This document shows positions 1 to 64,000 of a stretch of 64,000 bases of DNA, piece by piece. A program made the position numbers and the translations under genes. The stretch's first letter is position 1. Each line of letters starts with the position of its first letter. This DNA comes from an uncultured Chlorobiaceae bacterium (GTDB lineage: Bacteria > Bacteroidota > Chlorobiia > Chlorobiales > Chlorobiaceae): NCBI GenBank assembly GCA_903836465.1, contig CAILRB010000023.1:1-64000 (forward strand). Direction: 5' to 3'. Below the pieces are notes generated by a model. That model did no database searches. It was given only the letters and a program-made list of their open reading frames with translations, and was not told the DNA's origin.

Positions 1-1
1 C

Positions 2-331
2 GAAAAAATCACGCTGGTGATGGACAACTTGAACACTCATAAAGCCGGGTCGCTTTATGAAACCTTCAAGCCAAAGAAAGCAAGGGCGTTGCTGGACCGA
101 TTTGAATTTATTCATACACCGAAGCACGGCAGTTGGCTGAATATGGCAGAGATTGAGCTTAGGGTGCTATCAAATCAATGCCTGAACCGTCGAATTGATA
201 CAATGACTGAGGTGCGTCGTCAGGTTGGTGCTTGGGAGAAAGAACGCAATAACAAGGAAGCCGTTATCAACTGGCGCTTTACAACAGAAGATGCACGAAT
301 TAAATTGAAGAGGCTTTATCCGTCAGTTTAG
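2..331 (+). CDS. IS630-family transposase, C-terminal part (cut by window start)
   Basis: This is the end of a DDE transposase that would cut and join insertion-sequence ends. The reading frame is open from base 2 ([13 protein letters not shown]), so the ORF-track start at 17 is only an internal GTG. The visible part has the second catalytic Asp region (VMDNLNTH) and the Glu region ([11 protein letters not shown]) typical of IS630/Tc1-type enzymes, followed by a basic tail (KLKRLYPSV). About 110 residues are visible; the family is usually about 340, so the N-terminal DNA-binding part lies outside the window. It sits 50 bp from the distal end of the CRISPR array. Whether the element is intact cannot be judged from here. 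Confidence 0.85.
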
Positions 332-381
332 TCCTGACATGACACTAGTCTTTGCTCAGATTGAAGAAGTGCTTGATAGAC
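332..381. other. IS630 right end and possible truncated spacer
   Basis: Fifty bases separate the transposase stop codon from the first CRISPR repeat. IS630-type elements insert at TA, and a TA lies in ACACTAGTC here. The roughly 35 bases after it have the length of a spacer, so the element may have landed inside a spacer of a once longer array. The terminal inverted repeat cannot be confirmed because the other end is outside the window. Confidence 0.35.
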
Positions 382-3300
382 GTCGCAATCCGCTATGCGT
401 GCAATAAGATATAATCATCTTGAGACCTTCCTTATAATATCTGGGTATAAAAGTCGCAATCCGCTATGCGTGCAATAAGATATAATCGTTTTTCCGGTCT
501 CTAAGGGCGAACAATCAACCACGCTCTCAAGTCGCAATCCGCTATGCGTGCAATAAGATATAATCCGGCGGGTATCAGGTAGGTGACGGGAACCTTAACG
601 GGGAAGTCGCAATCCGCTATGCGTGCAATAAGATATAATCCTGAAGTGCCTCACCGGAGACGATACAGGGCTTGTGTCGCAATCCGCTATGCGTGCAATA
701 AGATATAATCCCAAAAAGGTCTGGCATATATCCAAATCTTAAAAAGGCAAGGAAGTCGCAATCCGCTATGCGTGCAATAAGATATAATCAGATCCGAGTT
801 GCGAACCAACTGTTGCTATGGTTTTGAGGATAGGTCGCAATCCGCTATGCGTGCAATAAGATATAATCACAATTTAAAAGGAGAACAGAAAAAATGTTAA
901 TACCAAAGTCGCAATCCGCTATGCGTGCAATAAGATATAATCCCCACGAGTCGGTGGGCTTCGTAAATGGTTAAGAGAGAAAAGTCGCAATCCGCTATGC
1001 GTGCAATAAGATATAATCCTTACTTACTTGGTATGACTATTTGCTTAATTCCGACGACAGTCGCAATCCGCTATGCGTGCAATAAGATATAATCGTGATA
1101 CCCAATAATTGTACATTCGCTGCGCATCCTTAGCAGGTCGCAATCCGCTATGCGTGCAATAAGATATAATCATTCCAAGAAAGGAAACATACCAGTTACT
1201 GCTAAATTGATTCAGTCGCAATCCGCTATGCGTGCAATAAGATATAATCCAGTAGAGGTTATATCCGAGGTTTTTATTGAGCTTGGTCGCAATCCGCTAT
1301 GCGTGCAATAAGATATAATCTGGGGATGGGATCACGGAGTTGAGGCTGTTCCAAGTTGTCGCAATCCGCTATGCGTGCAATAAGATATAATCATGCGGCA
1401 CGTGCGTTCAATCATATCGTCAATCTGCCGAGTCGCAATCCGCTATGCGTGCAATAAGATATAATCCCTCCGTGGAGAAGATATTGACCACGAAGACTAC
1501 TGCCAAAGTCGCAATCCGCTATGCGTGCAATAAGATATAATCATAAGGTCAATAATGATTCGAGTTGCAAATGGCCAGAGCACAAAACGTCGCAATCCGC
1601 TATGCGTGCAATAAGATATAATCACTCTGATGATGTTCGTGCCGAGAAGTACCTTAAGGGAGTCGCAATCCGCTATGCGTGCAATAAGATATAATCCGAA
1701 ATCTTTCGGCAAAAATGTAAGTGGAGGTTTTTATGAAAAAGTCGCAATCCGCTATGCGTGCAATAAGATATAATCCTATTTGAGGATCGGGGTGTTGACG
1801 GGCTTGATGCAGTCGCAATCCGCTATGCGTGCAATAAGATATAATCATAGAGTAGTAGGTAGTATTAGTACACTACTTAAAGATGGTCGCAATCCGCTAT
1901 GCGTGCAATAAGATATAATCGAGGGAGAATGTCTCAGTAAGTTAGCAAGTGGTGAGTGTCGCAATCCGCTATGCGTGCAATAAGATATAATCTGGTGCAA
2001 GTTGATGTGGGTACAGGATTGAGTGATGAAGTCGCAATCCGCTATGCGTGCAATAAGATATAATCCTAACATCTCCAAAACTTCTCGAGATGCTTCTTTG
2101 GGTCGCAATCCGCTATGCGTGCAATAAGATATAATCTGGGCCACTTCTTCCAGCTTAGGGCCGTTGACTGAGTCGCAATCCGCTATGCGTGCAATAAGAT
2201 ATAATCTCTCGATTTCGGAGATGGGTTTACTTGTGTTGAAGTAAAGTCGCAATCCGCTATGCGTGCAATAAGATATAATCACAACAGTTGTACAGTGAGA
2301 AAGAAGCAGCCGAAAAAGTCGCAATCCGCTATGCGTGCAATAAGATATAATCTCAAGCAACGACTCACAGGGAATCACGCAACAGGCAAGTCGCAATCCG
2401 CTATGCGTGCAATAAGATATAATCCAAATGGAAAAGAATTCGCTGGAAAGGTATATTCATACAGTCGCAATCCGCTATGCGTGCAATAAGATATAATCCA
2501 TATTTTTCCGTTGACGTTATCAGAGTTGAAGAATAGTCGCAATCCGCTATGCGTGCAATAAGATATAATCCCACGTTATAATGGCTCCACCTAAGACTGG
2601 TAAGTCTGTCGCAATCCGCTATGCGTGCAATAAGATATAATCTTCATCATCGGGAGCGTGAAATGAAAAAGCTCTACCGGAGTCGCAATCCGCTATGCGT
2701 GCAATAAGATATAATCTTGAGGAGGGAATGAAGTTGAAGGTTGAGCATTTGAAGGTCGCAATCCGCTATGCGTGCAATAAGATATAATCAGTAGGATAGC
2801 GTAATTAAACTGTACAAACGAACCATAGTCGCAATCCGCTATGCGTGCAATAAGATATAATCACAAAGGGAGACAAGCATCGCAATCTTTATCTTAGTCG
2901 CAATCCGCTATGCGTGCAATAAGATATAATCACGGCAAATGAACTCGGAGCAGCAATGTCAACAAGGTCGCAATCCGCTATGCGTGCAATAAGATATAAT
3001 CCATTCGAGGTGATAAACTTCCTCAATGTAGAGAGAGAAGGTCGCAATCCGCTATGCGTGCAATAAGATATAATCCAAAACGAAATACTACTCGAACATA
3101 GATTCACGTCGCAATCCGCTATGCGTGCAATAAGATATAATCTGGGGATCTACTGAGGAAGCAGAAAGCAAAATGGTTAGTCGCAATCCGCTATGCGTGC
3201 AATAAGATATAATCCAAGCGATACATGGGGATACGGACACTTGCTTTCCGGGTCGCAATCCGCTATGCGTGCAATAAGATATAATCCTGGCGCTGTGGTA

Positions 3301-3502
3301 GCTTTGAGACTGAAGGAACATTTTGTCGCAATCCGCTATGCGTGCAATAAGATATAATCGAAAATGAGGGTGAATACAATGAGCGTCGCACTTTGTCGCA
3401 ATCCGCTATGCGTGCAATAAGATATAATCTTTCAAAAACATCTCGCAGAAATGTTGAGCTTCATAACGTCGCAATCCGCTATGCGTGCAATAAGATATAA
3501 TC
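382..3502 (-). CRISPR. CRISPR array, 43 repeats and 42 spacers
   Basis: A 35-bp repeat, GTCGCAATCC...GATATAATC on the plus strand, occurs 43 times. The first copy is at 382-416 and the last at 3468-3502, and every copy I read is identical. Spacers run from 32 to 46 bp, mostly 35-41, the variable length usual for type III systems. Read on the minus strand, the repeat ends in ATTGCGAC, which resembles the ATTGAAAC-like 8-nt handle left by Cas6 in type III crRNAs. I therefore predict minus-strand transcription from the side next to RT-cas1. Seven spacers contain a Shine-Dalgarno-to-start-codon pattern on the plus strand, which fits crRNAs antisense to mRNA. The repeat's internal CGC-TAT-GCG can form only a very small hairpin. 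ORFs in the track across this region are artefacts of the repeat. Confidence 0.98.
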
Positions 3503-3754
3503 TGTACCTCTGGAAACCCGCACCAGTAAAGGGCTGCTGGCGCAAAAACCGGAGGATCGGTATTTTTCAGTAATGTCAAAGGACATTGAGCTGATTTTTA
3601 GTTGTTCAAGCGCCTGCATGTTATCAAATAATTGTGAGTTATGCAATATCCGAAGGATGCTAATTTATGGTTTTCCATATAACGTCATAATATATAAAGC
3701 GATAAGCGATATTTTCGAGCATTGGAAGCATTGCCGTAAATTATCATCCGGTTC
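3503..3754 (-). promoter_or_regulatory. Probable CRISPR leader
   Basis: These 252 bp lie between the last repeat and the 3' end of RT-cas1 and hold no convincing gene. Most of it is AT-rich. On the minus strand there is a tandem ATCGCTT ATCGCTT followed by TTATATATTATG, which could supply a -10 element. A perfect small inverted repeat, AATGTC-aaag-GACATT, lies at 3572-3587, about 70 bp from the first leader-side repeat. The leader assignment follows from the predicted array direction; the opposite end has only 50 bp before a transposase. The ORF at 3573-3968 (+) is a shadow. Confidence 0.55.
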
Positions 3755-6001
3755 TTACCATTCTGTCCGGTATGGCTCATACAGGGTTGTTGTTCCGGCA
3801 AGTACTCCACTTATTTTGACCACCTGCGATTCAATGTGCCGACGAAGATTCATGCTTTTGCCGCTTTGTGGGTCGAGTGACTCTTCCCACATGCGCTGTT
3901 CAAACACTTCAAGAAACTTTTTCCGTGCTTCGTCTGTAAGAAAGCATCCTGCTTTGTCTTTACGATAATAAAAATCCTTATTTCGTAAAACACCTTTGTT
4001 GAGGGTATAGAGCGTCATGGAATCGATAATGGTTCTGAACTCTTCGACGAGGTCGTTGATCAGCGCAGGGTTCCCCTTGTCTTCAGCGTGCAGGAAGCCG
4101 ATATAGGGGTTCAGTCCTTTCATGCGCACAAGAGAAAAGACATTGTTGTGCAGCAGGGTATAACCGAAACTGAGCAGGCTGTTGACTGGATCGGTTGGGG
4201 GTCGGCGTACCCGGCGAAATGCATCGGTGTAGAAAGGAAGCTCTTTTTTGAAGAGCAGGCCAAAGAGTTCAAAATACAACGCAGCAGCTTTGCCTTCAAG
4301 GCCTCTGAGCGCATCCATGTTTTCGCAGGTTTTGGTATGTTCAGCAAGCGATGTCATGAGCGAGAGGGTGGTGTCGAATTTTTCTTTCAACTCACCGTTG
4401 CTTTCCCATGCCATAGCGCGGCGTTTCTGGATCATGGTGCGTGAGTTCCTGATTTTTGCCTGCACGATGCGACTGGCAATGTCGAAGGCAAAGGGTTCAT
4501 CGAGCGATCGGAGGTACTGGAAGCGCTCTACTGCCGAGTTGTCGTTTGTGGTTGCTTCAAGTCTGCCGAAGTAGCTGCCATGTTGCGAAATAAAGGTAAT
4601 GGGAATGTTGTTTTTCATGCAGTACTGCATGGCTGGTGTGGTGAGCGAGACGTTGCCAAGCACCAGAATCTGATCTACCCTGCGGACGATGATGTCGTTA
4701 ATCTGGCGCTCCTCTTTTTCGACGCTGAACCGTTCACCCTCTTTGCGCAGAATGCTCCCCTGCTCTTGGAGATAAAGTGTGTTGAGCAGAGGAGAGTAAA
4801 GTTTATTGAGGGCAGCCTGCTTCTCTTTTTGCCGCAGAATGTCCTCTTTTGCCGTTTTTTCAAGGAACTTGTCGACATCAACCTGCTGTTTTTCAAGGCT
4901 CTGCAGCAGCTTTTCACCAAACTCCGTCTGAAGCAGTGTCTCTTTGGTGACGGTTATGGTGCCGGAGTCGCCGTCGCCGTTTTGCAGCTCGTATGCATCA
5001 GTATCGGCTTCAGAGCTCTGTTTCGGCGCTTTGCGGAGTTTCAGTTTGCCGAGTTTGTCGTACCACTCTTCCGGGTGCATTTTGGTGGGCAGCACCAGTG
5101 AGCGGATAAAGAGGTAGCCAAGATATTTGAACCCTTCGGAGAAAGTGGTGATCCTGGTTTTTTCGTTGTTGAGGTGCAGCTTCAGTTCTGCAAGCGCACT
5201 TTCGGAAAGTTCAAGTGCGGCTTCAGCTTTTGGTTTTGTTTTGCAGAGGATGAGAAAATCGTCGGCGAACCGAACCAGTTTGAACCCCTCTTTTTCAATA
5301 CGCTCATCGAACTTGTCGAGATAGAGGTTTGCCAGCATCGGTGAAATCGGACACCCTTGCGGCAGGCCGATGGTGTTCTTAACTTTTGGGTTCTGGCCGT
5401 CAACAATTTCTGCGGTCAGCCATCGGCTTATCAGCTTGAGCAGCTCCTCATCGTCACAAAGTTCACGAAACCGCTGAAAGAGTAACGGGTGATCAACCGT
5501 ATCGAAAAAGCTGCTGATGTCGGCATCAACGACCCAGTGGTAGCCAAGGTTTCGCAGTCGTTCAATTTCACGGGCAGCAGTTATGCGAGATAAGCCCTGA
5601 CGGTAGGCAAAAGTATTGGCGCCAAGTTCCGATTCAACAAGTGGAGTCAGCACAATTGCGGCTGCGGTCTGGGCAACCCGGTCCATCACTGTTGGAATCA
5701 AAAGGGTGCGGAGTTTTCCGGTAGGTTTGAGCATAACCAGTTTCAGGAGCGGCTGCGGCTCGTAGGTGCCGGTCAAAAGCTGTCTGCCAAGAGCGGCAAG
5801 ATGCTCTTCAATGCGCCACGAATAGTCGGTAATCGACTGCTTGTCGTACCCGGCCATGCCGTCGTTGGAAACCACTTTGTTCCATGCCTGAAAAAGTGTA
5901 TCAGGCAAAGCCATCTGGTTGTAAAGCCACCCCATGTGTTGCTCCGGGTTATTGAGGTTGAAGAAATGGTTACGGAACTTTGATAAGAGCACAGACGGCA
6001 A
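3755..6001 (-). CDS. cas1: Reverse transcriptase-Cas1 fusion (CRISPR adaptation)
   Basis: This 748-residue protein joins a group II intron-like reverse transcriptase to the Cas1 spacer integrase. Known RT-Cas1 enzymes acquire spacers from RNA as well as DNA. The RT part spans about residues 60-330: DADISSFFD carries the first catalytic Asp, GLPQGCPISPMLANLYLD is the next motif, and VRFADDFLIL (about 243-246) is the FADD form of the YxDD box. The Cas1 part begins near residue 437 (VDQILVLGN). It keeps the metal-binding triad: Glu in LEGKAA (about 567), His in GFLHAED (about 633) and Asp in NDLVEEFR (about 645). No N-terminal Cas6 domain is fused, unlike some relatives; Cas6 is encoded separately at the far end of the island. 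A roughly 100-residue charged linker separates the two halves. Its partner cas2 lies 2.4 kb away on the other strand. Confidence 0.96.
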   Translation of the reverse strand: MPSVLLSKFRNHFFNLNNPEQHMGWLYNQMALPDTLFQAWNKVVSNDGMAGYDKQSITDYSWRIEEHLAALGRQLLTGTYEPQPLLKLVMLKPTGKLRTLLIPTVMDRVAQTAAAIVLTPLVESELGANTFAYRQGLSRITAAREIERLRNLGYHWVVDADISSFFDTVDHPLLFQRFRELCDDEELLKLISRWLTAEIVDGQNPKVKNTIGLPQGCPISPMLANLYLDKFDERIEKEGFKLVRFADDFLILCKTKPKAEAALELSESALAELKLHLNNEKTRITTFSEGFKYLGYLFIRSLVLPTKMHPEEWYDKLGKLKLRKAPKQSSEADTDAYELQNGDGDSGTITVTKETLLQTEFGEKLLQSLEKQQVDVDKFLEKTAKEDILRQKEKQAALNKLYSPLLNTLYLQEQGSILRKEGERFSVEKEERQINDIIVRRVDQILVLGNVSLTTPAMQYCMKNNIPITFISQHGSYFGRLEATTNDNSAVERFQYLRSLDEPFAFDIASRIVQAKIRNSRTMIQKRRAMAWESNGELKEKFDTTLSLMTSLAEHTKTCENMDALRGLEGKAAALYFELFGLLFKKELPFYTDAFRRVRRPPTDPVNSLLSFGYTLLHNNVFSLVRMKGLNPYIGFLHAEDKGNPALINDLVEEFRTIIDSMTLYTLNKGVLRNKDFYYRKDKAGCFLTDEARKKFLEVFEQRMWEESLDPQSGKSMNLRRHIESQVVKISGVLAGTTTLYEPYRTEW

Positions 6002-6072
6002 TCAACGGATGCGCAATTAGCTGGTAAATTACGTATTTTTCTTTTTTTCTTGCACGAGCAAATACAAACTAA
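6002..6072. promoter_or_regulatory. Divergent promoter region, RT-cas1 / restriction gene
   Basis: Seventy-one bases separate two genes read in opposite directions, so both promoters must lie here or inside the neighbouring genes. The stretch is AT-rich (for example TTACGTATTTTTC). I see no clear -35/-10 pair or operator. No controller-protein gene for the restriction system is present. Confidence 0.35.
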
Positions 6073-6807
6073 ATGACGATGAAGGGTTCTATTGTACCGG
6101 ATTTATCAGAGCGGAGTCGCAGAGCGGTGGCTCATTATTGGCAAACAAGGAGAGCCCAGATAAAAAAGCAGCAAGAGATTGGCAAAACAGATCAAGGCCT
6201 TCGTAGTGCGGTTACTGGAGGCGCTCAAATGGATGGATTTATTGACTTGTTCACAGCACTCATTATCAATGCAGGTATTTCGGAACAGTATGTCTTTAGA
6301 AAAAAATCTGTTGAACTTCCGGGATATTTCAGGCCAACAAAAGAGTGGGATCTTCTGGTGGTAAGGGATCAAACGCTTATAGCGGCTATTGAAGCAAAAT
6401 CTCAAGTAGGGCCTTCTTTTGGAAATAATTTTAATAACCGGACTGAAGAGGCTATGGGCAGTGCTCTCGATTTGTGGACTGCTTATCGTGAACATGCTTA
6501 TCTTGATAGCCCTCAGCCCTTTCTCGGCTACTTCTTTATGTTGGAAGAGTGTGAGGCATCCAGTCGCTCGGTAAAGGTTAAAGAGCCTCATTTTAAGGTG
6601 TTTCAGGAGTTTGAAGGGGCATCGTACCAGCGTCGCTATGAACTTTTTTGTCGCAAACTTGTGCTTGAACGGCATTATACTGCTGCGGCTTTTATAACTT
6701 CTTCCGACAAAGAGGGGATTGACGGTAGTTTTCATGTACCGGCAGTTGATCTTTCTCTTGAACGGTTTGCTAAAATTCTTACGGGTCATATTGGCACATT
6801 TGTATGA
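6073..6807 (+). CDS. PaeR7I/XhoI-family type II restriction endonuclease
   Basis: At 244 residues this matches the PaeR7I/XhoI family, whose known members cut CTCGAG. The motifs I recognise are TDQGLRSAVTGGAQMDGF, LPGYFRPTKEWDLLVV and IAAIEAKSQVGPSFGNNFNN. The segment WDLLVV...IEAK looks like the PD-(D/E)xK core, with D in EWDLL and the E-A-K triplet supplying metal ligands. The stop codon overlaps the start of the methyltransferase (ATGA, 6804-6807), so the two are translationally coupled. The restriction gene precedes its methyltransferase, an order that normally needs some control on establishment. Recognition of CTCGAG is inferred from the family; specificity could have drifted. Confidence 0.9.
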   Translation: MTMKGSIVPDLSERSRRAVAHYWQTRRAQIKKQQEIGKTDQGLRSAVTGGAQMDGFIDLFTALIINAGISEQYVFRKKSVELPGYFRPTKEWDLLVVRDQTLIAAIEAKSQVGPSFGNNFNNRTEEAMGSALDLWTAYREHAYLDSPQPFLGYFFMLEECEASSRSVKVKEPHFKVFQEFEGASYQRRYELFCRKLVLERHYTAAAFITSSDKEGIDGSFHVPAVDLSLERFAKILTGHIGTFV

Positions 6808-7730
6808 ACAGCAGTCACAATAATACGTTGCACCGGCTCATTAACGGTGATGCCCGTGAACTTTCATTCCTTGAGGACGATTCGGTTCACCTTGTCATAA
6901 CCTCACCTCCTTACTGGAATCTGAAGCGGTACAATGAATCTCCTGATCAGCTTGGCCATATTGACGACTATGAGGCATTTCTTTTTGAACTTGAAAAAGT
7001 GTGGCATCATCTCTACAGGGTTCTTGTGCCGGGCGGGCGCCTTGTGTGTGTGGTCGGAGATGTTTGCGTTGCCCGGCGCGATTTTGGGCGGCATCTTGTT
7101 TTTCCCCTTCATGCAGATATTTGTGTTTCCTGCCGTCGAATTGGCTTTGATAACCTGAATCCGATTATCTGGCATAAGATAGCCAATGCCTCTTATGAGG
7201 TTACCAATGGCTCCAAGTTTCTTGGCAAGCCGTACGAACCAAATGCCATTATCAAAAATGATATGGAATTTATTCTTATGCAGCGAAAACCTGGAGGTTA
7301 TCGCAAACCAAGTGAACAACAGCGAGATGCCAGCAGGATCAGTAAAGATGATTTTAACCGATGGTTTCAGCAGATCTGGACGATTCCCGGTGCCTCAACT
7401 AAACAGCATCCCGCACCTTTTCCTCTTGAACTTGCCTTGCGGATTGTCAGAATGTTCTCGTTCGAAGGCGATACTGTACTTGATCCGTTCTGTGGTTCAG
7501 GGACTTCCATGATTGCCGCACTTAAAACTGGTCGCAACAGCATTGGTGTAGAAACTGATCCAGATTATTGCCGCATGGCTGCACGATATCTTAAAGCTGA
7601 AGCAAATGATTTTTTTTCTACAGCAAAGCTCGTTTTTGAAAAAGCGATGGTTCACGATGGTATCAGCATCAACGAAGATCAGGAGTTGTACAATATTTGT
7701 CCAGCAAAACAGAAGTTGGAGCAGGGCTGA
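6804..7730 (+). CDS. DNA methyltransferase (beta class, N6-A or N4-C), partner of the restriction enzyme
   Basis: This 308-residue enzyme should methylate the site cut by the upstream nuclease. The catalytic motif TSPPYWNLKRY (about 32-42) comes near the N terminus, and the AdoMet-binding motif DPFCGSGTSM (about 228-237) near the C terminus. This order defines the beta class of amino-methyltransferases (PF01555 type). SPPY occurs in both N4-cytosine and N6-adenine enzymes, so the product base is uncertain. It overlaps the restriction gene by 4 bp. The known M.PaeR7I is, to my knowledge, a longer gamma-class adenine methyltransferase, so this pair would combine a familiar nuclease with an unrelated methylase. 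A terminal extension after residue 255 has no motif I recognise. Confidence 0.88.
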   Translation: MNSSHNNTLHRLINGDARELSFLEDDSVHLVITSPPYWNLKRYNESPDQLGHIDDYEAFLFELEKVWHHLYRVLVPGGRLVCVVGDVCVARRDFGRHLVFPLHADICVSCRRIGFDNLNPIIWHKIANASYEVTNGSKFLGKPYEPNAIIKNDMEFILMQRKPGGYRKPSEQQRDASRISKDDFNRWFQQIWTIPGASTKQHPAPFPLELALRIVRMFSFEGDTVLDPFCGSGTSMIAALKTGRNSIGVETDPDYCRMAARYLKAEANDFFSTAKLVFEKAMVHDGISINEDQELYNICPAKQKLEQG

Positions 7731-7751
7731 TATGGCGCTATCCCTCAATGC

Positions 7752-8072
7752 TTATGCAGCGCTTTCGGTTGTGTTGAAAGGTGAGTGCTCCGGATGTTTC
7801 TCCCAATATTTTTTTGCAAAGTTGGTCTGGTCTCCATGACCTGCCAGAAGTCCTTTTACCGAAATGTCCTCATCAAGATCAGGCCAATGAATCCCTTCCC
7901 CGTCACCGGACAGTTCGTAATGGTTCAGCAACTCAGCCGATGCTCCAATCAATCGGGGGAACCAGGTATAGGGGATGGAGAGAATGCGCCCATCCTTGAG
8001 TTCCACATCAAATCGATGTTGACCAAATGTGAGATGCAATGCCTGAGGATTACTGTTCGCCGAAATGTTCAT
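7752..8072 (-). CDS. DUF2442-domain protein
   Basis: This small protein (106 residues from the chosen start) has the DUF2442 pattern: FDVELKDGRILSIPYTWFPRL followed by the acidic stretch WPDLDEDISVKGLLAG. I start it at 8072 because AGGAGG lies six bases before that ATG; the ORF-track start at 8087 lacks such a site. It overlaps the end of the DUF4160 gene by 23 bp, so the two form one operon. DUF4160/DUF2442 pairs are common in bacteria and look like toxin-antitoxin modules in size and layout, but no activity is firmly established to my knowledge. It runs against the flanking restriction-modification and cas2 genes, as expected of an inserted cassette. Confidence 0.8.
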   Translation of the reverse strand: MNISANSNPQALHLTFGQHRFDVELKDGRILSIPYTWFPRLIGASAELLNHYELSGDGEGIHWPDLDEDISVKGLLAGHGDQTNFAKKYWEKHPEHSPFNTTESAA

Positions 8073-8301
8073 TCCATACCTCCTCAATTCTTGACTTATG
8101 AGTTACAACCATTTTTTGAAGGAGTTGTAACTCTCTTGAGCCGAACCCTTTATTATAAGCAATGCTGCCATCAAGCCAAAATTTCGCTTTATTACTATCT
8201 TTTCGGATATGCACATGAACAGGTTCGTGTTGTCCGCCGCTTATTTCATTACTGAAAAAATGGAACTGGTATTGATCTGAAATGCCAGTGATTTTAGGCA
8301 T
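8050..8301 (-). CDS. DUF4160-domain protein
   Basis: This 83-residue protein matches DUF4160 through YQFHFFSNE, the conserved HEPVHVHI segment, KAKFWLDGSIAYNKGF and the basic C terminus HKSRIEEVWNEHF. The histidine-rich HEPVHVH could bind metal or nucleic acid, but that is speculation. It is the first gene of a two-gene operon with the DUF2442 gene, which overlaps its 3' end. About 145 bp of AT-rich sequence separates its start from cas2, so promoters for both directions should lie there. The function is unknown. Confidence 0.8.
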   Translation of the reverse strand: MPKITGISDQYQFHFFSNEISGGQHEPVHVHIRKDSNKAKFWLDGSIAYNKGFGSRELQLLQKMVVTHKSRIEEVWNEHFGEQ

Positions 8302-8447
8302 AACTTCATCTTTAATCTGTCGGAAGCAATTGTCTGAACAAACAACTATGCAATGAATATAATCTTGCTGTGAGTGATATAAAAGTATTTAATGTAAGGC
8401 GACTTATTGAGCGACGATGATAGCGAACTGCTTTGAACAAAAATATC

Positions 8448-8732
8448 ATGCAATTCATTCTCGTGACCTACGATATCGAAAACGACCGGCGCAGGACAAA
8501 AATCCATAAACTCCTTGAAGGGTATGGTTCAGCGGTGCAGTTCAGCGTGTTTGAGTGTTTCATCTCCGAAGAGGATTATGCCCAGTTGCGTATGCGTCTT
8601 CAAAAACTTCTGGATCCGAAGCACCCCCTTGATTCGGTTCGCTATTACGTACTGTGCAGGAACTGTGTTGAGCGGGTCGATGTTGATGGCAATCGAGATT
8701 TTGAGATTCAGAGCCCGTTTATTATTTCATAA
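8448..8732 (+). CDS. cas2: CRISPR-associated protein Cas2
   Basis: Cas2 pairs with Cas1 as the scaffold of the spacer-integration complex. The protein (94 residues) starts MQFILVTYDIENDRRRTKI, with the Asp of TYDI at the usual position, followed by GYGSAVQFSVFECFIS and a final strand near DSVRYYVLCRNC. I chose ATG 8448 over the TTG at 8433 because family members begin just before the first strand. Neither start has a strong ribosome-binding site. Its functional partner RT-cas1 is 2.4 kb upstream on the opposite strand, with a restriction-modification pair and a DUF pair in between. Confidence 0.93.
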   Translation: MQFILVTYDIENDRRRTKIHKLLEGYGSAVQFSVFECFISEEDYAQLRMRLQKLLDPKHPLDSVRYYVLCRNCVERVDVDGNRDFEIQSPFIIS

Positions 8733-8786
8733 AATACGTTATAACCAGCTCTCGTTCTGTAATAATTAGTTATAAAGTAGGTGATT

Positions 8787-9632
8787 ATGGACATCAAGAA
8801 GGTTATGGGTTCTCAACGCATAAAACGACTCGCTGAAAGCGTTTTTGGTAGAAACAATATTAGCGTCCAGGCAGTGATTTATGCTGCATTGCTTTTGCTG
8901 GCCATTGCTTGGTTACCAGTTGGTATAGCTGATTTTATAGATGACCATTGGTTATGGTTTAGCTGGTTGCCCTGTTCTTACAAGCTGATTGTATCTTTAG
9001 CAATCTTTGTAATTTTTGCTTGGCAACTGAGCCGTTTAGGCGGTGATGATAATAAAGTCCAGGTGCAGAAAACATCGCCAAAAAAGGTACGGGCACTTGG
9101 CGTATTTCTCAGTACTTTGGGCCCAACAAATGAGATTGTAGAAGAGAAAATTCTTGAAATTCAAAATTCTTTAGCTGTCTTGCCTGATACATCAGCGATT
9201 CTGTCAGTGTTGACTGGCAAGAACTGGGAAATGCCTCTCAAAGCAATTGAGTATCATCAGGGACAGCTTGAAGCGCTTTACGTTTTTACATCGAAAGGCA
9301 ATCCGGGCTCATCCGAAACAATGGCACTTTTTGAAACAATTGTTAATGCTCTTTATCCGGACTTGAAGATCAGGGAGGTTGATGTGCATGGAATAGAATT
9401 TGAAGATGTTGAAGCGGTGTTTAACCAAGTTGAATCATTTTACGACATGGCCAAAAAAGACGGATTTCCGGAGCAGGAGATTCTTGTAGATGTTACTGGC
9501 GGACAAAAGCCTAACAGCATTGCTGCTTCAATAGCGACACTCATAACGGGCAGAAAGTTTCAGTATATCAGTACTGTCACAAAAGAAGTTCACGCATACG
9601 ATGTATGGTATATTGATCAAGTAAAAAGTTAG
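8787..9632 (+). CDS. Membrane-anchored CARF-domain protein (candidate cOA effector)
   Basis: The protein (281 residues from ATG 8787, preceded by TAGGTG) has two hydrophobic helices near its N terminus, about 28-50 (VIYAALLLLAIAWLPVGIAD) and 65-85 (KLIVSLAIFVIFAW). A CARF-like ligand-binding domain follows: ALGVFLSTLGPTNE starts the fold, ALYVFTSKGN is an inner strand, and VDVTGGQKPNSIAASIAT (about 234-251) is the signature loop and helix. No HEPN, PD-(D/E)xK or other catalytic domain is visible, so the membrane part is probably the output. This layout recalls Cam1 and Csx23, which respond to cyclic oligoadenylate at the membrane, though I cannot assign it to either family. It follows cas2 and stands upstream of the cas10 operon that would make the signal. 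Confidence 0.78.
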   Translation: MDIKKVMGSQRIKRLAESVFGRNNISVQAVIYAALLLLAIAWLPVGIADFIDDHWLWFSWLPCSYKLIVSLAIFVIFAWQLSRLGGDDNKVQVQKTSPKKVRALGVFLSTLGPTNEIVEEKILEIQNSLAVLPDTSAILSVLTGKNWEMPLKAIEYHQGQLEALYVFTSKGNPGSSETMALFETIVNALYPDLKIREVDVHGIEFEDVEAVFNQVESFYDMAKKDGFPEQEILVDVTGGQKPNSIAASIATLITGRKFQYISTVTKEVHAYDVWYIDQVKS

Positions 9633-9719
9633 TGCCTTGTCCTTGAAGAGAATACGTTTATTAGCTGATAAAAGCGTAATTACGAAAGATATTATTTCTT
9701 AAATATTATTAATAATTGA

Positions 9720-9962
9720 ATGACTTACCTCACCATATATTTTTACGATGTGCACAAAACTATAGCTGTACTTGCAAGAAAGGTTGCAAGTTTGTGCGCA
9801 ATTTTTAAGATACCCAAGCTTCCTCGTTATGGAGAACTTGAAAAAAAGAGATCCCGTCAAGAGGTGGTGCGGCAAATATCAAAGAGCAATCTCTCTTTAC
9901 AGCTCGGTTACTATGTGACGGTTGAGGATATTGAGCGGATGAAAAAAGAGCTGATCGTGTAA
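9720..9962 (+). CDS. Hypothetical protein, 80 residues
   Basis: I do not recognise this ORF. The N-terminal third is hydrophobic and aromatic (YLTIYFYDVHK); the middle is strongly basic (KIPKLPRYGELEKKRSRQE). The end, SNLSLQLGYYVTVEDIERMKK, looks like part of a real protein. There is no clear ribosome-binding site before the ATG. It may be the C-terminal remnant of a larger lost gene, since a similarly broken coding stretch follows within 60 bp. Its reality as an expressed gene is uncertain. Confidence 0.35.
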   Translation: MTYLTIYFYDVHKTIAVLARKVASLCAIFKIPKLPRYGELEKKRSRQEVVRQISKSNLSLQLGYYVTVEDIERMKKELIV

Positions 9963-10017
9963 GGTATTTTCTACTGTTGACTGAGTTATTGCAACAAGCC
10001 GTTGTCAAAGGCATTCT

Positions 10018-10225
10018 ATGGAACATATCAAAATGAGAGAGCTGAACAAACATTAATTTCCTTGAGTACCCGAACACAAAGCGTTTTTGTGAGGATATCA
10101 AACGTTTGCAAGCTTCAGATACAAAGGAACCGGAACGTGATAAGCTGGTTATCCCCTTCATTCCAAAAGCAATAGAGCAGGTAAATTCTTCAGTTATAAA
10201 AATCAATGATTTTAGCCACTCTTGA
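10018..10225 (+). pseudogene. Frame-shifted remnant of a small unknown gene
   Basis: An ATG at 10018 opens MEHIKMRELNKH and stops at once. In another frame the sequence continues as INFLEYPNTKRFCEDIKRL and DKLVIPFIPKAIEQV and stops at 10225. The second part has convincing protein-like composition, but its frame has a stop at 10043-10045 and no start codon. One insertion or deletion near 10050 would join the two parts into a protein of about 68 residues. I do not recognise the family. Confidence 0.4.
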
Positions 10226-10346
10226 AAAATCACTTGTATATAACTGAGAAGATACTTACACTATCTAAGTTACCATGCTTGTTGTTATGCACTCTTATGT
10301 TAATGCCACGTTTGTAGTTACGTCCGTTCAGACTAATTTGTTTTGG

Positions 10347-10366
10347 ATTGAGAGTATATTCTCAAT
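10347..10366. repeat. Inverted repeat upstream of the CARF-nuclease gene
   Basis: The 20 bp ATTGAGAGTATATTCTCAAT read the same on both strands at nine of ten paired positions. It lies about 200 bp before the CARF-nuclease start, in a region that should hold the effector operon promoter. It could be an operator; no regulator gene is seen nearby. Confidence 0.4.
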
Positions 10367-10567
10367 TTTCTTCAGTTTTTGTTATTTGGCCTTATAGTTT
10401 TTCGAGAGTTACTGAGCCTTACATCTTCCGGGTAGTGGGTCTTTCAATTATCGGTTTAGTGGTTTCTTGTAAACCGATTCTTGCCGAAGGTATTATCGAA
10501 AAGCACTGTTTTATGTGGCTTGAAAAGAATCTGTTAGAGAACGTACTAACGAAAGGAGTGTGCTGTT

Positions 10568-11746
10568 ATGAGTGTGCAACAAAGAAATTGCAAACAACTT
10601 CTTCTTCTCGTCGGTTCCAACCCCCTGCCTAACTTTTTGGCCGCTCTCATTTTGAAGCCCGAATCTATCTGTCTTTTCTACAGCCCTGAGACCGAAAGAG
10701 TAAAGAATTATCTTCTTGAAATCCTGAAAGCTAGGGTTGGGAAGGAGGGCTTGAGTGAAAAGTGTATTGCGAATGCGACAGACCCGTCAGTAGTTAGACA
10801 AGCCTTTAAATCGATTTCCAGAGATTCACATCTTCATTACACTGGCGGAACCAAGATCATGGCGGCTCATGCCCGAATGGCTTTTCGTGATGCTGGTGGG
10901 AAAGATGAACAAGCCTCTTACCTGGATGAGCGAAATGCAGTTTTGCGCTTCGACGATAACTATGAAATTCTTGTATCAAAGCAGCTCCTCGAATTGACTA
11001 TAGACGAGATTCTTGGGCTGCATGGGATCAAGAGACAACCTATTTTCATGGTGCAACACTCTCCTTCTGCCAATCAGGCACTTCCGTCGGATGTGGATGT
11101 GAAAAAGATGGTCGAGGCTGTTCTTGATAATCCATGTATAGCTAATCAGCTTTATAATATCACTCGTGATGAGGGGAAAAACCGTTCTTTTTCTGATGCC
11201 AAGAGTTGCCCAGTACTGATCGATAATTTTGTGTCAGGTTTGACTATTAAGCAACTTCCAGAAAATGGCTGGTCAAGAAATACTTTTGATAAGTGGTGTG
11301 AATTTCTGGAAAGTGGATGGCTTGAGAGATGGTGTGGTGGTCTTGTGCAGGATATTGCAGCTGAATCGGTGGTTTGTATCAATGTTAACTGTGTGCGGAA
11401 AGATGGTCGGCAATTTGAAATTGATGTGGCGCTTGTCTGCGGACATAGGCTTTATGTAATCTCATGTACTACTGATACCAAGATTAAACTTTGTAAATCA
11501 AAGTTGTTTGAAGTTGCCATGCGCGCACGCCAGTTGGGTGGTGATTTGGCTCGTTGCGCCCTTGTCTGTCTGCTCCACGGCAGCGATGAAAAAGGGTCTT
11601 TTGTCGATCAACTTCGAAGTGATGTAGCCGATATCTGGGATGCACAGAATACACCTCAAGTCTTTGGCCTTGACGATCTCAAGGAGTGGGCTGGTATCCA
11701 GGGGGAGCCGAATGTGGGCACCCTTCAACAATGGATTGAATCATAG
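10568..11746 (+). CDS. CARF-domain protein with PD-(D/E)xK-like C-terminal domain (candidate cOA-activated nuclease)
   Basis: This 392-residue protein resembles the Card1/Can2 (DUF1887-like) effectors of type III systems, which bind cyclic oligoadenylate and cut nucleic acid. The N-terminal CARF domain starts LLLLVGSNPLPNFLAA and has the ligand loop HYTGGTKIMAAH (about 89-100). A middle, possibly winged-helix region spans about 170-250. The C-terminal domain has QFEIDVALVCGHRLYVISCTT (about 280-300), where relatives usually read D...IECKT. The Asp is present, but Glu is replaced by Ser and Lys by Thr, so activity is uncertain or depends on shifted residues such as the nearby lysines. AAAGGAG precedes the ATG. 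It is the first gene of the effector operon, 12 bp before cas10. Confidence 0.82.
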   Translation: MSVQQRNCKQLLLLVGSNPLPNFLAALILKPESICLFYSPETERVKNYLLEILKARVGKEGLSEKCIANATDPSVVRQAFKSISRDSHLHYTGGTKIMAAHARMAFRDAGGKDEQASYLDERNAVLRFDDNYEILVSKQLLELTIDEILGLHGIKRQPIFMVQHSPSANQALPSDVDVKKMVEAVLDNPCIANQLYNITRDEGKNRSFSDAKSCPVLIDNFVSGLTIKQLPENGWSRNTFDKWCEFLESGWLERWCGGLVQDIAAESVVCINVNCVRKDGRQFEIDVALVCGHRLYVISCTTDTKIKLCKSKLFEVAMRARQLGGDLARCALVCLLHGSDEKGSFVDQLRSDVADIWDAQNTPQVFGLDDLKEWAGIQGEPNVGTLQQWIES

Positions 11747-11758
11747 GAGGAACTTCTT

Positions 11759-13327
11759 ATGCCTGTTTTGACAGGGATTGACGTGTTAGGGGTGCAGCGG
11801 TTTGTCTTTGCTTCGAACCGGTTGAAGGATGTGGTGACGGGTTCGTTTCTTGTGCATTGGTGCACCGTGCCTGACGGACCACTGTCCTGTTCAGGCTCTA
11901 CGGGAAGCATCTTGTTTGCCGGTGGTGGGAACGCCATAGTCGAGTTTAATACCAATGAGGAAGCAAAAGTCTTTGCTGCCCTCTATACCCGCCTTCTTTA
12001 CGATGAAGTACCGGGGCTTGAAGTCGTTTTGGTGCACGAGATATTCGAACACGGAAATCTGGCTGTAGCACTCCAGAATCTTCAGATCAAACTTGCTCGT
12101 GCGAAAACGCAGCGTTTTCCATCAGTACCACTATCAGGTCTTTCAGTAACAGCTACCTGTATGGAAACAGGCCAGCCAGCCACACGATTTGATCGAGATG
12201 AAAAGAGCGTCAAAATTTCGCACAATATCGTTAGCCGTCGAGAAAAAAAGGGCAAAGCCATCGAATATTGGGAAAAATATTTGGAGGATAAGACGTGTTA
12301 TGATTTTCCGCTGGAACTGGATAATCTCGGCCGTGACAAGGGCGATACCAGTCTGATAGGAGTCGTTCATGTTGACGGAAACGGGGTTGGTAAAAAAATC
12401 ACGGCTTGGCTCTCAGCACAGTCTGATGATGAGACGGTGCGGCGAGAATACAGAGAGTGGTCTCAGGCCATTGATCGACTTGGGCAGGAAGCATTGTTCG
12501 CTGTTGTAGATCGTATTTTTCAGAGGGTGGAGAGAAGCGATGATGGGAACCCGCCAAAGGTAACCGGAATACCGAAGGGGTTGTGTTTTGACTTGAAGGC
12601 TGAAACAGGCAGTAAATGGATGCTTCCAATACGACCTATATTGCTCGGAGGAGACGACCTGACATTCGTTTGCGACGGTCGCATCGCTTTGGATTTGGCA
12701 GAAACAGCACTTAGCGTATTTGAACATAGCAATATCCCACATCTCGGAAATATATCCGCAAGTGCAGGTATAGCTATCGTTCGCGTTCATGCGCCCTTTG
12801 CAAGGGCTTACGAATTGGCTGAAAAACTGTGCCGGTCCGCAAAGGACAAACTGAAAAAAGAAGATGATCAAGGTTGTGCACTGGATTGGCACATCGGCAT
12901 TGCGCGACCGGGAGAGTCGGTAACAACTATTCGGAATAAGCAATATCTGGCAAATGGTTATCAACTAACTTGCAGACCTTATCTTCTTGGCTCAGAACAA
13001 GATGATAACAAGGTAACTTGGCGTTGGCTGTCCCGAACCCTTTTGGATGGCAAAGTGTTCGGCTTAAGAGGCGAAAGCTGGTCTGAACGGCGAAACAAGG
13101 TCAAGGATTTTGCCGAATTGGTGCGTGAAGGGCCGGATGTTGTTCTGTCAGCCCTTGACGCATGGCGTGTGGTGGAAAACAAGCTTCAACTGCCACAACC
13201 TATTGGAAACAGTGGTTTTATCGCGACTCGAACACCTTTACTGGATGCAGCCGAGATCGTTGATTTGCACCTTGTACTGGAACATATTGATCATCAGCAA
13301 GCAAAGGAATCGGAGGTTAAGCAATGA
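11759..13327 (+). CDS. cas10: Type III Cas10, HD-less, cyclase-competent
   Basis: Cas10 is the large subunit of type III complexes and makes cyclic oligoadenylate when target RNA is bound. At 522 residues it is short. It begins directly with a ferredoxin-like region (GIDVLGVQRFVFAS) and has no N-terminal HD nuclease motif. The palm motif VVHVDGNGVGKKI lies near 205, and the cyclase motif LLGGDDLTFV near 294-303, with GGDD intact. So DNA cutting by Cas10 is not expected, while second-messenger synthesis is. AGGAGG precedes the ATG. The stop overlaps the next gene by 4 bp (ATGA), coupling translation. Type III-D Cas10 proteins often lack HD, in keeping with the csx10 and csx19 genes downstream. 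Confidence 0.92.
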   Translation: MPVLTGIDVLGVQRFVFASNRLKDVVTGSFLVHWCTVPDGPLSCSGSTGSILFAGGGNAIVEFNTNEEAKVFAALYTRLLYDEVPGLEVVLVHEIFEHGNLAVALQNLQIKLARAKTQRFPSVPLSGLSVTATCMETGQPATRFDRDEKSVKISHNIVSRREKKGKAIEYWEKYLEDKTCYDFPLELDNLGRDKGDTSLIGVVHVDGNGVGKKITAWLSAQSDDETVRREYREWSQAIDRLGQEALFAVVDRIFQRVERSDDGNPPKVTGIPKGLCFDLKAETGSKWMLPIRPILLGGDDLTFVCDGRIALDLAETALSVFEHSNIPHLGNISASAGIAIVRVHAPFARAYELAEKLCRSAKDKLKKEDDQGCALDWHIGIARPGESVTTIRNKQYLANGYQLTCRPYLLGSEQDDNKVTWRWLSRTLLDGKVFGLRGESWSERRNKVKDFAELVREGPDVVLSALDAWRVVENKLQLPQPIGNSGFIATRTPLLDAAEIVDLHLVLEHIDHQQAKESEVKQ

Positions 13328-13959
13328 ATCAGAGCCAGTTTATTCAGATTGAGCTTCTTTCCGATGCAGCTTTCAGCCGAGGCGAAGGCACTGCTGGTGT
13401 CGTGGATATTGAGGTAGAGCACGACGAATTGGGGTTACCGTTTCTGGGAGGTAAAACGCTTCGTGGATTGCTTCACGATACATGGCTTTCCATGCAATAC
13501 TGCTTTCCGGAATTGAATTTATTGGCGGATCGAATCTTCGGATCTGATGCTGATTTCGATGAGAACTCTATCTTGCGGATCGGAGATGCTGTAGTGGATA
13601 GTGAAACTCGCAATTGGATTGAGGCGGCTGTATCTCGGCAAAGCCATCCTATATGCCCAAAAATGGTATTGGAGGCACTTACTGATATCCGTCAACAGAC
13701 TTCAGAAGAGAGAAGTACAGGAGCACCAGCCGAAACTACTTTACGGTCGATTCGTGTGATAATTCGAGGTTTGAAGTTGCAGTCACCTCTCTATTGGCTG
13801 GCTGAGCCAACTGATGAAGAACTCCGTTGCTTGTCATTGGCACTTCTGGCTACCCGGTATGCAGGGCTTGGTCGTAATCGTGGCCGGGGGCATATCAGCT
13901 TGACTCTCAATGGAAATAGAGCAAAAACAATTCAGTTGGTCAACGGAGTTGAAATATGA
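13324..13959 (+). CDS. Cas7-group RAMP protein (Csm3-like)
   Basis: Cas7 proteins form the crRNA-binding backbone of type III complexes and cut target RNA. This 211-residue protein opens with the RAMP strand IQIELLSDAAFSRGEG, then LGLPFLGGKTLRGLLHD, and ends with the glycine-rich loop GLGRNRGRGHIS. The Asp in GVVDIEVEHDE (residue 28) aligns by eye with the catalytic Asp of Csm3 (AIDSPVIKD), so it should cut. It overlaps both neighbours by ATGA. In III-D2/III-Dv systems a Cas7 of this sort is fused to Cas5 and Cas11; here it remains a separate gene in front of csx10. Confidence 0.85.
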   Translation: MNQSQFIQIELLSDAAFSRGEGTAGVVDIEVEHDELGLPFLGGKTLRGLLHDTWLSMQYCFPELNLLADRIFGSDADFDENSILRIGDAVVDSETRNWIEAAVSRQSHPICPKMVLEALTDIRQQTSEERSTGAPAETTLRSIRVIIRGLKLQSPLYWLAEPTDEELRCLSLALLATRYAGLGRNRGRGHISLTLNGNRAKTIQLVNGVEI

Positions 13960-15659
13960 ATCGATACTGCTACCTGCCCTATACCCTCAGGCTGAATTCT
14001 CCTGTTATCATCACAGCTCCCGGAGGTGATCCGAACAGCTCCTCAACTCTCTCGTACATCCCCGGAACGGCTATGCGGGGGGCTGTAGCAAAAGCATTAG
14101 GTGATCCGGGTGTTGACAGCTTAAGACAACATGAATTCCATGAGCTTGTCCTTGGCGGAATAGTTCGTTATTTGAATGCCTATCCACTTGTTGACAAGCG
14201 GCGAGCATTGCCAACCCCTGTCAGCTTCAGGCTGCGTAAGGATAGGCCAGAAAATACACGAGATATAATAGACCTTTCTGCTGATGGTTGGCCGAAGGAA
14301 GAATTAATTTCTATTGGCGAGGAGTTTCTCACCGTAGGAGCTGCTCGTCCTGCATTGTTCCATCCGAAAATCAGTTCCCGTATTCACCATCAACGCGACC
14401 GTGAGAAAGGACGAGCTTGGAAAAGCAAGAATGGTACGCTTGAAAAAGCACTTGAGGAGGCCACTGAGATCAGTGAGAAAGGGCAAGAATGGAAAAATAA
14501 AAATGACAATACCCATGGTGCTATTTTCACCTTTGAATCTCTGGATTCCAATCAAACGTTTGAAGGATTGATCCAGTTGTGCTCTGGGCAAGCAGAAAAA
14601 TGGGATCAAATCGAGAGTCGTATCAAGGTGTTGCTGGGAGGGTCATTACTTGTGGGGAGATCCCGGCGGGCGGGCTATGGCGGGATGGCAACCATTGAAT
14701 GGGGGGCCAGACAAAGCCATGAGACAGGAGGAGGCGGAACAGATGGTTTACGACCGTTGAACTGGAATATCGAACCAGGTAAGCAATTTCGCTTACTTCT
14801 TTCTTCTCCCTGTATTGCGAGAAATCAAACGACGGGTCAGCCAGATCCTGCCGCATTGGTGGAAATAATCACGAGCCGGTTCAGTAATCGGGCGGAAGTG
14901 ATACGAAAAGTATGGACCTTCGAAGCTGTCGGAGGATTTAACCGAAAATGGCGATTGGAATTACCACAAACTTTGGCTGTTTCTGCCGGGTCGGTGTTTG
15001 TGCTCAAAGCAAATCAAGCAATTACTCTCAACGAACTGCACGAGATTGAGCATGAGGGTTTTGGAGAGCGAAAAGGTGAGGGGTATGGGCGTCTGCTGTT
15101 TCTTGATAAACCTTCAAATATCTCTCTGAATATATTTACTGAACCACCATCCAAGACAGCAGTTATCGGTCAACCCTCTGAGATTGTCACCAAAATTGAA
15201 TCAAGAATAGTTCAGGCTCAACTTGCAAGAAGGATAGAGGAGAAGGCCGCTGAATTAGCCGGGTCTGCCAAAAAACCGCTGCCGACAAACAGCCTGATCG
15301 GACGGTTGAGAACACCGTTTCGCAGCGCAACTCATGAAGCTATCAGTACCATGAAGTTGTGGCTGTCTAACAACGAAGCTCATCAATTGAAGCGGTCAGC
15401 CATGGATCAGTTGGAGGGCTGCAAAATCAATGACGGAAAAGATATGCGTTCATGGATACTGGCGGCGATGAACAGAGATGTGATACTCAAATGGCTTGAT
15501 TTAGACGTTCTGGCTCAACGATTTTACGTGGTTTCCAAAGAATCAGTAAATAGTGGGGTAGAAAAAAAATTCGAAGAGCTTTCTGTCAGATTGATCGATG
15601 CCGTACTGGCCAACCTCACCATCCGGAACAAATTGCAGGAGGAAAATCATGCTCAATAA
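13956..15659 (+). CDS. csx10: Csx10-type Cas5 RAMP protein with helical C-terminal tail
   Basis: Csx10 is the Cas5-like subunit that caps the crRNA 5' handle in type III-D complexes. The 567-residue protein begins YLPYTLRLNSPVIIT and has SYIPGTAMRGAVA, then VGRSRRAGYGGM, KWRLELPQTLAVSAGSVF and the glycine loop GFGERKGEGYGRLLF (about 363-378). After residue 400 comes a stretch of about 160 residues that reads as mostly helical and charged (for example IESRIVQAQLARRIEEKAAE). No stand-alone Cas11/Csm2-like small subunit is present in the operon, so this tail may take that role. It overlaps cas7 by 4 bp and the next gene by 11 bp. Confidence 0.85.
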   Translation: MNRYCYLPYTLRLNSPVIITAPGGDPNSSSTLSYIPGTAMRGAVAKALGDPGVDSLRQHEFHELVLGGIVRYLNAYPLVDKRRALPTPVSFRLRKDRPENTRDIIDLSADGWPKEELISIGEEFLTVGAARPALFHPKISSRIHHQRDREKGRAWKSKNGTLEKALEEATEISEKGQEWKNKNDNTHGAIFTFESLDSNQTFEGLIQLCSGQAEKWDQIESRIKVLLGGSLLVGRSRRAGYGGMATIEWGARQSHETGGGGTDGLRPLNWNIEPGKQFRLLLSSPCIARNQTTGQPDPAALVEIITSRFSNRAEVIRKVWTFEAVGGFNRKWRLELPQTLAVSAGSVFVLKANQAITLNELHEIEHEGFGERKGEGYGRLLFLDKPSNISLNIFTEPPSKTAVIGQPSEIVTKIESRIVQAQLARRIEEKAAELAGSAKKPLPTNSLIGRLRTPFRSATHEAISTMKLWLSNNEAHQLKRSAMDQLEGCKINDGKDMRSWILAAMNRDVILKWLDLDVLAQRFYVVSKESVNSGVEKKFEELSVRLIDAVLANLTIRNKLQEENHAQ

Positions 15660-17118
15660 CCTGGCAAGCTCCAGAAATGCTGGCGGCATACGGCCCATGG
15701 TTGCCCGCTGGGTCGTTACCGGAGAGATGAGGCTGGAAACGGCAGCTCACTTTGGTGGCGAAGGCGAGAGCTTGGCTGACATGACGCTTTTGCGTGATTC
15801 TTTGGATGGTATAACACCACTTTTTCCCGGTACTTCGCTGGCAGGTGCTCTACGCAGTCATTTAGCCGATGTGCTGGGCGGATATTTTTCTAATGAGGAT
15901 AAAGCTGTGGCCACGTTATTCGGGATGTCCCGGAAAAATGATGCTGATGGTGCACAAAGCCCATTGATCGTCTTTGATTCTTCAGGTGAGTTGCCAGATG
16001 GTCTGAAAGTGGAAATCCGTGATGGTGTTGCCATAAATTCCGCTACCGGGACGGCAGATCCTCACAAGAAGTTCGATATTGAGGTACTTCCGACAGGGAC
16101 AATTTTTCCTGTCAGAGTGGAACTTGTTGTTGAAAAGAGTGAGGAGGAGCCTAAACTTGTTACCCTTCTGGTTAAAGCTCTCGACGGACTGACCAGCGGG
16201 GAGATTTCACTCGGCATGAGGCGTTCCCGAGGGCTTGGAGCTGTTGGTGCCCGAAACTGGAAAACCAGGAGGTTTGAGTTGAACACCAGTGATGGCTGGA
16301 TAAACTGGCTGACATCGGATCATGTAAATCCCTTAGCCCATGAGACTCCGTTCAATTCAGCCCGTGAAGCCATTGAATCAGCATGTCCGGCATTGCGTTT
16401 GGAAAAGACTCCTGACGACAAGAGGTCTCGATTGGTTATTGATGTTGATTTACAACTTGACGGAGATTTGCTGGTTAGAAGCCCAGGATGCGATCCTACG
16501 GCACCGGATGCTGTCCATCTGCACAGTGCAGGAAAGCCCGTCCTGCCTGGAACGAGTTTGGCTGGCGCACTGAGGGCCCAAGCACTGAGAATTGCACGTT
16601 GTGTCCGTAGTTCTCAGAAAGACGGTGATGAATGGATCAACCGGCTTTTCGGCCCGCATATCGAAAACAAGCAGAATTCAAGCTCACCTCGACCAAGTGC
16701 ATCCAAACTGCGTGTTTCGGAAAACATCATCGGTGATAGCAAACCTCGCCGACAGACACGTATAGCCATTGACCGTTTTACAGGAGGCGTTGTATCGGGA
16801 GCACTTTTCGATGAGGAGGTTCAAGCTGGAGGTAAAATCAACGTGCGACTTGAACTGCGCCAACCGACCGAAGCTGAAACCGGCCTGATTCTCCTATTAC
16901 TCAAAGACCTTCTTTCTGGAGAGATTCCCGTTGGTGGATCGGCTTCGGTAGGCCGGGGCGTTTTCAAGGGGACGGCTAAATTGTTGCTGGAGAATGGAAA
17001 ACAATACGATATCAGCCCTGATTTGCAGGTAAAAAAAGAGGTTATGTATGACTTCAATGCTTTTATCACAAAATTTCGTGATGCAGCACAGTTAAAAGCC
17101 GGGGAGGTGATCTCATGA
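15649..17118 (+). CDS. Double Cas7 (Cas7-2x) RAMP protein
   Basis: The protein (489 residues) contains two Cas7 units in tandem. Unit 1 (about 15-225) has GITPLFPGTSLAGALRSHL and later SLGMRRSRGLGAVG; unit 2 (about 260-480) has GKPVLPGTSLAGALRAQ and VGGSASVGRGVFKG. Each unit keeps an Asp at the expected cleavage-loop position: LADMTLLRD (D44) in the first and PDAVHLHS in the second. Two target-RNA cuts are therefore expected from this subunit. I start it at ATG 15649, preceded by AGGAGG, rather than at the ORF-track start 15598, which lies well inside csx10. A similar Cas7-2x protein is a hallmark of III-D2/III-Dv complexes. Confidence 0.88.
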   Translation: MLNNLASSRNAGGIRPMVARWVVTGEMRLETAAHFGGEGESLADMTLLRDSLDGITPLFPGTSLAGALRSHLADVLGGYFSNEDKAVATLFGMSRKNDADGAQSPLIVFDSSGELPDGLKVEIRDGVAINSATGTADPHKKFDIEVLPTGTIFPVRVELVVEKSEEEPKLVTLLVKALDGLTSGEISLGMRRSRGLGAVGARNWKTRRFELNTSDGWINWLTSDHVNPLAHETPFNSAREAIESACPALRLEKTPDDKRSRLVIDVDLQLDGDLLVRSPGCDPTAPDAVHLHSAGKPVLPGTSLAGALRAQALRIARCVRSSQKDGDEWINRLFGPHIENKQNSSSPRPSASKLRVSENIIGDSKPRRQTRIAIDRFTGGVVSGALFDEEVQAGGKINVRLELRQPTEAETGLILLLLKDLLSGEIPVGGSASVGRGVFKGTAKLLLENGKQYDISPDLQVKKEVMYDFNAFITKFRDAAQLKAGEVIS

Positions 17119-17711
17119 AAGAGCCTAAAGGATGCACAATCGAACGGCTCGATAATGATGCTTGCAAAGCTGTTCTGAATTGGGTAAGGAAGGAGGGAGA
17201 ATCTTGTCAAGAAGGCACTTTTCCTTGGTTGTTGGCACATTGCCACGATGGCGTGACCTGGGGGCGATTCGATATCGTAACCAAGGATTGGCTTCTCTCT
17301 TCAAAGCCCTTTCCAACCCTTTGCCCGCAAGTGTCAGAATCCAATCTTCTTGAAATCCGACTGTTCGGTTCGGAACGGGAAATCCTTATCTGGCAAACTG
17401 AGACTGGATTTTCTGGCAGATGCCTGATTGATAAAAAAGAACAGGACAACAACGATCCCTGCCGTCCTGATAATGAAACCCGAATTTTGCTGGGGGATCG
17501 GGTTCTGGAGACTTCAAAAGGGGGTTTTACCTGCGTTGGCACTGCCAGAGGTCTCAAGCAGGCTGTACCGTTAGAATGTACGGATAATGATTTTGCAGAA
17601 GGCCGTTGGCCGCTTCGGGTAACGATGCGGCATTATTTTGAGCAAGATGATGAAACTGGTGCAGTCCGTGTGGCTGCAAGCCGCCTTGTAACTATTTTCA
17701 AGGAGAATTGA
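17115..17711 (+). CDS. csx19: Csx19-family type III-D subunit (TIGR03984)
   Basis: Csx19 is a subunit found with type III-D effector genes. The 198-residue protein shows the family features I recall: AHCHDGVTWGRFD near residue 45, NLLEIRLFGSEREILIWQ near 78-95, and the tail VTMRHYFEQDDETGAVRVAASRL. It has no known catalytic motif. It overlaps the double-cas7 gene by 4 bp (ATGA) and is followed after 3 bp by the large RAMP gene, so it is part of one polycistronic message. Confidence 0.85.
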   Translation: MKEPKGCTIERLDNDACKAVLNWVRKEGESCQEGTFPWLLAHCHDGVTWGRFDIVTKDWLLSSKPFPTLCPQVSESNLLEIRLFGSEREILIWQTETGFSGRCLIDKKEQDNNDPCRPDNETRILLGDRVLETSKGGFTCVGTARGLKQAVPLECTDNDFAEGRWPLRVTMRHYFEQDDETGAVRVAASRLVTIFKEN

Positions 17712-17714
17712 CAG

Positions 17715-20162
17715 ATGGCACTTGAACGAGGAAAATTGGTGCTCAGCAAGAAAGGAAAATCCTTGGTTGAAATAGAAGGAAAGCTTTTCAATCCAGCGCA
17801 AGGGGAGCTTTCCCAATCCATTTTGGAGCGGTTACCACAGTTGAACGGAGTAGAAGTGGAATTTGAACGAGAAGGTGGTCTGCCAAAAAAGATTCGTGAA
17901 GCTGGAGGTGTATTTGTTCCTCCTCATGCTGGTGTAACTATCAGAAAAAATGATCCTCGACATAATGAAGGTCGCAAAGAAATGCATAGCCGAACTCATG
18001 GTAGTACAATAGATATGGTACCGGATTTTCATAACCCATACAATTTTATTCCTGCTCCCCCAAGACAAACAGATGACCCTGATCTTGGCGATCATGTCCC
18101 TGTTAGCCAAGATAAATTTTACCCGGATAGAATTACAGGTCGTATCCGTGTTGGAATGGAAGCAATTACACCGCTTCTCGTTCCCGATCCAAGTAATTGC
18201 AGTGAAGATAACGGGCACAAGACATTTGAATTGCTGCGAGGCGATGACGAAAAACCATTGATTCCTTCATCAAGTATTCGGGGGCTGCTTCGTAGTGCAT
18301 TTGAAGCTGTGACAAACTCGCGGTTAGGTCGCTTTCCCAAAAAAGAGCATGGTAAGAGACTTGCTTATCGAATGGATGTTAAGGATGGACTTAAATTAAT
18401 TCCGGCTCGGATTGAGAATGGACTAATTCATTTGTTAACCGGCACCTCAGAGATTGGGCAGAATGGTGTTCCAAGGGGGTCTCAGTATGCTGCATGGCTT
18501 CCAAGGTACAGTGGACGTGATAAGGTCACGTTCACAGAATATACAGTAAAATATCCTGACGGCTCACTTCCTCAGCATGGAGACGAGGTAGATTGCCAAG
18601 TGGAGTTGACTACACATAGCCGTAATAAATTCAAATATTGGAAAATTGTTAAGGTCGAAAAAATAGGAAAAGCACATCAAATATATCGAAATAACTTAGC
18701 AGAAGGGATACGACAAATCCGTGGTTGGGTTTGTATCACTAATCCTAACATTAATAGCAAGCATGATGAACGGGTATTTTTCTTTTCTCCAACTGAATCC
18801 GGTTTACAGAAACAGACGTCATTCCCACTTAAAGAAGTGCATCGGCAGATGTGGCGTGAGCTTATCGAAAACTACCAAGATATTCATCAGGATGAGTTAA
18901 AAAAAAGAGATGATAACAAGGAGGCATATTACCAATACTTCGATCATGACCCAGGGCGTACGGCATGGTCAAGGCATGTTTATTCAAAAGCCGACAAAGA
19001 ATTGCAGGAAGGGACAATCTGCTATGTGAGATTATCAAGAGACAAACAAGACGTGGAAGCTCTTTTTCCAGTCATGATTGCCAGAGAGCTTTATTCTTCT
19101 TCTCCTTGGGAGTTGTTGCATTCTTCGCTTAGACCGGCGTCAAAGATATCTGAACTGTCACCAGCAGATCGTGTTTTTGGTTGGGTGCAGGCTGATTCTG
19201 AAGTTGAACAAGGGGAATCAAACTCTCAAACAGCAGTTCGGGGTTTGTTGCGTGTCGGACGGGTGAGATGCGAGTCATCTGTGGAGGATGCCATCAAAGT
19301 ATTTGCAGGGGATGGATTGCCATTGGCTATTCTTGCAGCTCCCAAGCCGCAGCAGGGTTGTTTTTATGTGGCTAATAAATCGAAAAATGGTGAGGCGCAA
19401 GGAAACGGGTTATCTAAAGTTGAGGCAGGATACTCTCTTGAAAAGGGGCTTCGTGGTCGCAAAGTTTACCCGCACCATCATCATAACAGCATATCAGAAA
19501 GTCATTGGGAAAATCCAATGACAGATCGAACACAAGAGAAGCAAGGGCCTTGGCAGGAATATCGGCGTCCTGATAGTGAAAAATTGCGGGATGAGCAAAA
19601 CCGTTCGATGCTTGGTTGGGTAAAGCCAGGCTGTCGCTTTGTTTTTGATATCCATGTGACAAATCTTTCTAAAGTGGAGTTAGGGGCATTATTATACTTT
19701 CTGCAACTCCCGAAAAATCATTTTCATCGTTTTGGCGGAGGCAAACCGCTCGGTTTCGGAAGCGTGCGGTTGTCGGTTACTGACTGCGAACTAATGACCG
19801 AGGATGCCTTGCGAGAAAGGTATTGTTCATGGGATTCTATAAGTAAGCTTGATAATATCTCGGAAGATGCGGTTGCCGTTTTCAGGGATGCTGTTCACCG
19901 CGCTTACGGCCAAAATCATCAAGGGAGTTTTGAGCAAATTCCGTTTATAAAGGCGTTTTTACGTGCTTGTACAGGTTTCGATGACCATTTGCCCATCCAT
20001 TACCCTCGAACCACCGAAAGTGGTCAACCCGGGCCACCCAATCCTAAAGGTGAGTCTTTCAAATGGTTCGTAGCAAATGAAAAAAGTGCAGCACGTTGTG
20101 CTCTTCACGATCTTGCAACTGATAACGGCTTGCCTACCTTGAAGGATCGTCAACCTCATTGA
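17715..20162 (+). CDS. Large RAMP protein, TIGR03986-like (Cas7 with insertion)
   Basis: This 815-residue protein matches the TIGR03986 RAMP family found with csx10 and csx19. An N-terminal domain of about 130 residues precedes the first RAMP strand ITGRIRVGMEAITPLLVPD. Then come KPLIPSSSIRGLLRSAFEAV (about 187-206), a long middle region, and a C-terminal RAMP half with GCRFVFDIHVTNLS and the glycine loop HRFGGGKPLGFGSVRLS (about 673-690). The position matching the Csm3 catalytic Asp reads HKTFELLRGDD, with no clear counterpart, so this subunit may not cut RNA. It corresponds to the Cas7-insertion subunit of III-D2/III-Dv complexes. It follows csx19 by 3 bp and ends 100-180 bp before cas6. 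Confidence 0.83.
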   Translation: MALERGKLVLSKKGKSLVEIEGKLFNPAQGELSQSILERLPQLNGVEVEFEREGGLPKKIREAGGVFVPPHAGVTIRKNDPRHNEGRKEMHSRTHGSTIDMVPDFHNPYNFIPAPPRQTDDPDLGDHVPVSQDKFYPDRITGRIRVGMEAITPLLVPDPSNCSEDNGHKTFELLRGDDEKPLIPSSSIRGLLRSAFEAVTNSRLGRFPKKEHGKRLAYRMDVKDGLKLIPARIENGLIHLLTGTSEIGQNGVPRGSQYAAWLPRYSGRDKVTFTEYTVKYPDGSLPQHGDEVDCQVELTTHSRNKFKYWKIVKVEKIGKAHQIYRNNLAEGIRQIRGWVCITNPNINSKHDERVFFFSPTESGLQKQTSFPLKEVHRQMWRELIENYQDIHQDELKKRDDNKEAYYQYFDHDPGRTAWSRHVYSKADKELQEGTICYVRLSRDKQDVEALFPVMIARELYSSSPWELLHSSLRPASKISELSPADRVFGWVQADSEVEQGESNSQTAVRGLLRVGRVRCESSVEDAIKVFAGDGLPLAILAAPKPQQGCFYVANKSKNGEAQGNGLSKVEAGYSLEKGLRGRKVYPHHHHNSISESHWENPMTDRTQEKQGPWQEYRRPDSEKLRDEQNRSMLGWVKPGCRFVFDIHVTNLSKVELGALLYFLQLPKNHFHRFGGGKPLGFGSVRLSVTDCELMTEDALRERYCSWDSISKLDNISEDAVAVFRDAVHRAYGQNHQGSFEQIPFIKAFLRACTGFDDHLPIHYPRTTESGQPGPPNPKGESFKWFVANEKSAARCALHDLATDNGLPTLKDRQPH

Positions 20163-20346
20163 ATGTGCTGTTGGAATACGATCTGTTAATGAATCTTGAT
20201 GACTGTTTTGGAACCGCTTTGAAACCGTATTACGCAATTTTTTATTGAAACAGGAGTAAGTGAATTGTTGGACGCAGATGGACAATACCTCTTCAGGAAG
20301 CGCCAATTTCACAGTGTACAAAATCTTATAATTGCACTCCAAAATA

Positions 20347-21197
20347 TGCGCATCACCCTCGAACTATCCCACCGCAAACGGACAGTGACGCTGCCAATAA
20401 ACAACAGCCACCTCATCTCCTCCCTCATCTACAACATCGTTGATAAAAGCTCAAGCGACTACGCCGAGCGGTTGCATGAGCAAGGATACAGGTTGCAGAA
20501 CAGGGCTTTCAAGCTGTTCACTTTTTCACCGCTTTATCCCGGAAACCACCATAAGTGGGTGATGCACGAGAACGGGACAATGAGCACTGCCGAGGCATTA
20601 CTGCATGTTACGGTCTCTTCTCCAAAGAATGAGTTTATTGAGCATCTGGTGATTGGCTTGTTGCAGGAGCCGTTGGTCTTGGTCGGGAATCAACGGTTCA
20701 AGGTTGAGACGGTTCGCAAGCTTGATTCACCTGACTTGAGTGACAACATGCCGTTTATCATGCTTTCACCTTTGGTCTGTACTACAAAGCGTGAGCTTGA
20801 GCAGTATCCTCAGTATCTTTTTCCGGGTGATTCGGAGTTTGAACGGGTTTTGCTTGAAAATCTTTTGCGGAAATATCAGGTGCTGCATGGGCGTGAGTTT
20901 GCCTGCACAAGTGAGCAATTCAGCTTTTCGATTGATCATGCTTATGTCGAGCGGATGAATGGTAAAATTCAGAAGTTGATCACCCTGAAGGAGGGGAGAA
21001 GTGATGAAACAAAAATCAAGGGTACGCTTGCACCGTTCAGGCTTCAAGCTCCTCGTGAACTGATTGAGGTTGGGTATGAGTGCGGGTTTGGGGAAAAGAA
21101 TTCGCAGGGTTTTGGGATGGTGAAGCTTGATACTACTCATCCCACTGACGATGTAAAGGATGGGCATCCGGCAAATAGAGAGATATCTGATCTGTGA
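20347..21197 (+). CDS. cas6: Cas6 pre-crRNA endoribonuclease
   Basis: Cas6 cuts the array transcript within each repeat. From ATG 20347 the protein is 283 residues. It starts MRITLELSHRKRTVTLPINN, with LISSLIYNIVDK typical of the first RAMP fold and HEQGYRLQNRAFKLFTFSPL in the region that usually holds the catalytic His. It ends with the glycine loop YECGFGEKNSQGFGMVKL. The start is uncertain. A TTG at 20265, in frame and eight bases after AGGAG, would add 27 residues, whereas the ATG fits the family start but lacks a ribosome-binding site. The gap after the RAMP gene suggests looser coupling than in the rest of the operon. Confidence 0.9.
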
Positions 21198-21268
21198 CCA
21201 GCGAAGTGGTTGGTAGTGAACGGGTCTTTATGAAACTTCCCACTTTTTGAGGTGCTTAAGGGATAAGT

Positions 21269-21287
21269 ATGTCGATACGATCGACAT
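21269..21287. repeat. Inverted repeat ATGTCGA-N5-TCGACAT
   Basis: Two perfect 7-bp arms flank TACGA. The arms share ATGTCGA with the larger inverted repeat 10 bp downstream, so the same sequence appears four times, alternating in orientation, within 60 bp. It lies between cas6 and batA. Confidence 0.6.
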
Positions 21288-21297
21288 GTTGTTGTGA

Positions 21298-21328
21298 TAT
21301 GTCGAAAAAGTCGCCATTTTTCGACATA
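21298..21328. repeat. Inverted repeat, 12-bp arms TATGTCGAAAAA / TTTTTCGACATA
   Basis: Perfect 12-bp arms flank a 7-base loop (GTCGCCA), enough for a strong hairpin in RNA. No T-run follows, but the right arm itself begins with five Ts, so it might act as a weak terminator for cas6. Alternatively, with the neighbouring repeat, it may be an operator or the scar of a small mobile element at the island's edge. Confidence 0.6.
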
Positions 21329-21374
21329 GAGACAGTTGTTGTAGCTCAATAGTCTCTCGTGAAAAAATCTGCCT

Positions 21375-22379
21375 ATGCCTGAATGGTTATCACATATCCC
21401 TCGTCTTGAACTGGCGGAACCCTGGTGGCTGTTGCTGTTGCCGTTGTTGGCTGTTGCGGCCTGGTTGAAGGAGCGGCTTCAGGATAAGAGTCCTGCGATA
21501 CTTTTTCCGGGCCTTGAGCGACTCAAGGCTTCGGGATTTGAGGCGCGCCGGTGGTTGACTGTTGTGCCTCAGTGGCTGCGGGGGAGTGCGGTGGTGTTTT
21601 GTGTTCTGGCATTGACGGGACCCCGTCTTCTTATCCGCCAGAGTGAAGCTGAGGCGCGGGGTATTGATGTGATGCTGGCGCTTGATATTTCGGAGTCGAT
21701 GTTGCAGAAGGATTTTGCCGGTAAAAGCCGTCTTGATGCCGCAAGGGAGGTTGCCCGCAATTTTGTGCTGCGTCGATCGAATGACCGGATGGGTCTGGTG
21801 GTTTTTCGGGGAAAGGGGTACACGCAGTGTCCGCTGACGCTCGATCATGAGGTGCTTGCCATGTTGCTTGACCACCTCTCTCCAAAGGTGATACAGGATG
21901 ATGGTACGGCTATCGGCACGGCAATTCTTATTGCGGTGAACCGGCTCAAGGTATCGGAGTCGTCGAACAAGGTTATTATTCTGGTGACGGATGGTGAAAA
22001 TAATGCCGGAGAGGTTGGCCCGGCAACGGCTGCCGGGCTTGCTGCACGCAACGGAATAAGGATTTATGCTATTAACGCAGGGTTTAAAACTGTTGAAGGT
22101 CGGCAGGATGTTGCAGGGGAACGTGGCGGCGATCCACTGCGGGATGAGGAGTCGCTTCAGGGGATTGCCCGGACAACGGGCGGCGGCTATTTCAGGGTGG
22201 ATGATCCGGCAGGATTTGATAAAACGATAAGCACTATTGATCGGCAGGAAAAGAGCCGTCATGCGGGGCCGGTGATGGAGCACCGTTCTGGATTGTTTTT
22301 CTTTTTTTTGCTGGGGGCGGTGGTACTGCTCTTGCTTGAAGTTATGTTGTCAAATACTCGATTGTTGAGGGTGCCGTAG
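21375..22379 (+). CDS. batA: BatA-like von Willebrand factor A membrane protein
   Basis: The 334-residue protein has an N-terminal hydrophobic segment (PWWLLLLPLLAVAAWL), a second near 62-80, a VWA domain and a C-terminal membrane helix (LFFFFLLGAVVLLLLEVML). The MIDAS motif is intact: DISES in VMLALDISESML (about 100), with a later Thr (CPLTLD) and Asp (VTDGEN). Bat proteins are periplasm-facing or cytoplasm-facing membrane proteins linked to oxygen tolerance in Bacteroidetes and relatives; the exact role is unknown. It is followed 32 bp later by a paralogue. This pair begins the ordinary chromosome after the defence island. Confidence 0.88.
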   Translation: MPEWLSHIPRLELAEPWWLLLLPLLAVAAWLKERLQDKSPAILFPGLERLKASGFEARRWLTVVPQWLRGSAVVFCVLALTGPRLLIRQSEAEARGIDVMLALDISESMLQKDFAGKSRLDAAREVARNFVLRRSNDRMGLVVFRGKGYTQCPLTLDHEVLAMLLDHLSPKVIQDDGTAIGTAILIAVNRLKVSESSNKVIILVTDGENNAGEVGPATAAGLAARNGIRIYAINAGFKTVEGRQDVAGERGGDPLRDEESLQGIARTTGGGYFRVDDPAGFDKTISTIDRQEKSRHAGPVMEHRSGLFFFFLLGAVVLLLLEVMLSNTRLLRVP

Positions 22380-22411
22380 TCTCGAAATGTTGAGTGGACG
22401 GGAGTGTGCCT

Positions 22412-23428
22412 ATGTGTTTTACCTGGCCTGAAAATATTGTTTATCTGCTTTTGCTGATACCGCTTGCCGTGTTTCTTGGCTATGGTGTCATGCGGGCGTT
22501 CCATGTTCGCGAAGCCCTTGTGGGGTCCGATACGGCTGAGGCGATCATGCCCCGTTTGCGATTGGGAATGGTGTTGCTGAAAAAAGGGCTGCTTTTTTCA
22601 GCTATTGCCTTGCTGCTTGTTGCCTTGACCGGTCCCCGATTTTGCAGCGGGGGCCGGCCGGTGCCGCGCAAAGGTGCTGATCTGGTGTTTATGCTTGATA
22701 TTTCCCGCAGCATGATGGCGCGCGATGTGCTTCCTGACCGTCTCGGGCAGGCGAAACAGGAGATAAGCAGCATCAGCCATGCCGTGCGAGGCGGCCGGAG
22801 GGCTATTCTTCTTTTTGCCGGCGCGCCGCTGGTGCAGTGCCCTCTGACGACCGACAAGGAGGCGTTCGATGCGCTGCTTGGCATGGCTTCGCCTGATCTT
22901 ATTGAGGATCAGGGCACCTCTTTTCGCCAGGCCCTTCAGCTTGCCGCTTCTCTTCTCGAGCCTGGATCGGAAAATCGCCTGGCGCCGGGACTCAAAGGTG
23001 AAAAGATTCTGGTGCTGTTGAGTGATGGTGAGGATCATGCCGGTGATATCCAGGCCGCAGCGCAGCAATTGAAAAAGGCGGGCGTTCATCTTTTTGTGAT
23101 AGGAGTTGGCATGCGTCAGCCGGTTGCGATTCCGCTGGGCGGGGGCGTCCTTAAACGGGATGAACATGGCCAGGTGGTGATGAGCAGTTTCAAGCCTGAA
23201 ACGTTGCAGGAGCTGGCTCGTGATGCGGGTGGCTTATACTACCGCAGCAGGGCGGAACACACTGTTTTTGCTGAGGTTTCTGAAAGGATTAACCGCATGG
23301 AGGCCGCTTCTCGCTGGATGATGGAGCCTGCTGAGCATGACGCATCGCTTACCCGTACCCTTCTTGCGGCAGCTCTTTTTCTCCTGCTTTCTGAAACCAT
23401 ACCTGGAAAAGGAGCGGGACGACGATAA
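22412..23428 (+). CDS. batB: BatB-like von Willebrand factor A membrane protein
   Basis: A paralogue of the preceding gene, it has two N-terminal membrane segments (IVYLLLLIPLAVFLGYG and KGLLFSAIALLLVALTG), a VWA domain and a C-terminal helix (LLAAALFLLLSET). The MIDAS motif reads FMLDISRSMMARD, and LLSDGEDHAG supplies the later Asp. I start it at ATG 22412, seven bases after GGGAG, giving 338 residues; the ORF-track GTG at 22394 adds six residues without a better site. BatA and BatB normally act together. No batC, batD or moxR gene is visible on either side, so the operon is reduced to two genes here. Confidence 0.86.
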   Translation: MCFTWPENIVYLLLLIPLAVFLGYGVMRAFHVREALVGSDTAEAIMPRLRLGMVLLKKGLLFSAIALLLVALTGPRFCSGGRPVPRKGADLVFMLDISRSMMARDVLPDRLGQAKQEISSISHAVRGGRRAILLFAGAPLVQCPLTTDKEAFDALLGMASPDLIEDQGTSFRQALQLAASLLEPGSENRLAPGLKGEKILVLLSDGEDHAGDIQAAAQQLKKAGVHLFVIGVGMRQPVAIPLGGGVLKRDEHGQVVMSSFKPETLQELARDAGGLYYRSRAEHTVFAEVSERINRMEAASRWMMEPAEHDASLTRTLLAAALFLLLSETIPGKGAGRR

Positions 23429-23539
23429 AGGAGTGTGCAGGGTATCAAGCATGGCCCTTTCTTGTTGCAAAAAATTGTTACATTGCTTATTACAATCAAA
23501 GTAATAGCAGTCCATTATCAGACGAAACACAGAACCGTT

Positions 23540-23836
23540 ATGGAGCAGCAGAATACAGGTCTAAGAGCTCTTGACTCTATCGAAAGGGCGAAACTGGGAA
23601 TCAAGGTTTTTAACATGCCTTTTGATCAAGCTGAAGAGGTGATTGATGACTATGTCAGTCAGGGAAATTATGATCCGGCCTCCGTGGAACTTTTCAAGGA
23701 GCAGCTTGATACCCAGCGTCACATTCAGGAGAAAAGCGTTGAGATTTTTTCTACCGGCGCCCAGATTCTTCGGCTGGTGATCAATGCTGTTGTAAAAAAC
23801 ATGCCATCGTCTACGGGAGATACTTCTCATTCCTGA
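23540..23836 (+). CDS. Conserved-looking hypothetical protein, 98 residues
   Basis: I do not recognise this small acidic protein. From ATG 23540 it reads MEQQNTGLRALDSIERAKLG, then FDQAEEVIDDYVSQGNYDPASVELF and a helical C terminus IFSTGAQILRLVINAVV. It is probably all-helical and soluble. The longer ORF in the track adds a non-coding-looking hydrophobic start. It lies between batB and clpB on the same strand. Confidence 0.6.
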   Translation: MEQQNTGLRALDSIERAKLGIKVFNMPFDQAEEVIDDYVSQGNYDPASVELFKEQLDTQRHIQEKSVEIFSTGAQILRLVINAVVKNMPSSTGDTSHS

Positions 23837-23868
23837 ACCTGAACATTGTATAATAAAGACTCAGAATT

Positions 23869-25191
23869 ATGCAATTTGATCCTAACAGATTCACTCTGAA
23901 AGCCCAGGAGGCTTTACAGGCGGCGTCAACGCTTGCTGGCAGCCGACAGCATCAGCAGATTGAACCCGAACATCTGCTTTTTGCCATGTTTGACGATAAA
24001 AGCAGTATTGCCATGCAGATAGCGCAGAAGCTTGAGGCTCCTGCCGAAACGTTGCAAGCGGCGCTTAACCGGGAAATTGAGAGGATTCCCAAGGTGACCG
24101 GAGCATCGGCTACGGGCCAGTATCTTTCGCAAAATCTTGCAAAGGTGTTTGATGTGGCTTTGAAAGAGGCCGAAAATCTGAAGGATGACTATATCAGTTC
24201 TGAGCATCTTCTGATTGCTCTGAGCGAAGCCGGTGTTACGGTGTCGCGCATGCTGCAGGATGCCGGATTCAGTCGCAACGCCATTCTCAAGGTGCTTGCC
24301 ACCATCAGGGGGACGCAGCGGGTGACCAGCCAGAGCGCTGAGGAAACCTACAATTCACTGAAAAAATATTCGCGCAATCTCAATGACCAGGCGCGCAAGG
24401 GCAAGCTCGATCCGGTTATCGGGCGTGACGAGGAGATTCGCAGGGTGCTGCAGATCCTTAGTCGCCGAACCAAGAACAATCCTGTCCTTATCGGTGAGCC
24501 GGGAGTCGGCAAGACGGCGCTGGTGGAAGGTATTGCGCAACGCATTGTGGCTGGTGACGTGCCTGAAAACCTCAAGAGCAAACAGATTGCGGCGCTTGAT
24601 ATTGCGCAGCTTGTTGCGGGTGCGAAGTTTCGCGGGGAGTTTGAGGAGCGTTTGAAAGCTGTCGTGCGCGAGGTGCAGTCGTCTGATGGCGAGATTATTC
24701 TGTTTATTGATGAACTTCATCTGCTGGTGGGAGCCGGTTCTGCCGAAGGCTCAATGGATGCCGCCAATATTCTCAAGCCTGCGCTTGCGCGCGGTGAACT
24801 TCGCTGTATTGGTGCCACGACGCTTGATGAGTATCGCAAGCATATTGAAAAAGATGCGGCCCTTGAGCGCCGGTTCCAGACGGTACTGGTCGATCAGCCG
24901 AGTGTTGAGGATACGGTCTCCATTTTGCGCGGTCTCAAGGAGAAATATGAGATTCATCATGGCGTTCGTATCAAGGATGCGGCTATCGTCGCGGCAGCAG
25001 AGCTTTCCAACCGCTATATTGCAGATCGTTTTCTGCCCGATAAGGCCATCGATCTGATTGACGAAGCCTCTTCTCGCCTCAGGCTGGAAATAGACAGCAG
25101 TCCCGAAGAGCTTGACCGGATAAACCGCGAAATCCGCCGTCTTGAAATTGAACGTGAGGCACTGAAGCGCGAAATTGAAATCGGAGGATAG
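23869..25191 (+). CDS. clpB: ClpB-like chaperone, truncated after the first ATPase domain
   Basis: ClpB is normally a disaggregase of about 860-880 residues with two AAA+ domains. This ORF has 440 residues. It holds the N domain ([16 protein letters not shown], 1-145) and AAA-1 with Walker [10 protein letters not shown] (about 208-216), Walker [11 protein letters not shown] (about 279-288) and the arginine finger region DAALERRFQ. It stops at the beginning of the coiled-coil middle domain ([16 protein letters not shown]). AAA-2 and the C-terminal oligomerisation domain are missing. I looked for them in the 57 bp that follow and found none; a different gene starts there. The product is unlikely to disaggregate proteins alone. 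A full copy could exist elsewhere in the genome. Confidence 0.88.
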
Positions 25192-25248
25192 CAGATTGCG
25201 ACTGAGCAAAAAAGATTTTTTTATGCCGTTATGGGAAAGGGGTAAAGT

Positions 25249-27870
25249 ATGACCACACGGTTTGTTAAACATAACCCGGCTTTTCTTGAGGAGGAGCAGC
25301 TTATAGAAAATTTTGTGGTGCGTCAGGCTGATGTTGAGCTTCTCAAAAGAATCATCAGCGACCATGTACCTGGCTCAAGCCAGCATCAGCTTCTTACTGG
25401 TGCACGAGGCAGCGGCAAAACACTGTTAGTGCATCGTCTTGCAGCAGAGATCAGGCAGCATGACGAACTGCGCAATCGTTTCTATCCTCTTATCTTTTCC
25501 GAAGAGAGTTATCAGGTCAGTTCAGCCGCTGAATTCTGGCTTGAATCGCTTTTTTGTCTTGGCAGGCAGACTGGTGATGAGCAATGGAAAAAGGCATATC
25601 TTGAACTCCGCTCTGAAATTGATGATCAACTGCTTTCCGGGCGGGCATTGCAGCTTCTGCTTGATTTTGCCGACAGCGAGGGAAAAGTGATTCTGCTCAT
25701 TGTCGAGAATCTCAATATGCTTTTTGGTGATCTGGCAAGTGCTGAGGAGGGGGAGAATATTCGCCAAACCCTCATGAATGAGCCGCGATTACTGCTTCTT
25801 GCCACGGCGACAAACCTGTTCGAAGGGATTGATCATCCCACCACTGCGATGTTTGAGATGTTCAGGATCCATGAACTCCAGCCTCTTGATGATGAGGAGT
25901 GCAATGCTTTGTGGGAGCTCAATGCCGGCGAAAAACTTCCAGGGGAACAGATCAGGCCGGTAAGGATACTGACTGGAGGCAATCCCCGCATGTTGGCTCT
26001 TTTTGCCAGATGCGGAGCAAAACGGCCATTCAGGCAGCTCCTTGATGCCCTTGTCGAGGCGGTTGATGAGCATACTGAATATTTTAAAAGTCATCTTGAC
26101 ACGATGGCGCCGATTGAGAGAAAGGTCTATCTGGCGCTTGCCGAACTCTGGAGCATTTCGTCGGTTCGGGAGATTGCTCTGGTGGCAAGGCTTGATGTCA
26201 ACAAGACCAGCGCCTATCTGAACAGGCTGCTGAACCGTGGCATTGTCGTTATCGAGAAACAGGCTAAAAGAAATAAGTTATATGGCTTGTCAGAAGGAAG
26301 TTACAGTATCTATTACCTGCTGAGAAGATATGGCAGGCTGGCCGACCGGGTCAGGGCTATTGTGACCTTTATGATCCATCTTTACGATCCGCTCTCTGCT
26401 AAACTGTTGCCGGGTGAAGAGGGAGAAGTACTTGTATCTGAGCACTCTCCTGCTGTGTATGCTGCCTTTGAAGAGGCGGTGATGAGTCTTCCGGATCGGA
26501 AACATTTTCAGCAATATCGCGATCATTTTGCCGCAGCAGTGGTCGTGGCCAGGAGTTGTCCTGCCCGGCCTGAAGCGGTAAAAAATATTCGGGTTGCCGA
26601 GAGAATGACTGTTTTGAGGAACGGAGAGGCTCGTGAAGATGACGTGGAAAACAAAGTTCTTGAAGAGGGTTTTAACCATGCTTTTGGACTGCTTGAAGCC
26701 GGTAACTATGCTGAAGCATTTCATGTGTTTGAAGCCATCATCATGGTTCACAAAAGTAGTTCAGAAGATCAGATCGCCGTACAGGTTGCGGGAGCTATGT
26801 TTGGCAAGGGGGTGGCACTTGGCAACTTGAACCGTCCTGAAGAGGCTGTCAAGACTTATGATGAATTAATTACCACGTACAAGGGTCGTTTTGAAGGGCT
26901 TCATGTGCTGCCTGTTGTCATGGCTATGTTCAGCAAAGGATGTAAACTTATTGACTTGAATCGCTCTGAAGGGGCCATAGAGGCTTATGAAGAGCTGATA
27001 GCCACCTACAAAGAGTGTTCTGAAGAGCAGATTGTCAAGCGGGTCGTCATGGCTCTTTTCGGTAAAGCGCTTCTGCTTGACGAGTTGCATCGCAAGCATG
27101 AGGCTCTTCAGCTCTATGAAGAACTTCTGGCACCTTTCAAAGAGCGGCCTGAAGGAGAGATTGCCGAACAGGTGGCAAAGTGCATGGTGCATAACGGCAT
27201 TCTTCTTGGCGATCTGCACCGTATGGACGAAGAGATTCAGCTCTATGAAGAACTTATTGCCCGCTATACAGAGCGGCCTGAAACGGGAATTCTGGAACAG
27301 GTGGTCAGTGCACGGTTCAACAAGGGAATTGCTCTTGACAGTTTGCTCCGCCTGGATGAAGCGGTTCAAACCTATGAAGAACTTATTACTATCTATACAG
27401 ATCGTCCTGAAGAGCAGATTGTTGTCAAAGTGTCGAACGCCATGCTCAACAAAGGAGTTGTCTATGGAAAACTTGACCGATATCAGGAGGCTGAAACTGC
27501 TTTTATGAAGGCCATGGAATTAAGTGCTCAAGGATTGAGAGCGCAATTAGTGTTGCTGAAATTGTTGATGAAGATGCAGGAGCGGCAAAACGAAGCACTG
27601 GAGCTTGCAGGCGAGTATGTCGCCGACGCTGATCTTGTTGAGAGTACCATCGAAGGAGCCATAGAGCAGTTTGTAAAGCTTGCGGCATTGGGGTATGCGC
27701 CGGAAGCGCTGTGCATTCTTGTTGATTCGCCTGCTGAACGACATCTTGAACCTCTTGTTGCGGCCTTGCGGTTGTACACTGGTGCAGAGGTGAGAAGTGC
27801 TGTAGAGATTCTTGAAGTGGCAAAAGATGTGGTGAAAAAAATTGAAGAGCAGCAGCGTCTTATGAATTGA
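25249..27870 (+). CDS. AAA/STAND-like ATPase with C-terminal TPR array
   Basis: The 873-residue protein starts with an Orc/STAND-like ATPase: Walker A TGARGSGKTLLVHRL (about 48-62) and a Walker B-like strand VILLIVENLNML (about 146-157), where the usual Asp is replaced by Glu. A sensor-type segment LLLLATATNLF follows, then a winged-helix-like region (SSVREIALVARLDVNKTSAYL) near 305. From about 470 to 760 come six TPR units with a 43-residue period, recognisable by EEA..TYEELI..Y at each end. The pattern of ATPase, winged helix and TPR sensor suits a ligand-sensing switch. Function and partners are unknown. It sits exactly where the second half of clpB should be, and begins 57 bp after the truncated gene with its own AAAGGGG ribosome-binding site. 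Confidence 0.75.
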   Translation: MTTRFVKHNPAFLEEEQLIENFVVRQADVELLKRIISDHVPGSSQHQLLTGARGSGKTLLVHRLAAEIRQHDELRNRFYPLIFSEESYQVSSAAEFWLESLFCLGRQTGDEQWKKAYLELRSEIDDQLLSGRALQLLLDFADSEGKVILLIVENLNMLFGDLASAEEGENIRQTLMNEPRLLLLATATNLFEGIDHPTTAMFEMFRIHELQPLDDEECNALWELNAGEKLPGEQIRPVRILTGGNPRMLALFARCGAKRPFRQLLDALVEAVDEHTEYFKSHLDTMAPIERKVYLALAELWSISSVREIALVARLDVNKTSAYLNRLLNRGIVVIEKQAKRNKLYGLSEGSYSIYYLLRRYGRLADRVRAIVTFMIHLYDPLSAKLLPGEEGEVLVSEHSPAVYAAFEEAVMSLPDRKHFQQYRDHFAAAVVVARSCPARPEAVKNIRVAERMTVLRNGEAREDDVENKVLEEGFNHAFGLLEAGNYAEAFHVFEAIIMVHKSSSEDQIAVQVAGAMFGKGVALGNLNRPEEAVKTYDELITTYKGRFEGLHVLPVVMAMFSKGCKLIDLNRSEGAIEAYEELIATYKECSEEQIVKRVVMALFGKALLLDELHRKHEALQLYEELLAPFKERPEGEIAEQVAKCMVHNGILLGDLHRMDEEIQLYEELIARYTERPETGILEQVVSARFNKGIALDSLLRLDEAVQTYEELITIYTDRPEEQIVVKVSNAMLNKGVVYGKLDRYQEAETAFMKAMELSAQGLRAQLVLLKLLMKMQERQNEALELAGEYVADADLVESTIEGAIEQFVKLAALGYAPEALCILVDSPAERHLEPLVAALRLYTGAEVRSAVEILEVAKDVVKKIEEQQRLMN

Positions 27871-27906
27871 GGGATCAAATCAAATAACGAAAACAGGTAT
27901 TGACAG

Positions 27907-28440
27907 ATGAAGATGATGAAGATAATGGCTCTTGCGTTCATGCTTGCAGGAGTTTTTTCCGTTACGGCAAGGGCTGGATGGGATCCCGCAGAAGAGGATC
28001 ATGCGAGGGCTTCGGTTGAATATTTCAGAACACATGGTCCGGCGCTTGACCGTTTTTTTGATCATGCTTATGGCTATGTTGTTTTTCCTGATGTTTTTAA
28101 AGGCGGCTTTATGCTGTTTGGAGGTGGCCATGGCAAGGGATATGTCTATGAACAGAACAGGATTGTCGGGCGTTCCTCAATTACCCAGCTCAATGTAGGG
28201 CCGCAGCTTGGGGGTCAGTCGTTTTCAGAAATTATTTTTTTTAAAGGGCGCGAAGAGCTTGACAATTTTAAAAAAGGGAATTATGAGCTGAATGCTCAGG
28301 TTGCGGCAATTATCGTCACCAAGGGAATGGCAACCAATACCGATTATTCTAATGGGGTCGCTGTTTTTGTTCTTCCGAAGGCCGGGGTTATGGCTGAAGC
28401 TACCGTTGGTGGGCAGAAGTTCTCGTATAGTCCTTACTGA
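27907..28440 (+). CDS. Exported SYLF (YSC84-like) domain protein
   Basis: The 177-residue protein begins with a signal peptide (MKMMKIMALAFMLAGVFSVTARA, likely cut before GW) and then has the SYLF pattern: HAYGYVVFPDVFKGGFMLFGGGHGKGYVY, followed by GPQLGGQSFSEIIFF and GVAVFVLPKAGVMAEATVGGQKF. SYLF domains bind lipid in eukaryotes; bacterial exported versions have no settled role. It would act in the periplasm. It lies between the AAA/TPR gene and gatB on the same strand, 39 bp before gatB. Confidence 0.85.
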   Translation: MKMMKIMALAFMLAGVFSVTARAGWDPAEEDHARASVEYFRTHGPALDRFFDHAYGYVVFPDVFKGGFMLFGGGHGKGYVYEQNRIVGRSSITQLNVGPQLGGQSFSEIIFFKGREELDNFKKGNYELNAQVAAIIVTKGMATNTDYSNGVAVFVLPKAGVMAEATVGGQKFSYSPY

Positions 28441-28479
28441 CCGAGGTGTTGCTGTTTTTCAATAACGTCAATTTTTGCA

Positions 28480-29907
28480 ATGAAGTATGAATTAGTGGTA
28501 GGCCTTGAGGTTCATTGTCAGCTTAATACGGTGAGCAAGGCTTTTTGTGGTTGTTCTGCACAGTTTGGAAAATCGGCCAATACCAATGTCTGTCCGGTCT
28601 GCCTTGCTCTTCCTGGAGCCTTGCCGGTTCTTAATCGCCAGGTGGTGGAGGATGCCGTCAAGATTGGTCTGGCAATGGGCTGCTCGATAGCTCCTCATTC
28701 GGTGCTTGCCCGGAAAAACTATTTTTATCCCGATCTGCCGAAAGGGTACCAGATTTCGCAGTTTGAAGAGCCGATATGCGGGGAGGGAACCCTCACGATT
28801 GATGCTGGAGAGGGGCCCAGAGAGATCCGCCTGATCAGAATCCATATTGAGGAGGATGCTGGCAAGTCGATTCATGATATTGGCGAGGAGACCTATATTG
28901 ATCTTAATCGGTGCGGCGTTCCGCTGCTTGAGATTGTGAGCTATCCTGATATGCGTACTCCGAAGGAGGCCTCCGCATATCTTCAGAAAGTGCGTCAGAT
29001 TGTTAAATATCTCGGTATTTCGGATGGCAACATGGAGGAAGGAAGTCTTCGTTGTGATGCCAACGTCTCCCTGCGACTCGCAGGAGCGACCGAGTATGGT
29101 ACCCGTACCGAGATCAAGAATATGAATTCGTTCAAGAATGTTGAAAAGGCCATCGAATTTGAGGCGGAGCGCCATAGAGAGATTCTGGATAACGGTGGAG
29201 TGATTATTCAGGAGACCAGACTTTGGGATGCCGACAAGGGGGAGACCCGCTCCATGCGGGGCAAGGAATTTGCCCACGATTATCGTTATTTTCCCGATCC
29301 CGATCTGGTGCCGGTGCTTGTTGATCAGGAGATGATTGACCGTATCAGGCTTGAGCTTCCTGAGTTTCCTGAAGCGCGCGCGCTTCGTTTTGCTGAAGAG
29401 TATGCCATTCCCGTCTATGATGCCGAAGTGCTTACGGTTGAGAGGGAGTTGGCTGACTATTTTGAGGTGACGGTCAGGGTTGCGGGTGATGCCAAGGCTT
29501 CCTCGAACTGGGTGATGGGGGAGGTGATGCGCACGCTGAAAGAGAAGTATCTTGATATTGCGGAGTTTTCTATTTCTCCCGAAAGGCTTGGCGGCTTGAT
29601 CCGTCTTATTGGTGAGGGACTCATCAGCAATACCATAGCCAAGCAGGTGTTTGAACGTATGTTGTCGGAGGAAGCCACTGCCAGGGAGATTGTTGAGCGA
29701 GAAGGGCTTGCACAGGTCTCAGATACCGGCGCGATTGAGACGGTTGTTCAGGAAATTCTGGATGCCAACCCTGGTCAGCTTGCCGCCTATCGTGGTGGAA
29801 AAACCAAGCTGCTGGGCTTTTTTGTGGGCCAGTGCATGAGCCGTATGAAAGGTAAGGCCAACCCACAGATGGTTAATGATGTGCTGCTGAAAAAACTTGA
29901 AGGGTGA
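28480..29907 (+). CDS. gatB: Aspartyl/glutamyl-tRNA amidotransferase subunit B
   Basis: GatB activates misacylated Glu-tRNA(Gln) or Asp-tRNA(Asn) so that GatA-derived ammonia can convert it to the amide. The 475-residue length is standard. The start [20 protein letters not shown], the zinc-site cysteines (CGC and [11 protein letters not shown]), [16 protein letters not shown] and the substrate loop RCDANVSLR are all present, followed by the helical YqeY-like tail. gatA and gatC are not in the window. It converges with xseB on the other strand, 6 bp apart. Confidence 0.97.
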
Positions 29908-29913
29908 GCGTTT

Positions 29914-30183
29914 TCATGATTCGCTGTCGAACAGATCTTTGGTGCGCGGTGTTTCGGGCAAAATTTTTGCAAGTTCAGGATTGATTACCTCAATTTTTTT
30001 TCTGGCTTCCTGAAGTCGTTTTTTGCAGGTATCGGCAATGCTCAGTCCCTCTTCGTAGAGGCCGATAGAGCTTTCAAGGCCGGTGTCGGGATTTTCGATG
30101 TTGCTGGTTATCTCCTCAAGTCGCGAGATCAGCTCTTCGATTGAGGGTGTGCCAGGGGATTTAACGGAGGGTGAGGCTGCCAT
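29914..30183 (-). CDS. xseB: Exodeoxyribonuclease VII small subunit
   Basis: The 89-residue protein is the small subunit of exonuclease VII, which degrades single-stranded DNA. The helical core SIEELISRLEEITSNIENPD and LESSIGLYEEGLSIADTCKKRL matches the family closely. A slightly long, charged C terminus follows (PETPRTKDLFDSES). The large-subunit gene xseA is not in the window. It reads away from obg and converges with gatB. Confidence 0.9.
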   Translation of the reverse strand: MAASPSVKSPGTPSIEELISRLEEITSNIENPDTGLESSIGLYEEGLSIADTCKKRLQEARKKIEVINPELAKILPETPRTKDLFDSES

Positions 30184-30256
30184 AAGTTGTCAGGGTTTAC
30201 ATGATTGTTACTAAAGGTAGGTAAAGAGAAAGATTATTCAAAAGGCAGGTGGGTGA

Positions 30257-31270
30257 GTGAAGTTTGTCGATAGTGCGTCTATTTTTGTTCAGGCCGGTGA
30301 CGGCGGTAATGGCTGTGTGAGTTTTCGCAGGGAGAAGTTTGTGCCCAAAGGGGGGCCTGATGGTGGTGATGGCGGACGTGGCGGCCATGTATGGCTGAGA
30401 ACCAACCCCCAGTTGACCACCCTTCTCGATTTTAAATATAAAAAAAAGTATATAGCCGTTCGCGGTGTCCATGGGCAGGGAGCCCGGAAAACAGGCCGGG
30501 ATGGCGCTGATGTTGTTATTGATGTTCCGTGCGGCACCATTGTCAGAAATGCGGAAACTCATGAGATTATTGCGGATTTGACTGGTGAGGATCAGGAACT
30601 GTTAATTGCCAGAGGAGGCAAGGGGGGGCGCGGCAACCAGCATTTTGCCACTCCGACCCGTCAGGCGCCACGGTATGCCGAGCCAGGCCAGAAAGGTGAG
30701 GGGTTTCTGCTTGAAATGGAGCTGAAGCTTATGGCTGATGTCGGGTTGGTTGGCTTTCCCAATGCGGGCAAGTCTACCCTGATTTCGGTGATCAGCGCCG
30801 CAAAGCCTAAAATTGCCGATTATCCGTTTACGACGTTGGTGCCGAATCTCGGCATTGTGCGCTACGAGGAGTACAAATCGTTTGTGATGGCAGATATTCC
30901 TGGAATTATCGAGGGTGCGGCAGAGGGAAAAGGACTTGGTTTGCAGTTCCTGCGCCATATTGAACGGACGAAAATACTGGCCGTGCTTATTGCTGCTGAT
31001 TCGCCTGATATTGCCGAAGAATACCGTACCCTTCTCGGGGAGCTTGAAAAATTTAACAAGGGGCTGCTTGACAAGCCGCGTCTGGTGGTGGTAACAAAAA
31101 TGGATATTGCTGCTGAGGAGCTTGAGATTCCTGCTCTTGAAGAGGGTGTCAGGCTCCTTCCGATTTCAGCAGTCTCCGGGCAGGGGCTGAAGGAGCTCAA
31201 GGATGAGCTCTGGCGCGAGGTATCGGGACGTATCAGGGCGGCTGAACCTTTGGATGAGGGGCTCGCGTAA
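30257..31270 (+). CDS. obg: Obg-family GTPase (CgtA)
   Basis: Obg is a ribosome-associated GTPase needed for 50S assembly and stress signalling. The 337-residue protein has the glycine-rich Obg fold ([19 protein letters not shown], residues 1-157), G1 [10 protein letters not shown] (about 166-175), the switch TTLVPNLG, G3 [12 protein letters not shown] and G4 VTKMD. The C-terminal OCT domain of some relatives is absent. The start is a GTG with AGGTGG upstream. The stop lies 2 bp before the acetyltransferase gene, so the two are probably cotranscribed. Confidence 0.96.
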
Positions 31271-31272
31271 CC

Positions 31273-31740
31273 ATGCAGCAGGGAGAACTTTTTGTCAGGT
31301 ATGCGCGTCTTGCTGATGCCGGGGCTATTTCTGCCATTACTGCGGAGTATGCCCGACAGGGAACTATGCTGGAGCGCACCGATGATAATATTGTTGAAAA
31401 TATTCGTAATTTTTTTGTTGCTGAATACAACGGTGAGGTTATCGGGTGTTGTGCTATTGCATTCTATACCCAGAAGCTTGCCGAGATTCGGTCATTGGCT
31501 GTTTTTAACCGTTACAAAATGAAGGGTATAGGACGGTTGCTGGTTGAAAAGGCCGAGTCAGTTTTACGTGAGGAGGGGGTCAGGGAGGTTTTTGTTCTGA
31601 CGCTCAGTCGTGAGTTTTTCAGCCGCGTCGGGTACAGTGAAATCCGGAAGGAGTATTTTCCGCAGAAAATATGGAGAGATTGTACTCATTGTCCAAAGCT
31701 CATGGCCTGCGATGAGATCGCGATGGTGAAAACTCTCTAA
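31273..31740 (+). CDS. GNAT acetyltransferase (short ArgA-like)
   Basis: This 155-residue GNAT enzyme resembles the stand-alone acetyltransferase domain of N-acetylglutamate synthase. Visible features are the start VRYARLADAGAISAI, IGCCAIAFYTQKLAEIRSLAV (strand 4), the acetyl-CoA loop YKMKGIGRLLVEKAE (about 78-92), and the C terminus REFFSRVGYSEI with IWRDCTHCPKLMACDEIAMV, a cysteine cluster common in the ArgA-like group. It could make N-acetylglutamate for arginine synthesis, but no arg genes are nearby. Confidence 0.75.
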   Translation: MQQGELFVRYARLADAGAISAITAEYARQGTMLERTDDNIVENIRNFFVAEYNGEVIGCCAIAFYTQKLAEIRSLAVFNRYKMKGIGRLLVEKAESVLREEGVREVFVLTLSREFFSRVGYSEIRKEYFPQKIWRDCTHCPKLMACDEIAMVKTL

Positions 31741-31770
31741 ACTAATTATACAAACAGGGGCCGCAAAGTC

Positions 31771-32037
31771 GTGATTGTTCAGGAAGTTATCGTTAAAAAT
31801 AAGGCAGGGCTGCATACCAGACCTGCAGCAGCAGTCGTCAAGCTGGCATCTCGTTTCAAATCGGATTTTTTTATCGAAATGCAGGGTGTCGAAATTAACG
31901 CAAAGTCAATTATCGGCGTTATGAGTCTTGCTGCTCCGAAAGGAACCCGGCTGACGCTCAAGCTGGATGGCGAGGATGCCGCAGAGGCTGCCCGCCAGTT
32001 GGTTGAGTTTTTTGAGCAGGGTTTTGGAGAACAATAG
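31771..32037 (+). CDS. HPr-family phosphocarrier protein
   Basis: The 88-residue protein has both HPr phosphorylation sites: His15 in NKAGLHTRPAAAV and Ser46 in INAKSIIGVMSL. The length and fold order are normal. The start codon is GTG. No PTS enzymes are visible here. In bacteria without sugar PTS such proteins often serve regulation through HPr kinase, which may apply. It precedes a polysaccharide cluster by 2 bp, so it could share a transcript with it. Confidence 0.92.
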   Translation: MIVQEVIVKNKAGLHTRPAAAVVKLASRFKSDFFIEMQGVEINAKSIIGVMSLAAPKGTRLTLKLDGEDAAEAARQLVEFFEQGFGEQ

Positions 32038-32039
32038 CC

Positions 32040-33155
32040 TTGCGCATTGCCTTCATATCTCCTTTTTTCCCTTTGAAGGGAGGTATAGCCCGGTTCAGCG
32101 GACTTTTGGCAGAAGCCCTTCGCGAGCAGCGGGGAGATGATGTTGTTCCTTTTGCGTTCAGGGCGCTTTTTCCGGATTTTATAGCGCAAGGTGCCGAGGC
32201 TCCTCTTCCTGAAAAGGTTCGTCTGGTGCTCTTTAATCCCTTTTCCTGGCCGGAAACCATTCAGCGTCTCAGATCACTGAAACCCGATATTCTGCTGGTC
32301 TCCTATTGGACCGGTTTTCTGGCTCCTCTCTTCTTTGTGGTGCGTCGCCTCACCCGCATTAAAATGGTGGTGCTGCTCCATAACCTCTCTTCACATGAGT
32401 CCTTTTTTTTTGAACCGTTTTTGCAGAGGCTGCTTGCAGCTTCCGCTGACGGTGTTCTTACTCTTTCTGGCGCTGTGTCGCTGGAGGTGAAGGCCTCCAT
32501 GCTGGACATTCCCCTGCTCACGCTTTATCACCCGGTTTATGAGCCTGAGGGAGAAATTCCTTCACTACTGGAGGCGCGCAGGGCGCTGAATCTTGATGCC
32601 CATGCACCAGTCTTGCTTTTTTTTGGTTATGTGCGTCACTATAAAGGCCTTGATATCATGCTTCGAGCCATGCCCGCGATTCTTCAGAGGGAGCCTGCGC
32701 TCAGGCTGGTTGTTGCCGGTCACTTTTATGAAGATGTTTCTCTTTATCGACGCCTTGTTGATCAACTTGGTATCAGCGGAAGTGTCGATCTCTCTCCGGG
32801 CTATGTTTCTGCAAAACGAAGTGCTCTCTTTTTTGCTGCGGCTGATGCCGTTGTGCTTCCTTACCGAAGCGCAACACAGTCGGGGGTGATACCGCTCGCC
32901 TATGGGTACGGTCTGCCGGTCATTGTCACTCCTGAAGGGGCTCTTCCTGAGATGGTTCGCCCCGGCGAGACAGGCTGGGTTGCCCGTGACCGTTCACCTG
33001 AAGGGTTTGCCGATGCGGTCGGGGAGTTTCTTGACAAGAGGGAGACTCTTTCTTTGATGCGTCCTGCAATCGAAGCTTTTCGCCATGAATTTTCCTGGGA
33101 GGCTTTTGCTGCGTCGGCAGGCAGTTTTCTTGAAACTATAGCGGCAGGGAGGTAA
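32040..33155 (+). CDS. Glycosyltransferase, family 4-like
   Basis: The 371-residue enzyme has the GT-B layout. The N-terminal half starts MRIAFISPFFPLKGGIARFS. The C-terminal half begins near APVLLFFGYVRHYKGLDIML (about 192) and has the donor-binding region VVLPYRSATQSGVIPLAYGYGLPVIVT. TTG 32040 is used as start because it is placed just after the HPr stop and no ATG lies near the first strand. It should transfer a sugar from a nucleotide donor during surface-polysaccharide assembly; donor and acceptor are unknown. The neighbouring transferases, flippase and methyltransferase support that role. Confidence 0.88.
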   Translation: MRIAFISPFFPLKGGIARFSGLLAEALREQRGDDVVPFAFRALFPDFIAQGAEAPLPEKVRLVLFNPFSWPETIQRLRSLKPDILLVSYWTGFLAPLFFVVRRLTRIKMVVLLHNLSSHESFFFEPFLQRLLAASADGVLTLSGAVSLEVKASMLDIPLLTLYHPVYEPEGEIPSLLEARRALNLDAHAPVLLFFGYVRHYKGLDIMLRAMPAILQREPALRLVVAGHFYEDVSLYRRLVDQLGISGSVDLSPGYVSAKRSALFFAAADAVVLPYRSATQSGVIPLAYGYGLPVIVTPEGALPEMVRPGETGWVARDRSPEGFADAVGEFLDKRETLSLMRPAIEAFRHEFSWEAFAASAGSFLETIAAGR

Positions 33156-33157
33156 CG

Positions 33158-33997
33158 ATGGAGGCGCTGACCTGCATTGTCGTTCTGAACTGGAATGGCG
33201 CAGAGGAGACGATAGCCTGCCTGGAGTCGCTCGTTCCCGTTATTATAAAGGGATACAAGCTGCTGGTTGTTGATAATGGTTCGACTGATGGTTCTCCTGA
33301 AAAAATACGGAAGGCTTTTCCTGCAGTGGAGCTGCTTTGTTTACCTGTCAACCTTGGCTACGCGCGGGGAAACAATGCCGGGTTCAGGCGTGTTCAGGAG
33401 TTACAGGCGGAGTTCGTCATTTTTTTGAATAACGACACCATTGTTGACTCCGGTTTTTCTGCTCCGCTTGTTGAAACGCTGCGTCTTCAGCCGTTGGCAG
33501 GTGTGGCGGTGCCGAAAATTTATTATTGGGATCGACCTGATCTTCTCTGGTATGCTGGCGGAGTTGTCCGGTTGTCAACCGGACTGATCTGTCATGTGGG
33601 GCTCAGGCAGAAGGATGCGCCTGAATTTGACCGTCCCGGTTCTACTGGATATGCCACTGGTTGCTGTTTTGCTATGCGATGCCGCGATTTCGAGGCGGTC
33701 GGAGGGTTTGATGAGACGTTCGCTATGTATGCGGAGGATGTTGACCTCTCTCTGCGGGTGCGAGCCCTGGGGAAGAGTATTGAGTATGTTCCCTCATCAA
33801 TGGTCTGGCACAAGGTGTCGGCCTCGCTTTCTGGCCGACCTTTCCGGAAGCTGGTAAAGAAGAGCTTTGGCGCACTTCGTCTTTTCCGCAAGCACAGGGC
33901 ATGGAGCGGCATGGTGCTTTATCTCTTGTTGCTTCCCCTCCGCCTTTCCATCAACCTCATGAAGCAACAGTTCGCAAGGAGGGTTTATGCGGAATAA
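33158..33997 (+). CDS. Glycosyltransferase, family 2 (rhamnosyltransferase-like)
   Basis: The 279-residue GT-A enzyme starts LTCIVVLNWNGAEETIACLESL, with the usual NWN motif, VVDNGSTDGSP (nucleotide binding) and FLNNDTIVD as the DxD-like metal site. It has FDETFAMYAEDVDLSLRVRALG as the catalytic ED region. The C terminus has a basic amphipathic helix. It is coupled to its neighbours: 2 bp after the family 4 enzyme and overlapping the methyltransferase by 11 bp. Confidence 0.9.
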   Translation: MEALTCIVVLNWNGAEETIACLESLVPVIIKGYKLLVVDNGSTDGSPEKIRKAFPAVELLCLPVNLGYARGNNAGFRRVQELQAEFVIFLNNDTIVDSGFSAPLVETLRLQPLAGVAVPKIYYWDRPDLLWYAGGVVRLSTGLICHVGLRQKDAPEFDRPGSTGYATGCCFAMRCRDFEAVGGFDETFAMYAEDVDLSLRVRALGKSIEYVPSSMVWHKVSASLSGRPFRKLVKKSFGALRLFRKHRAWSGMVLYLLLLPLRLSINLMKQQFARRVYAE

Positions 33998-34550
33998 ATG
34001 CAGAACGGTACTTGACGAAGCATATTTCAATGATCCGGCTCATCGGATTCGCTGGCAGAAAACGCTCAAATTTTTGCAAGGCTCGTCACCTGCTGCTTTA
34101 CGACTTTCCAGCGGACTTGACCTGGGAGAGCGCACCCCCTTTATCGCACTGCTGGAGCAGCATTTTGGCTGTCCTTTCGAGAACACGACCGTTGATCTTG
34201 ATAGTGAACCACTTGCAGGCTCTTTCGGAGTGGTGACCGCCTTTGAGGTTCTTGAGCATCTCTACAATCCACTCCATGCACTGCTTGAGGTGAGACGGCT
34301 TCTTGCGGGCGAGGATGCAAGGCTTTTTGTCTCCATGCCTCTCTGGAAACCCTCATATCTTGCAAGCCCCGACCATTTTCATGAGATGACGCGGGGTGAA
34401 GCTTTTTCACTTTTCGGCCGTGCCGGATTTGCAGTGCTGCGAAGCGCGGAGTTTCGTATCCGCCAGCCGTTGTTTTATCTTATGGGAGTGAAACCGCTGC
34501 TGCGGGCATGGTATGAAAAAGTGCAGATCTATGAACTTGCCGTCCGATAG
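33987..34550 (+). CDS. SAM-dependent methyltransferase (class I, small)
   Basis: This 187-residue protein has the later motifs of a class I methyltransferase: VVTAFEVLEHLYNPLHALLEVRRLL and ARLFVSMPLWKP, followed by HFHEMTRGEAFSLFGRAGF. Motif I is weak: the expected glycine-rich loop reads SSGLDLGERTPF. It is shorter than typical type 11/12 enzymes at the N terminus. It probably modifies a polysaccharide or its lipid carrier, judging from context. It overlaps both neighbouring genes. Confidence 0.78.
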   Translation: MRNKCRTVLDEAYFNDPAHRIRWQKTLKFLQGSSPAALRLSSGLDLGERTPFIALLEQHFGCPFENTTVDLDSEPLAGSFGVVTAFEVLEHLYNPLHALLEVRRLLAGEDARLFVSMPLWKPSYLASPDHFHEMTRGEAFSLFGRAGFAVLRSAEFRIRQPLFYLMGVKPLLRAWYEKVQIYELAVR

Positions 34551-35697
34551 GGGAGTTTCCCGCAGCCAACTCAGGCTTGTCTGGTTTTCCGAGATACAGT
34601 GGGATTTCCTCTCCACACGGAAGCAGCGTCTGCTTGCCCGTTTTCCTGAGAACTGGAGCATTCTGTTCATAGAGCCCTTTGCGCTTGGGCGAAGCCATCA
34701 CTGGCTCCCGGTCAAACGGGGCAGAGTTTGGGTGGTCAGCGTCCCCTTTCTGAAGAGTGTTCCCTTCAGGATTGGGCGACTGCTCGATATTCCCTTGCTG
34801 CGCTGGCTGCTCTCCCTGCCCGGTATTGTGCTCATGCTTTTCTGGGTGACGATGCTCGGATTTGGCTCATCCGACAGGATAATCGGTTTGAGTAATGTCT
34901 ACTGGGGCAGGATAGCCGCCCTTCTTCCTTGCCGTCTCCGCTTTTATGATGCCAACGATGACCATCTTGCGTTTCCGGGGAGTCCCGTGTGGCTGAAGGG
35001 CTTTCTCGACTGCTATCTCGCAAAGGTGGACCTTGTGTTCAGTGTGAGCCGCGAACTGACCAGCCAGCTCAAGCTTCCGACCGGGGTGCGTACCGTCGAA
35101 CTTGGCAACGGTGTGGAGTTCAACCATTTTGCCGTTTCCCGTGCTGAAAAGCCCGTTGCGCTCTCCGGGATCAAGGGTACGATTCTTGGCTACGCCGGAG
35201 CGATGGACTGGATTGATACCGCCCTGATTGCCGCAACAGCCCGTGCCTGGCCGGAGTATCATATTGTGCTTCTTGGCCCCGCCTACGAACGGGAGTGGTG
35301 GAACAAACAGCAGGCGATAAATGCGCTTGCCAACGTGCACTATTTTGGGAAAATTGACTATGCCGAGCTGCCTGCCTGGGTGCAGCGGTTTGATCTGGCG
35401 CTGATGCCGCTGCTCTCCAACAGGCTGAAAGGGGTCTCCCACCCCAACAAGCTCTATGAATATACCGCAGTCGGGGTGCCGGTGCTCTCGATGAACTACT
35501 GCAGCGCAGTGGAGCGGGCGCGGGAGGTAGTGCATATTGCTTCGTCGCATGAGGAGTTTGTCTGCATGGTGCCCGAAGCTCTTGCCGACCGGCGGGTTGA
35601 GGCGCGGCAGGCATTTGCCCGCCAGCACAGTTGGGATACACTTGCTGCCGCGATGGAACAGGAGTTGAGGAGCGCTTTTCTGGAGAGATGCCTGTGA
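34513..35697 (+). CDS. Glycosyltransferase, GT-B fold
   Basis: The 394-residue protein begins (from the second possible ATG, 34531) with QLRLVWFSEIQWDFLSTRKQR and continues FIEPFALGRSHHWLP. A hydrophobic stretch (LLSLPGIVLMLFWVTMLGF, about 95-115) may lie against or in the membrane. The donor half has GTILGYAGAMDWIDTALI and LALMPLLSNRLKGVSHPNKLYEYTAVGVPVLS, the typical nucleotide-sugar region. It overlaps the methyltransferase by 38 bp and the flippase by 10 bp. The start is uncertain between 34513 and 34531. Confidence 0.85.
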   Translation: MKKCRSMNLPSDRGVSRSQLRLVWFSEIQWDFLSTRKQRLLARFPENWSILFIEPFALGRSHHWLPVKRGRVWVVSVPFLKSVPFRIGRLLDIPLLRWLLSLPGIVLMLFWVTMLGFGSSDRIIGLSNVYWGRIAALLPCRLRFYDANDDHLAFPGSPVWLKGFLDCYLAKVDLVFSVSRELTSQLKLPTGVRTVELGNGVEFNHFAVSRAEKPVALSGIKGTILGYAGAMDWIDTALIAATARAWPEYHIVLLGPAYEREWWNKQQAINALANVHYFGKIDYAELPAWVQRFDLALMPLLSNRLKGVSHPNKLYEYTAVGVPVLSMNYCSAVERAREVVHIASSHEEFVCMVPEALADRRVEARQAFARQHSWDTLAAAMEQELRSAFLERCL

Positions 35698-37190
35698 ATC
35701 GCAATGCCGTCATAGCCGGTCAGGCGGGATTCTCCTTTGCAGGATTTTTCTTCGGCCAGGTGGCGCGGTTTGGCTATAATCTTGTTGTTGCCCGGCTGCT
35801 TGGTGTTGATGCTCTCGGTGTCTATGCTCTCGCCATTGCGGTTATCCAGATTTCAGAGGTGCTTGCCATTGCCGGGCTTGATTCCGGCCTCCTGCGTTTT
35901 GTCAGCCTCAACAGTCACGATCCTCTCCGCCAGAGGGGGACGATTGGTTCCGCCCTTAAAACAGCACTCGCTCTCTCGCTCGTTGTGGCACTCCTGCTGC
36001 TGCTTTTTTCAGGCCAGATCGCTTCACTGCTCAACGGCAGCCGCCTGTTGCAGCTTACGATCTGCTGCTATGCGGCGGCGATTCCCTTCAACGTGGCAAC
36101 TGTCTTGTTTGGCCATGCCATGCAGGGGTTTCAGCAGCTCAAGCCCAAAATTATTGCCACGCAGATACTCAGTCCGTTGCTTTTGCTCTTGCTGACGCTG
36201 CTTCTCCGCTACACCGCAGGTCATGATGCTGCCCTCTTTTTCCCCTTTGTGCTGGCAGGTGTCGGGGCATTCTTCTGGATTCGCCCTCGCCTTGCCCCAA
36301 TTACCGGCGTGCTCCCGTCTGATATCCTGCACGCCCGTACGGACAAGGCGATGATGGCCTACGCTCTCCCTTTCATGGCGGTATCGCTCCTGAGCATGAT
36401 GAGCCACTGGCTCGATGTGATGATGCTCGGGATGCTTACCGATACCGCAACGGTTGGCCTCTACCATCCTGCCGCACGAACGGCGGGACTCTTGCGCTCG
36501 GTCCTCCTTGCTTTTACCGGCATTGCCGCTCCGATGATTGCTGATCTGCACGCCAAAAGCCAGAATGCGGAGATAGGTCGCATCTACAAGATGGTGACGC
36601 GCTGGATTGTCATGGTTGTCATTCCGCCGGCAATTCTCTTCATGGCGCTTCCCGAGCCGGTGCTCTCGGTCTTCGGCGACCGGTTTGCGGCAGGAGGATC
36701 GACCGCGCTGCTTCTCTTGACTGTCGCCTCTTTCCTGCAGGCGACCTTTGGGCTCTCGGCAACGGTGCTTGCCATGACCGGCTATGCGCGGCTCAGCCTC
36801 CTCAACGCTCTTGGTGCTCTCGGTTTGCAGGTGGCGCTGAACCTTCTTCTGATTCCCCGCATGGGGCTGAACGGCGCTGCTCTTGCAACACTGCTTCTCT
36901 TTTTGCTGCTCTCCGCTCTCCGACTTGGCGAAATACAACGCCTGCTGAAGATTCACCCGTTTGGCAAAGCACTCTGGAAACCTCTTGCTGCCGGGTTATC
37001 TTGTGGTGCGCTTCTTCTGGTTGTGCGCCCGTGGCTGCTCACCCTTCCACCCTTTGCGGCGCTGGCGACAGGCGCGGTTCTTGCCCTCTCCAGTTATACG
37101 CTCTTGATGTTGCTGCTGAAGTTGGAAGCAGAGGAGCGGGAGATTATTTTAAGGTATATCCCTTTATTGAACAAGGAACCAAAGCGATAA
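35688..37190 (+). CDS. Polysaccharide flippase (Wzx/MATE-like)
   Basis: A polytopic membrane protein of 500 residues with about 12-14 helices. It begins NAVIAGQAGFSFAGFFFGQVARFGYNLVVARLLG, the usual start of oligosaccharide flippases, followed by LGVYALAIAVIQI. It would carry lipid-linked glycans across the inner membrane. I start it at ATG 35688 (GGAG just upstream) rather than at the track's 35631, which lies deep inside the previous gene. It ends 4 bp before the YfhO-like gene. Confidence 0.9.
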   Translation: MPVNRNAVIAGQAGFSFAGFFFGQVARFGYNLVVARLLGVDALGVYALAIAVIQISEVLAIAGLDSGLLRFVSLNSHDPLRQRGTIGSALKTALALSLVVALLLLLFSGQIASLLNGSRLLQLTICCYAAAIPFNVATVLFGHAMQGFQQLKPKIIATQILSPLLLLLLTLLLRYTAGHDAALFFPFVLAGVGAFFWIRPRLAPITGVLPSDILHARTDKAMMAYALPFMAVSLLSMMSHWLDVMMLGMLTDTATVGLYHPAARTAGLLRSVLLAFTGIAAPMIADLHAKSQNAEIGRIYKMVTRWIVMVVIPPAILFMALPEPVLSVFGDRFAAGGSTALLLLTVASFLQATFGLSATVLAMTGYARLSLLNALGALGLQVALNLLLIPRMGLNGAALATLLLFLLLSALRLGEIQRLLKIHPFGKALWKPLAAGLSCGALLLVVRPWLLTLPPFAALATGAVLALSSYTLLMLLLKLEAEEREIILRYIPLLNKEPKR

Positions 37191-37194
37191 CGCT

Positions 37195-39693
37195 GTGAAG
37201 AAAAAGATTGTCTCGTTACTCACTGTTTATGGAGTCTATACCCTTCTGGCTCTGCTGCTCTTCTGGCCGCTCGTCTTCCAGTCGAATACGCTTGTTGCTC
37301 CCGACTCTCTGATTCCCCACGCCTCAACCCTGGCGCTCGACAAACTTCAGGCCGAAACCGGTGTCTATCCCCTCTGGCAGCCCTGGCTCTTTTCGGGAAT
37401 GCCGACGGTGGAGGCATTCAGCTATCTCAGTGGTCTTTATTATCCGAACGTTGTGTTCAACCTCTTTCATACCGACGGCATGGTGCTGCAACTGCTTCAT
37501 CTCGCCTTTGCCGGTCTGGGAGTTTTCCTCTTTCTTCGCCAGTACGGCCTCGCCTCTCTTGCCGCCCCGTTAGGCGGAGCCATTTTCATGCTCAACCCCT
37601 ACATGAGCGCGATGCTGGTGCACGGTCACGGCAGCCAGCTCATGACCGTGGCCTACATGCCCTGGATGCTCTGGGCCACCTTGCGGCTCATGCAGCGTGG
37701 CGGGCTTGCCGATGCCGGGGTTCTGGCGCTCATTGCCGGTTTTCAGTTACAGCGCTCACATGTGCAGATCGCGTACTATTCATGGATGCTTGTGCTGCTG
37801 CTGGCTGTTGTATTGTTTCTCTTCAGGCGTTTCTTGCCAAAAACAAGTGATGGCGATTTAGCGAGTCTGTCTGGTGGTGGCGAGGGCGTGAACGCAGGTG
37901 GTCGCGGGAGAGGGATTGCAGGCGTTCGTGGGCACTCAGGTGGTGATAAGGTTCCTCAGGGCGTTGATGCGGTCAGCAAAAAGGGCATATTCCGTCCTCT
38001 GTTGTTGCTGATCGTTGCGCTTGGTTGCGGGGTTGCCATGTCGGCCTCAATCTATCTGCCTGCCTCAGAGTATGCGGCATATTCGGTGAGAGGGGTGGCT
38101 GCAGAGGGTGGAGCTTCAGCGTGGGAATATGCCACGCTCTGGTCGATGCACCCTCTGGAGCTCTTTACCTTTCTGGTGCCGGGATTCTTCGGGTTTGGCG
38201 GCGTGACCTACTGGGGCTTTATGCCCTTCACCGACTTCCCCAATTATGCAGGCATTGTGGTGCTGCTCCTCGCCTTTGCGGGCGCTGTTCTGCGGCGGAA
38301 AGAACCGATGACCTGGTTTTTTGTTGCCGCCGCACTGTTGGCGTTGCTGCTCTCCTTCGGCAGGTTTTTCAGCCCTATTTTCGATCTCTTCTTTCATTTC
38401 GCCCCGCTTTTCAGCCGTTTCAGGGTGCCGTCGATGGCGCTCATCATGCTCTACCTGATCATCTCCTTTCTTGCCGCAATTGGAGTGAACGACCTGCTTC
38501 AGCGCCAGCCCAAACGATTGCTGAAACCAATCCGGCTTGGTGCGCTTCTTCTCGCGGCTATCCTTCTGCTTTTTCTTGCCTTTGAACAACCGATCGAGAA
38601 CTTTTTCCGCACACTGTATCCCGAGCCACAGGTTGGCAGTTTTGATCTTGCCTTTATGGTCAACAAAGTGCGCTGGGAGAATCTCACCGGGAGTCTCTGG
38701 ATTGTCCTGACGCTTGCATCGCTGTTTGCTGGAGTGCTCTGGCTCAGCATCAAAGGGAAGCTCTCCCACAAACTGACCGGTCTCTTGCTCTTTCTCCTTG
38801 CGCTTGGCGATCTGCTCTGGATGGACATCCAGATTATTTATCCGTCAGCGCACTCTCTTCGTCCACCACTTTTTGCCGACAGCCGCATTGTCGAGGCCGC
38901 ATTTAAGCCCGACGACATTACCCGCTACCTTGCCGTACAGAAAGGGCCCTTCAGAATCTACCCCGCCGGGCCGCTTTTTGCAGAGAACAAGTTTGCGCTG
39001 TTTGGTATCGAGTCAGTTGGCGGTTATCATCCCGCTAAACTCAAGCTTTACGAAGAGTTTCTTGCCAAAACGGAGAATCTCTCCAGCATCAACGTGCTCC
39101 GAATGCTCAATGTCAGCTACATTGTCAGCCCTGCGCCACTTGGTCATCCATCGCTCGAACTGGTTAAAACCGGCAAACTGCAACTTGCCAGCGGCCCCGT
39201 CACGGCTTATGTGTACCGCCTTCAGCAGACCGCACCAAGAGCATGGTTCGCCAGTCGGGTCATCGCGGTGAACAACAACGACGAGCTGTTTGCCCGGTTG
39301 CTTGATGATGAGGCTCCCGCCGGTGTGGCGTATGTCGATGGCCCACTTTGGAGAGGAGCCAGCACGTTTGCTGCGGCCACCGTGACGTCCCTTGATGCGA
39401 AAGCGGAGACGATGGTTGTGAAGGTTGCCGCGCCAGGCGAAGCATTTCTTGTGGTGAGCGAGCTTTATTATCCCTTGAGGTGGAAGGTGAAGATTGATGG
39501 TCGTTCAGCCGCTATGATCAAGGTGAACGGGCTGTTGCGTGGTGTTGTGGTTCCAGCAGGCAGCCGGGAGGTCAGGTTTTACTATGATCGGAGCGGTTTT
39601 GAAACTGGACGTTGGATATCGCTTGGAGCCTTTGTTGTGGCGATTTTGATGGTGGTGGGGGGAGTGATGGGGAGGCGGGTTCAGCGGGAATAA
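37195..39693 (+). CDS. YfhO-like polytopic membrane protein
   Basis: The 832-residue protein has many membrane helices in its first two thirds and a soluble C-terminal part (about 550-800) ahead of a last helix (WISLGAFVVAILMVVGGVM). Features of YfhO-type proteins are LFWPLVFQSNTLVAPDSLIPH, LWQPWLFSGMPTVEAFSYLSGLYYPN and ESVGGYHPAKLKLYEEF. These are thought to be GT-C-like enzymes that decorate cell-wall or membrane glycans. An unusual hydrophilic, Gly-rich insert (about 215-262, SLSGGGEGVNAGGRGRGIAG) separates two helices. The start is GTG. It ends the polysaccharide cluster. Confidence 0.82.
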   Translation: MKKKIVSLLTVYGVYTLLALLLFWPLVFQSNTLVAPDSLIPHASTLALDKLQAETGVYPLWQPWLFSGMPTVEAFSYLSGLYYPNVVFNLFHTDGMVLQLLHLAFAGLGVFLFLRQYGLASLAAPLGGAIFMLNPYMSAMLVHGHGSQLMTVAYMPWMLWATLRLMQRGGLADAGVLALIAGFQLQRSHVQIAYYSWMLVLLLAVVLFLFRRFLPKTSDGDLASLSGGGEGVNAGGRGRGIAGVRGHSGGDKVPQGVDAVSKKGIFRPLLLLIVALGCGVAMSASIYLPASEYAAYSVRGVAAEGGASAWEYATLWSMHPLELFTFLVPGFFGFGGVTYWGFMPFTDFPNYAGIVVLLLAFAGAVLRRKEPMTWFFVAAALLALLLSFGRFFSPIFDLFFHFAPLFSRFRVPSMALIMLYLIISFLAAIGVNDLLQRQPKRLLKPIRLGALLLAAILLLFLAFEQPIENFFRTLYPEPQVGSFDLAFMVNKVRWENLTGSLWIVLTLASLFAGVLWLSIKGKLSHKLTGLLLFLLALGDLLWMDIQIIYPSAHSLRPPLFADSRIVEAAFKPDDITRYLAVQKGPFRIYPAGPLFAENKFALFGIESVGGYHPAKLKLYEEFLAKTENLSSINVLRMLNVSYIVSPAPLGHPSLELVKTGKLQLASGPVTAYVYRLQQTAPRAWFASRVIAVNNNDELFARLLDDEAPAGVAYVDGPLWRGASTFAAATVTSLDAKAETMVVKVAAPGEAFLVVSELYYPLRWKVKIDGRSAAMIKVNGLLRGVVVPAGSREVRFYYDRSGFETGRWISLGAFVVAILMVVGGVMGRRVQRE

Positions 39694-40096
39694 TTGAGCT
39701 GAGAAGATCGGTTTTGCCAATCAGCTTGTACTGTTATGATGGGATGATTTTGTTCCGTAACCTATGCTGCTCCATTCACCGCCGGGCGAAGCGATTGTTC
39801 CGCACCTTCGAGTTATACAAGATCTTCAATACCCTCGATCTTGCCTAAAAAGTGGTAAAGTATTTACAGTAATATCAAGGCGAAGTGTAGAGTCTGGAAG
39901 TTAATGTTTTCAGGAGTTTTGCTGGTTCAGAAAAGAGGTAATGGGAGGGATAAATATTTTTCTTTGAGGAGGAGAAATATATTGATTTAGGTTTTGTTTT
40001 TTTTCATATTTCGCTTACATTGACTGTCCTTATGGATTTTTAAGGATTTGCGTTTTTTGTAATCAGAGGTTTTTTAAAAAGAAAGAGAGTTTCAGT
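39694..40096 (+). promoter_or_regulatory. Intergenic region before the str operon
   Basis: These 403 bp hold no convincing gene. A perfect inverted repeat, CAAGATC-N12-GATCTTG, lies at 39818-39843, possibly a terminator-like hairpin for the upstream gene though no T-run follows. TTGACT near 40020 could be a -35 box for rpsL; the matching -10 is unclear. The short inverted repeat CCTTA...TAAGG overlaps that region. The final AAAGAGAG is the rpsL ribosome-binding site. Confidence 0.45.
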
Positions 40097-40507
40097 ATGC
40101 CGACGATTCAGCAGCTTATCAGGCTTGGAAGAAGTGTGAAAGTATCTAAAACAGCGTCTCCGGCGCTTGAAAAGTGCCCGCAGAAACGTGGGGTTTGTAC
40201 GCGTGTCTATACGACTACACCAAAAAAGCCTAACTCTGCGTTGCGGAAGGTTGCGCGTGTCAGGTTGTCGAACAAGATTGAGGTCACGGCATATATTCCT
40301 GGAGAAGGTCATAATCTGCAGGAGCATTCAATTGTTTTGATTCGTGGCGGCAGGGTAAAGGATCTTCCCGGTGTGCGGTATCATATTGTGCGTGGTTCGC
40401 TGGATACGTCCGGTGTTGCTGATCGCAAGCAGAGTCGGTCGAAGTACGGGGCCAAGCAGCCTAAGGCTGGTGTTGCTGCTCCTGTCAAGGGTAAGGGTAA
40501 AAGGTAG
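40097..40507 (+). CDS. rpsL: Ribosomal protein S12
   Basis: S12 forms part of the decoding centre of the 30S subunit. The 136-residue protein has the conserved loop [18 protein letters not shown] (about 41-58) and [13 protein letters not shown] (about 90-102). The lysines whose replacement gives streptomycin resistance are unchanged. The C terminus is lysine-rich and a little long ([16 protein letters not shown]). First gene of the str operon, 30 bp before rpsG. Confidence 0.98.
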
Positions 40508-40537
40508 ATAAGTCGAATCATAAATTCAGGGAAGAAC

Positions 40538-41005
40538 ATGCCCAAAAAAGTTGGCTATAAAAGAATCGGTGTTGATTTTCGTTACGGGGATGAGAGCGTT
40601 GCCCGTTTTATCAATGCTGTGATGCTTGATGGAAAGAAGGCTGTTGCTACAAAGATAGTCTATGATGCGTTTGCTATCATTGCCGAAAAGTTGAGCGGCG
40701 AGGATCCGCTTGAGGTATATCGCAAGGCTATGTCGCATATTGCGCCTGTCGTTGAGGTTCGCAGCAAGAGGGTTGGTGGTGCTACTTATCAGATTCCTAT
40801 GGAGGTCAAGGCTTCAAGACGTGGTGCGCTGGCTTTCCGATGGCTCAAGATGTATGCTGCAAGACGTGGTGGCAAGTCCATGGCGGAAAAGCTTGCTGCA
40901 GAGCTGATGGATGCTGCTAATGAGCAGGGAGCCTCGGTTAAAAAGCGTGATGAAGTACACCGGATGGCCGATGCCAATAAGGCTTTTGCGCATTTCAGGT
41001 TCTGA
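40538..41005 (+). CDS. rpsG: Ribosomal protein S7
   Basis: S7 organises the head of the 30S subunit and in many bacteria represses its own operon by binding the mRNA. The 155-residue protein has the family features ARFINAVMLDGKKAVATKIVYDAF, RVGGATYQIPMEV and a basic C-terminal helix ending AFAHFRF. AGGGAAG precedes the ATG. It lies between rpsL and fusA, as usual. Confidence 0.98.
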   Translation: MPKKVGYKRIGVDFRYGDESVARFINAVMLDGKKAVATKIVYDAFAIIAEKLSGEDPLEVYRKAMSHIAPVVEVRSKRVGGATYQIPMEVKASRRGALAFRWLKMYAARRGGKSMAEKLAAELMDAANEQGASVKKRDEVHRMADANKAFAHFRF

Positions 41006-41046
41006 TGGTTTGTTAAAGTGTAGGATAAAAGGTCTAAAATTTTGTT

Positions 41047-43161
41047 ATGGCAAGGCTGGTTGATTTAGATAAAGTACGCAACATCGGTATCATGGCTCAC
41101 ATTGATGCCGGCAAGACAACGACGACAGAGAGAATTCTCTATTATACCGGTCGTCTGCATCGGATGGGTGAGGTGCATGATGGCGGTGCGACGATGGACT
41201 GGATGGATCAGGAGAAGGAGCGCGGTATCACTATTACCTCTGCGGCGACGACCTGTTTCTGGGTGCCAAGGTTTGGTAATTATGTCGGTGTTAATCACAG
41301 GATCAATATTATCGATACGCCTGGCCATGTAGATTTTACGGTTGAGGTTGAGCGTTCCTTGCGGGTGCTTGATGGTGCTGTAGCGTTGTTTTGTGCTGTT
41401 GGTGGCGTTGAGCCTCAGTCTGAGACGGTGTGGCGCCAGGCAAATAAATACGGTGTTCCGAGGATTGCCTATATAAACAAGATGGACAGGACCGGCGCAA
41501 ACTTTTTTGATACGGTCAAGGCGATCAGGGAAAGACTTGGTGCCAATCCGGTTCCTCTTCAGATACCGATTGGTGAGGGTGAAATTTTTGCTGGTTTCGT
41601 TGATCTTATCAGGATGAAGGGTATCATCTATAATAAAGAGGATGGTAGCACCTATGATGAGGTTGAGATTCCTCATGACCTTCAGAATGAGGCTCGGACA
41701 TGGCGCATTAATATGCTTGAGGCTGTTTCGGAGCATAATGATACTCTTCTTGAGAAATATCTGAATGGAGAGGATATCACCGAGGAGGAGATTCGTAATG
41801 TGTTGCGTCAGGCGACACTCAAGGTGACCATTATTCCGGTGCTTTGCGGATCCTCCTTTAAGAATAAGGGTGTTCAGTTTATGCTTGATGCTGTGGTTGA
41901 GTACCTTGCATCTCCTGTTGATGTTGGCGCGGTCGAGGGGCACCATCCCCGCACAGAAGAATCTGTAAGTCGTGAGCCGAAAGATGAAGAGCCATTTGCT
42001 GCGCTTGCCTTTAAGATTGCTACTGACCCGTTTGTTGGAAAGCTGACGTTTTTCAGGGTTTACTCAGGTGTGCTGAAGGCGGGCAGTTATGTGCTGAATA
42101 CCATGACTGGTAAAAAAGAGCGCATCGGTCGTGTGCTTCAGATGCACTCCAACAAGAGAGAGGATATAGATTGTGTTTATTGCGGTGATATCGCAGCGGC
42201 TGTAGGTTTAAAGGATGTCAGAACCGGAGACACGCTCTGTGATGAAAATAGTCCGGTGGTGCTGGAGAAAATGATTTTTCCTGAACCAGTTATAGAAATA
42301 GCTATTGAGCCGAAAACAAAGAGTGACTCTGACAGGCTGGGTATGTCACTGGCAAAGCTTGCCGAGGAGGATCCAACGTTCAAGGTGAAGACTGATGATG
42401 AAACAGGTCAGACGCTGATTGCCGGTATGGGTGAGCTGCATCTTGAGATTCTGGTTGATCGACTCAAGCGTGAGTTCAAGGTGGAAGCCAATGTAGGGAA
42501 GCCACAGGTTGCATACCGTGAAACGATCAGGGAGTCTGTAGAGTTTGAAGGCAAATTTGTTCGTCAGTCTGGTGGTAAAGGTCAGTTCGGTCTGGTTGTT
42601 CTACGCGTTGAGCCGCTTGAAGAGGGAAAAGGATACGAGTTTGTCGATGCTGTCAAGGGTGGAGTTATCCCGAGAGAGTATATTCCTGCGGTTAATGTTG
42701 GTGTACAGCAGGCGATGAAAGGCGGTGTTGTTGCAGGGTATCCGATGCAGGATATCAAGGTAACCCTTCTGGATGGCAAGTATCATGAGGTTGACTCTTC
42801 GGAAATGGCCTTTAAGATTGCCGGTTCAATCGGGTTTAAAGGTGCGGCTAAAAAGGCTAATCCAGTGTTGCTTGAGCCGATCATGAAGGTTGAGGTCGTT
42901 ACTCCTGAAGAGTATCTCGGAGATGTTATGGGTGATCTGTCAAGTCGTCGCGGCCATATCGAAGGTATGGGGCAAAGGGCTGGAGCTCAGTTTGTTAACG
43001 CCAAGGTTCCGCTTTCGGCAATGTTCGGTTACTCAACCGACCTTCGTTCGATGAGTCAGGGAAGGGCAAATTATTCGATGGAGTTTGACTGTTATCGCGA
43101 AGTTCCCCGCAGTATTGCGGAAGCTTTGCAGGAGAAAAGAATGAGCAAGGATTTGGAATAG
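41047..43161 (+). CDS. fusA: Elongation factor G
   Basis: EF-G drives translocation on the ribosome. The 704-residue length is standard. G1 is [15 protein letters not shown] (17-31), followed by the switch [12 protein letters not shown]3 DTPGHVDFT and G4 [10 protein letters not shown]. Domains II to V are complete up to [11 protein letters not shown]. The frame is intact throughout. Third gene of the str operon. Confidence 0.98.
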
Positions 43162-43228
43162 GCAAGCACAGGCTGTATCAGTTTTAATTATTACAAACAA
43201 TAACAGATAACCGACACGGAGATAAGTT

Positions 43229-44410
43229 ATGGCAAAAGAGTCCTACAAAAGGGATAAACCCCACGTAAATATAGGTACCATTGGTCACGTCGATCATGGC
43301 AAGACAACCTTGACCGCTGCGATTACTTCGGTTCTCGCCAAGCAGGGACTTGCTGCAGCGCGTGACTTCGGCAGTATCGACAAGGCTCCTGAAGAGAGAG
43401 AACGCGGTATTACCATTTCAACAGCGCACGTTGAGTACCAGACAAAAAAGCGTCACTATGCACACATTGACTGTCCAGGTCACGCTGATTACATTAAAAA
43501 CATGATCACCGGTGCTGCCCAGATGGACGGCGCTATCCTTGTTGTCGCAGGTACCGATGGTCCTATGCCTCAGACCCGTGAGCACATTCTGCTTGCCCGT
43601 CAGGTAAACGTTCCTTCGCTGGTTGTCTTCCTGAACAAGGTTGACATTGCTGATCCAGAGCTTATCGAGCTTGTCGAGCTTGAGCTCAGAGAGCTGTTGA
43701 CCGCTTACAATTTCCCTGGTGATGATATTCCGATTATCAAGGGTTCCGCACTGAAGGCTCTTGAAGGTGACCCGGAGGGGGAAGCTGCAATTATGGAGCT
43801 TATGAATGCGGTTGATGAATTTATTCCTGATCCTGTCCGCGACGTAGACAAGCCGTTCCTGATGCCGGTTGAAGATGTGTTCTCTATTTCAGGTCGTGGT
43901 ACGGTTGGTACAGGAAGGATCGAAAGAGGTCGCATCAAGATCAACGAAGAGGTTGAAATCGTTGGTCTGAGACCAACCCGCAAGTCGGTTGTTACCGGTA
44001 TAGAAATGTTCCAGAAGCTTCTTGATGAAGGTCAGGCAGGCGATAACGCCGGTCTTCTTCTCAGAGGTGTTGATAAAACTGAACTCGAGCGCGGTATGGT
44101 TATTGCCAAACCAGGCACGATCAAACCACACACCAAGTTCAAGGCTGAAGTCTACATTCTGAAGAAAGAAGAGGGTGGCCGTCATACTCCGTTTTTTAAC
44201 GGTTATCGTCCTCAGTTCTACTTCCGTACAACAGATGTTACCGGTTCTGTGACGCTGCCTGAAGGCGTCGAAATGGTTATGCCTGGTGACAACCTCGGAG
44301 TAGAAGTTGAGCTCCTTGCTCCTATCGCTATGGATGAAGGGTTGCGTTTTGCTATCCGTGAGGGCGGTCGCACTGTTGGTGCGGGTTCCGTTACCACGAT
44401 TATTGAATAA
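43229..44410 (+). CDS. tuf: Elongation factor Tu
   Basis: EF-Tu carries aminoacyl-tRNA to the ribosome. The 393-residue protein has [17 protein letters not shown] (16-32), [27 protein letters not shown] and FLNKVDIAD, with the kirromycin and tRNA surfaces intact in domains II and III. GGAG lies eight bases before the ATG. An intrinsic terminator follows the gene, so part of the transcription of the str operon should stop here. Confidence 0.98.
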
Positions 44411-44428
44411 GAGTTTGTATGGCGTCCC

Positions 44429-44460
44429 GGGGCGGGGCCGAAAATCCTGCCCCTTTTTTA
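44429..44460 (+). terminator. Intrinsic terminator after tuf
   Basis: The RNA can form an 8-bp stem, GGGGCGGG with CCTGCCCC (one G-U pair), around a loop of about nine bases, followed at once by seven Us. It lies between tuf and rpsJ and separates the str operon from the S10 operon. Confidence 0.8.
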
Positions 44461-44486
44461 TTGATAACACGAAAAAGGGTTGACAA

Positions 44487-44798
44487 GTGGCTGTACAGCA
44501 AAAGATAAGAATCAAGCTCAAGTCTTACGACCATAGCCTGGTTGATAAGTGGGCTCTAAGGATTATTGATGTGGTCAAGCAGACGGATGCAATTATCTTT
44601 GGTCCAATACCACTGCCCACAAAATCGCATGTGTATACTGTTAACCGGTCTCCGCATGTTGATAAGAAGTCCCGTGAGCAGTTTTCTTTCTCCTCTCACA
44701 AGAGGTTGATCGAAATTATAAACCCGACATCCAGAACCATTGACATGCTTATGAAGCTTGAGCTTCCAAGCGGTGTTGATGTTGAAATTAAGTCTTAA
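44487..44798 (+). CDS. rpsJ: Ribosomal protein S10
   Basis: S10 belongs to the 30S head and also serves as NusE in antitermination. The 103-residue protein has [41 protein letters not shown] and [15 protein letters not shown]. The start is GTG ([13 protein letters not shown]). It opens the S10 operon right after the tuf terminator, so an S10 promoter probably lies within the 30 bp before it or upstream readthrough is used. Confidence 0.97.
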
Positions 44799-44820
44799 AG
44801 AATTAGAAAAGGTAATCTTT

Positions 44821-45450
44821 ATGGGTGCGATTCTTGGAAAGAAAATCGGCATGACCCGTTTATTCAATGAGAAACGCGAAGCTGTATCCTGCACAATTAT
44901 CGAGGCGGGTCCATGCTTTGTAACACAGGTTAAACGTGTAGATACAGATGGTTACGATGCTTATCAGGTTGGTATTGGTGAAAGAAAGGAAAAAAAAGTA
45001 AGCAAGCCATTACAGGGTCATTACAAAAAAGCTGGTGTTGCACCAGGCTTCAAGTTGGCCGAATTTGATTTTTCAGAGCTACGTCAGGAGCTGCAACTGG
45101 GTAGTCCTGTTAGCGTTGAATCGTTCACCGAAGGTGAGAAGGTCAATGTTCTCGGGGTTTCAAAAGGAAAAGGTTTTGCTGGTGTTATGAAGCGCCACAA
45201 TTTCAGCGGCGGTCAAAGAACCCATGGTCAGTCTGACAGGCAGAGAGCTCCGGGATCTGTCGGTGGTTCATCCGATCCGTCAAGAGTTTTCAAGGGAACC
45301 AGAATGGCCGGACGTATGGGATCAGACAATATTACGGTCAGAAATCTTGAAATCTTCAAGATCATGCCGGAGTCTAATCTTATTGTGATAAAGGGATCTG
45401 TGCCTGGGCCACGAAATTCCTATGTCAAGATTGTTTCTACAAAAAAGTAA
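44821..45450 (+). CDS. rplC: Ribosomal protein L3
   Basis: L3 is an early assembly protein near the peptidyl-transferase centre. From ATG 44821 (AAAAGG upstream) it has 209 residues, beginning [17 protein letters not shown]; the track's earlier start overlaps rpsJ and is not needed. The loop around [19 protein letters not shown] reaches the catalytic centre and is intact. Confidence 0.97.
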
Positions 45451-45469
45451 ATGCTGAATGCACGAAGCT

Positions 45470-46096
45470 ATGGAACTTAAAGTCTTAAATACTGCCGGTA
45501 CTGAAACCGGGGAAGTGGTAACGCTCCGTGACGATATATTCGGCGCTGAAATATCTGAACATGCGATGTATCTTGATGTCAAGTCGATACTCGCAAATAG
45601 AAGGCAGGGTACTCACAAGTCAAAAACACGTGGCGAAGTAAGGGGTGGTGGCAGAAAGCCTTTGCGTCAGAAAGGTACTGGCAATGCTCGTCAGGGTTCA
45701 AGCCGTTCGCCGTTGCACATTGGTGGCGGTACTATTTTTGGCCCGGTGCCGCATTCCTATGACCAGAAAGTAAACAAGAAGGTAAAGCTTCTTGCAAGAC
45801 GTTCGGCCCTGAGTTCAAAGGCAAAAGCCGGTCAGATTCTGGTGATTGAGGATTTCAGGTTTGAGCAGATAAAGACCAAGCCATTTGCTGATATTCTGAA
45901 AAACCTTGGTCTTTCAGAGAAAAAAACTCTTATGCTGACCCCCGAGTATGATATGATTATTACACGGTCTGGAAGAAATATAGCGGTTCTTAATATCATG
46001 ACGGCAGATAAGGCTTCAACCTATGATATTCTTCATAGCCATACCCTGCTGGTGCAGAAAACCGCGTTGAAAAAAATTGAAGATACGTTAGGGTAA
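45470..46096 (+). CDS. rplD: Ribosomal protein L4
   Basis: L4 lines the peptide exit tunnel and in some bacteria regulates the S10 operon. From ATG 45470 ([17 protein letters not shown]) it has 208 residues; an in-frame ATG at 45458 would add four. The extended tunnel loop [21 protein letters not shown] and [16 protein letters not shown] is present. Neither start has a strong ribosome-binding site, so translation may be coupled to rplC. Confidence 0.96.
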
Positions 46097-46128
46097 TTTG
46101 GAGCTTTCCAGAAAAAGGAGTTAAAGAG

Positions 46129-46440
46129 ATGATAAACCCGTTGTTGCGTCCTTTGTTGACTGAAAAAAGTACCGGGCTGACAGAGAAAAAAGGACAGTAT
46201 GTCTTGATCGTCAAACCTGATGCAGACAAGATTGATATCAGAAAAGCGGTTGAGAAAAAATTTGGAGTCGAGGTAAAGTCAGTTCGTACGATTAACTGTT
46301 TAGGTAAATCACGTGCTCAGAATACGAAAAGAGGCAGGATTACCGGTAAGAAGAGTGATTGGAAAAAAGCTATTATCACCCTTGCAAAGGGTCAGTCGAT
46401 AGACTATTACTCAGGTACAGCCCAGAAGAGCGAAGGATAG
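46129..46440 (+). CDS. rplW: Ribosomal protein L23
   Basis: L23 sits at the tunnel exit and docks trigger factor and SRP. The 103-residue protein starts [25 protein letters not shown] and has the extended loop [32 protein letters not shown] precedes the ATG at good spacing. Confidence 0.96.
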
Positions 46441-46471
46441 AAATTATAAAAAGGATAGATCATACATTCAA

Positions 46472-47311
46472 ATGGCTATAAGGAAATTAGCGCCGGTTAC
46501 GCCAGGGTCAAGATTCATGTCATACCCTGCATTCGATGAAATCACAAAAAGCACGCCTGAAAAAAGCCTGCTTGTGCCTTTAAAAAAGTCAGGTGGCAGA
46601 AACGCAGCAGGACGGAAGACATCAAGGCACAGAGGTGGTGGACATAAAAGGCATTACAGGATTATTGATTTCAAGCGCAACAAGGATGGCGTTCCTGCAA
46701 CGGTTGCTGCTATTGAATATGATCCGAACCGTTCATCAAGAATTGCATTATTGCATTATAATGATGGAGAAAAACGTTATATTCTCGCCCCGAAAGGTTT
46801 AAATGTTGGCGACAAGGTGGAGAGCGGAGAAAAGGTCGAAATCAAGACCGGCAACACCATGCCGCTGAAAAACATACCGTTAGGTACCGATATTCATAAT
46901 ATTGAGATGAAGGCGGGCAAGGGTGGACAGATTGTAAGGTCTGCCGGGGGATTTGCAGTACTTGCGGCGCGTGAAGGTGATTATGTTACTTTGAAACTTC
47001 CTTCAGGTGAAATCCGCAAGCTTCGTGTTGAATGTCGCGCCACAATCGGTGTTATTGGTAATGCTGATCATGAGAATGTTGTTTTGGGCAAGGCGGGTAG
47101 AAGCCGCTGGCTTGGAATACGTCCTCAGACCAGAGGTATGGCGATGAATCCGGTCGATCACCCGATGGGTGGAGGTGAAGGTAAGTCGAAATCAGGCGGT
47201 GGAAGAAAGCATCCTATGTCTCCGTGGGGACAGCTTGCCAAGGGACAGAAGACCAGAAACAAGAAAAAGGCTTCACAGAAATTGATTGTACGGGGTAGAA
47301 ACGCCAAATAA
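46472..47311 (+). CDS. rplB: Ribosomal protein L2
   Basis: L2 contacts the peptidyl-transferase region and bridges the subunits. The 279 residues include [22 protein letters not shown] and the C-terminal [19 protein letters not shown], with the conserved histidine of the VDHPMGGG loop. The length is normal. It lies 31 bp after rplW. Confidence 0.98.
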
Positions 47312-47344
47312 CTATAGCGGTTAACAACAACAAGCAGAGAAATT

Positions 47345-47644
47345 ATGCCAAGATCACTTAAAAAGGGACCGTTCATTGATATTAAGCTGGAAAAGCGGAT
47401 CCTTGATATGAATAGCAAGGGTGAAAAAAAGGTTATAAAGACCTGGTCCAGAAGTTCAATGATTTCACCTGATTTTGTCGGTCACACGGTAGCGGTGCAT
47501 AATGGAAAAAACCATGTGCCGGTATACGTTGGTGATAATATGGTAGGTCACAAGCTTGGAGAGTTTTCCCCGACAAGATCATTTCGCGGCCATGCTGGTG
47601 GTGGAAAGGCTGAAAAAGGCGGATCAGCACCAAGAAAAAAATAA
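47345..47644 (+). CDS. rpsS: Ribosomal protein S19
   Basis: S19 lies in the 30S head near the A-site finger. The 99-residue protein starts [19 protein letters not shown] and has [23 protein letters not shown] and [16 protein letters not shown]. The lysine-rich tail is common in the family. Confidence 0.97.
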
Positions 47645-47673
47645 ATTGAATAACGCGAAAGGGTAAAGATATC

Positions 47674-48033
47674 ATGGAAGCTAAAGCAATTTTACGGGAT
47701 ACGCCGACATCACCAAGAAAAATGCGTCTTGTGGCAGGTCTTGTTCGTGGAAAGCAGGTCAATCTGGCGAAGGCTATTCTGCTTAACTCAACAAAGGCGG
47801 CTTCACGAAATGTTATGTTGACACTCAAGTCCGCCGTTGCCAATTACGCTCAGCGTAATCCGGATGAACGGGTCAGTGATCAGGAGTTGTTTATCAAAGC
47901 AGTTTTTGTTGACGAAGGTATGACATTGAAACGAACACTTCCAGCCCCGATGGGCAGGGCGTTCAGGATTCGGAAAAGATCGAATCATCTCACGATAGTC
48001 ATTGATAAGATTAAAAATCCAGTAACTAAATAA
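47674..48033 (+). CDS. rplV: Ribosomal protein L22
   Basis: L22 reaches into the exit tunnel through a long hairpin. The 119 residues begin [27 protein letters not shown], and the hairpin [20 protein letters not shown] is complete. AAAGGG precedes the ATG. It lies 16 bp before rpsC. Confidence 0.97.
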
Positions 48034-48048
48034 AATAAGGAGAGAGCA

Positions 48049-48810
48049 TTGGGTCAGAAAGTTAATCCTACTGGATTTAGGCTGGGAATTATCAGGGATT
48101 GGGCTTCACGCTGGTATGATGACAGTCCGGTTATTTCGGAAAAAATCAAGCAAGATCATGTTATTCGTACGTATGTTCTTGCAAGGTTGAAGAAGGAAAG
48201 GGCTGGTATTGCTCGTATTATTATTGAGAGAACAACAAAGCACGTCAAGATCAATATCTATGCAGCACGGCCTGGTGCTGTTGTAGGAAGAAAAGGTGAG
48301 GAGATCAATAATCTCTCCCAGGAGTTAAGCCGTATCACCGGTAAAGAGGTAAAGATTGATGTTGTTGAGGTTGTAAAGCCGGAAATTGAGGCTCAGCTTA
48401 TTGGTGACAACATCGCTTATCAGCTTGAGAATCGTGTTTCTTTCAGAAGAGCGATGAAACAGGCAATTCAGCAGGCAATGCGCTCTGGAGCTGAAGGTGT
48501 AAGGATCAGATGCGGTGGTCGCCTTGGTGGCGCTGAAATAGCCCGTTCAGAGCAGTATAAGGAAGGAAAAATTCCGCTTCATACCATTCGTGCCAATGTT
48601 GATTATGCAAGTGTTACAGCACATACAATTGCCGGTACAATTGGAATCAAGGTATGGGTTTACAAAGGTGAAGTGCTTGTACAGCGTATTGACGCCATAG
48701 AAGAAGAGGAGATGAAGAGGATGAAAGACAGACGAAGCGATGCTGGTGCAAGAAATCGCGATACTCGCGATGGCCGTGCCAAACGCCGCAATCGTACCAA
48801 ACGATCATAA
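48049..48810 (+). CDS. rpsC: Ribosomal protein S3
   Basis: S3 helps to form the mRNA entry channel. The 253-residue protein begins [22 protein letters not shown], with a TTG start after GGAGAGAG. The KH domain contains [16 protein letters not shown]. The C terminus is a long arginine-rich tail ([20 protein letters not shown]) that is longer than in E. coli. Confidence 0.97.
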
Positions 48811-48853
48811 TATCAAGTACCATACAATCAGAAAATAGAATGGAGTTGCCTGT

Positions 48854-49273
48854 ATGTTAATGCCAAAGAGAGTTAAATATAGAAAGACACAAAGAGGCCG
48901 GATGAAAGGCAATTCAGGTCGTGGTACATCGGTATCTTTTGGTTCCTTCGGTTTGAAAGCCGTGGAGCAGGCATGGATCACCAGCCGCCAGATTGAAGCT
49001 GCCCGTGTTGCAATGACCAGATTTATGAAGAGAGATGGTAAAATCTGGATCAGGATTTTCCCGGACAAGCCAGTAACCCAAAAACCTGCAGAAACCCGAA
49101 TGGGATCTGGTAAAGGTTCTCCTGAATTCTGGGTTGCGGTTGTAAAGCCAGGAAGAATAATGTTTGAAGCTGATGGAGTGCCGAAAGAGGTGGCTACAGA
49201 GGCTTTCAGGTTGGCTGCAAAAAAACTGCCGATCAAGACCAGATTCATAGTCCGTCCTGATTACGAAGATTAA
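48854..49273 (+). CDS. rplP: Ribosomal protein L16
   Basis: L16 positions the A-site tRNA on the 50S subunit. The 139-residue protein has [42 protein letters not shown] and the loop [24 protein letters not shown]. The sequence and length are ordinary. Confidence 0.97.
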
Positions 49274-49307
49274 CCGAGCAACTAATTCGACAAGAGGGTT
49301 ACTTATT

Positions 49308-49514
49308 ATGAAAAAGTATGAAATTGCGGCATTGAGCAAGCAGGAATTGACCGACAAGCTCAAAGAGCTTGAAGAAAGACTTGCTGATATCAATTTTTTT
49401 AGGGTTATTGAGCAGCCGCAGAATCCAATGGTTTTCCGCAATTCCAGAAAGGATATTGCACGCATGAAAAACAGGCTCCATCAGCTTGCGGCTGCTGAGG
49501 CTGGACTTGTTTGA
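49308..49514 (+). CDS. rpmC: Ribosomal protein L29
   Basis: L29 is a small helical-hairpin protein near the tunnel exit. The 68 residues run MKKYEIAALSKQELTDKLKELEERL to NSRKDIARMKNRLHQL, with the usual RNSRKDIARMK motif. It lies 33 bp before rpsQ. Confidence 0.95.
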   Translation: MKKYEIAALSKQELTDKLKELEERLADINFFRVIEQPQNPMVFRNSRKDIARMKNRLHQLAAAEAGLV

Positions 49515-49547
49515 CGGAAAGGAAAACAATAAAACGGTTTAACTTAC

Positions 49548-49847
49548 ATGGAAGAAAATAAAATGGGCAGTGAATCGATGGAACCGAGTGCTCCAGTAAG
49601 AGGAAGAAAAAAGAGCTGGTTAGGTAAGGTTGTCAGTGACAAGATGGACAAAGCTTGTATAGTAGCTGTTGAGCGCAGTGTTCAACACCCGGTTTACAAG
49701 AAATATTTCAAGAAGACGACAAGGCTGATGGCTCATGATGAAAAAAATGAGGCAGGAATTGGCGATCTTGTCAAGGTCGTTGAGTGTCGTCCGTTGAGTA
49801 AAAGAAAAAGCTGCCGTCTGGTTGAAATTATAGAGAAAGCCAGGTAA
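49548..49847 (+). CDS. rpsQ: Ribosomal protein S17
   Basis: S17 is a primary 16S rRNA-binding protein with an OB fold. The core [28 protein letters not shown] and [21 protein letters not shown] is complete. Three in-frame ATGs (49548, 49563, 49578) offer alternative starts; the first 15 residues are poorly conserved, and I keep the longest form (99 residues). GGAAG precedes 49563, which may be the real start. Confidence 0.93.
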
Positions 49848-49885
49848 GAGAAGATTTTTATACATTTATTAAAGTTTGAAACAGG

Positions 49886-50254
49886 ATGATCCAGAAAGAA
49901 ACAAATCTGGTTGTTGCCGATAACAGTGGAGCCAAAAAAGTTCGCTGTATTCATGTTTTCGGTGGAACCGGGAGGCGATATGCCTCATTGGGTGATCAGA
50001 TTATTGTATCGGTCAAAGCGGCGGTGCCTGGCGGAATTGTCAAGAAGAAAGATGTCTGCAAAGCCGTTGTCGTTCGCTGTGTTAAAGAGTCGCGGAGAAA
50101 AGATGGTTCGTATATTCGTTTTGACGAGAATGCGGTTGTTCTCCTCAATGCTCAGGGTGAACCGAGAGGAACCCGCATCTTCGGACCTGTTGCAAGAGAA
50201 CTTCGTGACCGGAAGTTTATGAAGATTGTTTCTCTGGCTCCGGAAGTCTTGTAA
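49886..50254 (+). CDS. rplN: Ribosomal protein L14
   Basis: L14 is a 50S interface protein. The 122 residues begin [27 protein letters not shown] and end [12 protein letters not shown], as usual. It is followed after 10 bp by a tRNA-Gly gene rather than directly by rplX. Confidence 0.97.
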
Positions 50255-50264
50255 GGCGTTTCAG

Positions 50265-50337
50265 GCGGGAGTAACTCAGTTGGTAGAGTCACAGCCTTCC
50301 AAGCTGTTGGTCGCGAGTTCGAGTCTCGTCTCCCGCT
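50265..50337 (+). tRNA. tRNA-Gly (anticodon TCC)
   Basis: A complete 73-base cloverleaf folds by eye: acceptor GCGGGAG with CTCCCGC, D stem ACTC/GAGT, anticodon stem ACAGC/GCTGT around CTTCCAA (anticodon TCC), variable TGGTC, and T stem GCGAG/CTCGT around TTCGAGT. CCA is not encoded. It lies inside the ribosomal operon, 10 bp after rplN and 35 bp before rplX, so its processing by RNase P and 3' nucleases would cut the operon mRNA. Confidence 0.95.
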
Positions 50338-50372
50338 CAGGATTTTATGAAATACTATCATATCAGTGAAAA

Positions 50373-50615
50373 ATGAAAACAGGGATTAAGAAGGTTAAGC
50401 TGCATGTCAAGAAAAACGACTCGGTCGTTGTTATCAGCGGTAACGATAAAGGAAAAGCTGGCAAAATTCTGAAAGTATTTCCTCTAAAAAGTCGTGTTAT
50501 TGTAGAAGGGGTTAATATCAGAAAACGTCATACCCGACCGGCTCAGGGTCAGTCGCAGGGGTCGATCATTGAGAGAGAGTTCCCTATACACTCATCTAAC
50601 GTGAAGAAAAGTTAA
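50373..50615 (+). CDS. rplX: Ribosomal protein L24
   Basis: L24 starts 50S assembly. The 80-residue protein has the KOW motif [23 protein letters not shown] and [15 protein letters not shown]. It ends slightly early compared with 100-residue relatives ([10 protein letters not shown]). It follows the tRNA gene directly, so its mRNA 5' end may be produced by tRNA 3' processing. Confidence 0.95.
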
Positions 50616-50665
50616 GTATTTCTCATAAATGCAAGGATGACAAAGACCATCCTGGTAAACTGATA

Positions 50666-51262
50666 ATGAACAAGATGGACAAGAATAAAGAGATGACACA
50701 GGCAACTCCTTCGGTAGCAAGACTTGAGACTTTCTATAAAGAGAAAGTAACGCCAAATCTTATTGAGCGCTTTCAGTACAAGAATGTCATGAAAGTCCCC
50801 CGACTCAAAAAAATATCCATTAATATTGGTGTTGGTGCCGCTGCAGCAGAACCAAAGTTGCTTGAAATAGCTCTCCAGGAACTTGCCCAGATTACAGGCC
50901 AGAAACCACAGATACGTAAATCCAAAAAGGCGATATCGAACTTCAAATTACGTGAAGGTCAGGCTATAGGATGCCGTGTAACACTCCGTCGCAAGGTTAT
51001 GTATGAGTTCTTTGACCGTTTTGTCAGTCTTGCCGTTCCAAGGATACGTGATTTCCGCGGGCTAAGCGATACCAGTTTCGATGGTCGTGGAAACTACACA
51101 GCGGGAGTAAGGGAGCAGATTATATTTCCGGAAATCGATATTGATAAGGTACCGAGAATATCCGGAATGGATATCAGCTTTGTAACCTCGGCTTCTACCG
51201 ATGAAGAGGCTTACGTACTGCTTTCGGAACTTGGAATGCCATTTAAAAAGAAGAACAACTAA
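50666..51262 (+). CDS. rplE: Ribosomal protein L5
   Basis: L5 binds 5S rRNA and the central protuberance. The 198 residues include [47 protein letters not shown] and [18 protein letters not shown]. The first 15 residues vary and the ribosome-binding site is weak, so a slightly later start is possible. Confidence 0.95.
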
Positions 51263-51278
51263 ATAATTTAGAAAACAG

Positions 51279-51548
51279 ATGGCCAAGAAAAGCGTTATAG
51301 CAAGGAACGAAAAAAGAATAAGGCTTGTAGCAAAGTATGCAGACCTTCGTGCGGAGTTGATTAAAGCCGGTGACTATGAAGCTCTCCGTAAGCTTCCAAG
51401 GGACAGTGCAGCGACAAGGGTGCGTAATCGTTGTGTGCTTACCGGTCGTGGAAGAGGTGTCTATGCCAAATTTGGACTTTGCAGGCATATGTTCCGCAAG
51501 TTCAGTCTTGAAGGGAAGTTGCCCGGGATTAAAAAAGCAAGCTGGTAA
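51279..51548 (+). CDS. rpsN: Ribosomal protein S14 (zinc-free form)
   Basis: S14 is part of the 30S head. The 89-residue protein is the long form: [24 protein letters not shown] at the start and [22 protein letters not shown] later. The paired CxxC motifs of the zinc form are absent, with only two single cysteines left. Confidence 0.96.
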
Positions 51549-51610
51549 GTTCGCTTGCCTGTAGTCAAAGAAAGGTATTTGTTCATTTTAGAAAGTAACC
51601 AACGTTCGCT

Positions 51611-52006
51611 ATGCCTGTAACGGATTCTATTGCAGATTATATCACCCGTATCAGAAATGCGGGAAGAGCAAAAAATAAAACAACCGATGTCCCGTATTCA
51701 AAGCTGCGGGAAAACCTCTCGCAATTGCTCGTGGAGAAAGGGTACATAAAAAGCTTTACGGTCATAACAACTGAAAAATTCCCTTTTTTGCGGATTGATC
51801 TGAAGTATACGGCCAGCGGGGATCCTGCCATCAAGGAGATCACCCGGGTAAGCAAACCCGGTCGGCGTGTTTATGACGGAAAAGATATTAAAAAATATCT
51901 TGGTGGTCTCGGTTTGTACATCCTTTCTTCATCGAAAGGAGTTATAACCGACAAAGAGGCCAGGGCACAGGGCGTAGGCGGTGAAATCCTGTTCCGTATC
52001 TATTAA
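51611..52006 (+). CDS. rpsH: Ribosomal protein S8
   Basis: S8 binds the 16S central domain and in E. coli represses the spc operon. The 131 residues read [22 protein letters not shown], with the C-terminal STSK-like motif [24 protein letters not shown]. The length is ordinary. Confidence 0.97.
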
Positions 52007-52033
52007 TTATAAGCCAGAGAGCATTAGAATACC

Positions 52034-52573
52034 ATGTCAAGAATAGGAAAAATGCCCATAACCCTGAGTAATCAGGCCAGGATAGAGATCAGCGATATGA
52101 ACATCAGGGTATCCGGTCCTAAAGGTACTCTGGAACAGAGGCTGACAGATCAGGTTACGATTTCAGAAGAGGGAGGACTCCTTACTGTTTTGAGAGTCGA
52201 CGACAGTAAAAAGGCAAAAGCTCAGCACGGTCTTTATCGCATGCTTATCAGTAATATGGTTGATGGTGTGACCAAAGGTTTTACCAGAAAACTTGAAATT
52301 GCCGGTGTCGGGTATCGTGCAGAACTTAAAAATGATCTGCTTGCATTGACTCTTGGCTATTCACATATGATTTATTTCAAGGCTCCTGACGAGATCAAAA
52401 TAGAGGTACCGGATCAGGTTACCATTCTTGTAAGCGGTATTGATAAAGCCTTGGTCGGTCAGGTTGCCGCCAAGATTCGCTCATTCAGAAAACCTGAACC
52501 TTATCGCGGAAAAGGTATCAAGTACGAAGGTGAAGTGATACGCCGCAAGGAAGGTAAGGCTGCAGGTAAATAA
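52034..52573 (+). CDS. rplF: Ribosomal protein L6
   Basis: L6 lies near the GTPase centre of the 50S subunit. The 179 residues have MSRIGKMPITLSNQ, GFTRKLEIAGVGYRAEL and the C-terminal GQVAAKIRSFRKPEPYRGKGIKYEGE. Nothing is unusual. Confidence 0.97.
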   Translation: MSRIGKMPITLSNQARIEISDMNIRVSGPKGTLEQRLTDQVTISEEGGLLTVLRVDDSKKAKAQHGLYRMLISNMVDGVTKGFTRKLEIAGVGYRAELKNDLLALTLGYSHMIYFKAPDEIKIEVPDQVTILVSGIDKALVGQVAAKIRSFRKPEPYRGKGIKYEGEVIRRKEGKAAGK

Positions 52574-52626
52574 CGAAGGAAGAATACAAGTAGTCAGGCA
52601 ATAACATATTACAACGGTTCAAGAGA

Positions 52627-52986
52627 ATGAGTCAAATCGATAAAGCCTCCCGGAGGCAGAAAATCAAGGACAGAAGCAGAGCGAATGTCCAGGGTACACA
52701 GGTAAAGCCGAGGCTTTGTGTCTACAGGAGCCTTTCAGAGATTTATGCGCAACTGATTGATGATGTGAACGGTAAAACGTTGATGGCGGCATCAACGATG
52801 TCGAAAGAGAACAAGGCTCTTCAGGGCACAAAATCTGAATTATGCCGTATCATCGGCAGTCAGATCGGTCAGAAAGCCCTTGCCGCAGGTATAACAAATG
52901 TAGTATTTGACAGGAATGGATTTCGTTATCATGGCAGAGTCAAGGCATTGGCTGATGGTGCGAGAGAGGCAGGACTGATCTTTTAA
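52627..52986 (+). CDS. rplR: Ribosomal protein L18
   Basis: L18 carries 5S rRNA into the 50S subunit. The 119-residue protein has [26 protein letters not shown] and [26 protein letters not shown], typical of the family. It lies 23 bp before rpsE. Confidence 0.97.
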
Positions 52987-53009
52987 AAACTTTTCAAAGA
53001 GATAGGTAA

Positions 53010-53528
53010 ATGGCGAAAACATCTGCTAAGAGTATCAGACCCGGTGAATTAAATCTGAAAGAGAAGCTGGTTCATATCAACAGGACTGCGAAGGTTGTTA
53101 AAGGCGGTAAGCGTTTCGGATTCAATGCTATTGTTGTTGTCGGCGATAAAGAGGGTCATGTCGGTTACGGGCTTGGTAAGGCAAACGAAGTACAGGATGC
53201 CATTGCAAAAGGTATCGAAGATGGCAAAAAAAATGTGATTAAGGTGCCTATTGTCAAGGGAACTATACCACATCAGATTGTGGTAAAGTATGGTTCCGCC
53301 AAAGTAATGATGAAGCCTGCAACTCCTGGAACCGGTCTTATTGCCGGTGGCGCAGTCAGGGCTGTTCTTGAAATGGCAGGTATTCACGATATTTTGACGA
53401 AATCGCTTGGATCATCGAACCCGCATAATGTTGTAAAAGCTGCAATCAAGGGGCTGCAGAGTATGTCTGACGCTTATGATGTGGGTGAAAGAAGGTCAAA
53501 GAGCCTGACTGAGGTTTTTGAAAGCTAA
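53010..53528 (+). CDS. rpsE: Ribosomal protein S5
   Basis: S5 helps accuracy and mRNA unwinding at the 30S entry. The 172 residues include ELKEK-like [39 protein letters not shown] and [26 protein letters not shown]. The spectinomycin-related loop is intact. Confidence 0.97.
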
Positions 53529-53545
53529 AATGAGAGAATGCGATC

Positions 53546-53731
53546 ATGAGTGATAAAATATTGAAAGTTACCCAGGTCCGTAGTGTCATTGGGTGTACAA
53601 AAAAACAGAAAGCAACAATTCAGGCACTTGGACTCGGAAGACCGAATTACAGTGTTGACAGGCAGGACAATCCCTGCACAAGAGGACAGATCAGGGTCGT
53701 ACAGCACCTTGTAAAGGTTGAAGAAGTCTAA
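53546..53731 (+). CDS. rpmD: Ribosomal protein L30
   Basis: The 61-residue L30 reads LKVTQVRSVIGCTKKQKATIQALGL and GQIRVVQHLVKVEEV, the usual two-helix, three-strand form. It lies 17 bp after rpsE. Confidence 0.95.
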   Translation: MSDKILKVTQVRSVIGCTKKQKATIQALGLGRPNYSVDRQDNPCTRGQIRVVQHLVKVEEV

Positions 53732-53765
53732 GATTTTTACTAATAGCAAGTCGGGAATTGAAACC

Positions 53766-54320
53766 ATGGATTTAAGTTCACTTCGTCCAGCAAAAGGCGC
53801 AGTAAAAAACAAAAAGAGGGTTGGCCGCGGTCAGGGTTCAGGTAATGGAACGACCGCAGGCAAAGGTAATAATGGCCAGCAGTCACGAAGTGGCTACAAG
53901 AGACCTCTCATTGAGGGTGGACAGGTTCCCGTGTATCGGCGCCTCCCGAAATTCGGGTTTACACCTCTTGACAAAAAACCGGTCAATACCGTAAATCTTA
54001 CCCAGATCGACAAGTGGGTACAGGATGGTCTTGTCGCAAATGAGATTACGATTCTTGATCTCAAGTCTCTCCTTCATGCCAGTAATGCTGATTATTTCAA
54101 AGTTCTCGGTAATGGTGAACTGACGAGCGCGATTAAAATAAACGCACATGCATTCAGTAAAAGTGCCGAGGAGAAGATTACTGCTGCAGGCGGGGAAGCA
54201 ATCAAGGCATTCCGTACGCTTGAAGAAGCATCAAAGGTCAGGGATCTGCCGTTTGAAGAGGCACTCTTGAAACCAAAAGCCAAACTGGTAAAGAGATCCA
54301 AAAAAACAACCAAGCCCTGA
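53766..54320 (+). CDS. rplO: Ribosomal protein L15
   Basis: L15 is a late assembly protein of the 50S subunit. From ATG 53766 it has 184 residues, MDLSSLRPAKGAVKNKKRVGRG, then GNGTTAGKGNNGQQSRSGYKRP and FEGGQ-like IEGGQVPVYRRLPKFGF. The track's start at 53718 overlaps rpmD and adds a non-conserved leader. The lysine-rich tail is long. Confidence 0.95.
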   Translation: MDLSSLRPAKGAVKNKKRVGRGQGSGNGTTAGKGNNGQQSRSGYKRPLIEGGQVPVYRRLPKFGFTPLDKKPVNTVNLTQIDKWVQDGLVANEITILDLKSLLHASNADYFKVLGNGELTSAIKINAHAFSKSAEEKITAAGGEAIKAFRTLEEASKVRDLPFEEALLKPKAKLVKRSKKTTKP

Positions 54321-54339
54321 ATATTGATAAAAGGACGCT

Positions 54340-55671
54340 ATGAAGCTTACTGAAAGTATAAGGAACATTAATAAAATCCCTGAGCTCCGTCAGAGGATCC
54401 TTTATACGCTTCTGTTGTTATTTGTCTACAGGCTTGGTTCACACATTACCATTCCAGGTGTTGATGCGGCTGCAGTGTCAGGCGCATCGCAGACCCATTC
54501 GAACGATCTTTTTGGATTGTTCGATCTTTTTGTTGGTGGAGCTTTTGCGAGAGCCTCTATTTTTTCGCTGGGCATCATGCCTTACATATCCGCCTCGATT
54601 ATTGTTCAACTTCTTGGCGCAGTGACCCCCTATTTTCAGAAATTACAGAAAGAGGGAGAGGATGGCCGGCAGAAAATCAGCCAGTTGACCCGGTATGGAA
54701 CCGTATTGATAGCGATTCTCCAGTCATGGGGAGTGAGTGTCAGTCTTTCAAGCCCGGCATCATTTGGCAAGGTTATTGTACCCGATCCCGGCATATTTTT
54801 TACCATAACCGTTGTGGTTCTTTTGACCTCTGCCACGGTTTTCGTTATGTGGCTTGGTGAAAAGATTACAGAACGCGGTATTGGTAACGGCATATCACTC
54901 ATTATTATGATTGGTATTCTGGCAAGGTTTCCCCAGGCTCTTGTCGCTGAATTCCGCTCAGTATCTTTGGGAAGCAAGAACTGGATTATAGAGATTATTA
55001 TTCTTTCGATGATGGCAGCTATTGTTGCTTTCGTTGTTGTACTGACTGTTGGTACCCGGCGTATACCAGTCCAGCATGCCAAAAGGGTTGTTGGCCGAAA
55101 GGTCTACGGAGGCAGTACTCAGTACATTCCGATGAGAATCAATACTGCTGGTGTGATGCCAATTATTTTTGCGCAGTCTATCATGTTTCTTCCGGGCACC
55201 TTTCTCTCCTTTTTTCCTGAAAATGAGGTGATGCAAAGAATTGCTGGCCTTCTGGCTTATGATTCATGGTGGTATGCCCTCATGTTTGGTACCATGATCG
55301 TCTTTTTTACCTATTTTTATACAGCGATAGCCTTTAATCCAAAGGAAGTTGCAGATACCATGCGCCGACAGGGCGGGTTTATCCCTGGTGTACGGCCTGG
55401 AAAAAGTACTGCGGACTTCATTGATAATATATTGACGCGCATTACGCTGCCTGGAGCAATATCACTGGCCATTATTGCGATTCTGCCAACATTTCTGACA
55501 AAGTTTGGCAATGTGACTCAAGGATTCGCACAGTTTTTTGGAGGAACCAGTCTTCTGATCATTGTTGGTGTTGGACTTGATACATTACAGCAGGTTGAGA
55601 GTCATTTGCTGATGCGTCATTATGATGGCTTCATGAAGTCAGGCAAAACTCGCGGACGCCAGAGCAGGTAA
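54340..55671 (+). CDS. secY: Protein translocase subunit SecY
   Basis: SecY is the protein-conducting channel of the inner membrane. The 443-residue protein has ten membrane helices, starting ILYTLLLLFVYRLGSHITIPG. The plug region (FGLFDLFVGGAFARASIFSLGIMPYISASII) and the cytoplasmic loops QGGFIPGVRPGKST and VGRKVYGGSTQYIPMRIN are present. It lies in the spc operon between rplO and map; no adk gene intervenes. Confidence 0.98.
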   Translation: MKLTESIRNINKIPELRQRILYTLLLLFVYRLGSHITIPGVDAAAVSGASQTHSNDLFGLFDLFVGGAFARASIFSLGIMPYISASIIVQLLGAVTPYFQKLQKEGEDGRQKISQLTRYGTVLIAILQSWGVSVSLSSPASFGKVIVPDPGIFFTITVVVLLTSATVFVMWLGEKITERGIGNGISLIIMIGILARFPQALVAEFRSVSLGSKNWIIEIIILSMMAAIVAFVVVLTVGTRRIPVQHAKRVVGRKVYGGSTQYIPMRINTAGVMPIIFAQSIMFLPGTFLSFFPENEVMQRIAGLLAYDSWWYALMFGTMIVFFTYFYTAIAFNPKEVADTMRRQGGFIPGVRPGKSTADFIDNILTRITLPGAISLAIIAILPTFLTKFGNVTQGFAQFFGGTSLLIIVGVGLDTLQQVESHLLMRHYDGFMKSGKTRGRQSR

Positions 55672-55681
55672 CACATCACCT

Positions 55682-56482
55682 ATGATTACGATAAAAAGCG
55701 AGCGGGAAATTGATCTGATGAGAGAATCTGGCGCGTTGGTAGCCAGGGTGCTTGATCTTATTGAAACGGAAATAAGACCGGGAATGACGACGAAGCAGCT
55801 TGATACCATGGCTGAGGAGTTTATCAGGGATCATCAGGCGGAGCCAAGTTTTTTGAATTATGCCCCGAAAGGTGATCCAGGAGTGACGCCATATCCAGCA
55901 ACACTCTGTGTTTCCCTTAATGAAGAGGTTGTTCATGGAGTACCGAACATCAAAAGAGTTATAAAGGAAGGTGATATCGTCTCCGTCGATTGTGGCGTTT
56001 ATAAAGGAGGTTATCACGGTGATGCGGCACGGACTTTTGTTCTTGGCACTATTGATGAAAAAGTACAGGAGCTGGTTGATGCAACACGTGAATGCCTTGC
56101 CCGTGGAATCGCCATGGCTGTAGCCGGAAATCGACTTCACGATATTTCTTCGGCTATAGAGGATTATGCCCGTTCATTTGGCTTCAGTGTCATTGAAAAT
56201 ATGGTTGGCCACGGTATAGGCAGCGAATTACATGAAGATCCTGCGGTACCAAATTATGGGAAAAAAAATACCGGGGTGAAGCTGCGCGAGGGGATGACAC
56301 TTGCTATTGAGCCTATGATAGCGCTTGGAAGATCACGCCGGGCGATCAGTAAGCGCGGTGGATGGGTTGCAGTAACAGAGGACGGAAAGCCATCAGCTCA
56401 CTTTGAGCATACAATAGTTGTAAGGCCCGGGAAAGCTGAGATCCTGACTCGTACCTTTCTTGAGGGGAAACAGATTGCTTGA
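55682..56482 (+). CDS. map: Methionine aminopeptidase, type I
   Basis: The enzyme removes the initiator methionine. The 266 residues keep the five metal ligands: Asp in [17 protein letters not shown] (two), His in [12 protein letters not shown], Glu in [10 protein letters not shown] and Glu in HFEHTIVV. No N-terminal zinc-finger extension is present. It begins 10 bp after secY. Confidence 0.97.
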
Positions 56483-56520
56483 CCGCGCACAACACTTTAT
56501 CGAACAAAGGAGCAAACAAT

Positions 56521-56739
56521 TTGGCTAAAGAAGAATCAATTGAGATTGAGGGAGTGATTCTGGATGCACTTCCGAATGCGCTGTTCAAGGTAAAACTTGA
56601 AAACAGTCTTGAGGTGCTTGCCCATGTTTCGGGTAAAATCAGAATGCACTATATCAGAATACTCCCTGGAGACAAGGTTAAAGTACAGATATCTCCTTAC
56701 GATATCACCAAAGGACGTATTACATACCGGTATAAATAA
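56521..56739 (+). CDS. infA: Translation initiation factor IF-1
   Basis: IF-1 blocks the A site during initiation. I start it at TTG 56521 ([19 protein letters not shown], 72 residues), eight bases after AGGAG; the track's start at 56479 overlaps map and adds a non-conserved leader. The OB fold [23 protein letters not shown] and [16 protein letters not shown] is standard. Confidence 0.96.
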
Positions 56740-56849
56740 GTGATAAAACAGGTCATGTGAATATTGGTTTTGTAATCTTTATTTGTTACATTACAAGCCT
56801 TTTCACATTTCGGAATGAGTTGGTTTAATTATTGCATGTCGGGTTTATT

Positions 56850-56966
56850 ATGAAAATATATTCTTCTATCAAAAAGCGTTGTGAGCATTGCCGCATTGTT
56901 AAACGCAAAGGCAAGAGATATGTGATTTGCAAAGTAAATCCCAGCCATAAGCAGCGCCAGGGTTGA
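56850..56966 (+). CDS. rpmJ: Ribosomal protein L36 (zinc form)
   Basis: This 38-residue protein is too short for the ORF track. It reads [20 protein letters not shown] and ends NPSHKQRQG. The zinc ligands Cys11, Cys14, Cys27 and His33 are all present, so it is the zinc-binding form. It lies between infA and rpsM at the start of the alpha operon, as usual. Confidence 0.95.
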
Positions 56967-56999
56967 TCTTCAGAAAAACAATAGAACATAAATGAGAAT

Positions 57000-57377
57000 A
57001 TGAGGATAGCTGGGGTAAATTTGCCGTTGAACAAACATGCCGTTATCGCTTTGACGCATGTTTATGGTATTGGGAGAGCATCAGCAGAAAGTATTTTGCA
57101 GAGAGCCGGTATTGCGCCTGACAGAAAGATCTCTGAGCTGAATGATGAAGAAGCGCACGCCATTAGAGAAATCATTGCTGAGTCATACAAGGTTGAAGGG
57201 CAGGCTCGCGGTGAGCAGCAGACAGCCATTAAACGTTTGATGGATATCGGTTGCTACAGGGGACTTCGTCACCGTCGCTCACTCCCTGTTCGCGGACAGA
57301 GGACAAGGACAAACGCAAGGACCAGAAAAGGGAAGAGAAAGACCGTCGCTGGCAAGAAGAAGGCTGTCAAGAAGTAG
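57000..57377 (+). CDS. rpsM: Ribosomal protein S13
   Basis: S13 bridges the subunits at the 30S head. The 125 residues read [25 protein letters not shown], then [35 protein letters not shown], the family's basic tail. It lies 33 bp after rpmJ. Confidence 0.97.
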
Positions 57378-57423
57378 GAGTGTATAGGCATTAAATCTTC
57401 GATTACTATAAGAATGTAAGTTC

Positions 57424-57807
57424 ATGGCTACAATAAGCAGGAAAAAAAAGAAAGTAAAAGTTACCCCTGAAGGTGCTGTGCATATCAAGGCATCATTCAA
57501 TAATATTATGGTAACCATTACCGATGTTCAGGGCAATACGGTTTCCTGGTCCAGTGCTGGCAAAAACGGATTTAAAGGCTCGAAAAAGAATACACCATAC
57601 GCCTCGCAGGTGACTTCTGAAGCTGCAGCCAAGGAAGCCTATGATCTTGGCATGAGACATGTCAATGTCTTTATTAAAGGTCCGGGTGCCGGACGCGACG
57701 CTGCAATACGTGCTTTGCAGGGGGCAGGACTTGATGTGCGGACGATAAAGGATATAACACCCCTTCCGCATAATGGATGCAGGCCTCCCAAACGCAGAAG
57801 GGTCTGA
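57424..57807 (+). CDS. rpsK: Ribosomal protein S11
   Basis: S11 forms part of the 30S platform. The 127 residues include [42 protein letters not shown] and the end [18 protein letters not shown]. Standard member of the alpha operon. Confidence 0.97.
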
Positions 57808-57844
57808 TTTTATATATTCATAGAATTTCAATGAAGTAATTGAT

Positions 57845-58456
57845 ATGGCAAGATTCAGAGGGTCAATAACAAAAGTATCCCGCAGGTTAGGTATTGCGCT
57901 TGCACCTAAGGCTGAAAAATATCTCGAAAGACGCCCTTTTCCTCCGGGTCAGCATGGTCAGGGTCGGAAAGGAAAGGTTTCTGAATATGCTCTCCAGCTT
58001 CGAGAGAAACAGAAGATGAAATATCTTTACGGCATTCTTGAGAAGCAGTTCAGAAATTACTATCAAAAAGCGGTTTCGCAAAGAGGTATTACAGGTGATA
58101 ACCTTGTTAAACTTCTGGAAAGGCGTTTTGATAACGTTGTTTTCCGTGCCGGATTTGCACCATCAAGGTCGGGTGCGCGTCAGCTCGTAACACACGGTCA
58201 TCTTCTTATCAATGGCAAGAAGGTTGATATTCCCTCATATATAGTCTCTCCCGGGGAGCTCATTGAGTTCCGTCAGAGAAGCAAAAATATGGGAGCAGTT
58301 ACGGATTCTCTCAATAAAGCGCCTGAATCACGCATTCCTTCATGGATACAGGTTGACAAGGCTAATCAGAAAGCGGTATTTCTGAGCGTTCCTGAGAGAG
58401 TGGAAGTACAGGAGCCATTCAACGAACAGTTGGTCGTTGAATTATACTCGAAATGA
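57845..58456 (+). CDS. rpsD: Ribosomal protein S4
   Basis: S4 starts 30S assembly and in E. coli represses the alpha operon. The 203-residue protein starts [17 protein letters not shown] and has [22 protein letters not shown]. The S4 domain [35 protein letters not shown] lies near 93-127. The N-terminal zinc cysteines of some relatives are absent. Confidence 0.97.
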
Positions 58457-58484
58457 TTTTAATGAATTCTAAGGTATAAACACT

Positions 58485-59468
58485 ATGATATACCAGATGC
58501 AGATGCCTGCAAAAATAGAGGTCGACGAAGCTTCACATAGTGATCGTTTCGGCAGGTTTATTGCGCAGCCGCTGGAACGCGGTTATGGAGTGACCCTTGG
58601 AAACGTTATGAGAAGAGTGTTGCTTGCCTCACTTCCGGGAACTGCTATAACAGGGATTAAAATCGATAATGTCTATCACGAGTTTGCTGCCATTGATGGT
58701 GTCCGTGAAGATGTTCCCGAGATTGTTTTGAACCTTAAGAAGGTTCGATTCAAGTCAACCTGTAAAAGAAACTGCAAGACGTCTCTTTCTCTTGTCGGGC
58801 CGATGGATTTTACAGCAGGAGATATTGTTCCTCAGGAAGGTGAGTTCGAAGTGCTAAACAAGGATATGCACATTGCAACGATCAATGCGGGTGTGACCCT
58901 TAAAATCGATATTTATATTGGAAGAGGCCGTGGATATATGCCTGCAGAGGATAACAGGCCTGAAGGTATGCCAATCGGCTATATTGCTATTGATGCAATT
59001 TATACGCCAATCAGAAATGTTAAATTTACTGTAGAGAATACCCGGGTTGGTCAGCGGACTGATTATGAGAAAATGATTCTTGATGTCGAGACTGATGGTT
59101 CCGTAAGTCCTGATGACTCAATCAGCCTTGCCGGCAAGATCATTACAGAACATGTTATGTTTTTTGCCAATTTCTCACCAACTGAGGAAGAGTTTACTGA
59201 AGAGGAGTTCAAGCAGCAGGATGATGAGTTCGAGACGATGCGCAGACTCTTTCATACGAAAATTGAAGACCTCGATCTTTCAGTTCGTTCGCATAACTGC
59301 CTCAGACTTGCGGAGATCGATACTATAGGGGAACTCGTTTCTCACAAGGAGGAGGAGTTACTCAACTACAAGAATTTTGGTAAAAAGTCGCTGACAGAAC
59401 TTAAAGAGCAGCTTGAGAAATTTGACCTGAAGTTTGGTATGGATATTACCAAATATCAGATGAAATGA
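58485..59468 (+). CDS. rpoA: RNA polymerase alpha subunit
   Basis: Alpha starts polymerase assembly and binds UP elements. The 327 residues contain the N-terminal domain ([28 protein letters not shown], 1-230) and the C-terminal DNA-binding domain ([25 protein letters not shown] and [14 protein letters not shown]). One copy, intact, in its usual place between rpsD and rplQ. Confidence 0.98.
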
Positions 59469-59514
59469 TAAGATTCGTAACCCTTTTTTGAATTATTGAG
59501 ATCAGGAAACAGTC

Positions 59515-59973
59515 ATGCGTAAAGTTAAGCCGGTAAGAAAACTCGGAAGAACCGCAGCCCATAGAAAGGCGACACTCAGAAATCTGTCAACACAACTCCT
59601 TGTTTACAAGCGCATTGAGACGACGGAAGCAAAAGCGAAAGAGACCCGCAGGGTCGTTGAGAAGATCATTACCAAGGCTCGTAAAGGTACGGTTCATGCC
59701 CAGCGTGAAATCTTCAAGGATATCCGTGACAAACAGGCCATAAGAATGCTTTTTGAAGAGATTGTTGCAAAAGTTGGTGCTCGTAACGGAGGGTATACCA
59801 GAGTTATCAAGCTTGCTCCACGGTATGGTGATGCAGCAAAAATGGCGGTGATTGAACTGGTCGATTACACCGAGGCTCCATCAACAAGTCAGAAAACCGG
59901 TAAGCAGGATCGCGCAAAACGAGTAAAGGGTTCGAAGAAAACGGCTGAAGCAGCAGCTTCTGCTACCGAATAA
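59515..59973 (+). CDS. rplQ: Ribosomal protein L17
   Basis: L17 sits near the tunnel exit. The core, [29 protein letters not shown] and [28 protein letters not shown], is followed by a 35-residue charged and Ala-rich tail ([19 protein letters not shown]), giving 152 residues. It ends the alpha operon; a hairpin follows. Confidence 0.96.
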
Positions 59974-60006
59974 TTTATCTCGTTTTCAAATTCTTCAAGT
60001 TAACAT

Positions 60007-60060
60007 TAGTCATTGTCAGCAGGAGAGCAATTATCTGCAGGCAATGACTATTTGCTTTTC
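60007..60060 (+). terminator. Hairpin terminator between rplQ and rsmG
   Basis: The arms TAGTCATTG and CAATGACTA pair perfectly, with inner GCAG/CTGC adding to the stem, and TTTGCTTTT follows. It sits after rplQ and overlaps the 3' end of rsmG on the other strand. It could end the alpha operon and may work in both directions. Confidence 0.6.
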
Positions 60061-60693
60061 AGAGAAAAATGGACTGACTTCATCTATAGGATATTGTTCT
60101 ATCCGTGATGGGAATTCGTTGTGTTTTTTGCTTGAACCCAGGGCTTTTGAAATTTCTGTTTCAAGATTCCCTCCCTTGAGGGAAATCAGAATACCTTTTG
60201 GTTTCAAGAGCTTGCCAGCATAATCGCAGAGTTTATCGAGTGAGGCAACTTGCCTTGAGAGTACCGTATCAAAGAGTACCCCCTTCAGTTCTTCAACCCT
60301 TATATGCATTGCGACGGCGTTGCTGATGCCAAGCTCCCTGATCATCTCCTGACAGGCGGTAATTTTTTTCCCTGTTGCGTCGACAAGAAGAAACTGCGTC
60401 TCAGGAAAGACTATAGCAAGTGGAATTCCGGGTAGTCCGCCTCCCGTACCCAGATCAAGAACCTGTTCGCCCTTCCAGAAAGAGTGGTAAAGAGTGATCA
60501 ACAGTGCATGAAAAATATGCTTGATAATGATGGGAGCATCTTCCTTGCGGCTGATAAGGTTAATTTTCCGGTTCCATTGTTCCAGAAAATCACCATAACG
60601 TACCAGTTTATCGAGCATCAAAGGGTCGATCTCTATTGCCTGCTCGGCACACAACCTCCCGAGAGTCGTCAAATTATCATTCAGTCGTTCCAT
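60031..60693 (-). CDS. rsmG: 16S rRNA (guanine-527-N7) methyltransferase
   Basis: RsmG (GidB) methylates G527 of 16S rRNA. From ATG 60693 (AAGGA upstream) it has 220 residues. The SAM motif is EQVLDLGTGGGLPGIPLAIVFP, then FLLVDATGKKITACQEM and DTVLSRQVASLDKLCDYAG, matching the family. The track's start at 60738 adds a leader without support. It converges with rplQ. Confidence 0.95.
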   Translation of the reverse strand: MERLNDNLTTLGRLCAEQAIEIDPLMLDKLVRYGDFLEQWNRKINLISRKEDAPIIIKHIFHALLITLYHSFWKGEQVLDLGTGGGLPGIPLAIVFPETQFLLVDATGKKITACQEMIRELGISNAVAMHIRVEELKGVLFDTVLSRQVASLDKLCDYAGKLLKPKGILISLKGGNLETEISKALGSSKKHNEFPSRIEQYPIDEVSPFFSEKQIVIACR

Positions 60694-60885
60694 GATGTAC
60701 AATCCTTTACTATTCAGTTGCTTTAACCCAAAAAACAATATTTTGGGATGAATGGCAAATCGGCCTTTATAATTGCAGTGATGCTCCGCCTTATTTTGTT
60801 AAAAAAAATGTAACTTGGCAGCCATTACAACAGTTTATATTCTTTTTCTTTACCAATACCATCAATTATCAAGTTGTACAGTTTT

Positions 60886-62007
60886 ATGATTAATGATCCA
60901 GGCAATCATGTTTATGCCGTTATTATGGCCGGAGGCTTTGGCAAGAAGCTATGGCCTGTTTCAAAAAGAAAAATGCCAAAGCAGTTTATTGATCTTTTTG
61001 ACGATGGCACGATGATTGCCCAAACAGTACATCGCATCTCAGGATTAGTAAATGAAGACAACATTTTTATTATCACCAGCGAATTAGGGCGTAAGCTGAT
61101 TTCTGAATCCCTCATCAGTTTCCGTTCTGACAATATTATTGTTGAGCCTTCCAGTCGCAACACTGCGCCATGCATTGCACTTGCAACAGCGCATATAAAA
61201 AAGAGGGATCCCAATGCCGTGATCATTGTGCTTCCTTCCGACCATCTGGTCCTTGATAACCACTCATTTTTGAGGATTCTTGAGGCGGGCATTACTGTGG
61301 CTACTGAAAACAAAGCGATTGTGACAGTAGGTATTAAACCAGACAGACCTGAAACCGCCTACGGCTATATTCAGGCAGATGGAGAGTTGTCGCTTCCCCC
61401 CGGGTTTTCAGAAGGTAGTGATCTCCGTCTCTTCAAGGTAAGGGCTTTTGCTGAAAAGCCGGACGTTACAACGGCGGAAGAGTTTCTTGAAAGTCATGAT
61501 TTTTACTGGAACAGTGGTGTTTTTATCTGGCATATTGATGCTATATCAAGAGAGTTTGAGCGCTCGATGCCGGATTTGTACAAGGATCTGCTCAATATTT
61601 ATGAGAGTCTCGGGACAGAGCGAGAGCAGAAAGTCATTGAGGATGTTTATTCCTGGATTCATCCTCTTTCTATTGACTATGGTATTATGGAGAAGGCCGA
61701 AAAGGTGTTTATGCTTGCGGGAGAGTTCGGTTGGACTGATCTTGGATGTTGGGATGAAGTCCTCAAAGTTGCTGAAAGCCGGAGTGCCTCTGCCGCGATA
61801 AAGCCCGACAGTCGGTTGGTAAGGATTAACAGCAAGAATGTTTCTGTCAAAAATCCATTAGGCAAGGTTGTCTGTACTATCGGGATAGATGATGTCATCA
61901 TTGTTGAAACTCAAGACGCTTTGTTGATATGCCGTAAAGGGGAGTCTCATCGTGTTCGTGAAGTTGTTGATATACTCCGTCGGGAAGGGCTCGAAGAGTA
62001 CCTTTAA
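60886..62007 (+). CDS. manC: Mannose-1-phosphate guanylyltransferase
   Basis: The enzyme makes GDP-mannose from mannose-1-phosphate and GTP. From ATG 60886 it has 373 residues and no C-terminal isomerase cupin. The nucleotide motif is MAGGFGKKLWPVSKRKMPKQF with Lys for the usual Arg. VEPSSRNTAPCIALA, VLPSDHLVLD, FAEKPD, YWNSGVFIW and FGWTDLGCWDE are conserved. It supplies a sugar donor for glycans such as those assembled by the cluster at 32-40 kb, though it is not adjacent. Confidence 0.92.
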   Translation: MINDPGNHVYAVIMAGGFGKKLWPVSKRKMPKQFIDLFDDGTMIAQTVHRISGLVNEDNIFIITSELGRKLISESLISFRSDNIIVEPSSRNTAPCIALATAHIKKRDPNAVIIVLPSDHLVLDNHSFLRILEAGITVATENKAIVTVGIKPDRPETAYGYIQADGELSLPPGFSEGSDLRLFKVRAFAEKPDVTTAEEFLESHDFYWNSGVFIWHIDAISREFERSMPDLYKDLLNIYESLGTEREQKVIEDVYSWIHPLSIDYGIMEKAEKVFMLAGEFGWTDLGCWDEVLKVAESRSASAAIKPDSRLVRINSKNVSVKNPLGKVVCTIGIDDVIIVETQDALLICRKGESHRVREVVDILRREGLEEYL

Positions 62008-62106
62008 TTATTATAGAGGGGCAATATACTCTCTGCCGATATTGTGCTTATCAGGAGCTGAAGAAGAAAAATTCAGTGTATCTCTTCCATAGACCCTTGG
62101 TTCTGA

Positions 62107-63555
62107 TCACGATTGAACGGACCAGCTCGCTCCTTCACGTGTATCCTTTATTTCAATCCCGGTTTCAAGCAGACGATCCCTTATCTTGTCACTGAGTGCA
62201 AAATCCTTATTTTTTCTAGCTTCAGCCCGGAGTTCGAGCAGAATAGTCATAACGGCGTCGATTTTTTTGACGCTCTCTCTGTTATCGCTGCCACCGGATA
62301 GCTCATCCTGCTTCAGGATGCAAAGTGTTTCGTTTCCAGCGTGTTCAAGAAAAGCCTCAATCTCCTTCCGGGATGCTTCCGAAATCGCTTCGGTGCGATC
62401 AAGCGCTGCATTGATGGCTTTAGAGAGCTCAAAAAGAACCGATATGGCCACAGGTGTATTGAAGTCATCATCCATCGCCTCAGTGAAGCGATACTGGAAG
62501 GGGGCGATAGCAAACACTCCGGTTCCTGACTTTTGTTCCTTAAGGCGGCGTTGGGTCTCGCGAAGCTTTTCAAGCCCCGTTTTTGATGCTTTTATGGCTG
62601 TTTCTGAATAATCGAGTTGTGAACGATAATGAGACTGAAGAACGAAGAACCGGATCACCAGAGGGTCTGTCTCTTTGAACAGCTCTTTTAAATTAATCGA
62701 GTTATTCAGGGACTTGCCCATTTTTATGCCATTGATGGTCACCATGTTGTTGTGCATCCAGAACCTGACATAAGGTTTGCCTGTTACCGCTTCAGACTGG
62801 GCGATTTCACAGTCATGGTGTGGAAACTTGTTCTCCATACCCCCGCCGTGAATGTCAATTGTTTCTCCAAGGTATTTCATCGACATGGCTGAACATTCAA
62901 GATGCCAACCTGGATAGCCAATGCTCCACGGGGAGTTCCACTTCATCAGGTGACCCTCATCCGCTTTTTTCCAGAGCGCAAAATCGGAAGGATCTCTTTT
63001 GTCAGATCGTATTCCTACCCTGATGCCGGACTGATGCGCTTCCTGATCAGTGCGTCCGGAAAGTTTGCCATATCCTTTAAACGACTTCACGGAAAAATAG
63101 ACGTTACCGTTTACCTCGTAGGCATGACCGGTTCTCATCAGCCTCTCAATCAGGGCAATCTGTTCAGGAATGTGGGCAGTCGCCGCCGGGGCAATATTGG
63201 GGCGCAAAACCCCAAGTCGATCCATATCTTCGTAAAAACTTCTCGTGTAGAACTGTGCAATTTCCATCGGATCTGTTTTTTCAAGACGGGCTTGCTTCAT
63301 AATCTTGTCCTCTCCTTCATCGGCGTCATCAGTAAGGTGCCCTACATCAGTGATATTCTGTACATATTTGACTCTGTATCCGCTCTGGCGGAGCCACCGA
63401 ACGACGACATCAAATGATACATAGCTTTTGGCGTGGCCGAGATGTGCATGGCCGTAGACGGTTGGTCCGCATACATACATGCTCACGATCCCGGGATGGA
63501 GAGGTTCAAACTGCTCTTTTGTTCTGCTGAGAGAATTATAAATGAAGAGTGGCAT
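62107..63555 (-). CDS. cysS: Cysteinyl-tRNA synthetase
   Basis: CysRS charges tRNA-Cys. From ATG 63555 (MPLFIYNSLSRTKEQFEP) it has 482 residues; the track's 24-residue extension is not conserved. The zinc-binding CGPTVYGHAHLGHAKSY with the HxGH signature, the later GWHLECSAM and HHDCEIAQSE, and the KMGKS variant of KMSKS (GIKMGKSLNN) are present, so it should be active. The C-terminal helical domain is complete. Confidence 0.97.
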   Translation of the reverse strand: MPLFIYNSLSRTKEQFEPLHPGIVSMYVCGPTVYGHAHLGHAKSYVSFDVVVRWLRQSGYRVKYVQNITDVGHLTDDADEGEDKIMKQARLEKTDPMEIAQFYTRSFYEDMDRLGVLRPNIAPAATAHIPEQIALIERLMRTGHAYEVNGNVYFSVKSFKGYGKLSGRTDQEAHQSGIRVGIRSDKRDPSDFALWKKADEGHLMKWNSPWSIGYPGWHLECSAMSMKYLGETIDIHGGGMENKFPHHDCEIAQSEAVTGKPYVRFWMHNNMVTINGIKMGKSLNNSINLKELFKETDPLVIRFFVLQSHYRSQLDYSETAIKASKTGLEKLRETQRRLKEQKSGTGVFAIAPFQYRFTEAMDDDFNTPVAISVLFELSKAINAALDRTEAISEASRKEIEAFLEHAGNETLCILKQDELSGGSDNRESVKKIDAVMTILLELRAEARKNKDFALSDKIRDRLLETGIEIKDTREGASWSVQS

Positions 63556-63695
63556 CTTCTGCTGTTCTGCGTTTTTAATGAAAGAGAGAAAGTGTAGGGT
63601 GTCAAAAGCCCGATGAAAGTTAAACATTTGGGTTTTTAACGCAAGGTTTTTAGCTTCCTTTTTATACCTCTTTTTTTGTGACCGCTCTTTTCTTT

Positions 63696-64000
63696 ATGAA
63701 GATTACTTTTGCCGCCTTTCACATCAGTGTATCCACCCTTTCCGGTCTTCCGGAAGAATCATCTCCTGAAATAGTGTTTGCCGGACGATCCAATGTCGGG
63801 AAGTCCACCCTGCTCAACTCGCTTACCGGGGTGAAAGGTCTTGCCAAAACCAGCTCAACTCCTGGAAAAACAAGGCTGATCAACTATTTTCGAATTAACA
63901 ATGAGTTTTATTTTGTTGATCTGCCAGGGTATGGTTACGCGGCTGTCGGTCATGCAGAGAAGGCTGCCTGGGGAAACTTGCTTGCGTCCTTTATTGAACA
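63696..64000 (+). CDS. engB: EngB/YsxC-family GTPase, N-terminal part (cut by window end)
   Basis: EngB is a GTPase needed for 50S assembly. The visible 101 codons start [21 protein letters not shown] and show G1 [16 protein letters not shown], the switch [13 protein letters not shown] and G3 [11 protein letters not shown]. It is too near the window edge for the ORF track. It is divergent from cysS with about 140 bp between. About half of the protein lies beyond the window. Confidence 0.93.

Follow-up and report, generated by a model that had tools for sequence, protein, structure and literature searches.

The locus considered here raises the question of whether a bacterial CRISPR array linked to a reverse transcriptase (RT) has been filled with pieces of mRNA, and whether these pieces were drawn preferentially from the start regions of genes. 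The window, a stretch of 64,000 nucleotides from an uncultured green sulfur bacterium of the Chlorobiaceae (GenBank assembly GCA_903836465.1, contig CAILRB010000023.1), carries an array at 382-3502 in which 42 spacers, 32-46 nt long, alternate with 43 identical repeats of 35 nt. The first-pass annotation of this DNA had observed that seven spacers resemble a Shine-Dalgarno (SD) sequence followed by a start codon, all on the plus strand, and had proposed, in view of an RT-Cas1 adaptation protein, that spacers were taken from mRNA, perhaps near 5' ends, and that the crRNAs pair with ribosome-binding sites (RBS).

The RT-Cas1 fusion is indeed present, alongside a full set of adaptation and effector genes. 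It is encoded on the minus strand at 3755-6001 and comprises 748 amino acids, with an RT domain at residues 27-300 that includes the FADD motif and a Cas1 domain at 404-748. The FADD aspartates, the motif A aspartate and Cas1 H638 and D650 are invariant, while E569 is conserved in at least 90% of sequences; judged from the alignment, the catalytic residues of both domains are retained. The RT-Cas1 adaptation module is completed by cas2 (8454-8675, plus strand; PF09827, E=1e-23), the sole Cas2 match in the genome, and a gene pair for an XhoI-like restriction enzyme and an N6/N4 methylase (6073-7730) lies between the RT-Cas1 gene and cas2. Two predicted ancillary effectors of the cyclic-oligoadenylate type follow on the plus strand, a CARF-transmembrane protein of the Csx1 type (8781-9632) and a Can2/Card1-like CARF-PDDEXK nuclease (10568-11746). 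The type III-D operon (11759-20162), likewise on the plus strand, consists of a III-D type cas10 (11759-13327; Cas10d, E=2e-117), a cas7-like RAMP (13324-13959), csx10, the cas5 of III-D (13956-15659), a cas7-like double RAMP (15598-17118), csx19 (17115-17711) and a cas7-like RAMP with an insertion (17715-20162), and cas6 stands behind it (20265-21197, plus strand). The locus is thus a complete III-D system with RT-Cas1, Cas2 and Cas6, of an already known kind, and RT-Cas1 orthologues accompanied by related repeats were found in 18 further Chlorobiaceae genomes.

The meaning of a plus-strand start site depends on the direction in which the array is read. On the minus strand the repeat reads GATTATATCTTATTGCACGCATAGCGGATTGCGAC, with the handle ATTGCGAC, and related arrays, on the strand that matches the minus strand of the window, end their repeats in ATTGAAAC or ATTGCGAC, which is the usual type III handle. 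Additionally, the degenerate terminal repeat of related arrays lies at the end far from RT-Cas1, and in 10 Chlorobiaceae loci the first repeat is preceded by a conserved stretch of about 160-190 nt, which places the putative leader at 3503-3690 on the minus strand; a promoter scan of this leader scored no higher than shuffled sequences. Handle, degenerate repeat and conserved leader together indicate that the minus strand gives rise to the crRNAs, so that the plus strand of the spacers would correspond to the target RNA and spacers with an RBS and ATG would yield crRNAs antisense to start regions. The proposal that the crRNAs are antisense to mRNA-like sequence is borne out by this orientation, with its conserved leader at the right end, and by the coding signal on the plus strand in related arrays. 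The C-terminal part of an IS630-like transposase (17-331) abuts the distal end of the array, which its insertion may have truncated.

All seven listed spacers are present with the letters as reported. Five of them read AAGGAG-N10-ATG in spacer 7 (869-907), GGAGGT-tttt-ATG in spacer 18 (1697-1740), GGAG-cgtgaa-ATG in spacer 31 (2643-2681), GGAG-cagca-ATG in spacer 35 (2932-2966) and GAGGGTGA-ataca-ATG in spacer 41 (3360-3394), the second from the leader. Two are weak, namely spacer 16 (1543-1588), with only AAGG/AGGT before its ATG, and spacer 32 (2717-2754), where the strongest SD, AGGAGG, stands 2 nt from an ATG or 8 nt from a TTG. Two further plus-strand candidates had been passed over, GAGG-gaga-ATG in spacer 21 (1921-1957) and AGGA-ttgagtg-ATG in spacer 22 (1993-2030), and the assertion that none lies in reverse holds nearly, except that the spacer at 1095-1136 carries a reversed AGGA-N10-ATG. 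Formal scoring of both strands against shuffled spacers gave unequal frequencies. The fixed motif (GGAG/GAGG/AGGA)N4-10 ATG, hereafter m1, occurs in 8 of 42 spacers on the plus strand and 1 of 42 on the minus strand (shuffles 1.8-2.0, p<0.001; sign test p=0.04), and an SD match of at least 4 nt to AAGGAGGTGA followed by ATG occurs in 10 spacers on the plus strand and 2 on the minus strand (shuffle mean 4.0; p=0.003 with mononucleotide and 0.005 with dinucleotide shuffling). Five-base SD matches showed no significant excess in the window array (5 vs 2.8, p=0.13).

The asymmetry extends beyond these spacers, since the whole plus strand of the spacers is rich in purines (57.1%; 31 spacers above and 9 below 50%, p=8e-6), including their interior bases alone (56.1%, p=5e-4). 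Replication relied on three sets of non-redundant spacers, comprising 445 from other Chlorobiaceae RT-Cas1 arrays, 824 from RT-linked arrays of other phyla and 580 from RT-free Cas1 loci. From the RT-free set two loci were withdrawn, L141, in which an RT gene adjoins cas1, and L144, the array of Cyanothece SIO2G6, whose genome has an RT fragment at one contig end and Cas1 at the start of another. The purine bias of the target strand recurred in other arrays, both among 227 spacers (p=2e-8) and among 319 fetched later (p=3e-9), and interior purine content reached 54.2% in the Chlorobiaceae family, 52.1% in other RT arrays and 51.1% in RT-free arrays. When Chlorobium prophage genes were used to train a codon model, with composition controlled by shuffling, the model preferred the target strand over the other by 295:150 in other Chlorobiaceae (z=9.1, 445 spacers), 528:296 in other RT arrays (z=9.6) and 339:241 in RT-free Cas1 arrays (z=4.8). 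True sense fragments, used as controls, gave 146:57 and 157:69, and at a model accuracy of 72% the sense fraction of the three spacer sets, in the order just given, solves to about 0.87, 0.82 and 0.69. The window array alone, unlike its relatives, was neutral (21:21, z=1.1), for which small numbers or many untranslated fragments are the only explanations that we can offer. Among spacers coding for pentapeptide repeats (A(N/D)LXX), five are sense and none antisense on the target strand; these belong to arrays gc_L105 (L105), gc_L093 (L093) and G036 (L088), and their source could be host or phage. By these compositional estimates, the one-strandedness of Chlorobiaceae RT-Cas1 spacers is solid, at some 80-90% sense where RT-free Cas1 arrays reach about 70%.

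The sense strand bears a second feature at its 3' end. At the last two positions of the target strand, A occurs in 50% and 41% of Chlorobiaceae family spacers, against 30% inside, and AA closes 28% of the 445 spacers compared with 10% of interior positions (p=2e-25); the corresponding terminal frequency is 29% in the window, 15% in other RT arrays and 9% in RT-free arrays. Terminal A residues come in runs: an A at -1 is preceded by another at -2 with a probability of 0.56, vs 0.35 inside. In Marinomonas, RT-Cas1 was found to tail RNA protospacers with 3'-dA, and RNA-derived spacers prefer A at positions 1-2 of the 3' tail (PMC11014452). By analogy, the terminal AA of Chlorobiaceae spacers fits such tailing, and the A-rich sense ends may be dA tails kept from RNA protospacers; an AA excess is the trace that would be left if sense RNA always integrated its tail at the leader side. 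Terminal A showed no dependence on the coding-sense score, a comparison with little power, since even among low-scoring spacers the majority is probably sense.

Whether start regions as such are favoured was assessed against the frequency of m1 in sense 38-mers, which is 2.5-6.3% in T7, P-SSP7, this genome and Chlorobium phages, with 0.7-3% in antisense. The window value of 19% exceeds a sense baseline of 3.5-6.3% (p=1e-4 to 4e-3), although this array was picked for the feature. In the Chlorobiaceae spacers outside the window, m1 occurs in 30 of 445 (6.7%) on the target strand and in 7 on the other, a rate above a baseline of 4.5% (p=0.02) but not above one of 5.6% (p=0.17), and the 319 spacers fetched after m1 was fixed contained 10 (3.1%), where shuffles gave 9.0. 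All RT arrays together reach 84/1312 (6.4%) vs 17/580 (2.9%) in RT-free arrays (p=0.002), and the RT arrays differ among themselves beyond chance (p=0.001) because of L144 and the window array. In L144 (L144:1501-3727), whose RT-Cas1 is split over two contigs, 9 of 29 spacers contain a perfect SD-ATG (p=2e-5 vs 5.5%); several of them have the common upstream motif TTTCGATTTCGAATTTT, and their sequences suggest 5' regions of several genes within a single element. The suggested preference for 5' ends is accordingly weak, with m1 in the 445 spacers reaching no more than about 1.5-2 times the sense baseline, while the window array and L144 stand out. The start-site excess would be due mostly to one-strandedness in gene-dense mRNA, and a true start preference is possible in some arrays. 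Low RNA structure was rejected as a selecting feature, as the spacers are slightly more structured than shuffles.

Searches for the sources of the window spacers in phages, plasmids, related genomes, prophages and IMG/VR found no protospacer. The whole array gave no match to phages and one chance match to plasmids (E=0.9), and spacers matched 121 related genomes at chance level. Chlorobium prophages and IMG/VR phages retrieved through terminase queries offered no usable match to window and first-batch family spacers, nor did eight window spacers searched as paired degenerate patterns in IMG/VR. A prophage match of window spacer 10 (78% over 36 nt) was rejected as a chance GA-rich resemblance, and L144 yielded chance matches to staphylococcal phages only, with no self-match outside its own array. 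The sole source found in the family set concerns spacer G019|1, with a 30-nt match to the non-coding att site of a Chlorobium prophage at the 3' end of ssrA (L213:9152-9181); the match diverges within the site, as expected for the attP of an ssrA-integrating phage.

Several explanations compete for these observations. That the pattern is pure chance in a purine-rich spacer set is scarcely credible; the five-base SD result in the window array would allow it, whereas the four-base motif surpassed its shuffles and the replication in other arrays refutes chance for the strand bias, in agreement with the initial remark that chance would not favour one strand. The further step from one strand to an RT is unsafe, since selection through an effector that targets RNA is enough to bias natural type III arrays (PMC8482600, PMC7515739). 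Under such selection, DNA would be captured at random, only transcript-binding crRNAs would survive since the III-D effector needs RNA targets, and the RT would be minor. Spacers of Thermus type III systems became strongly biased only after selection (PMC7515739), natural type III arrays in general prefer the coding strand (PMC8482600), and the RT-free arrays compared here lean to the sense side too; with bias present in RT-free arrays and the Thermus experiment showing its cause, effector selection surely accounts for part of the strand bias. As the whole explanation it appears unlikely, given that the bias is stronger with an RT (0.82-0.87 sense vs 0.69; interior purine p=0.002), that the purine bias runs unchanged from the leader to the distal end with no age trend, and that an AA excess at the 3' end is not predicted by it.

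An intrinsic preference of Cas1-Cas2 for an A-rich or purine-rich end or strand might instead orient the prespacers, making sense orientation a by-product of purine-rich, mRNA-like strands. The independence of terminal A from the coding score is also what a plain integrase end preference would produce, but the coding phase signal is controlled for composition and interior purine is equal in A-ending and other spacers, which leaves this explanation improbable. We regard as similarly improbable that acquisition favours the start regions of mRNA, as 5' ends, open single strands or ribosome-covered fragments, with RBS-directed crRNAs as the point of the system. The window array, L144, the heterogeneity among RT arrays and their higher m1 rate than RT-free arrays speak for it, as does a reported enrichment 10-50 bp downstream of start codons in the RT-free III-A system of S. 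thermophilus (PMC9048733). Against it, the held-out Chlorobiaceae spacers stay within or slightly above the 3.5-6.3% sense baseline and the last batch does not depart from its shuffles; a ribosome-footprint origin was rejected, since the position of ATG within spacers is uniform (KS p=0.8).

The reading that we consider probable is that the spacers of this RT-Cas1 type III-D system, which belongs to a Chlorobium-like bacterium, consist mainly of sense fragments of mRNA, perhaps viral. The first proposal that spacers come from mRNA gains indirect support from the A-rich sense 3' end and a bias stronger than in RT-free arrays. As the A-rich ends suggest, RT-Cas1-Cas2 would take short mRNA fragments and add a few non-templated dA residues to their 3' ends; the tailed end would be joined at the leader side, an event that sets the orientation, and the RNA would be copied into DNA by the RT or some other polymerase. 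A minus-strand array transcript, oriented by comparison with related arrays, would be cut by Cas6 into crRNAs antisense to mRNA, a Csm/Cmr-like complex with Cas10 would bind matching transcripts, and the CARF effectors, to judge from their families, would answer cyclic oligoadenylates. Selection for transcript-binding spacers would strengthen the bias, and RBS-ATG spacers would arise because gene-dense mRNA contains start sites, with possibly a small extra start preference of at most about 1.5-2 fold overall and more in the window array.

Among known systems, the locus resembles the III-D module of Vibrio vulnificus (Gonzalez-Delgado 2019) in combining RT-Cas1 with a III-D effector. RNA-derived spacers were shown there when the proteins were supplied; little strand bias outside rRNA is reported for that module, while the natural Chlorobiaceae arrays are strongly sense-biased with A-rich sense 3' ends. 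Marinomonas mediterranea (Silas 2016; PMC5576922; PMC11014452) likewise employs RT-Cas1, and the end composition found here matches its 3'-dA tailing, but its system is III-B, with fused Cas6 and spacers in either orientation, in contrast to a III-D system with separate Cas6 and one dominant orientation. The RT-Cas1 III-B arrays of Arthrospira also hold natural RT-linked spacers with almost no traceable protospacers, and strand or end composition of the kind measured here was not found in the accessible part of that account (PMC5513706). Thermus thermophilus and other RT-free type III arrays (PMC7515739, PMC8482600) share crRNAs that favour transcripts; their bias comes from selection, and the RT-free arrays measured here are less biased and poor in terminal A.

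What is new is a signature of strand and terminal A that makes natural RNA acquisition testable. Tentatively, and with somewhat less confidence than in the reading above, the Chlorobiaceae arrays may be viewed as a fossil record of RNA acquisition, written in one orientation, with untemplated 3'-dA tails kept, guides antisense by construction rather than by selection, and some arrays enriched in start sites. If the strand-fixed sense signature and the kept 3'-A tails are real, natural RNA acquisition would become testable from sequence alone across hundreds of genomes, and the two possible origins of antisense orientation, writing and selection, could be separated.
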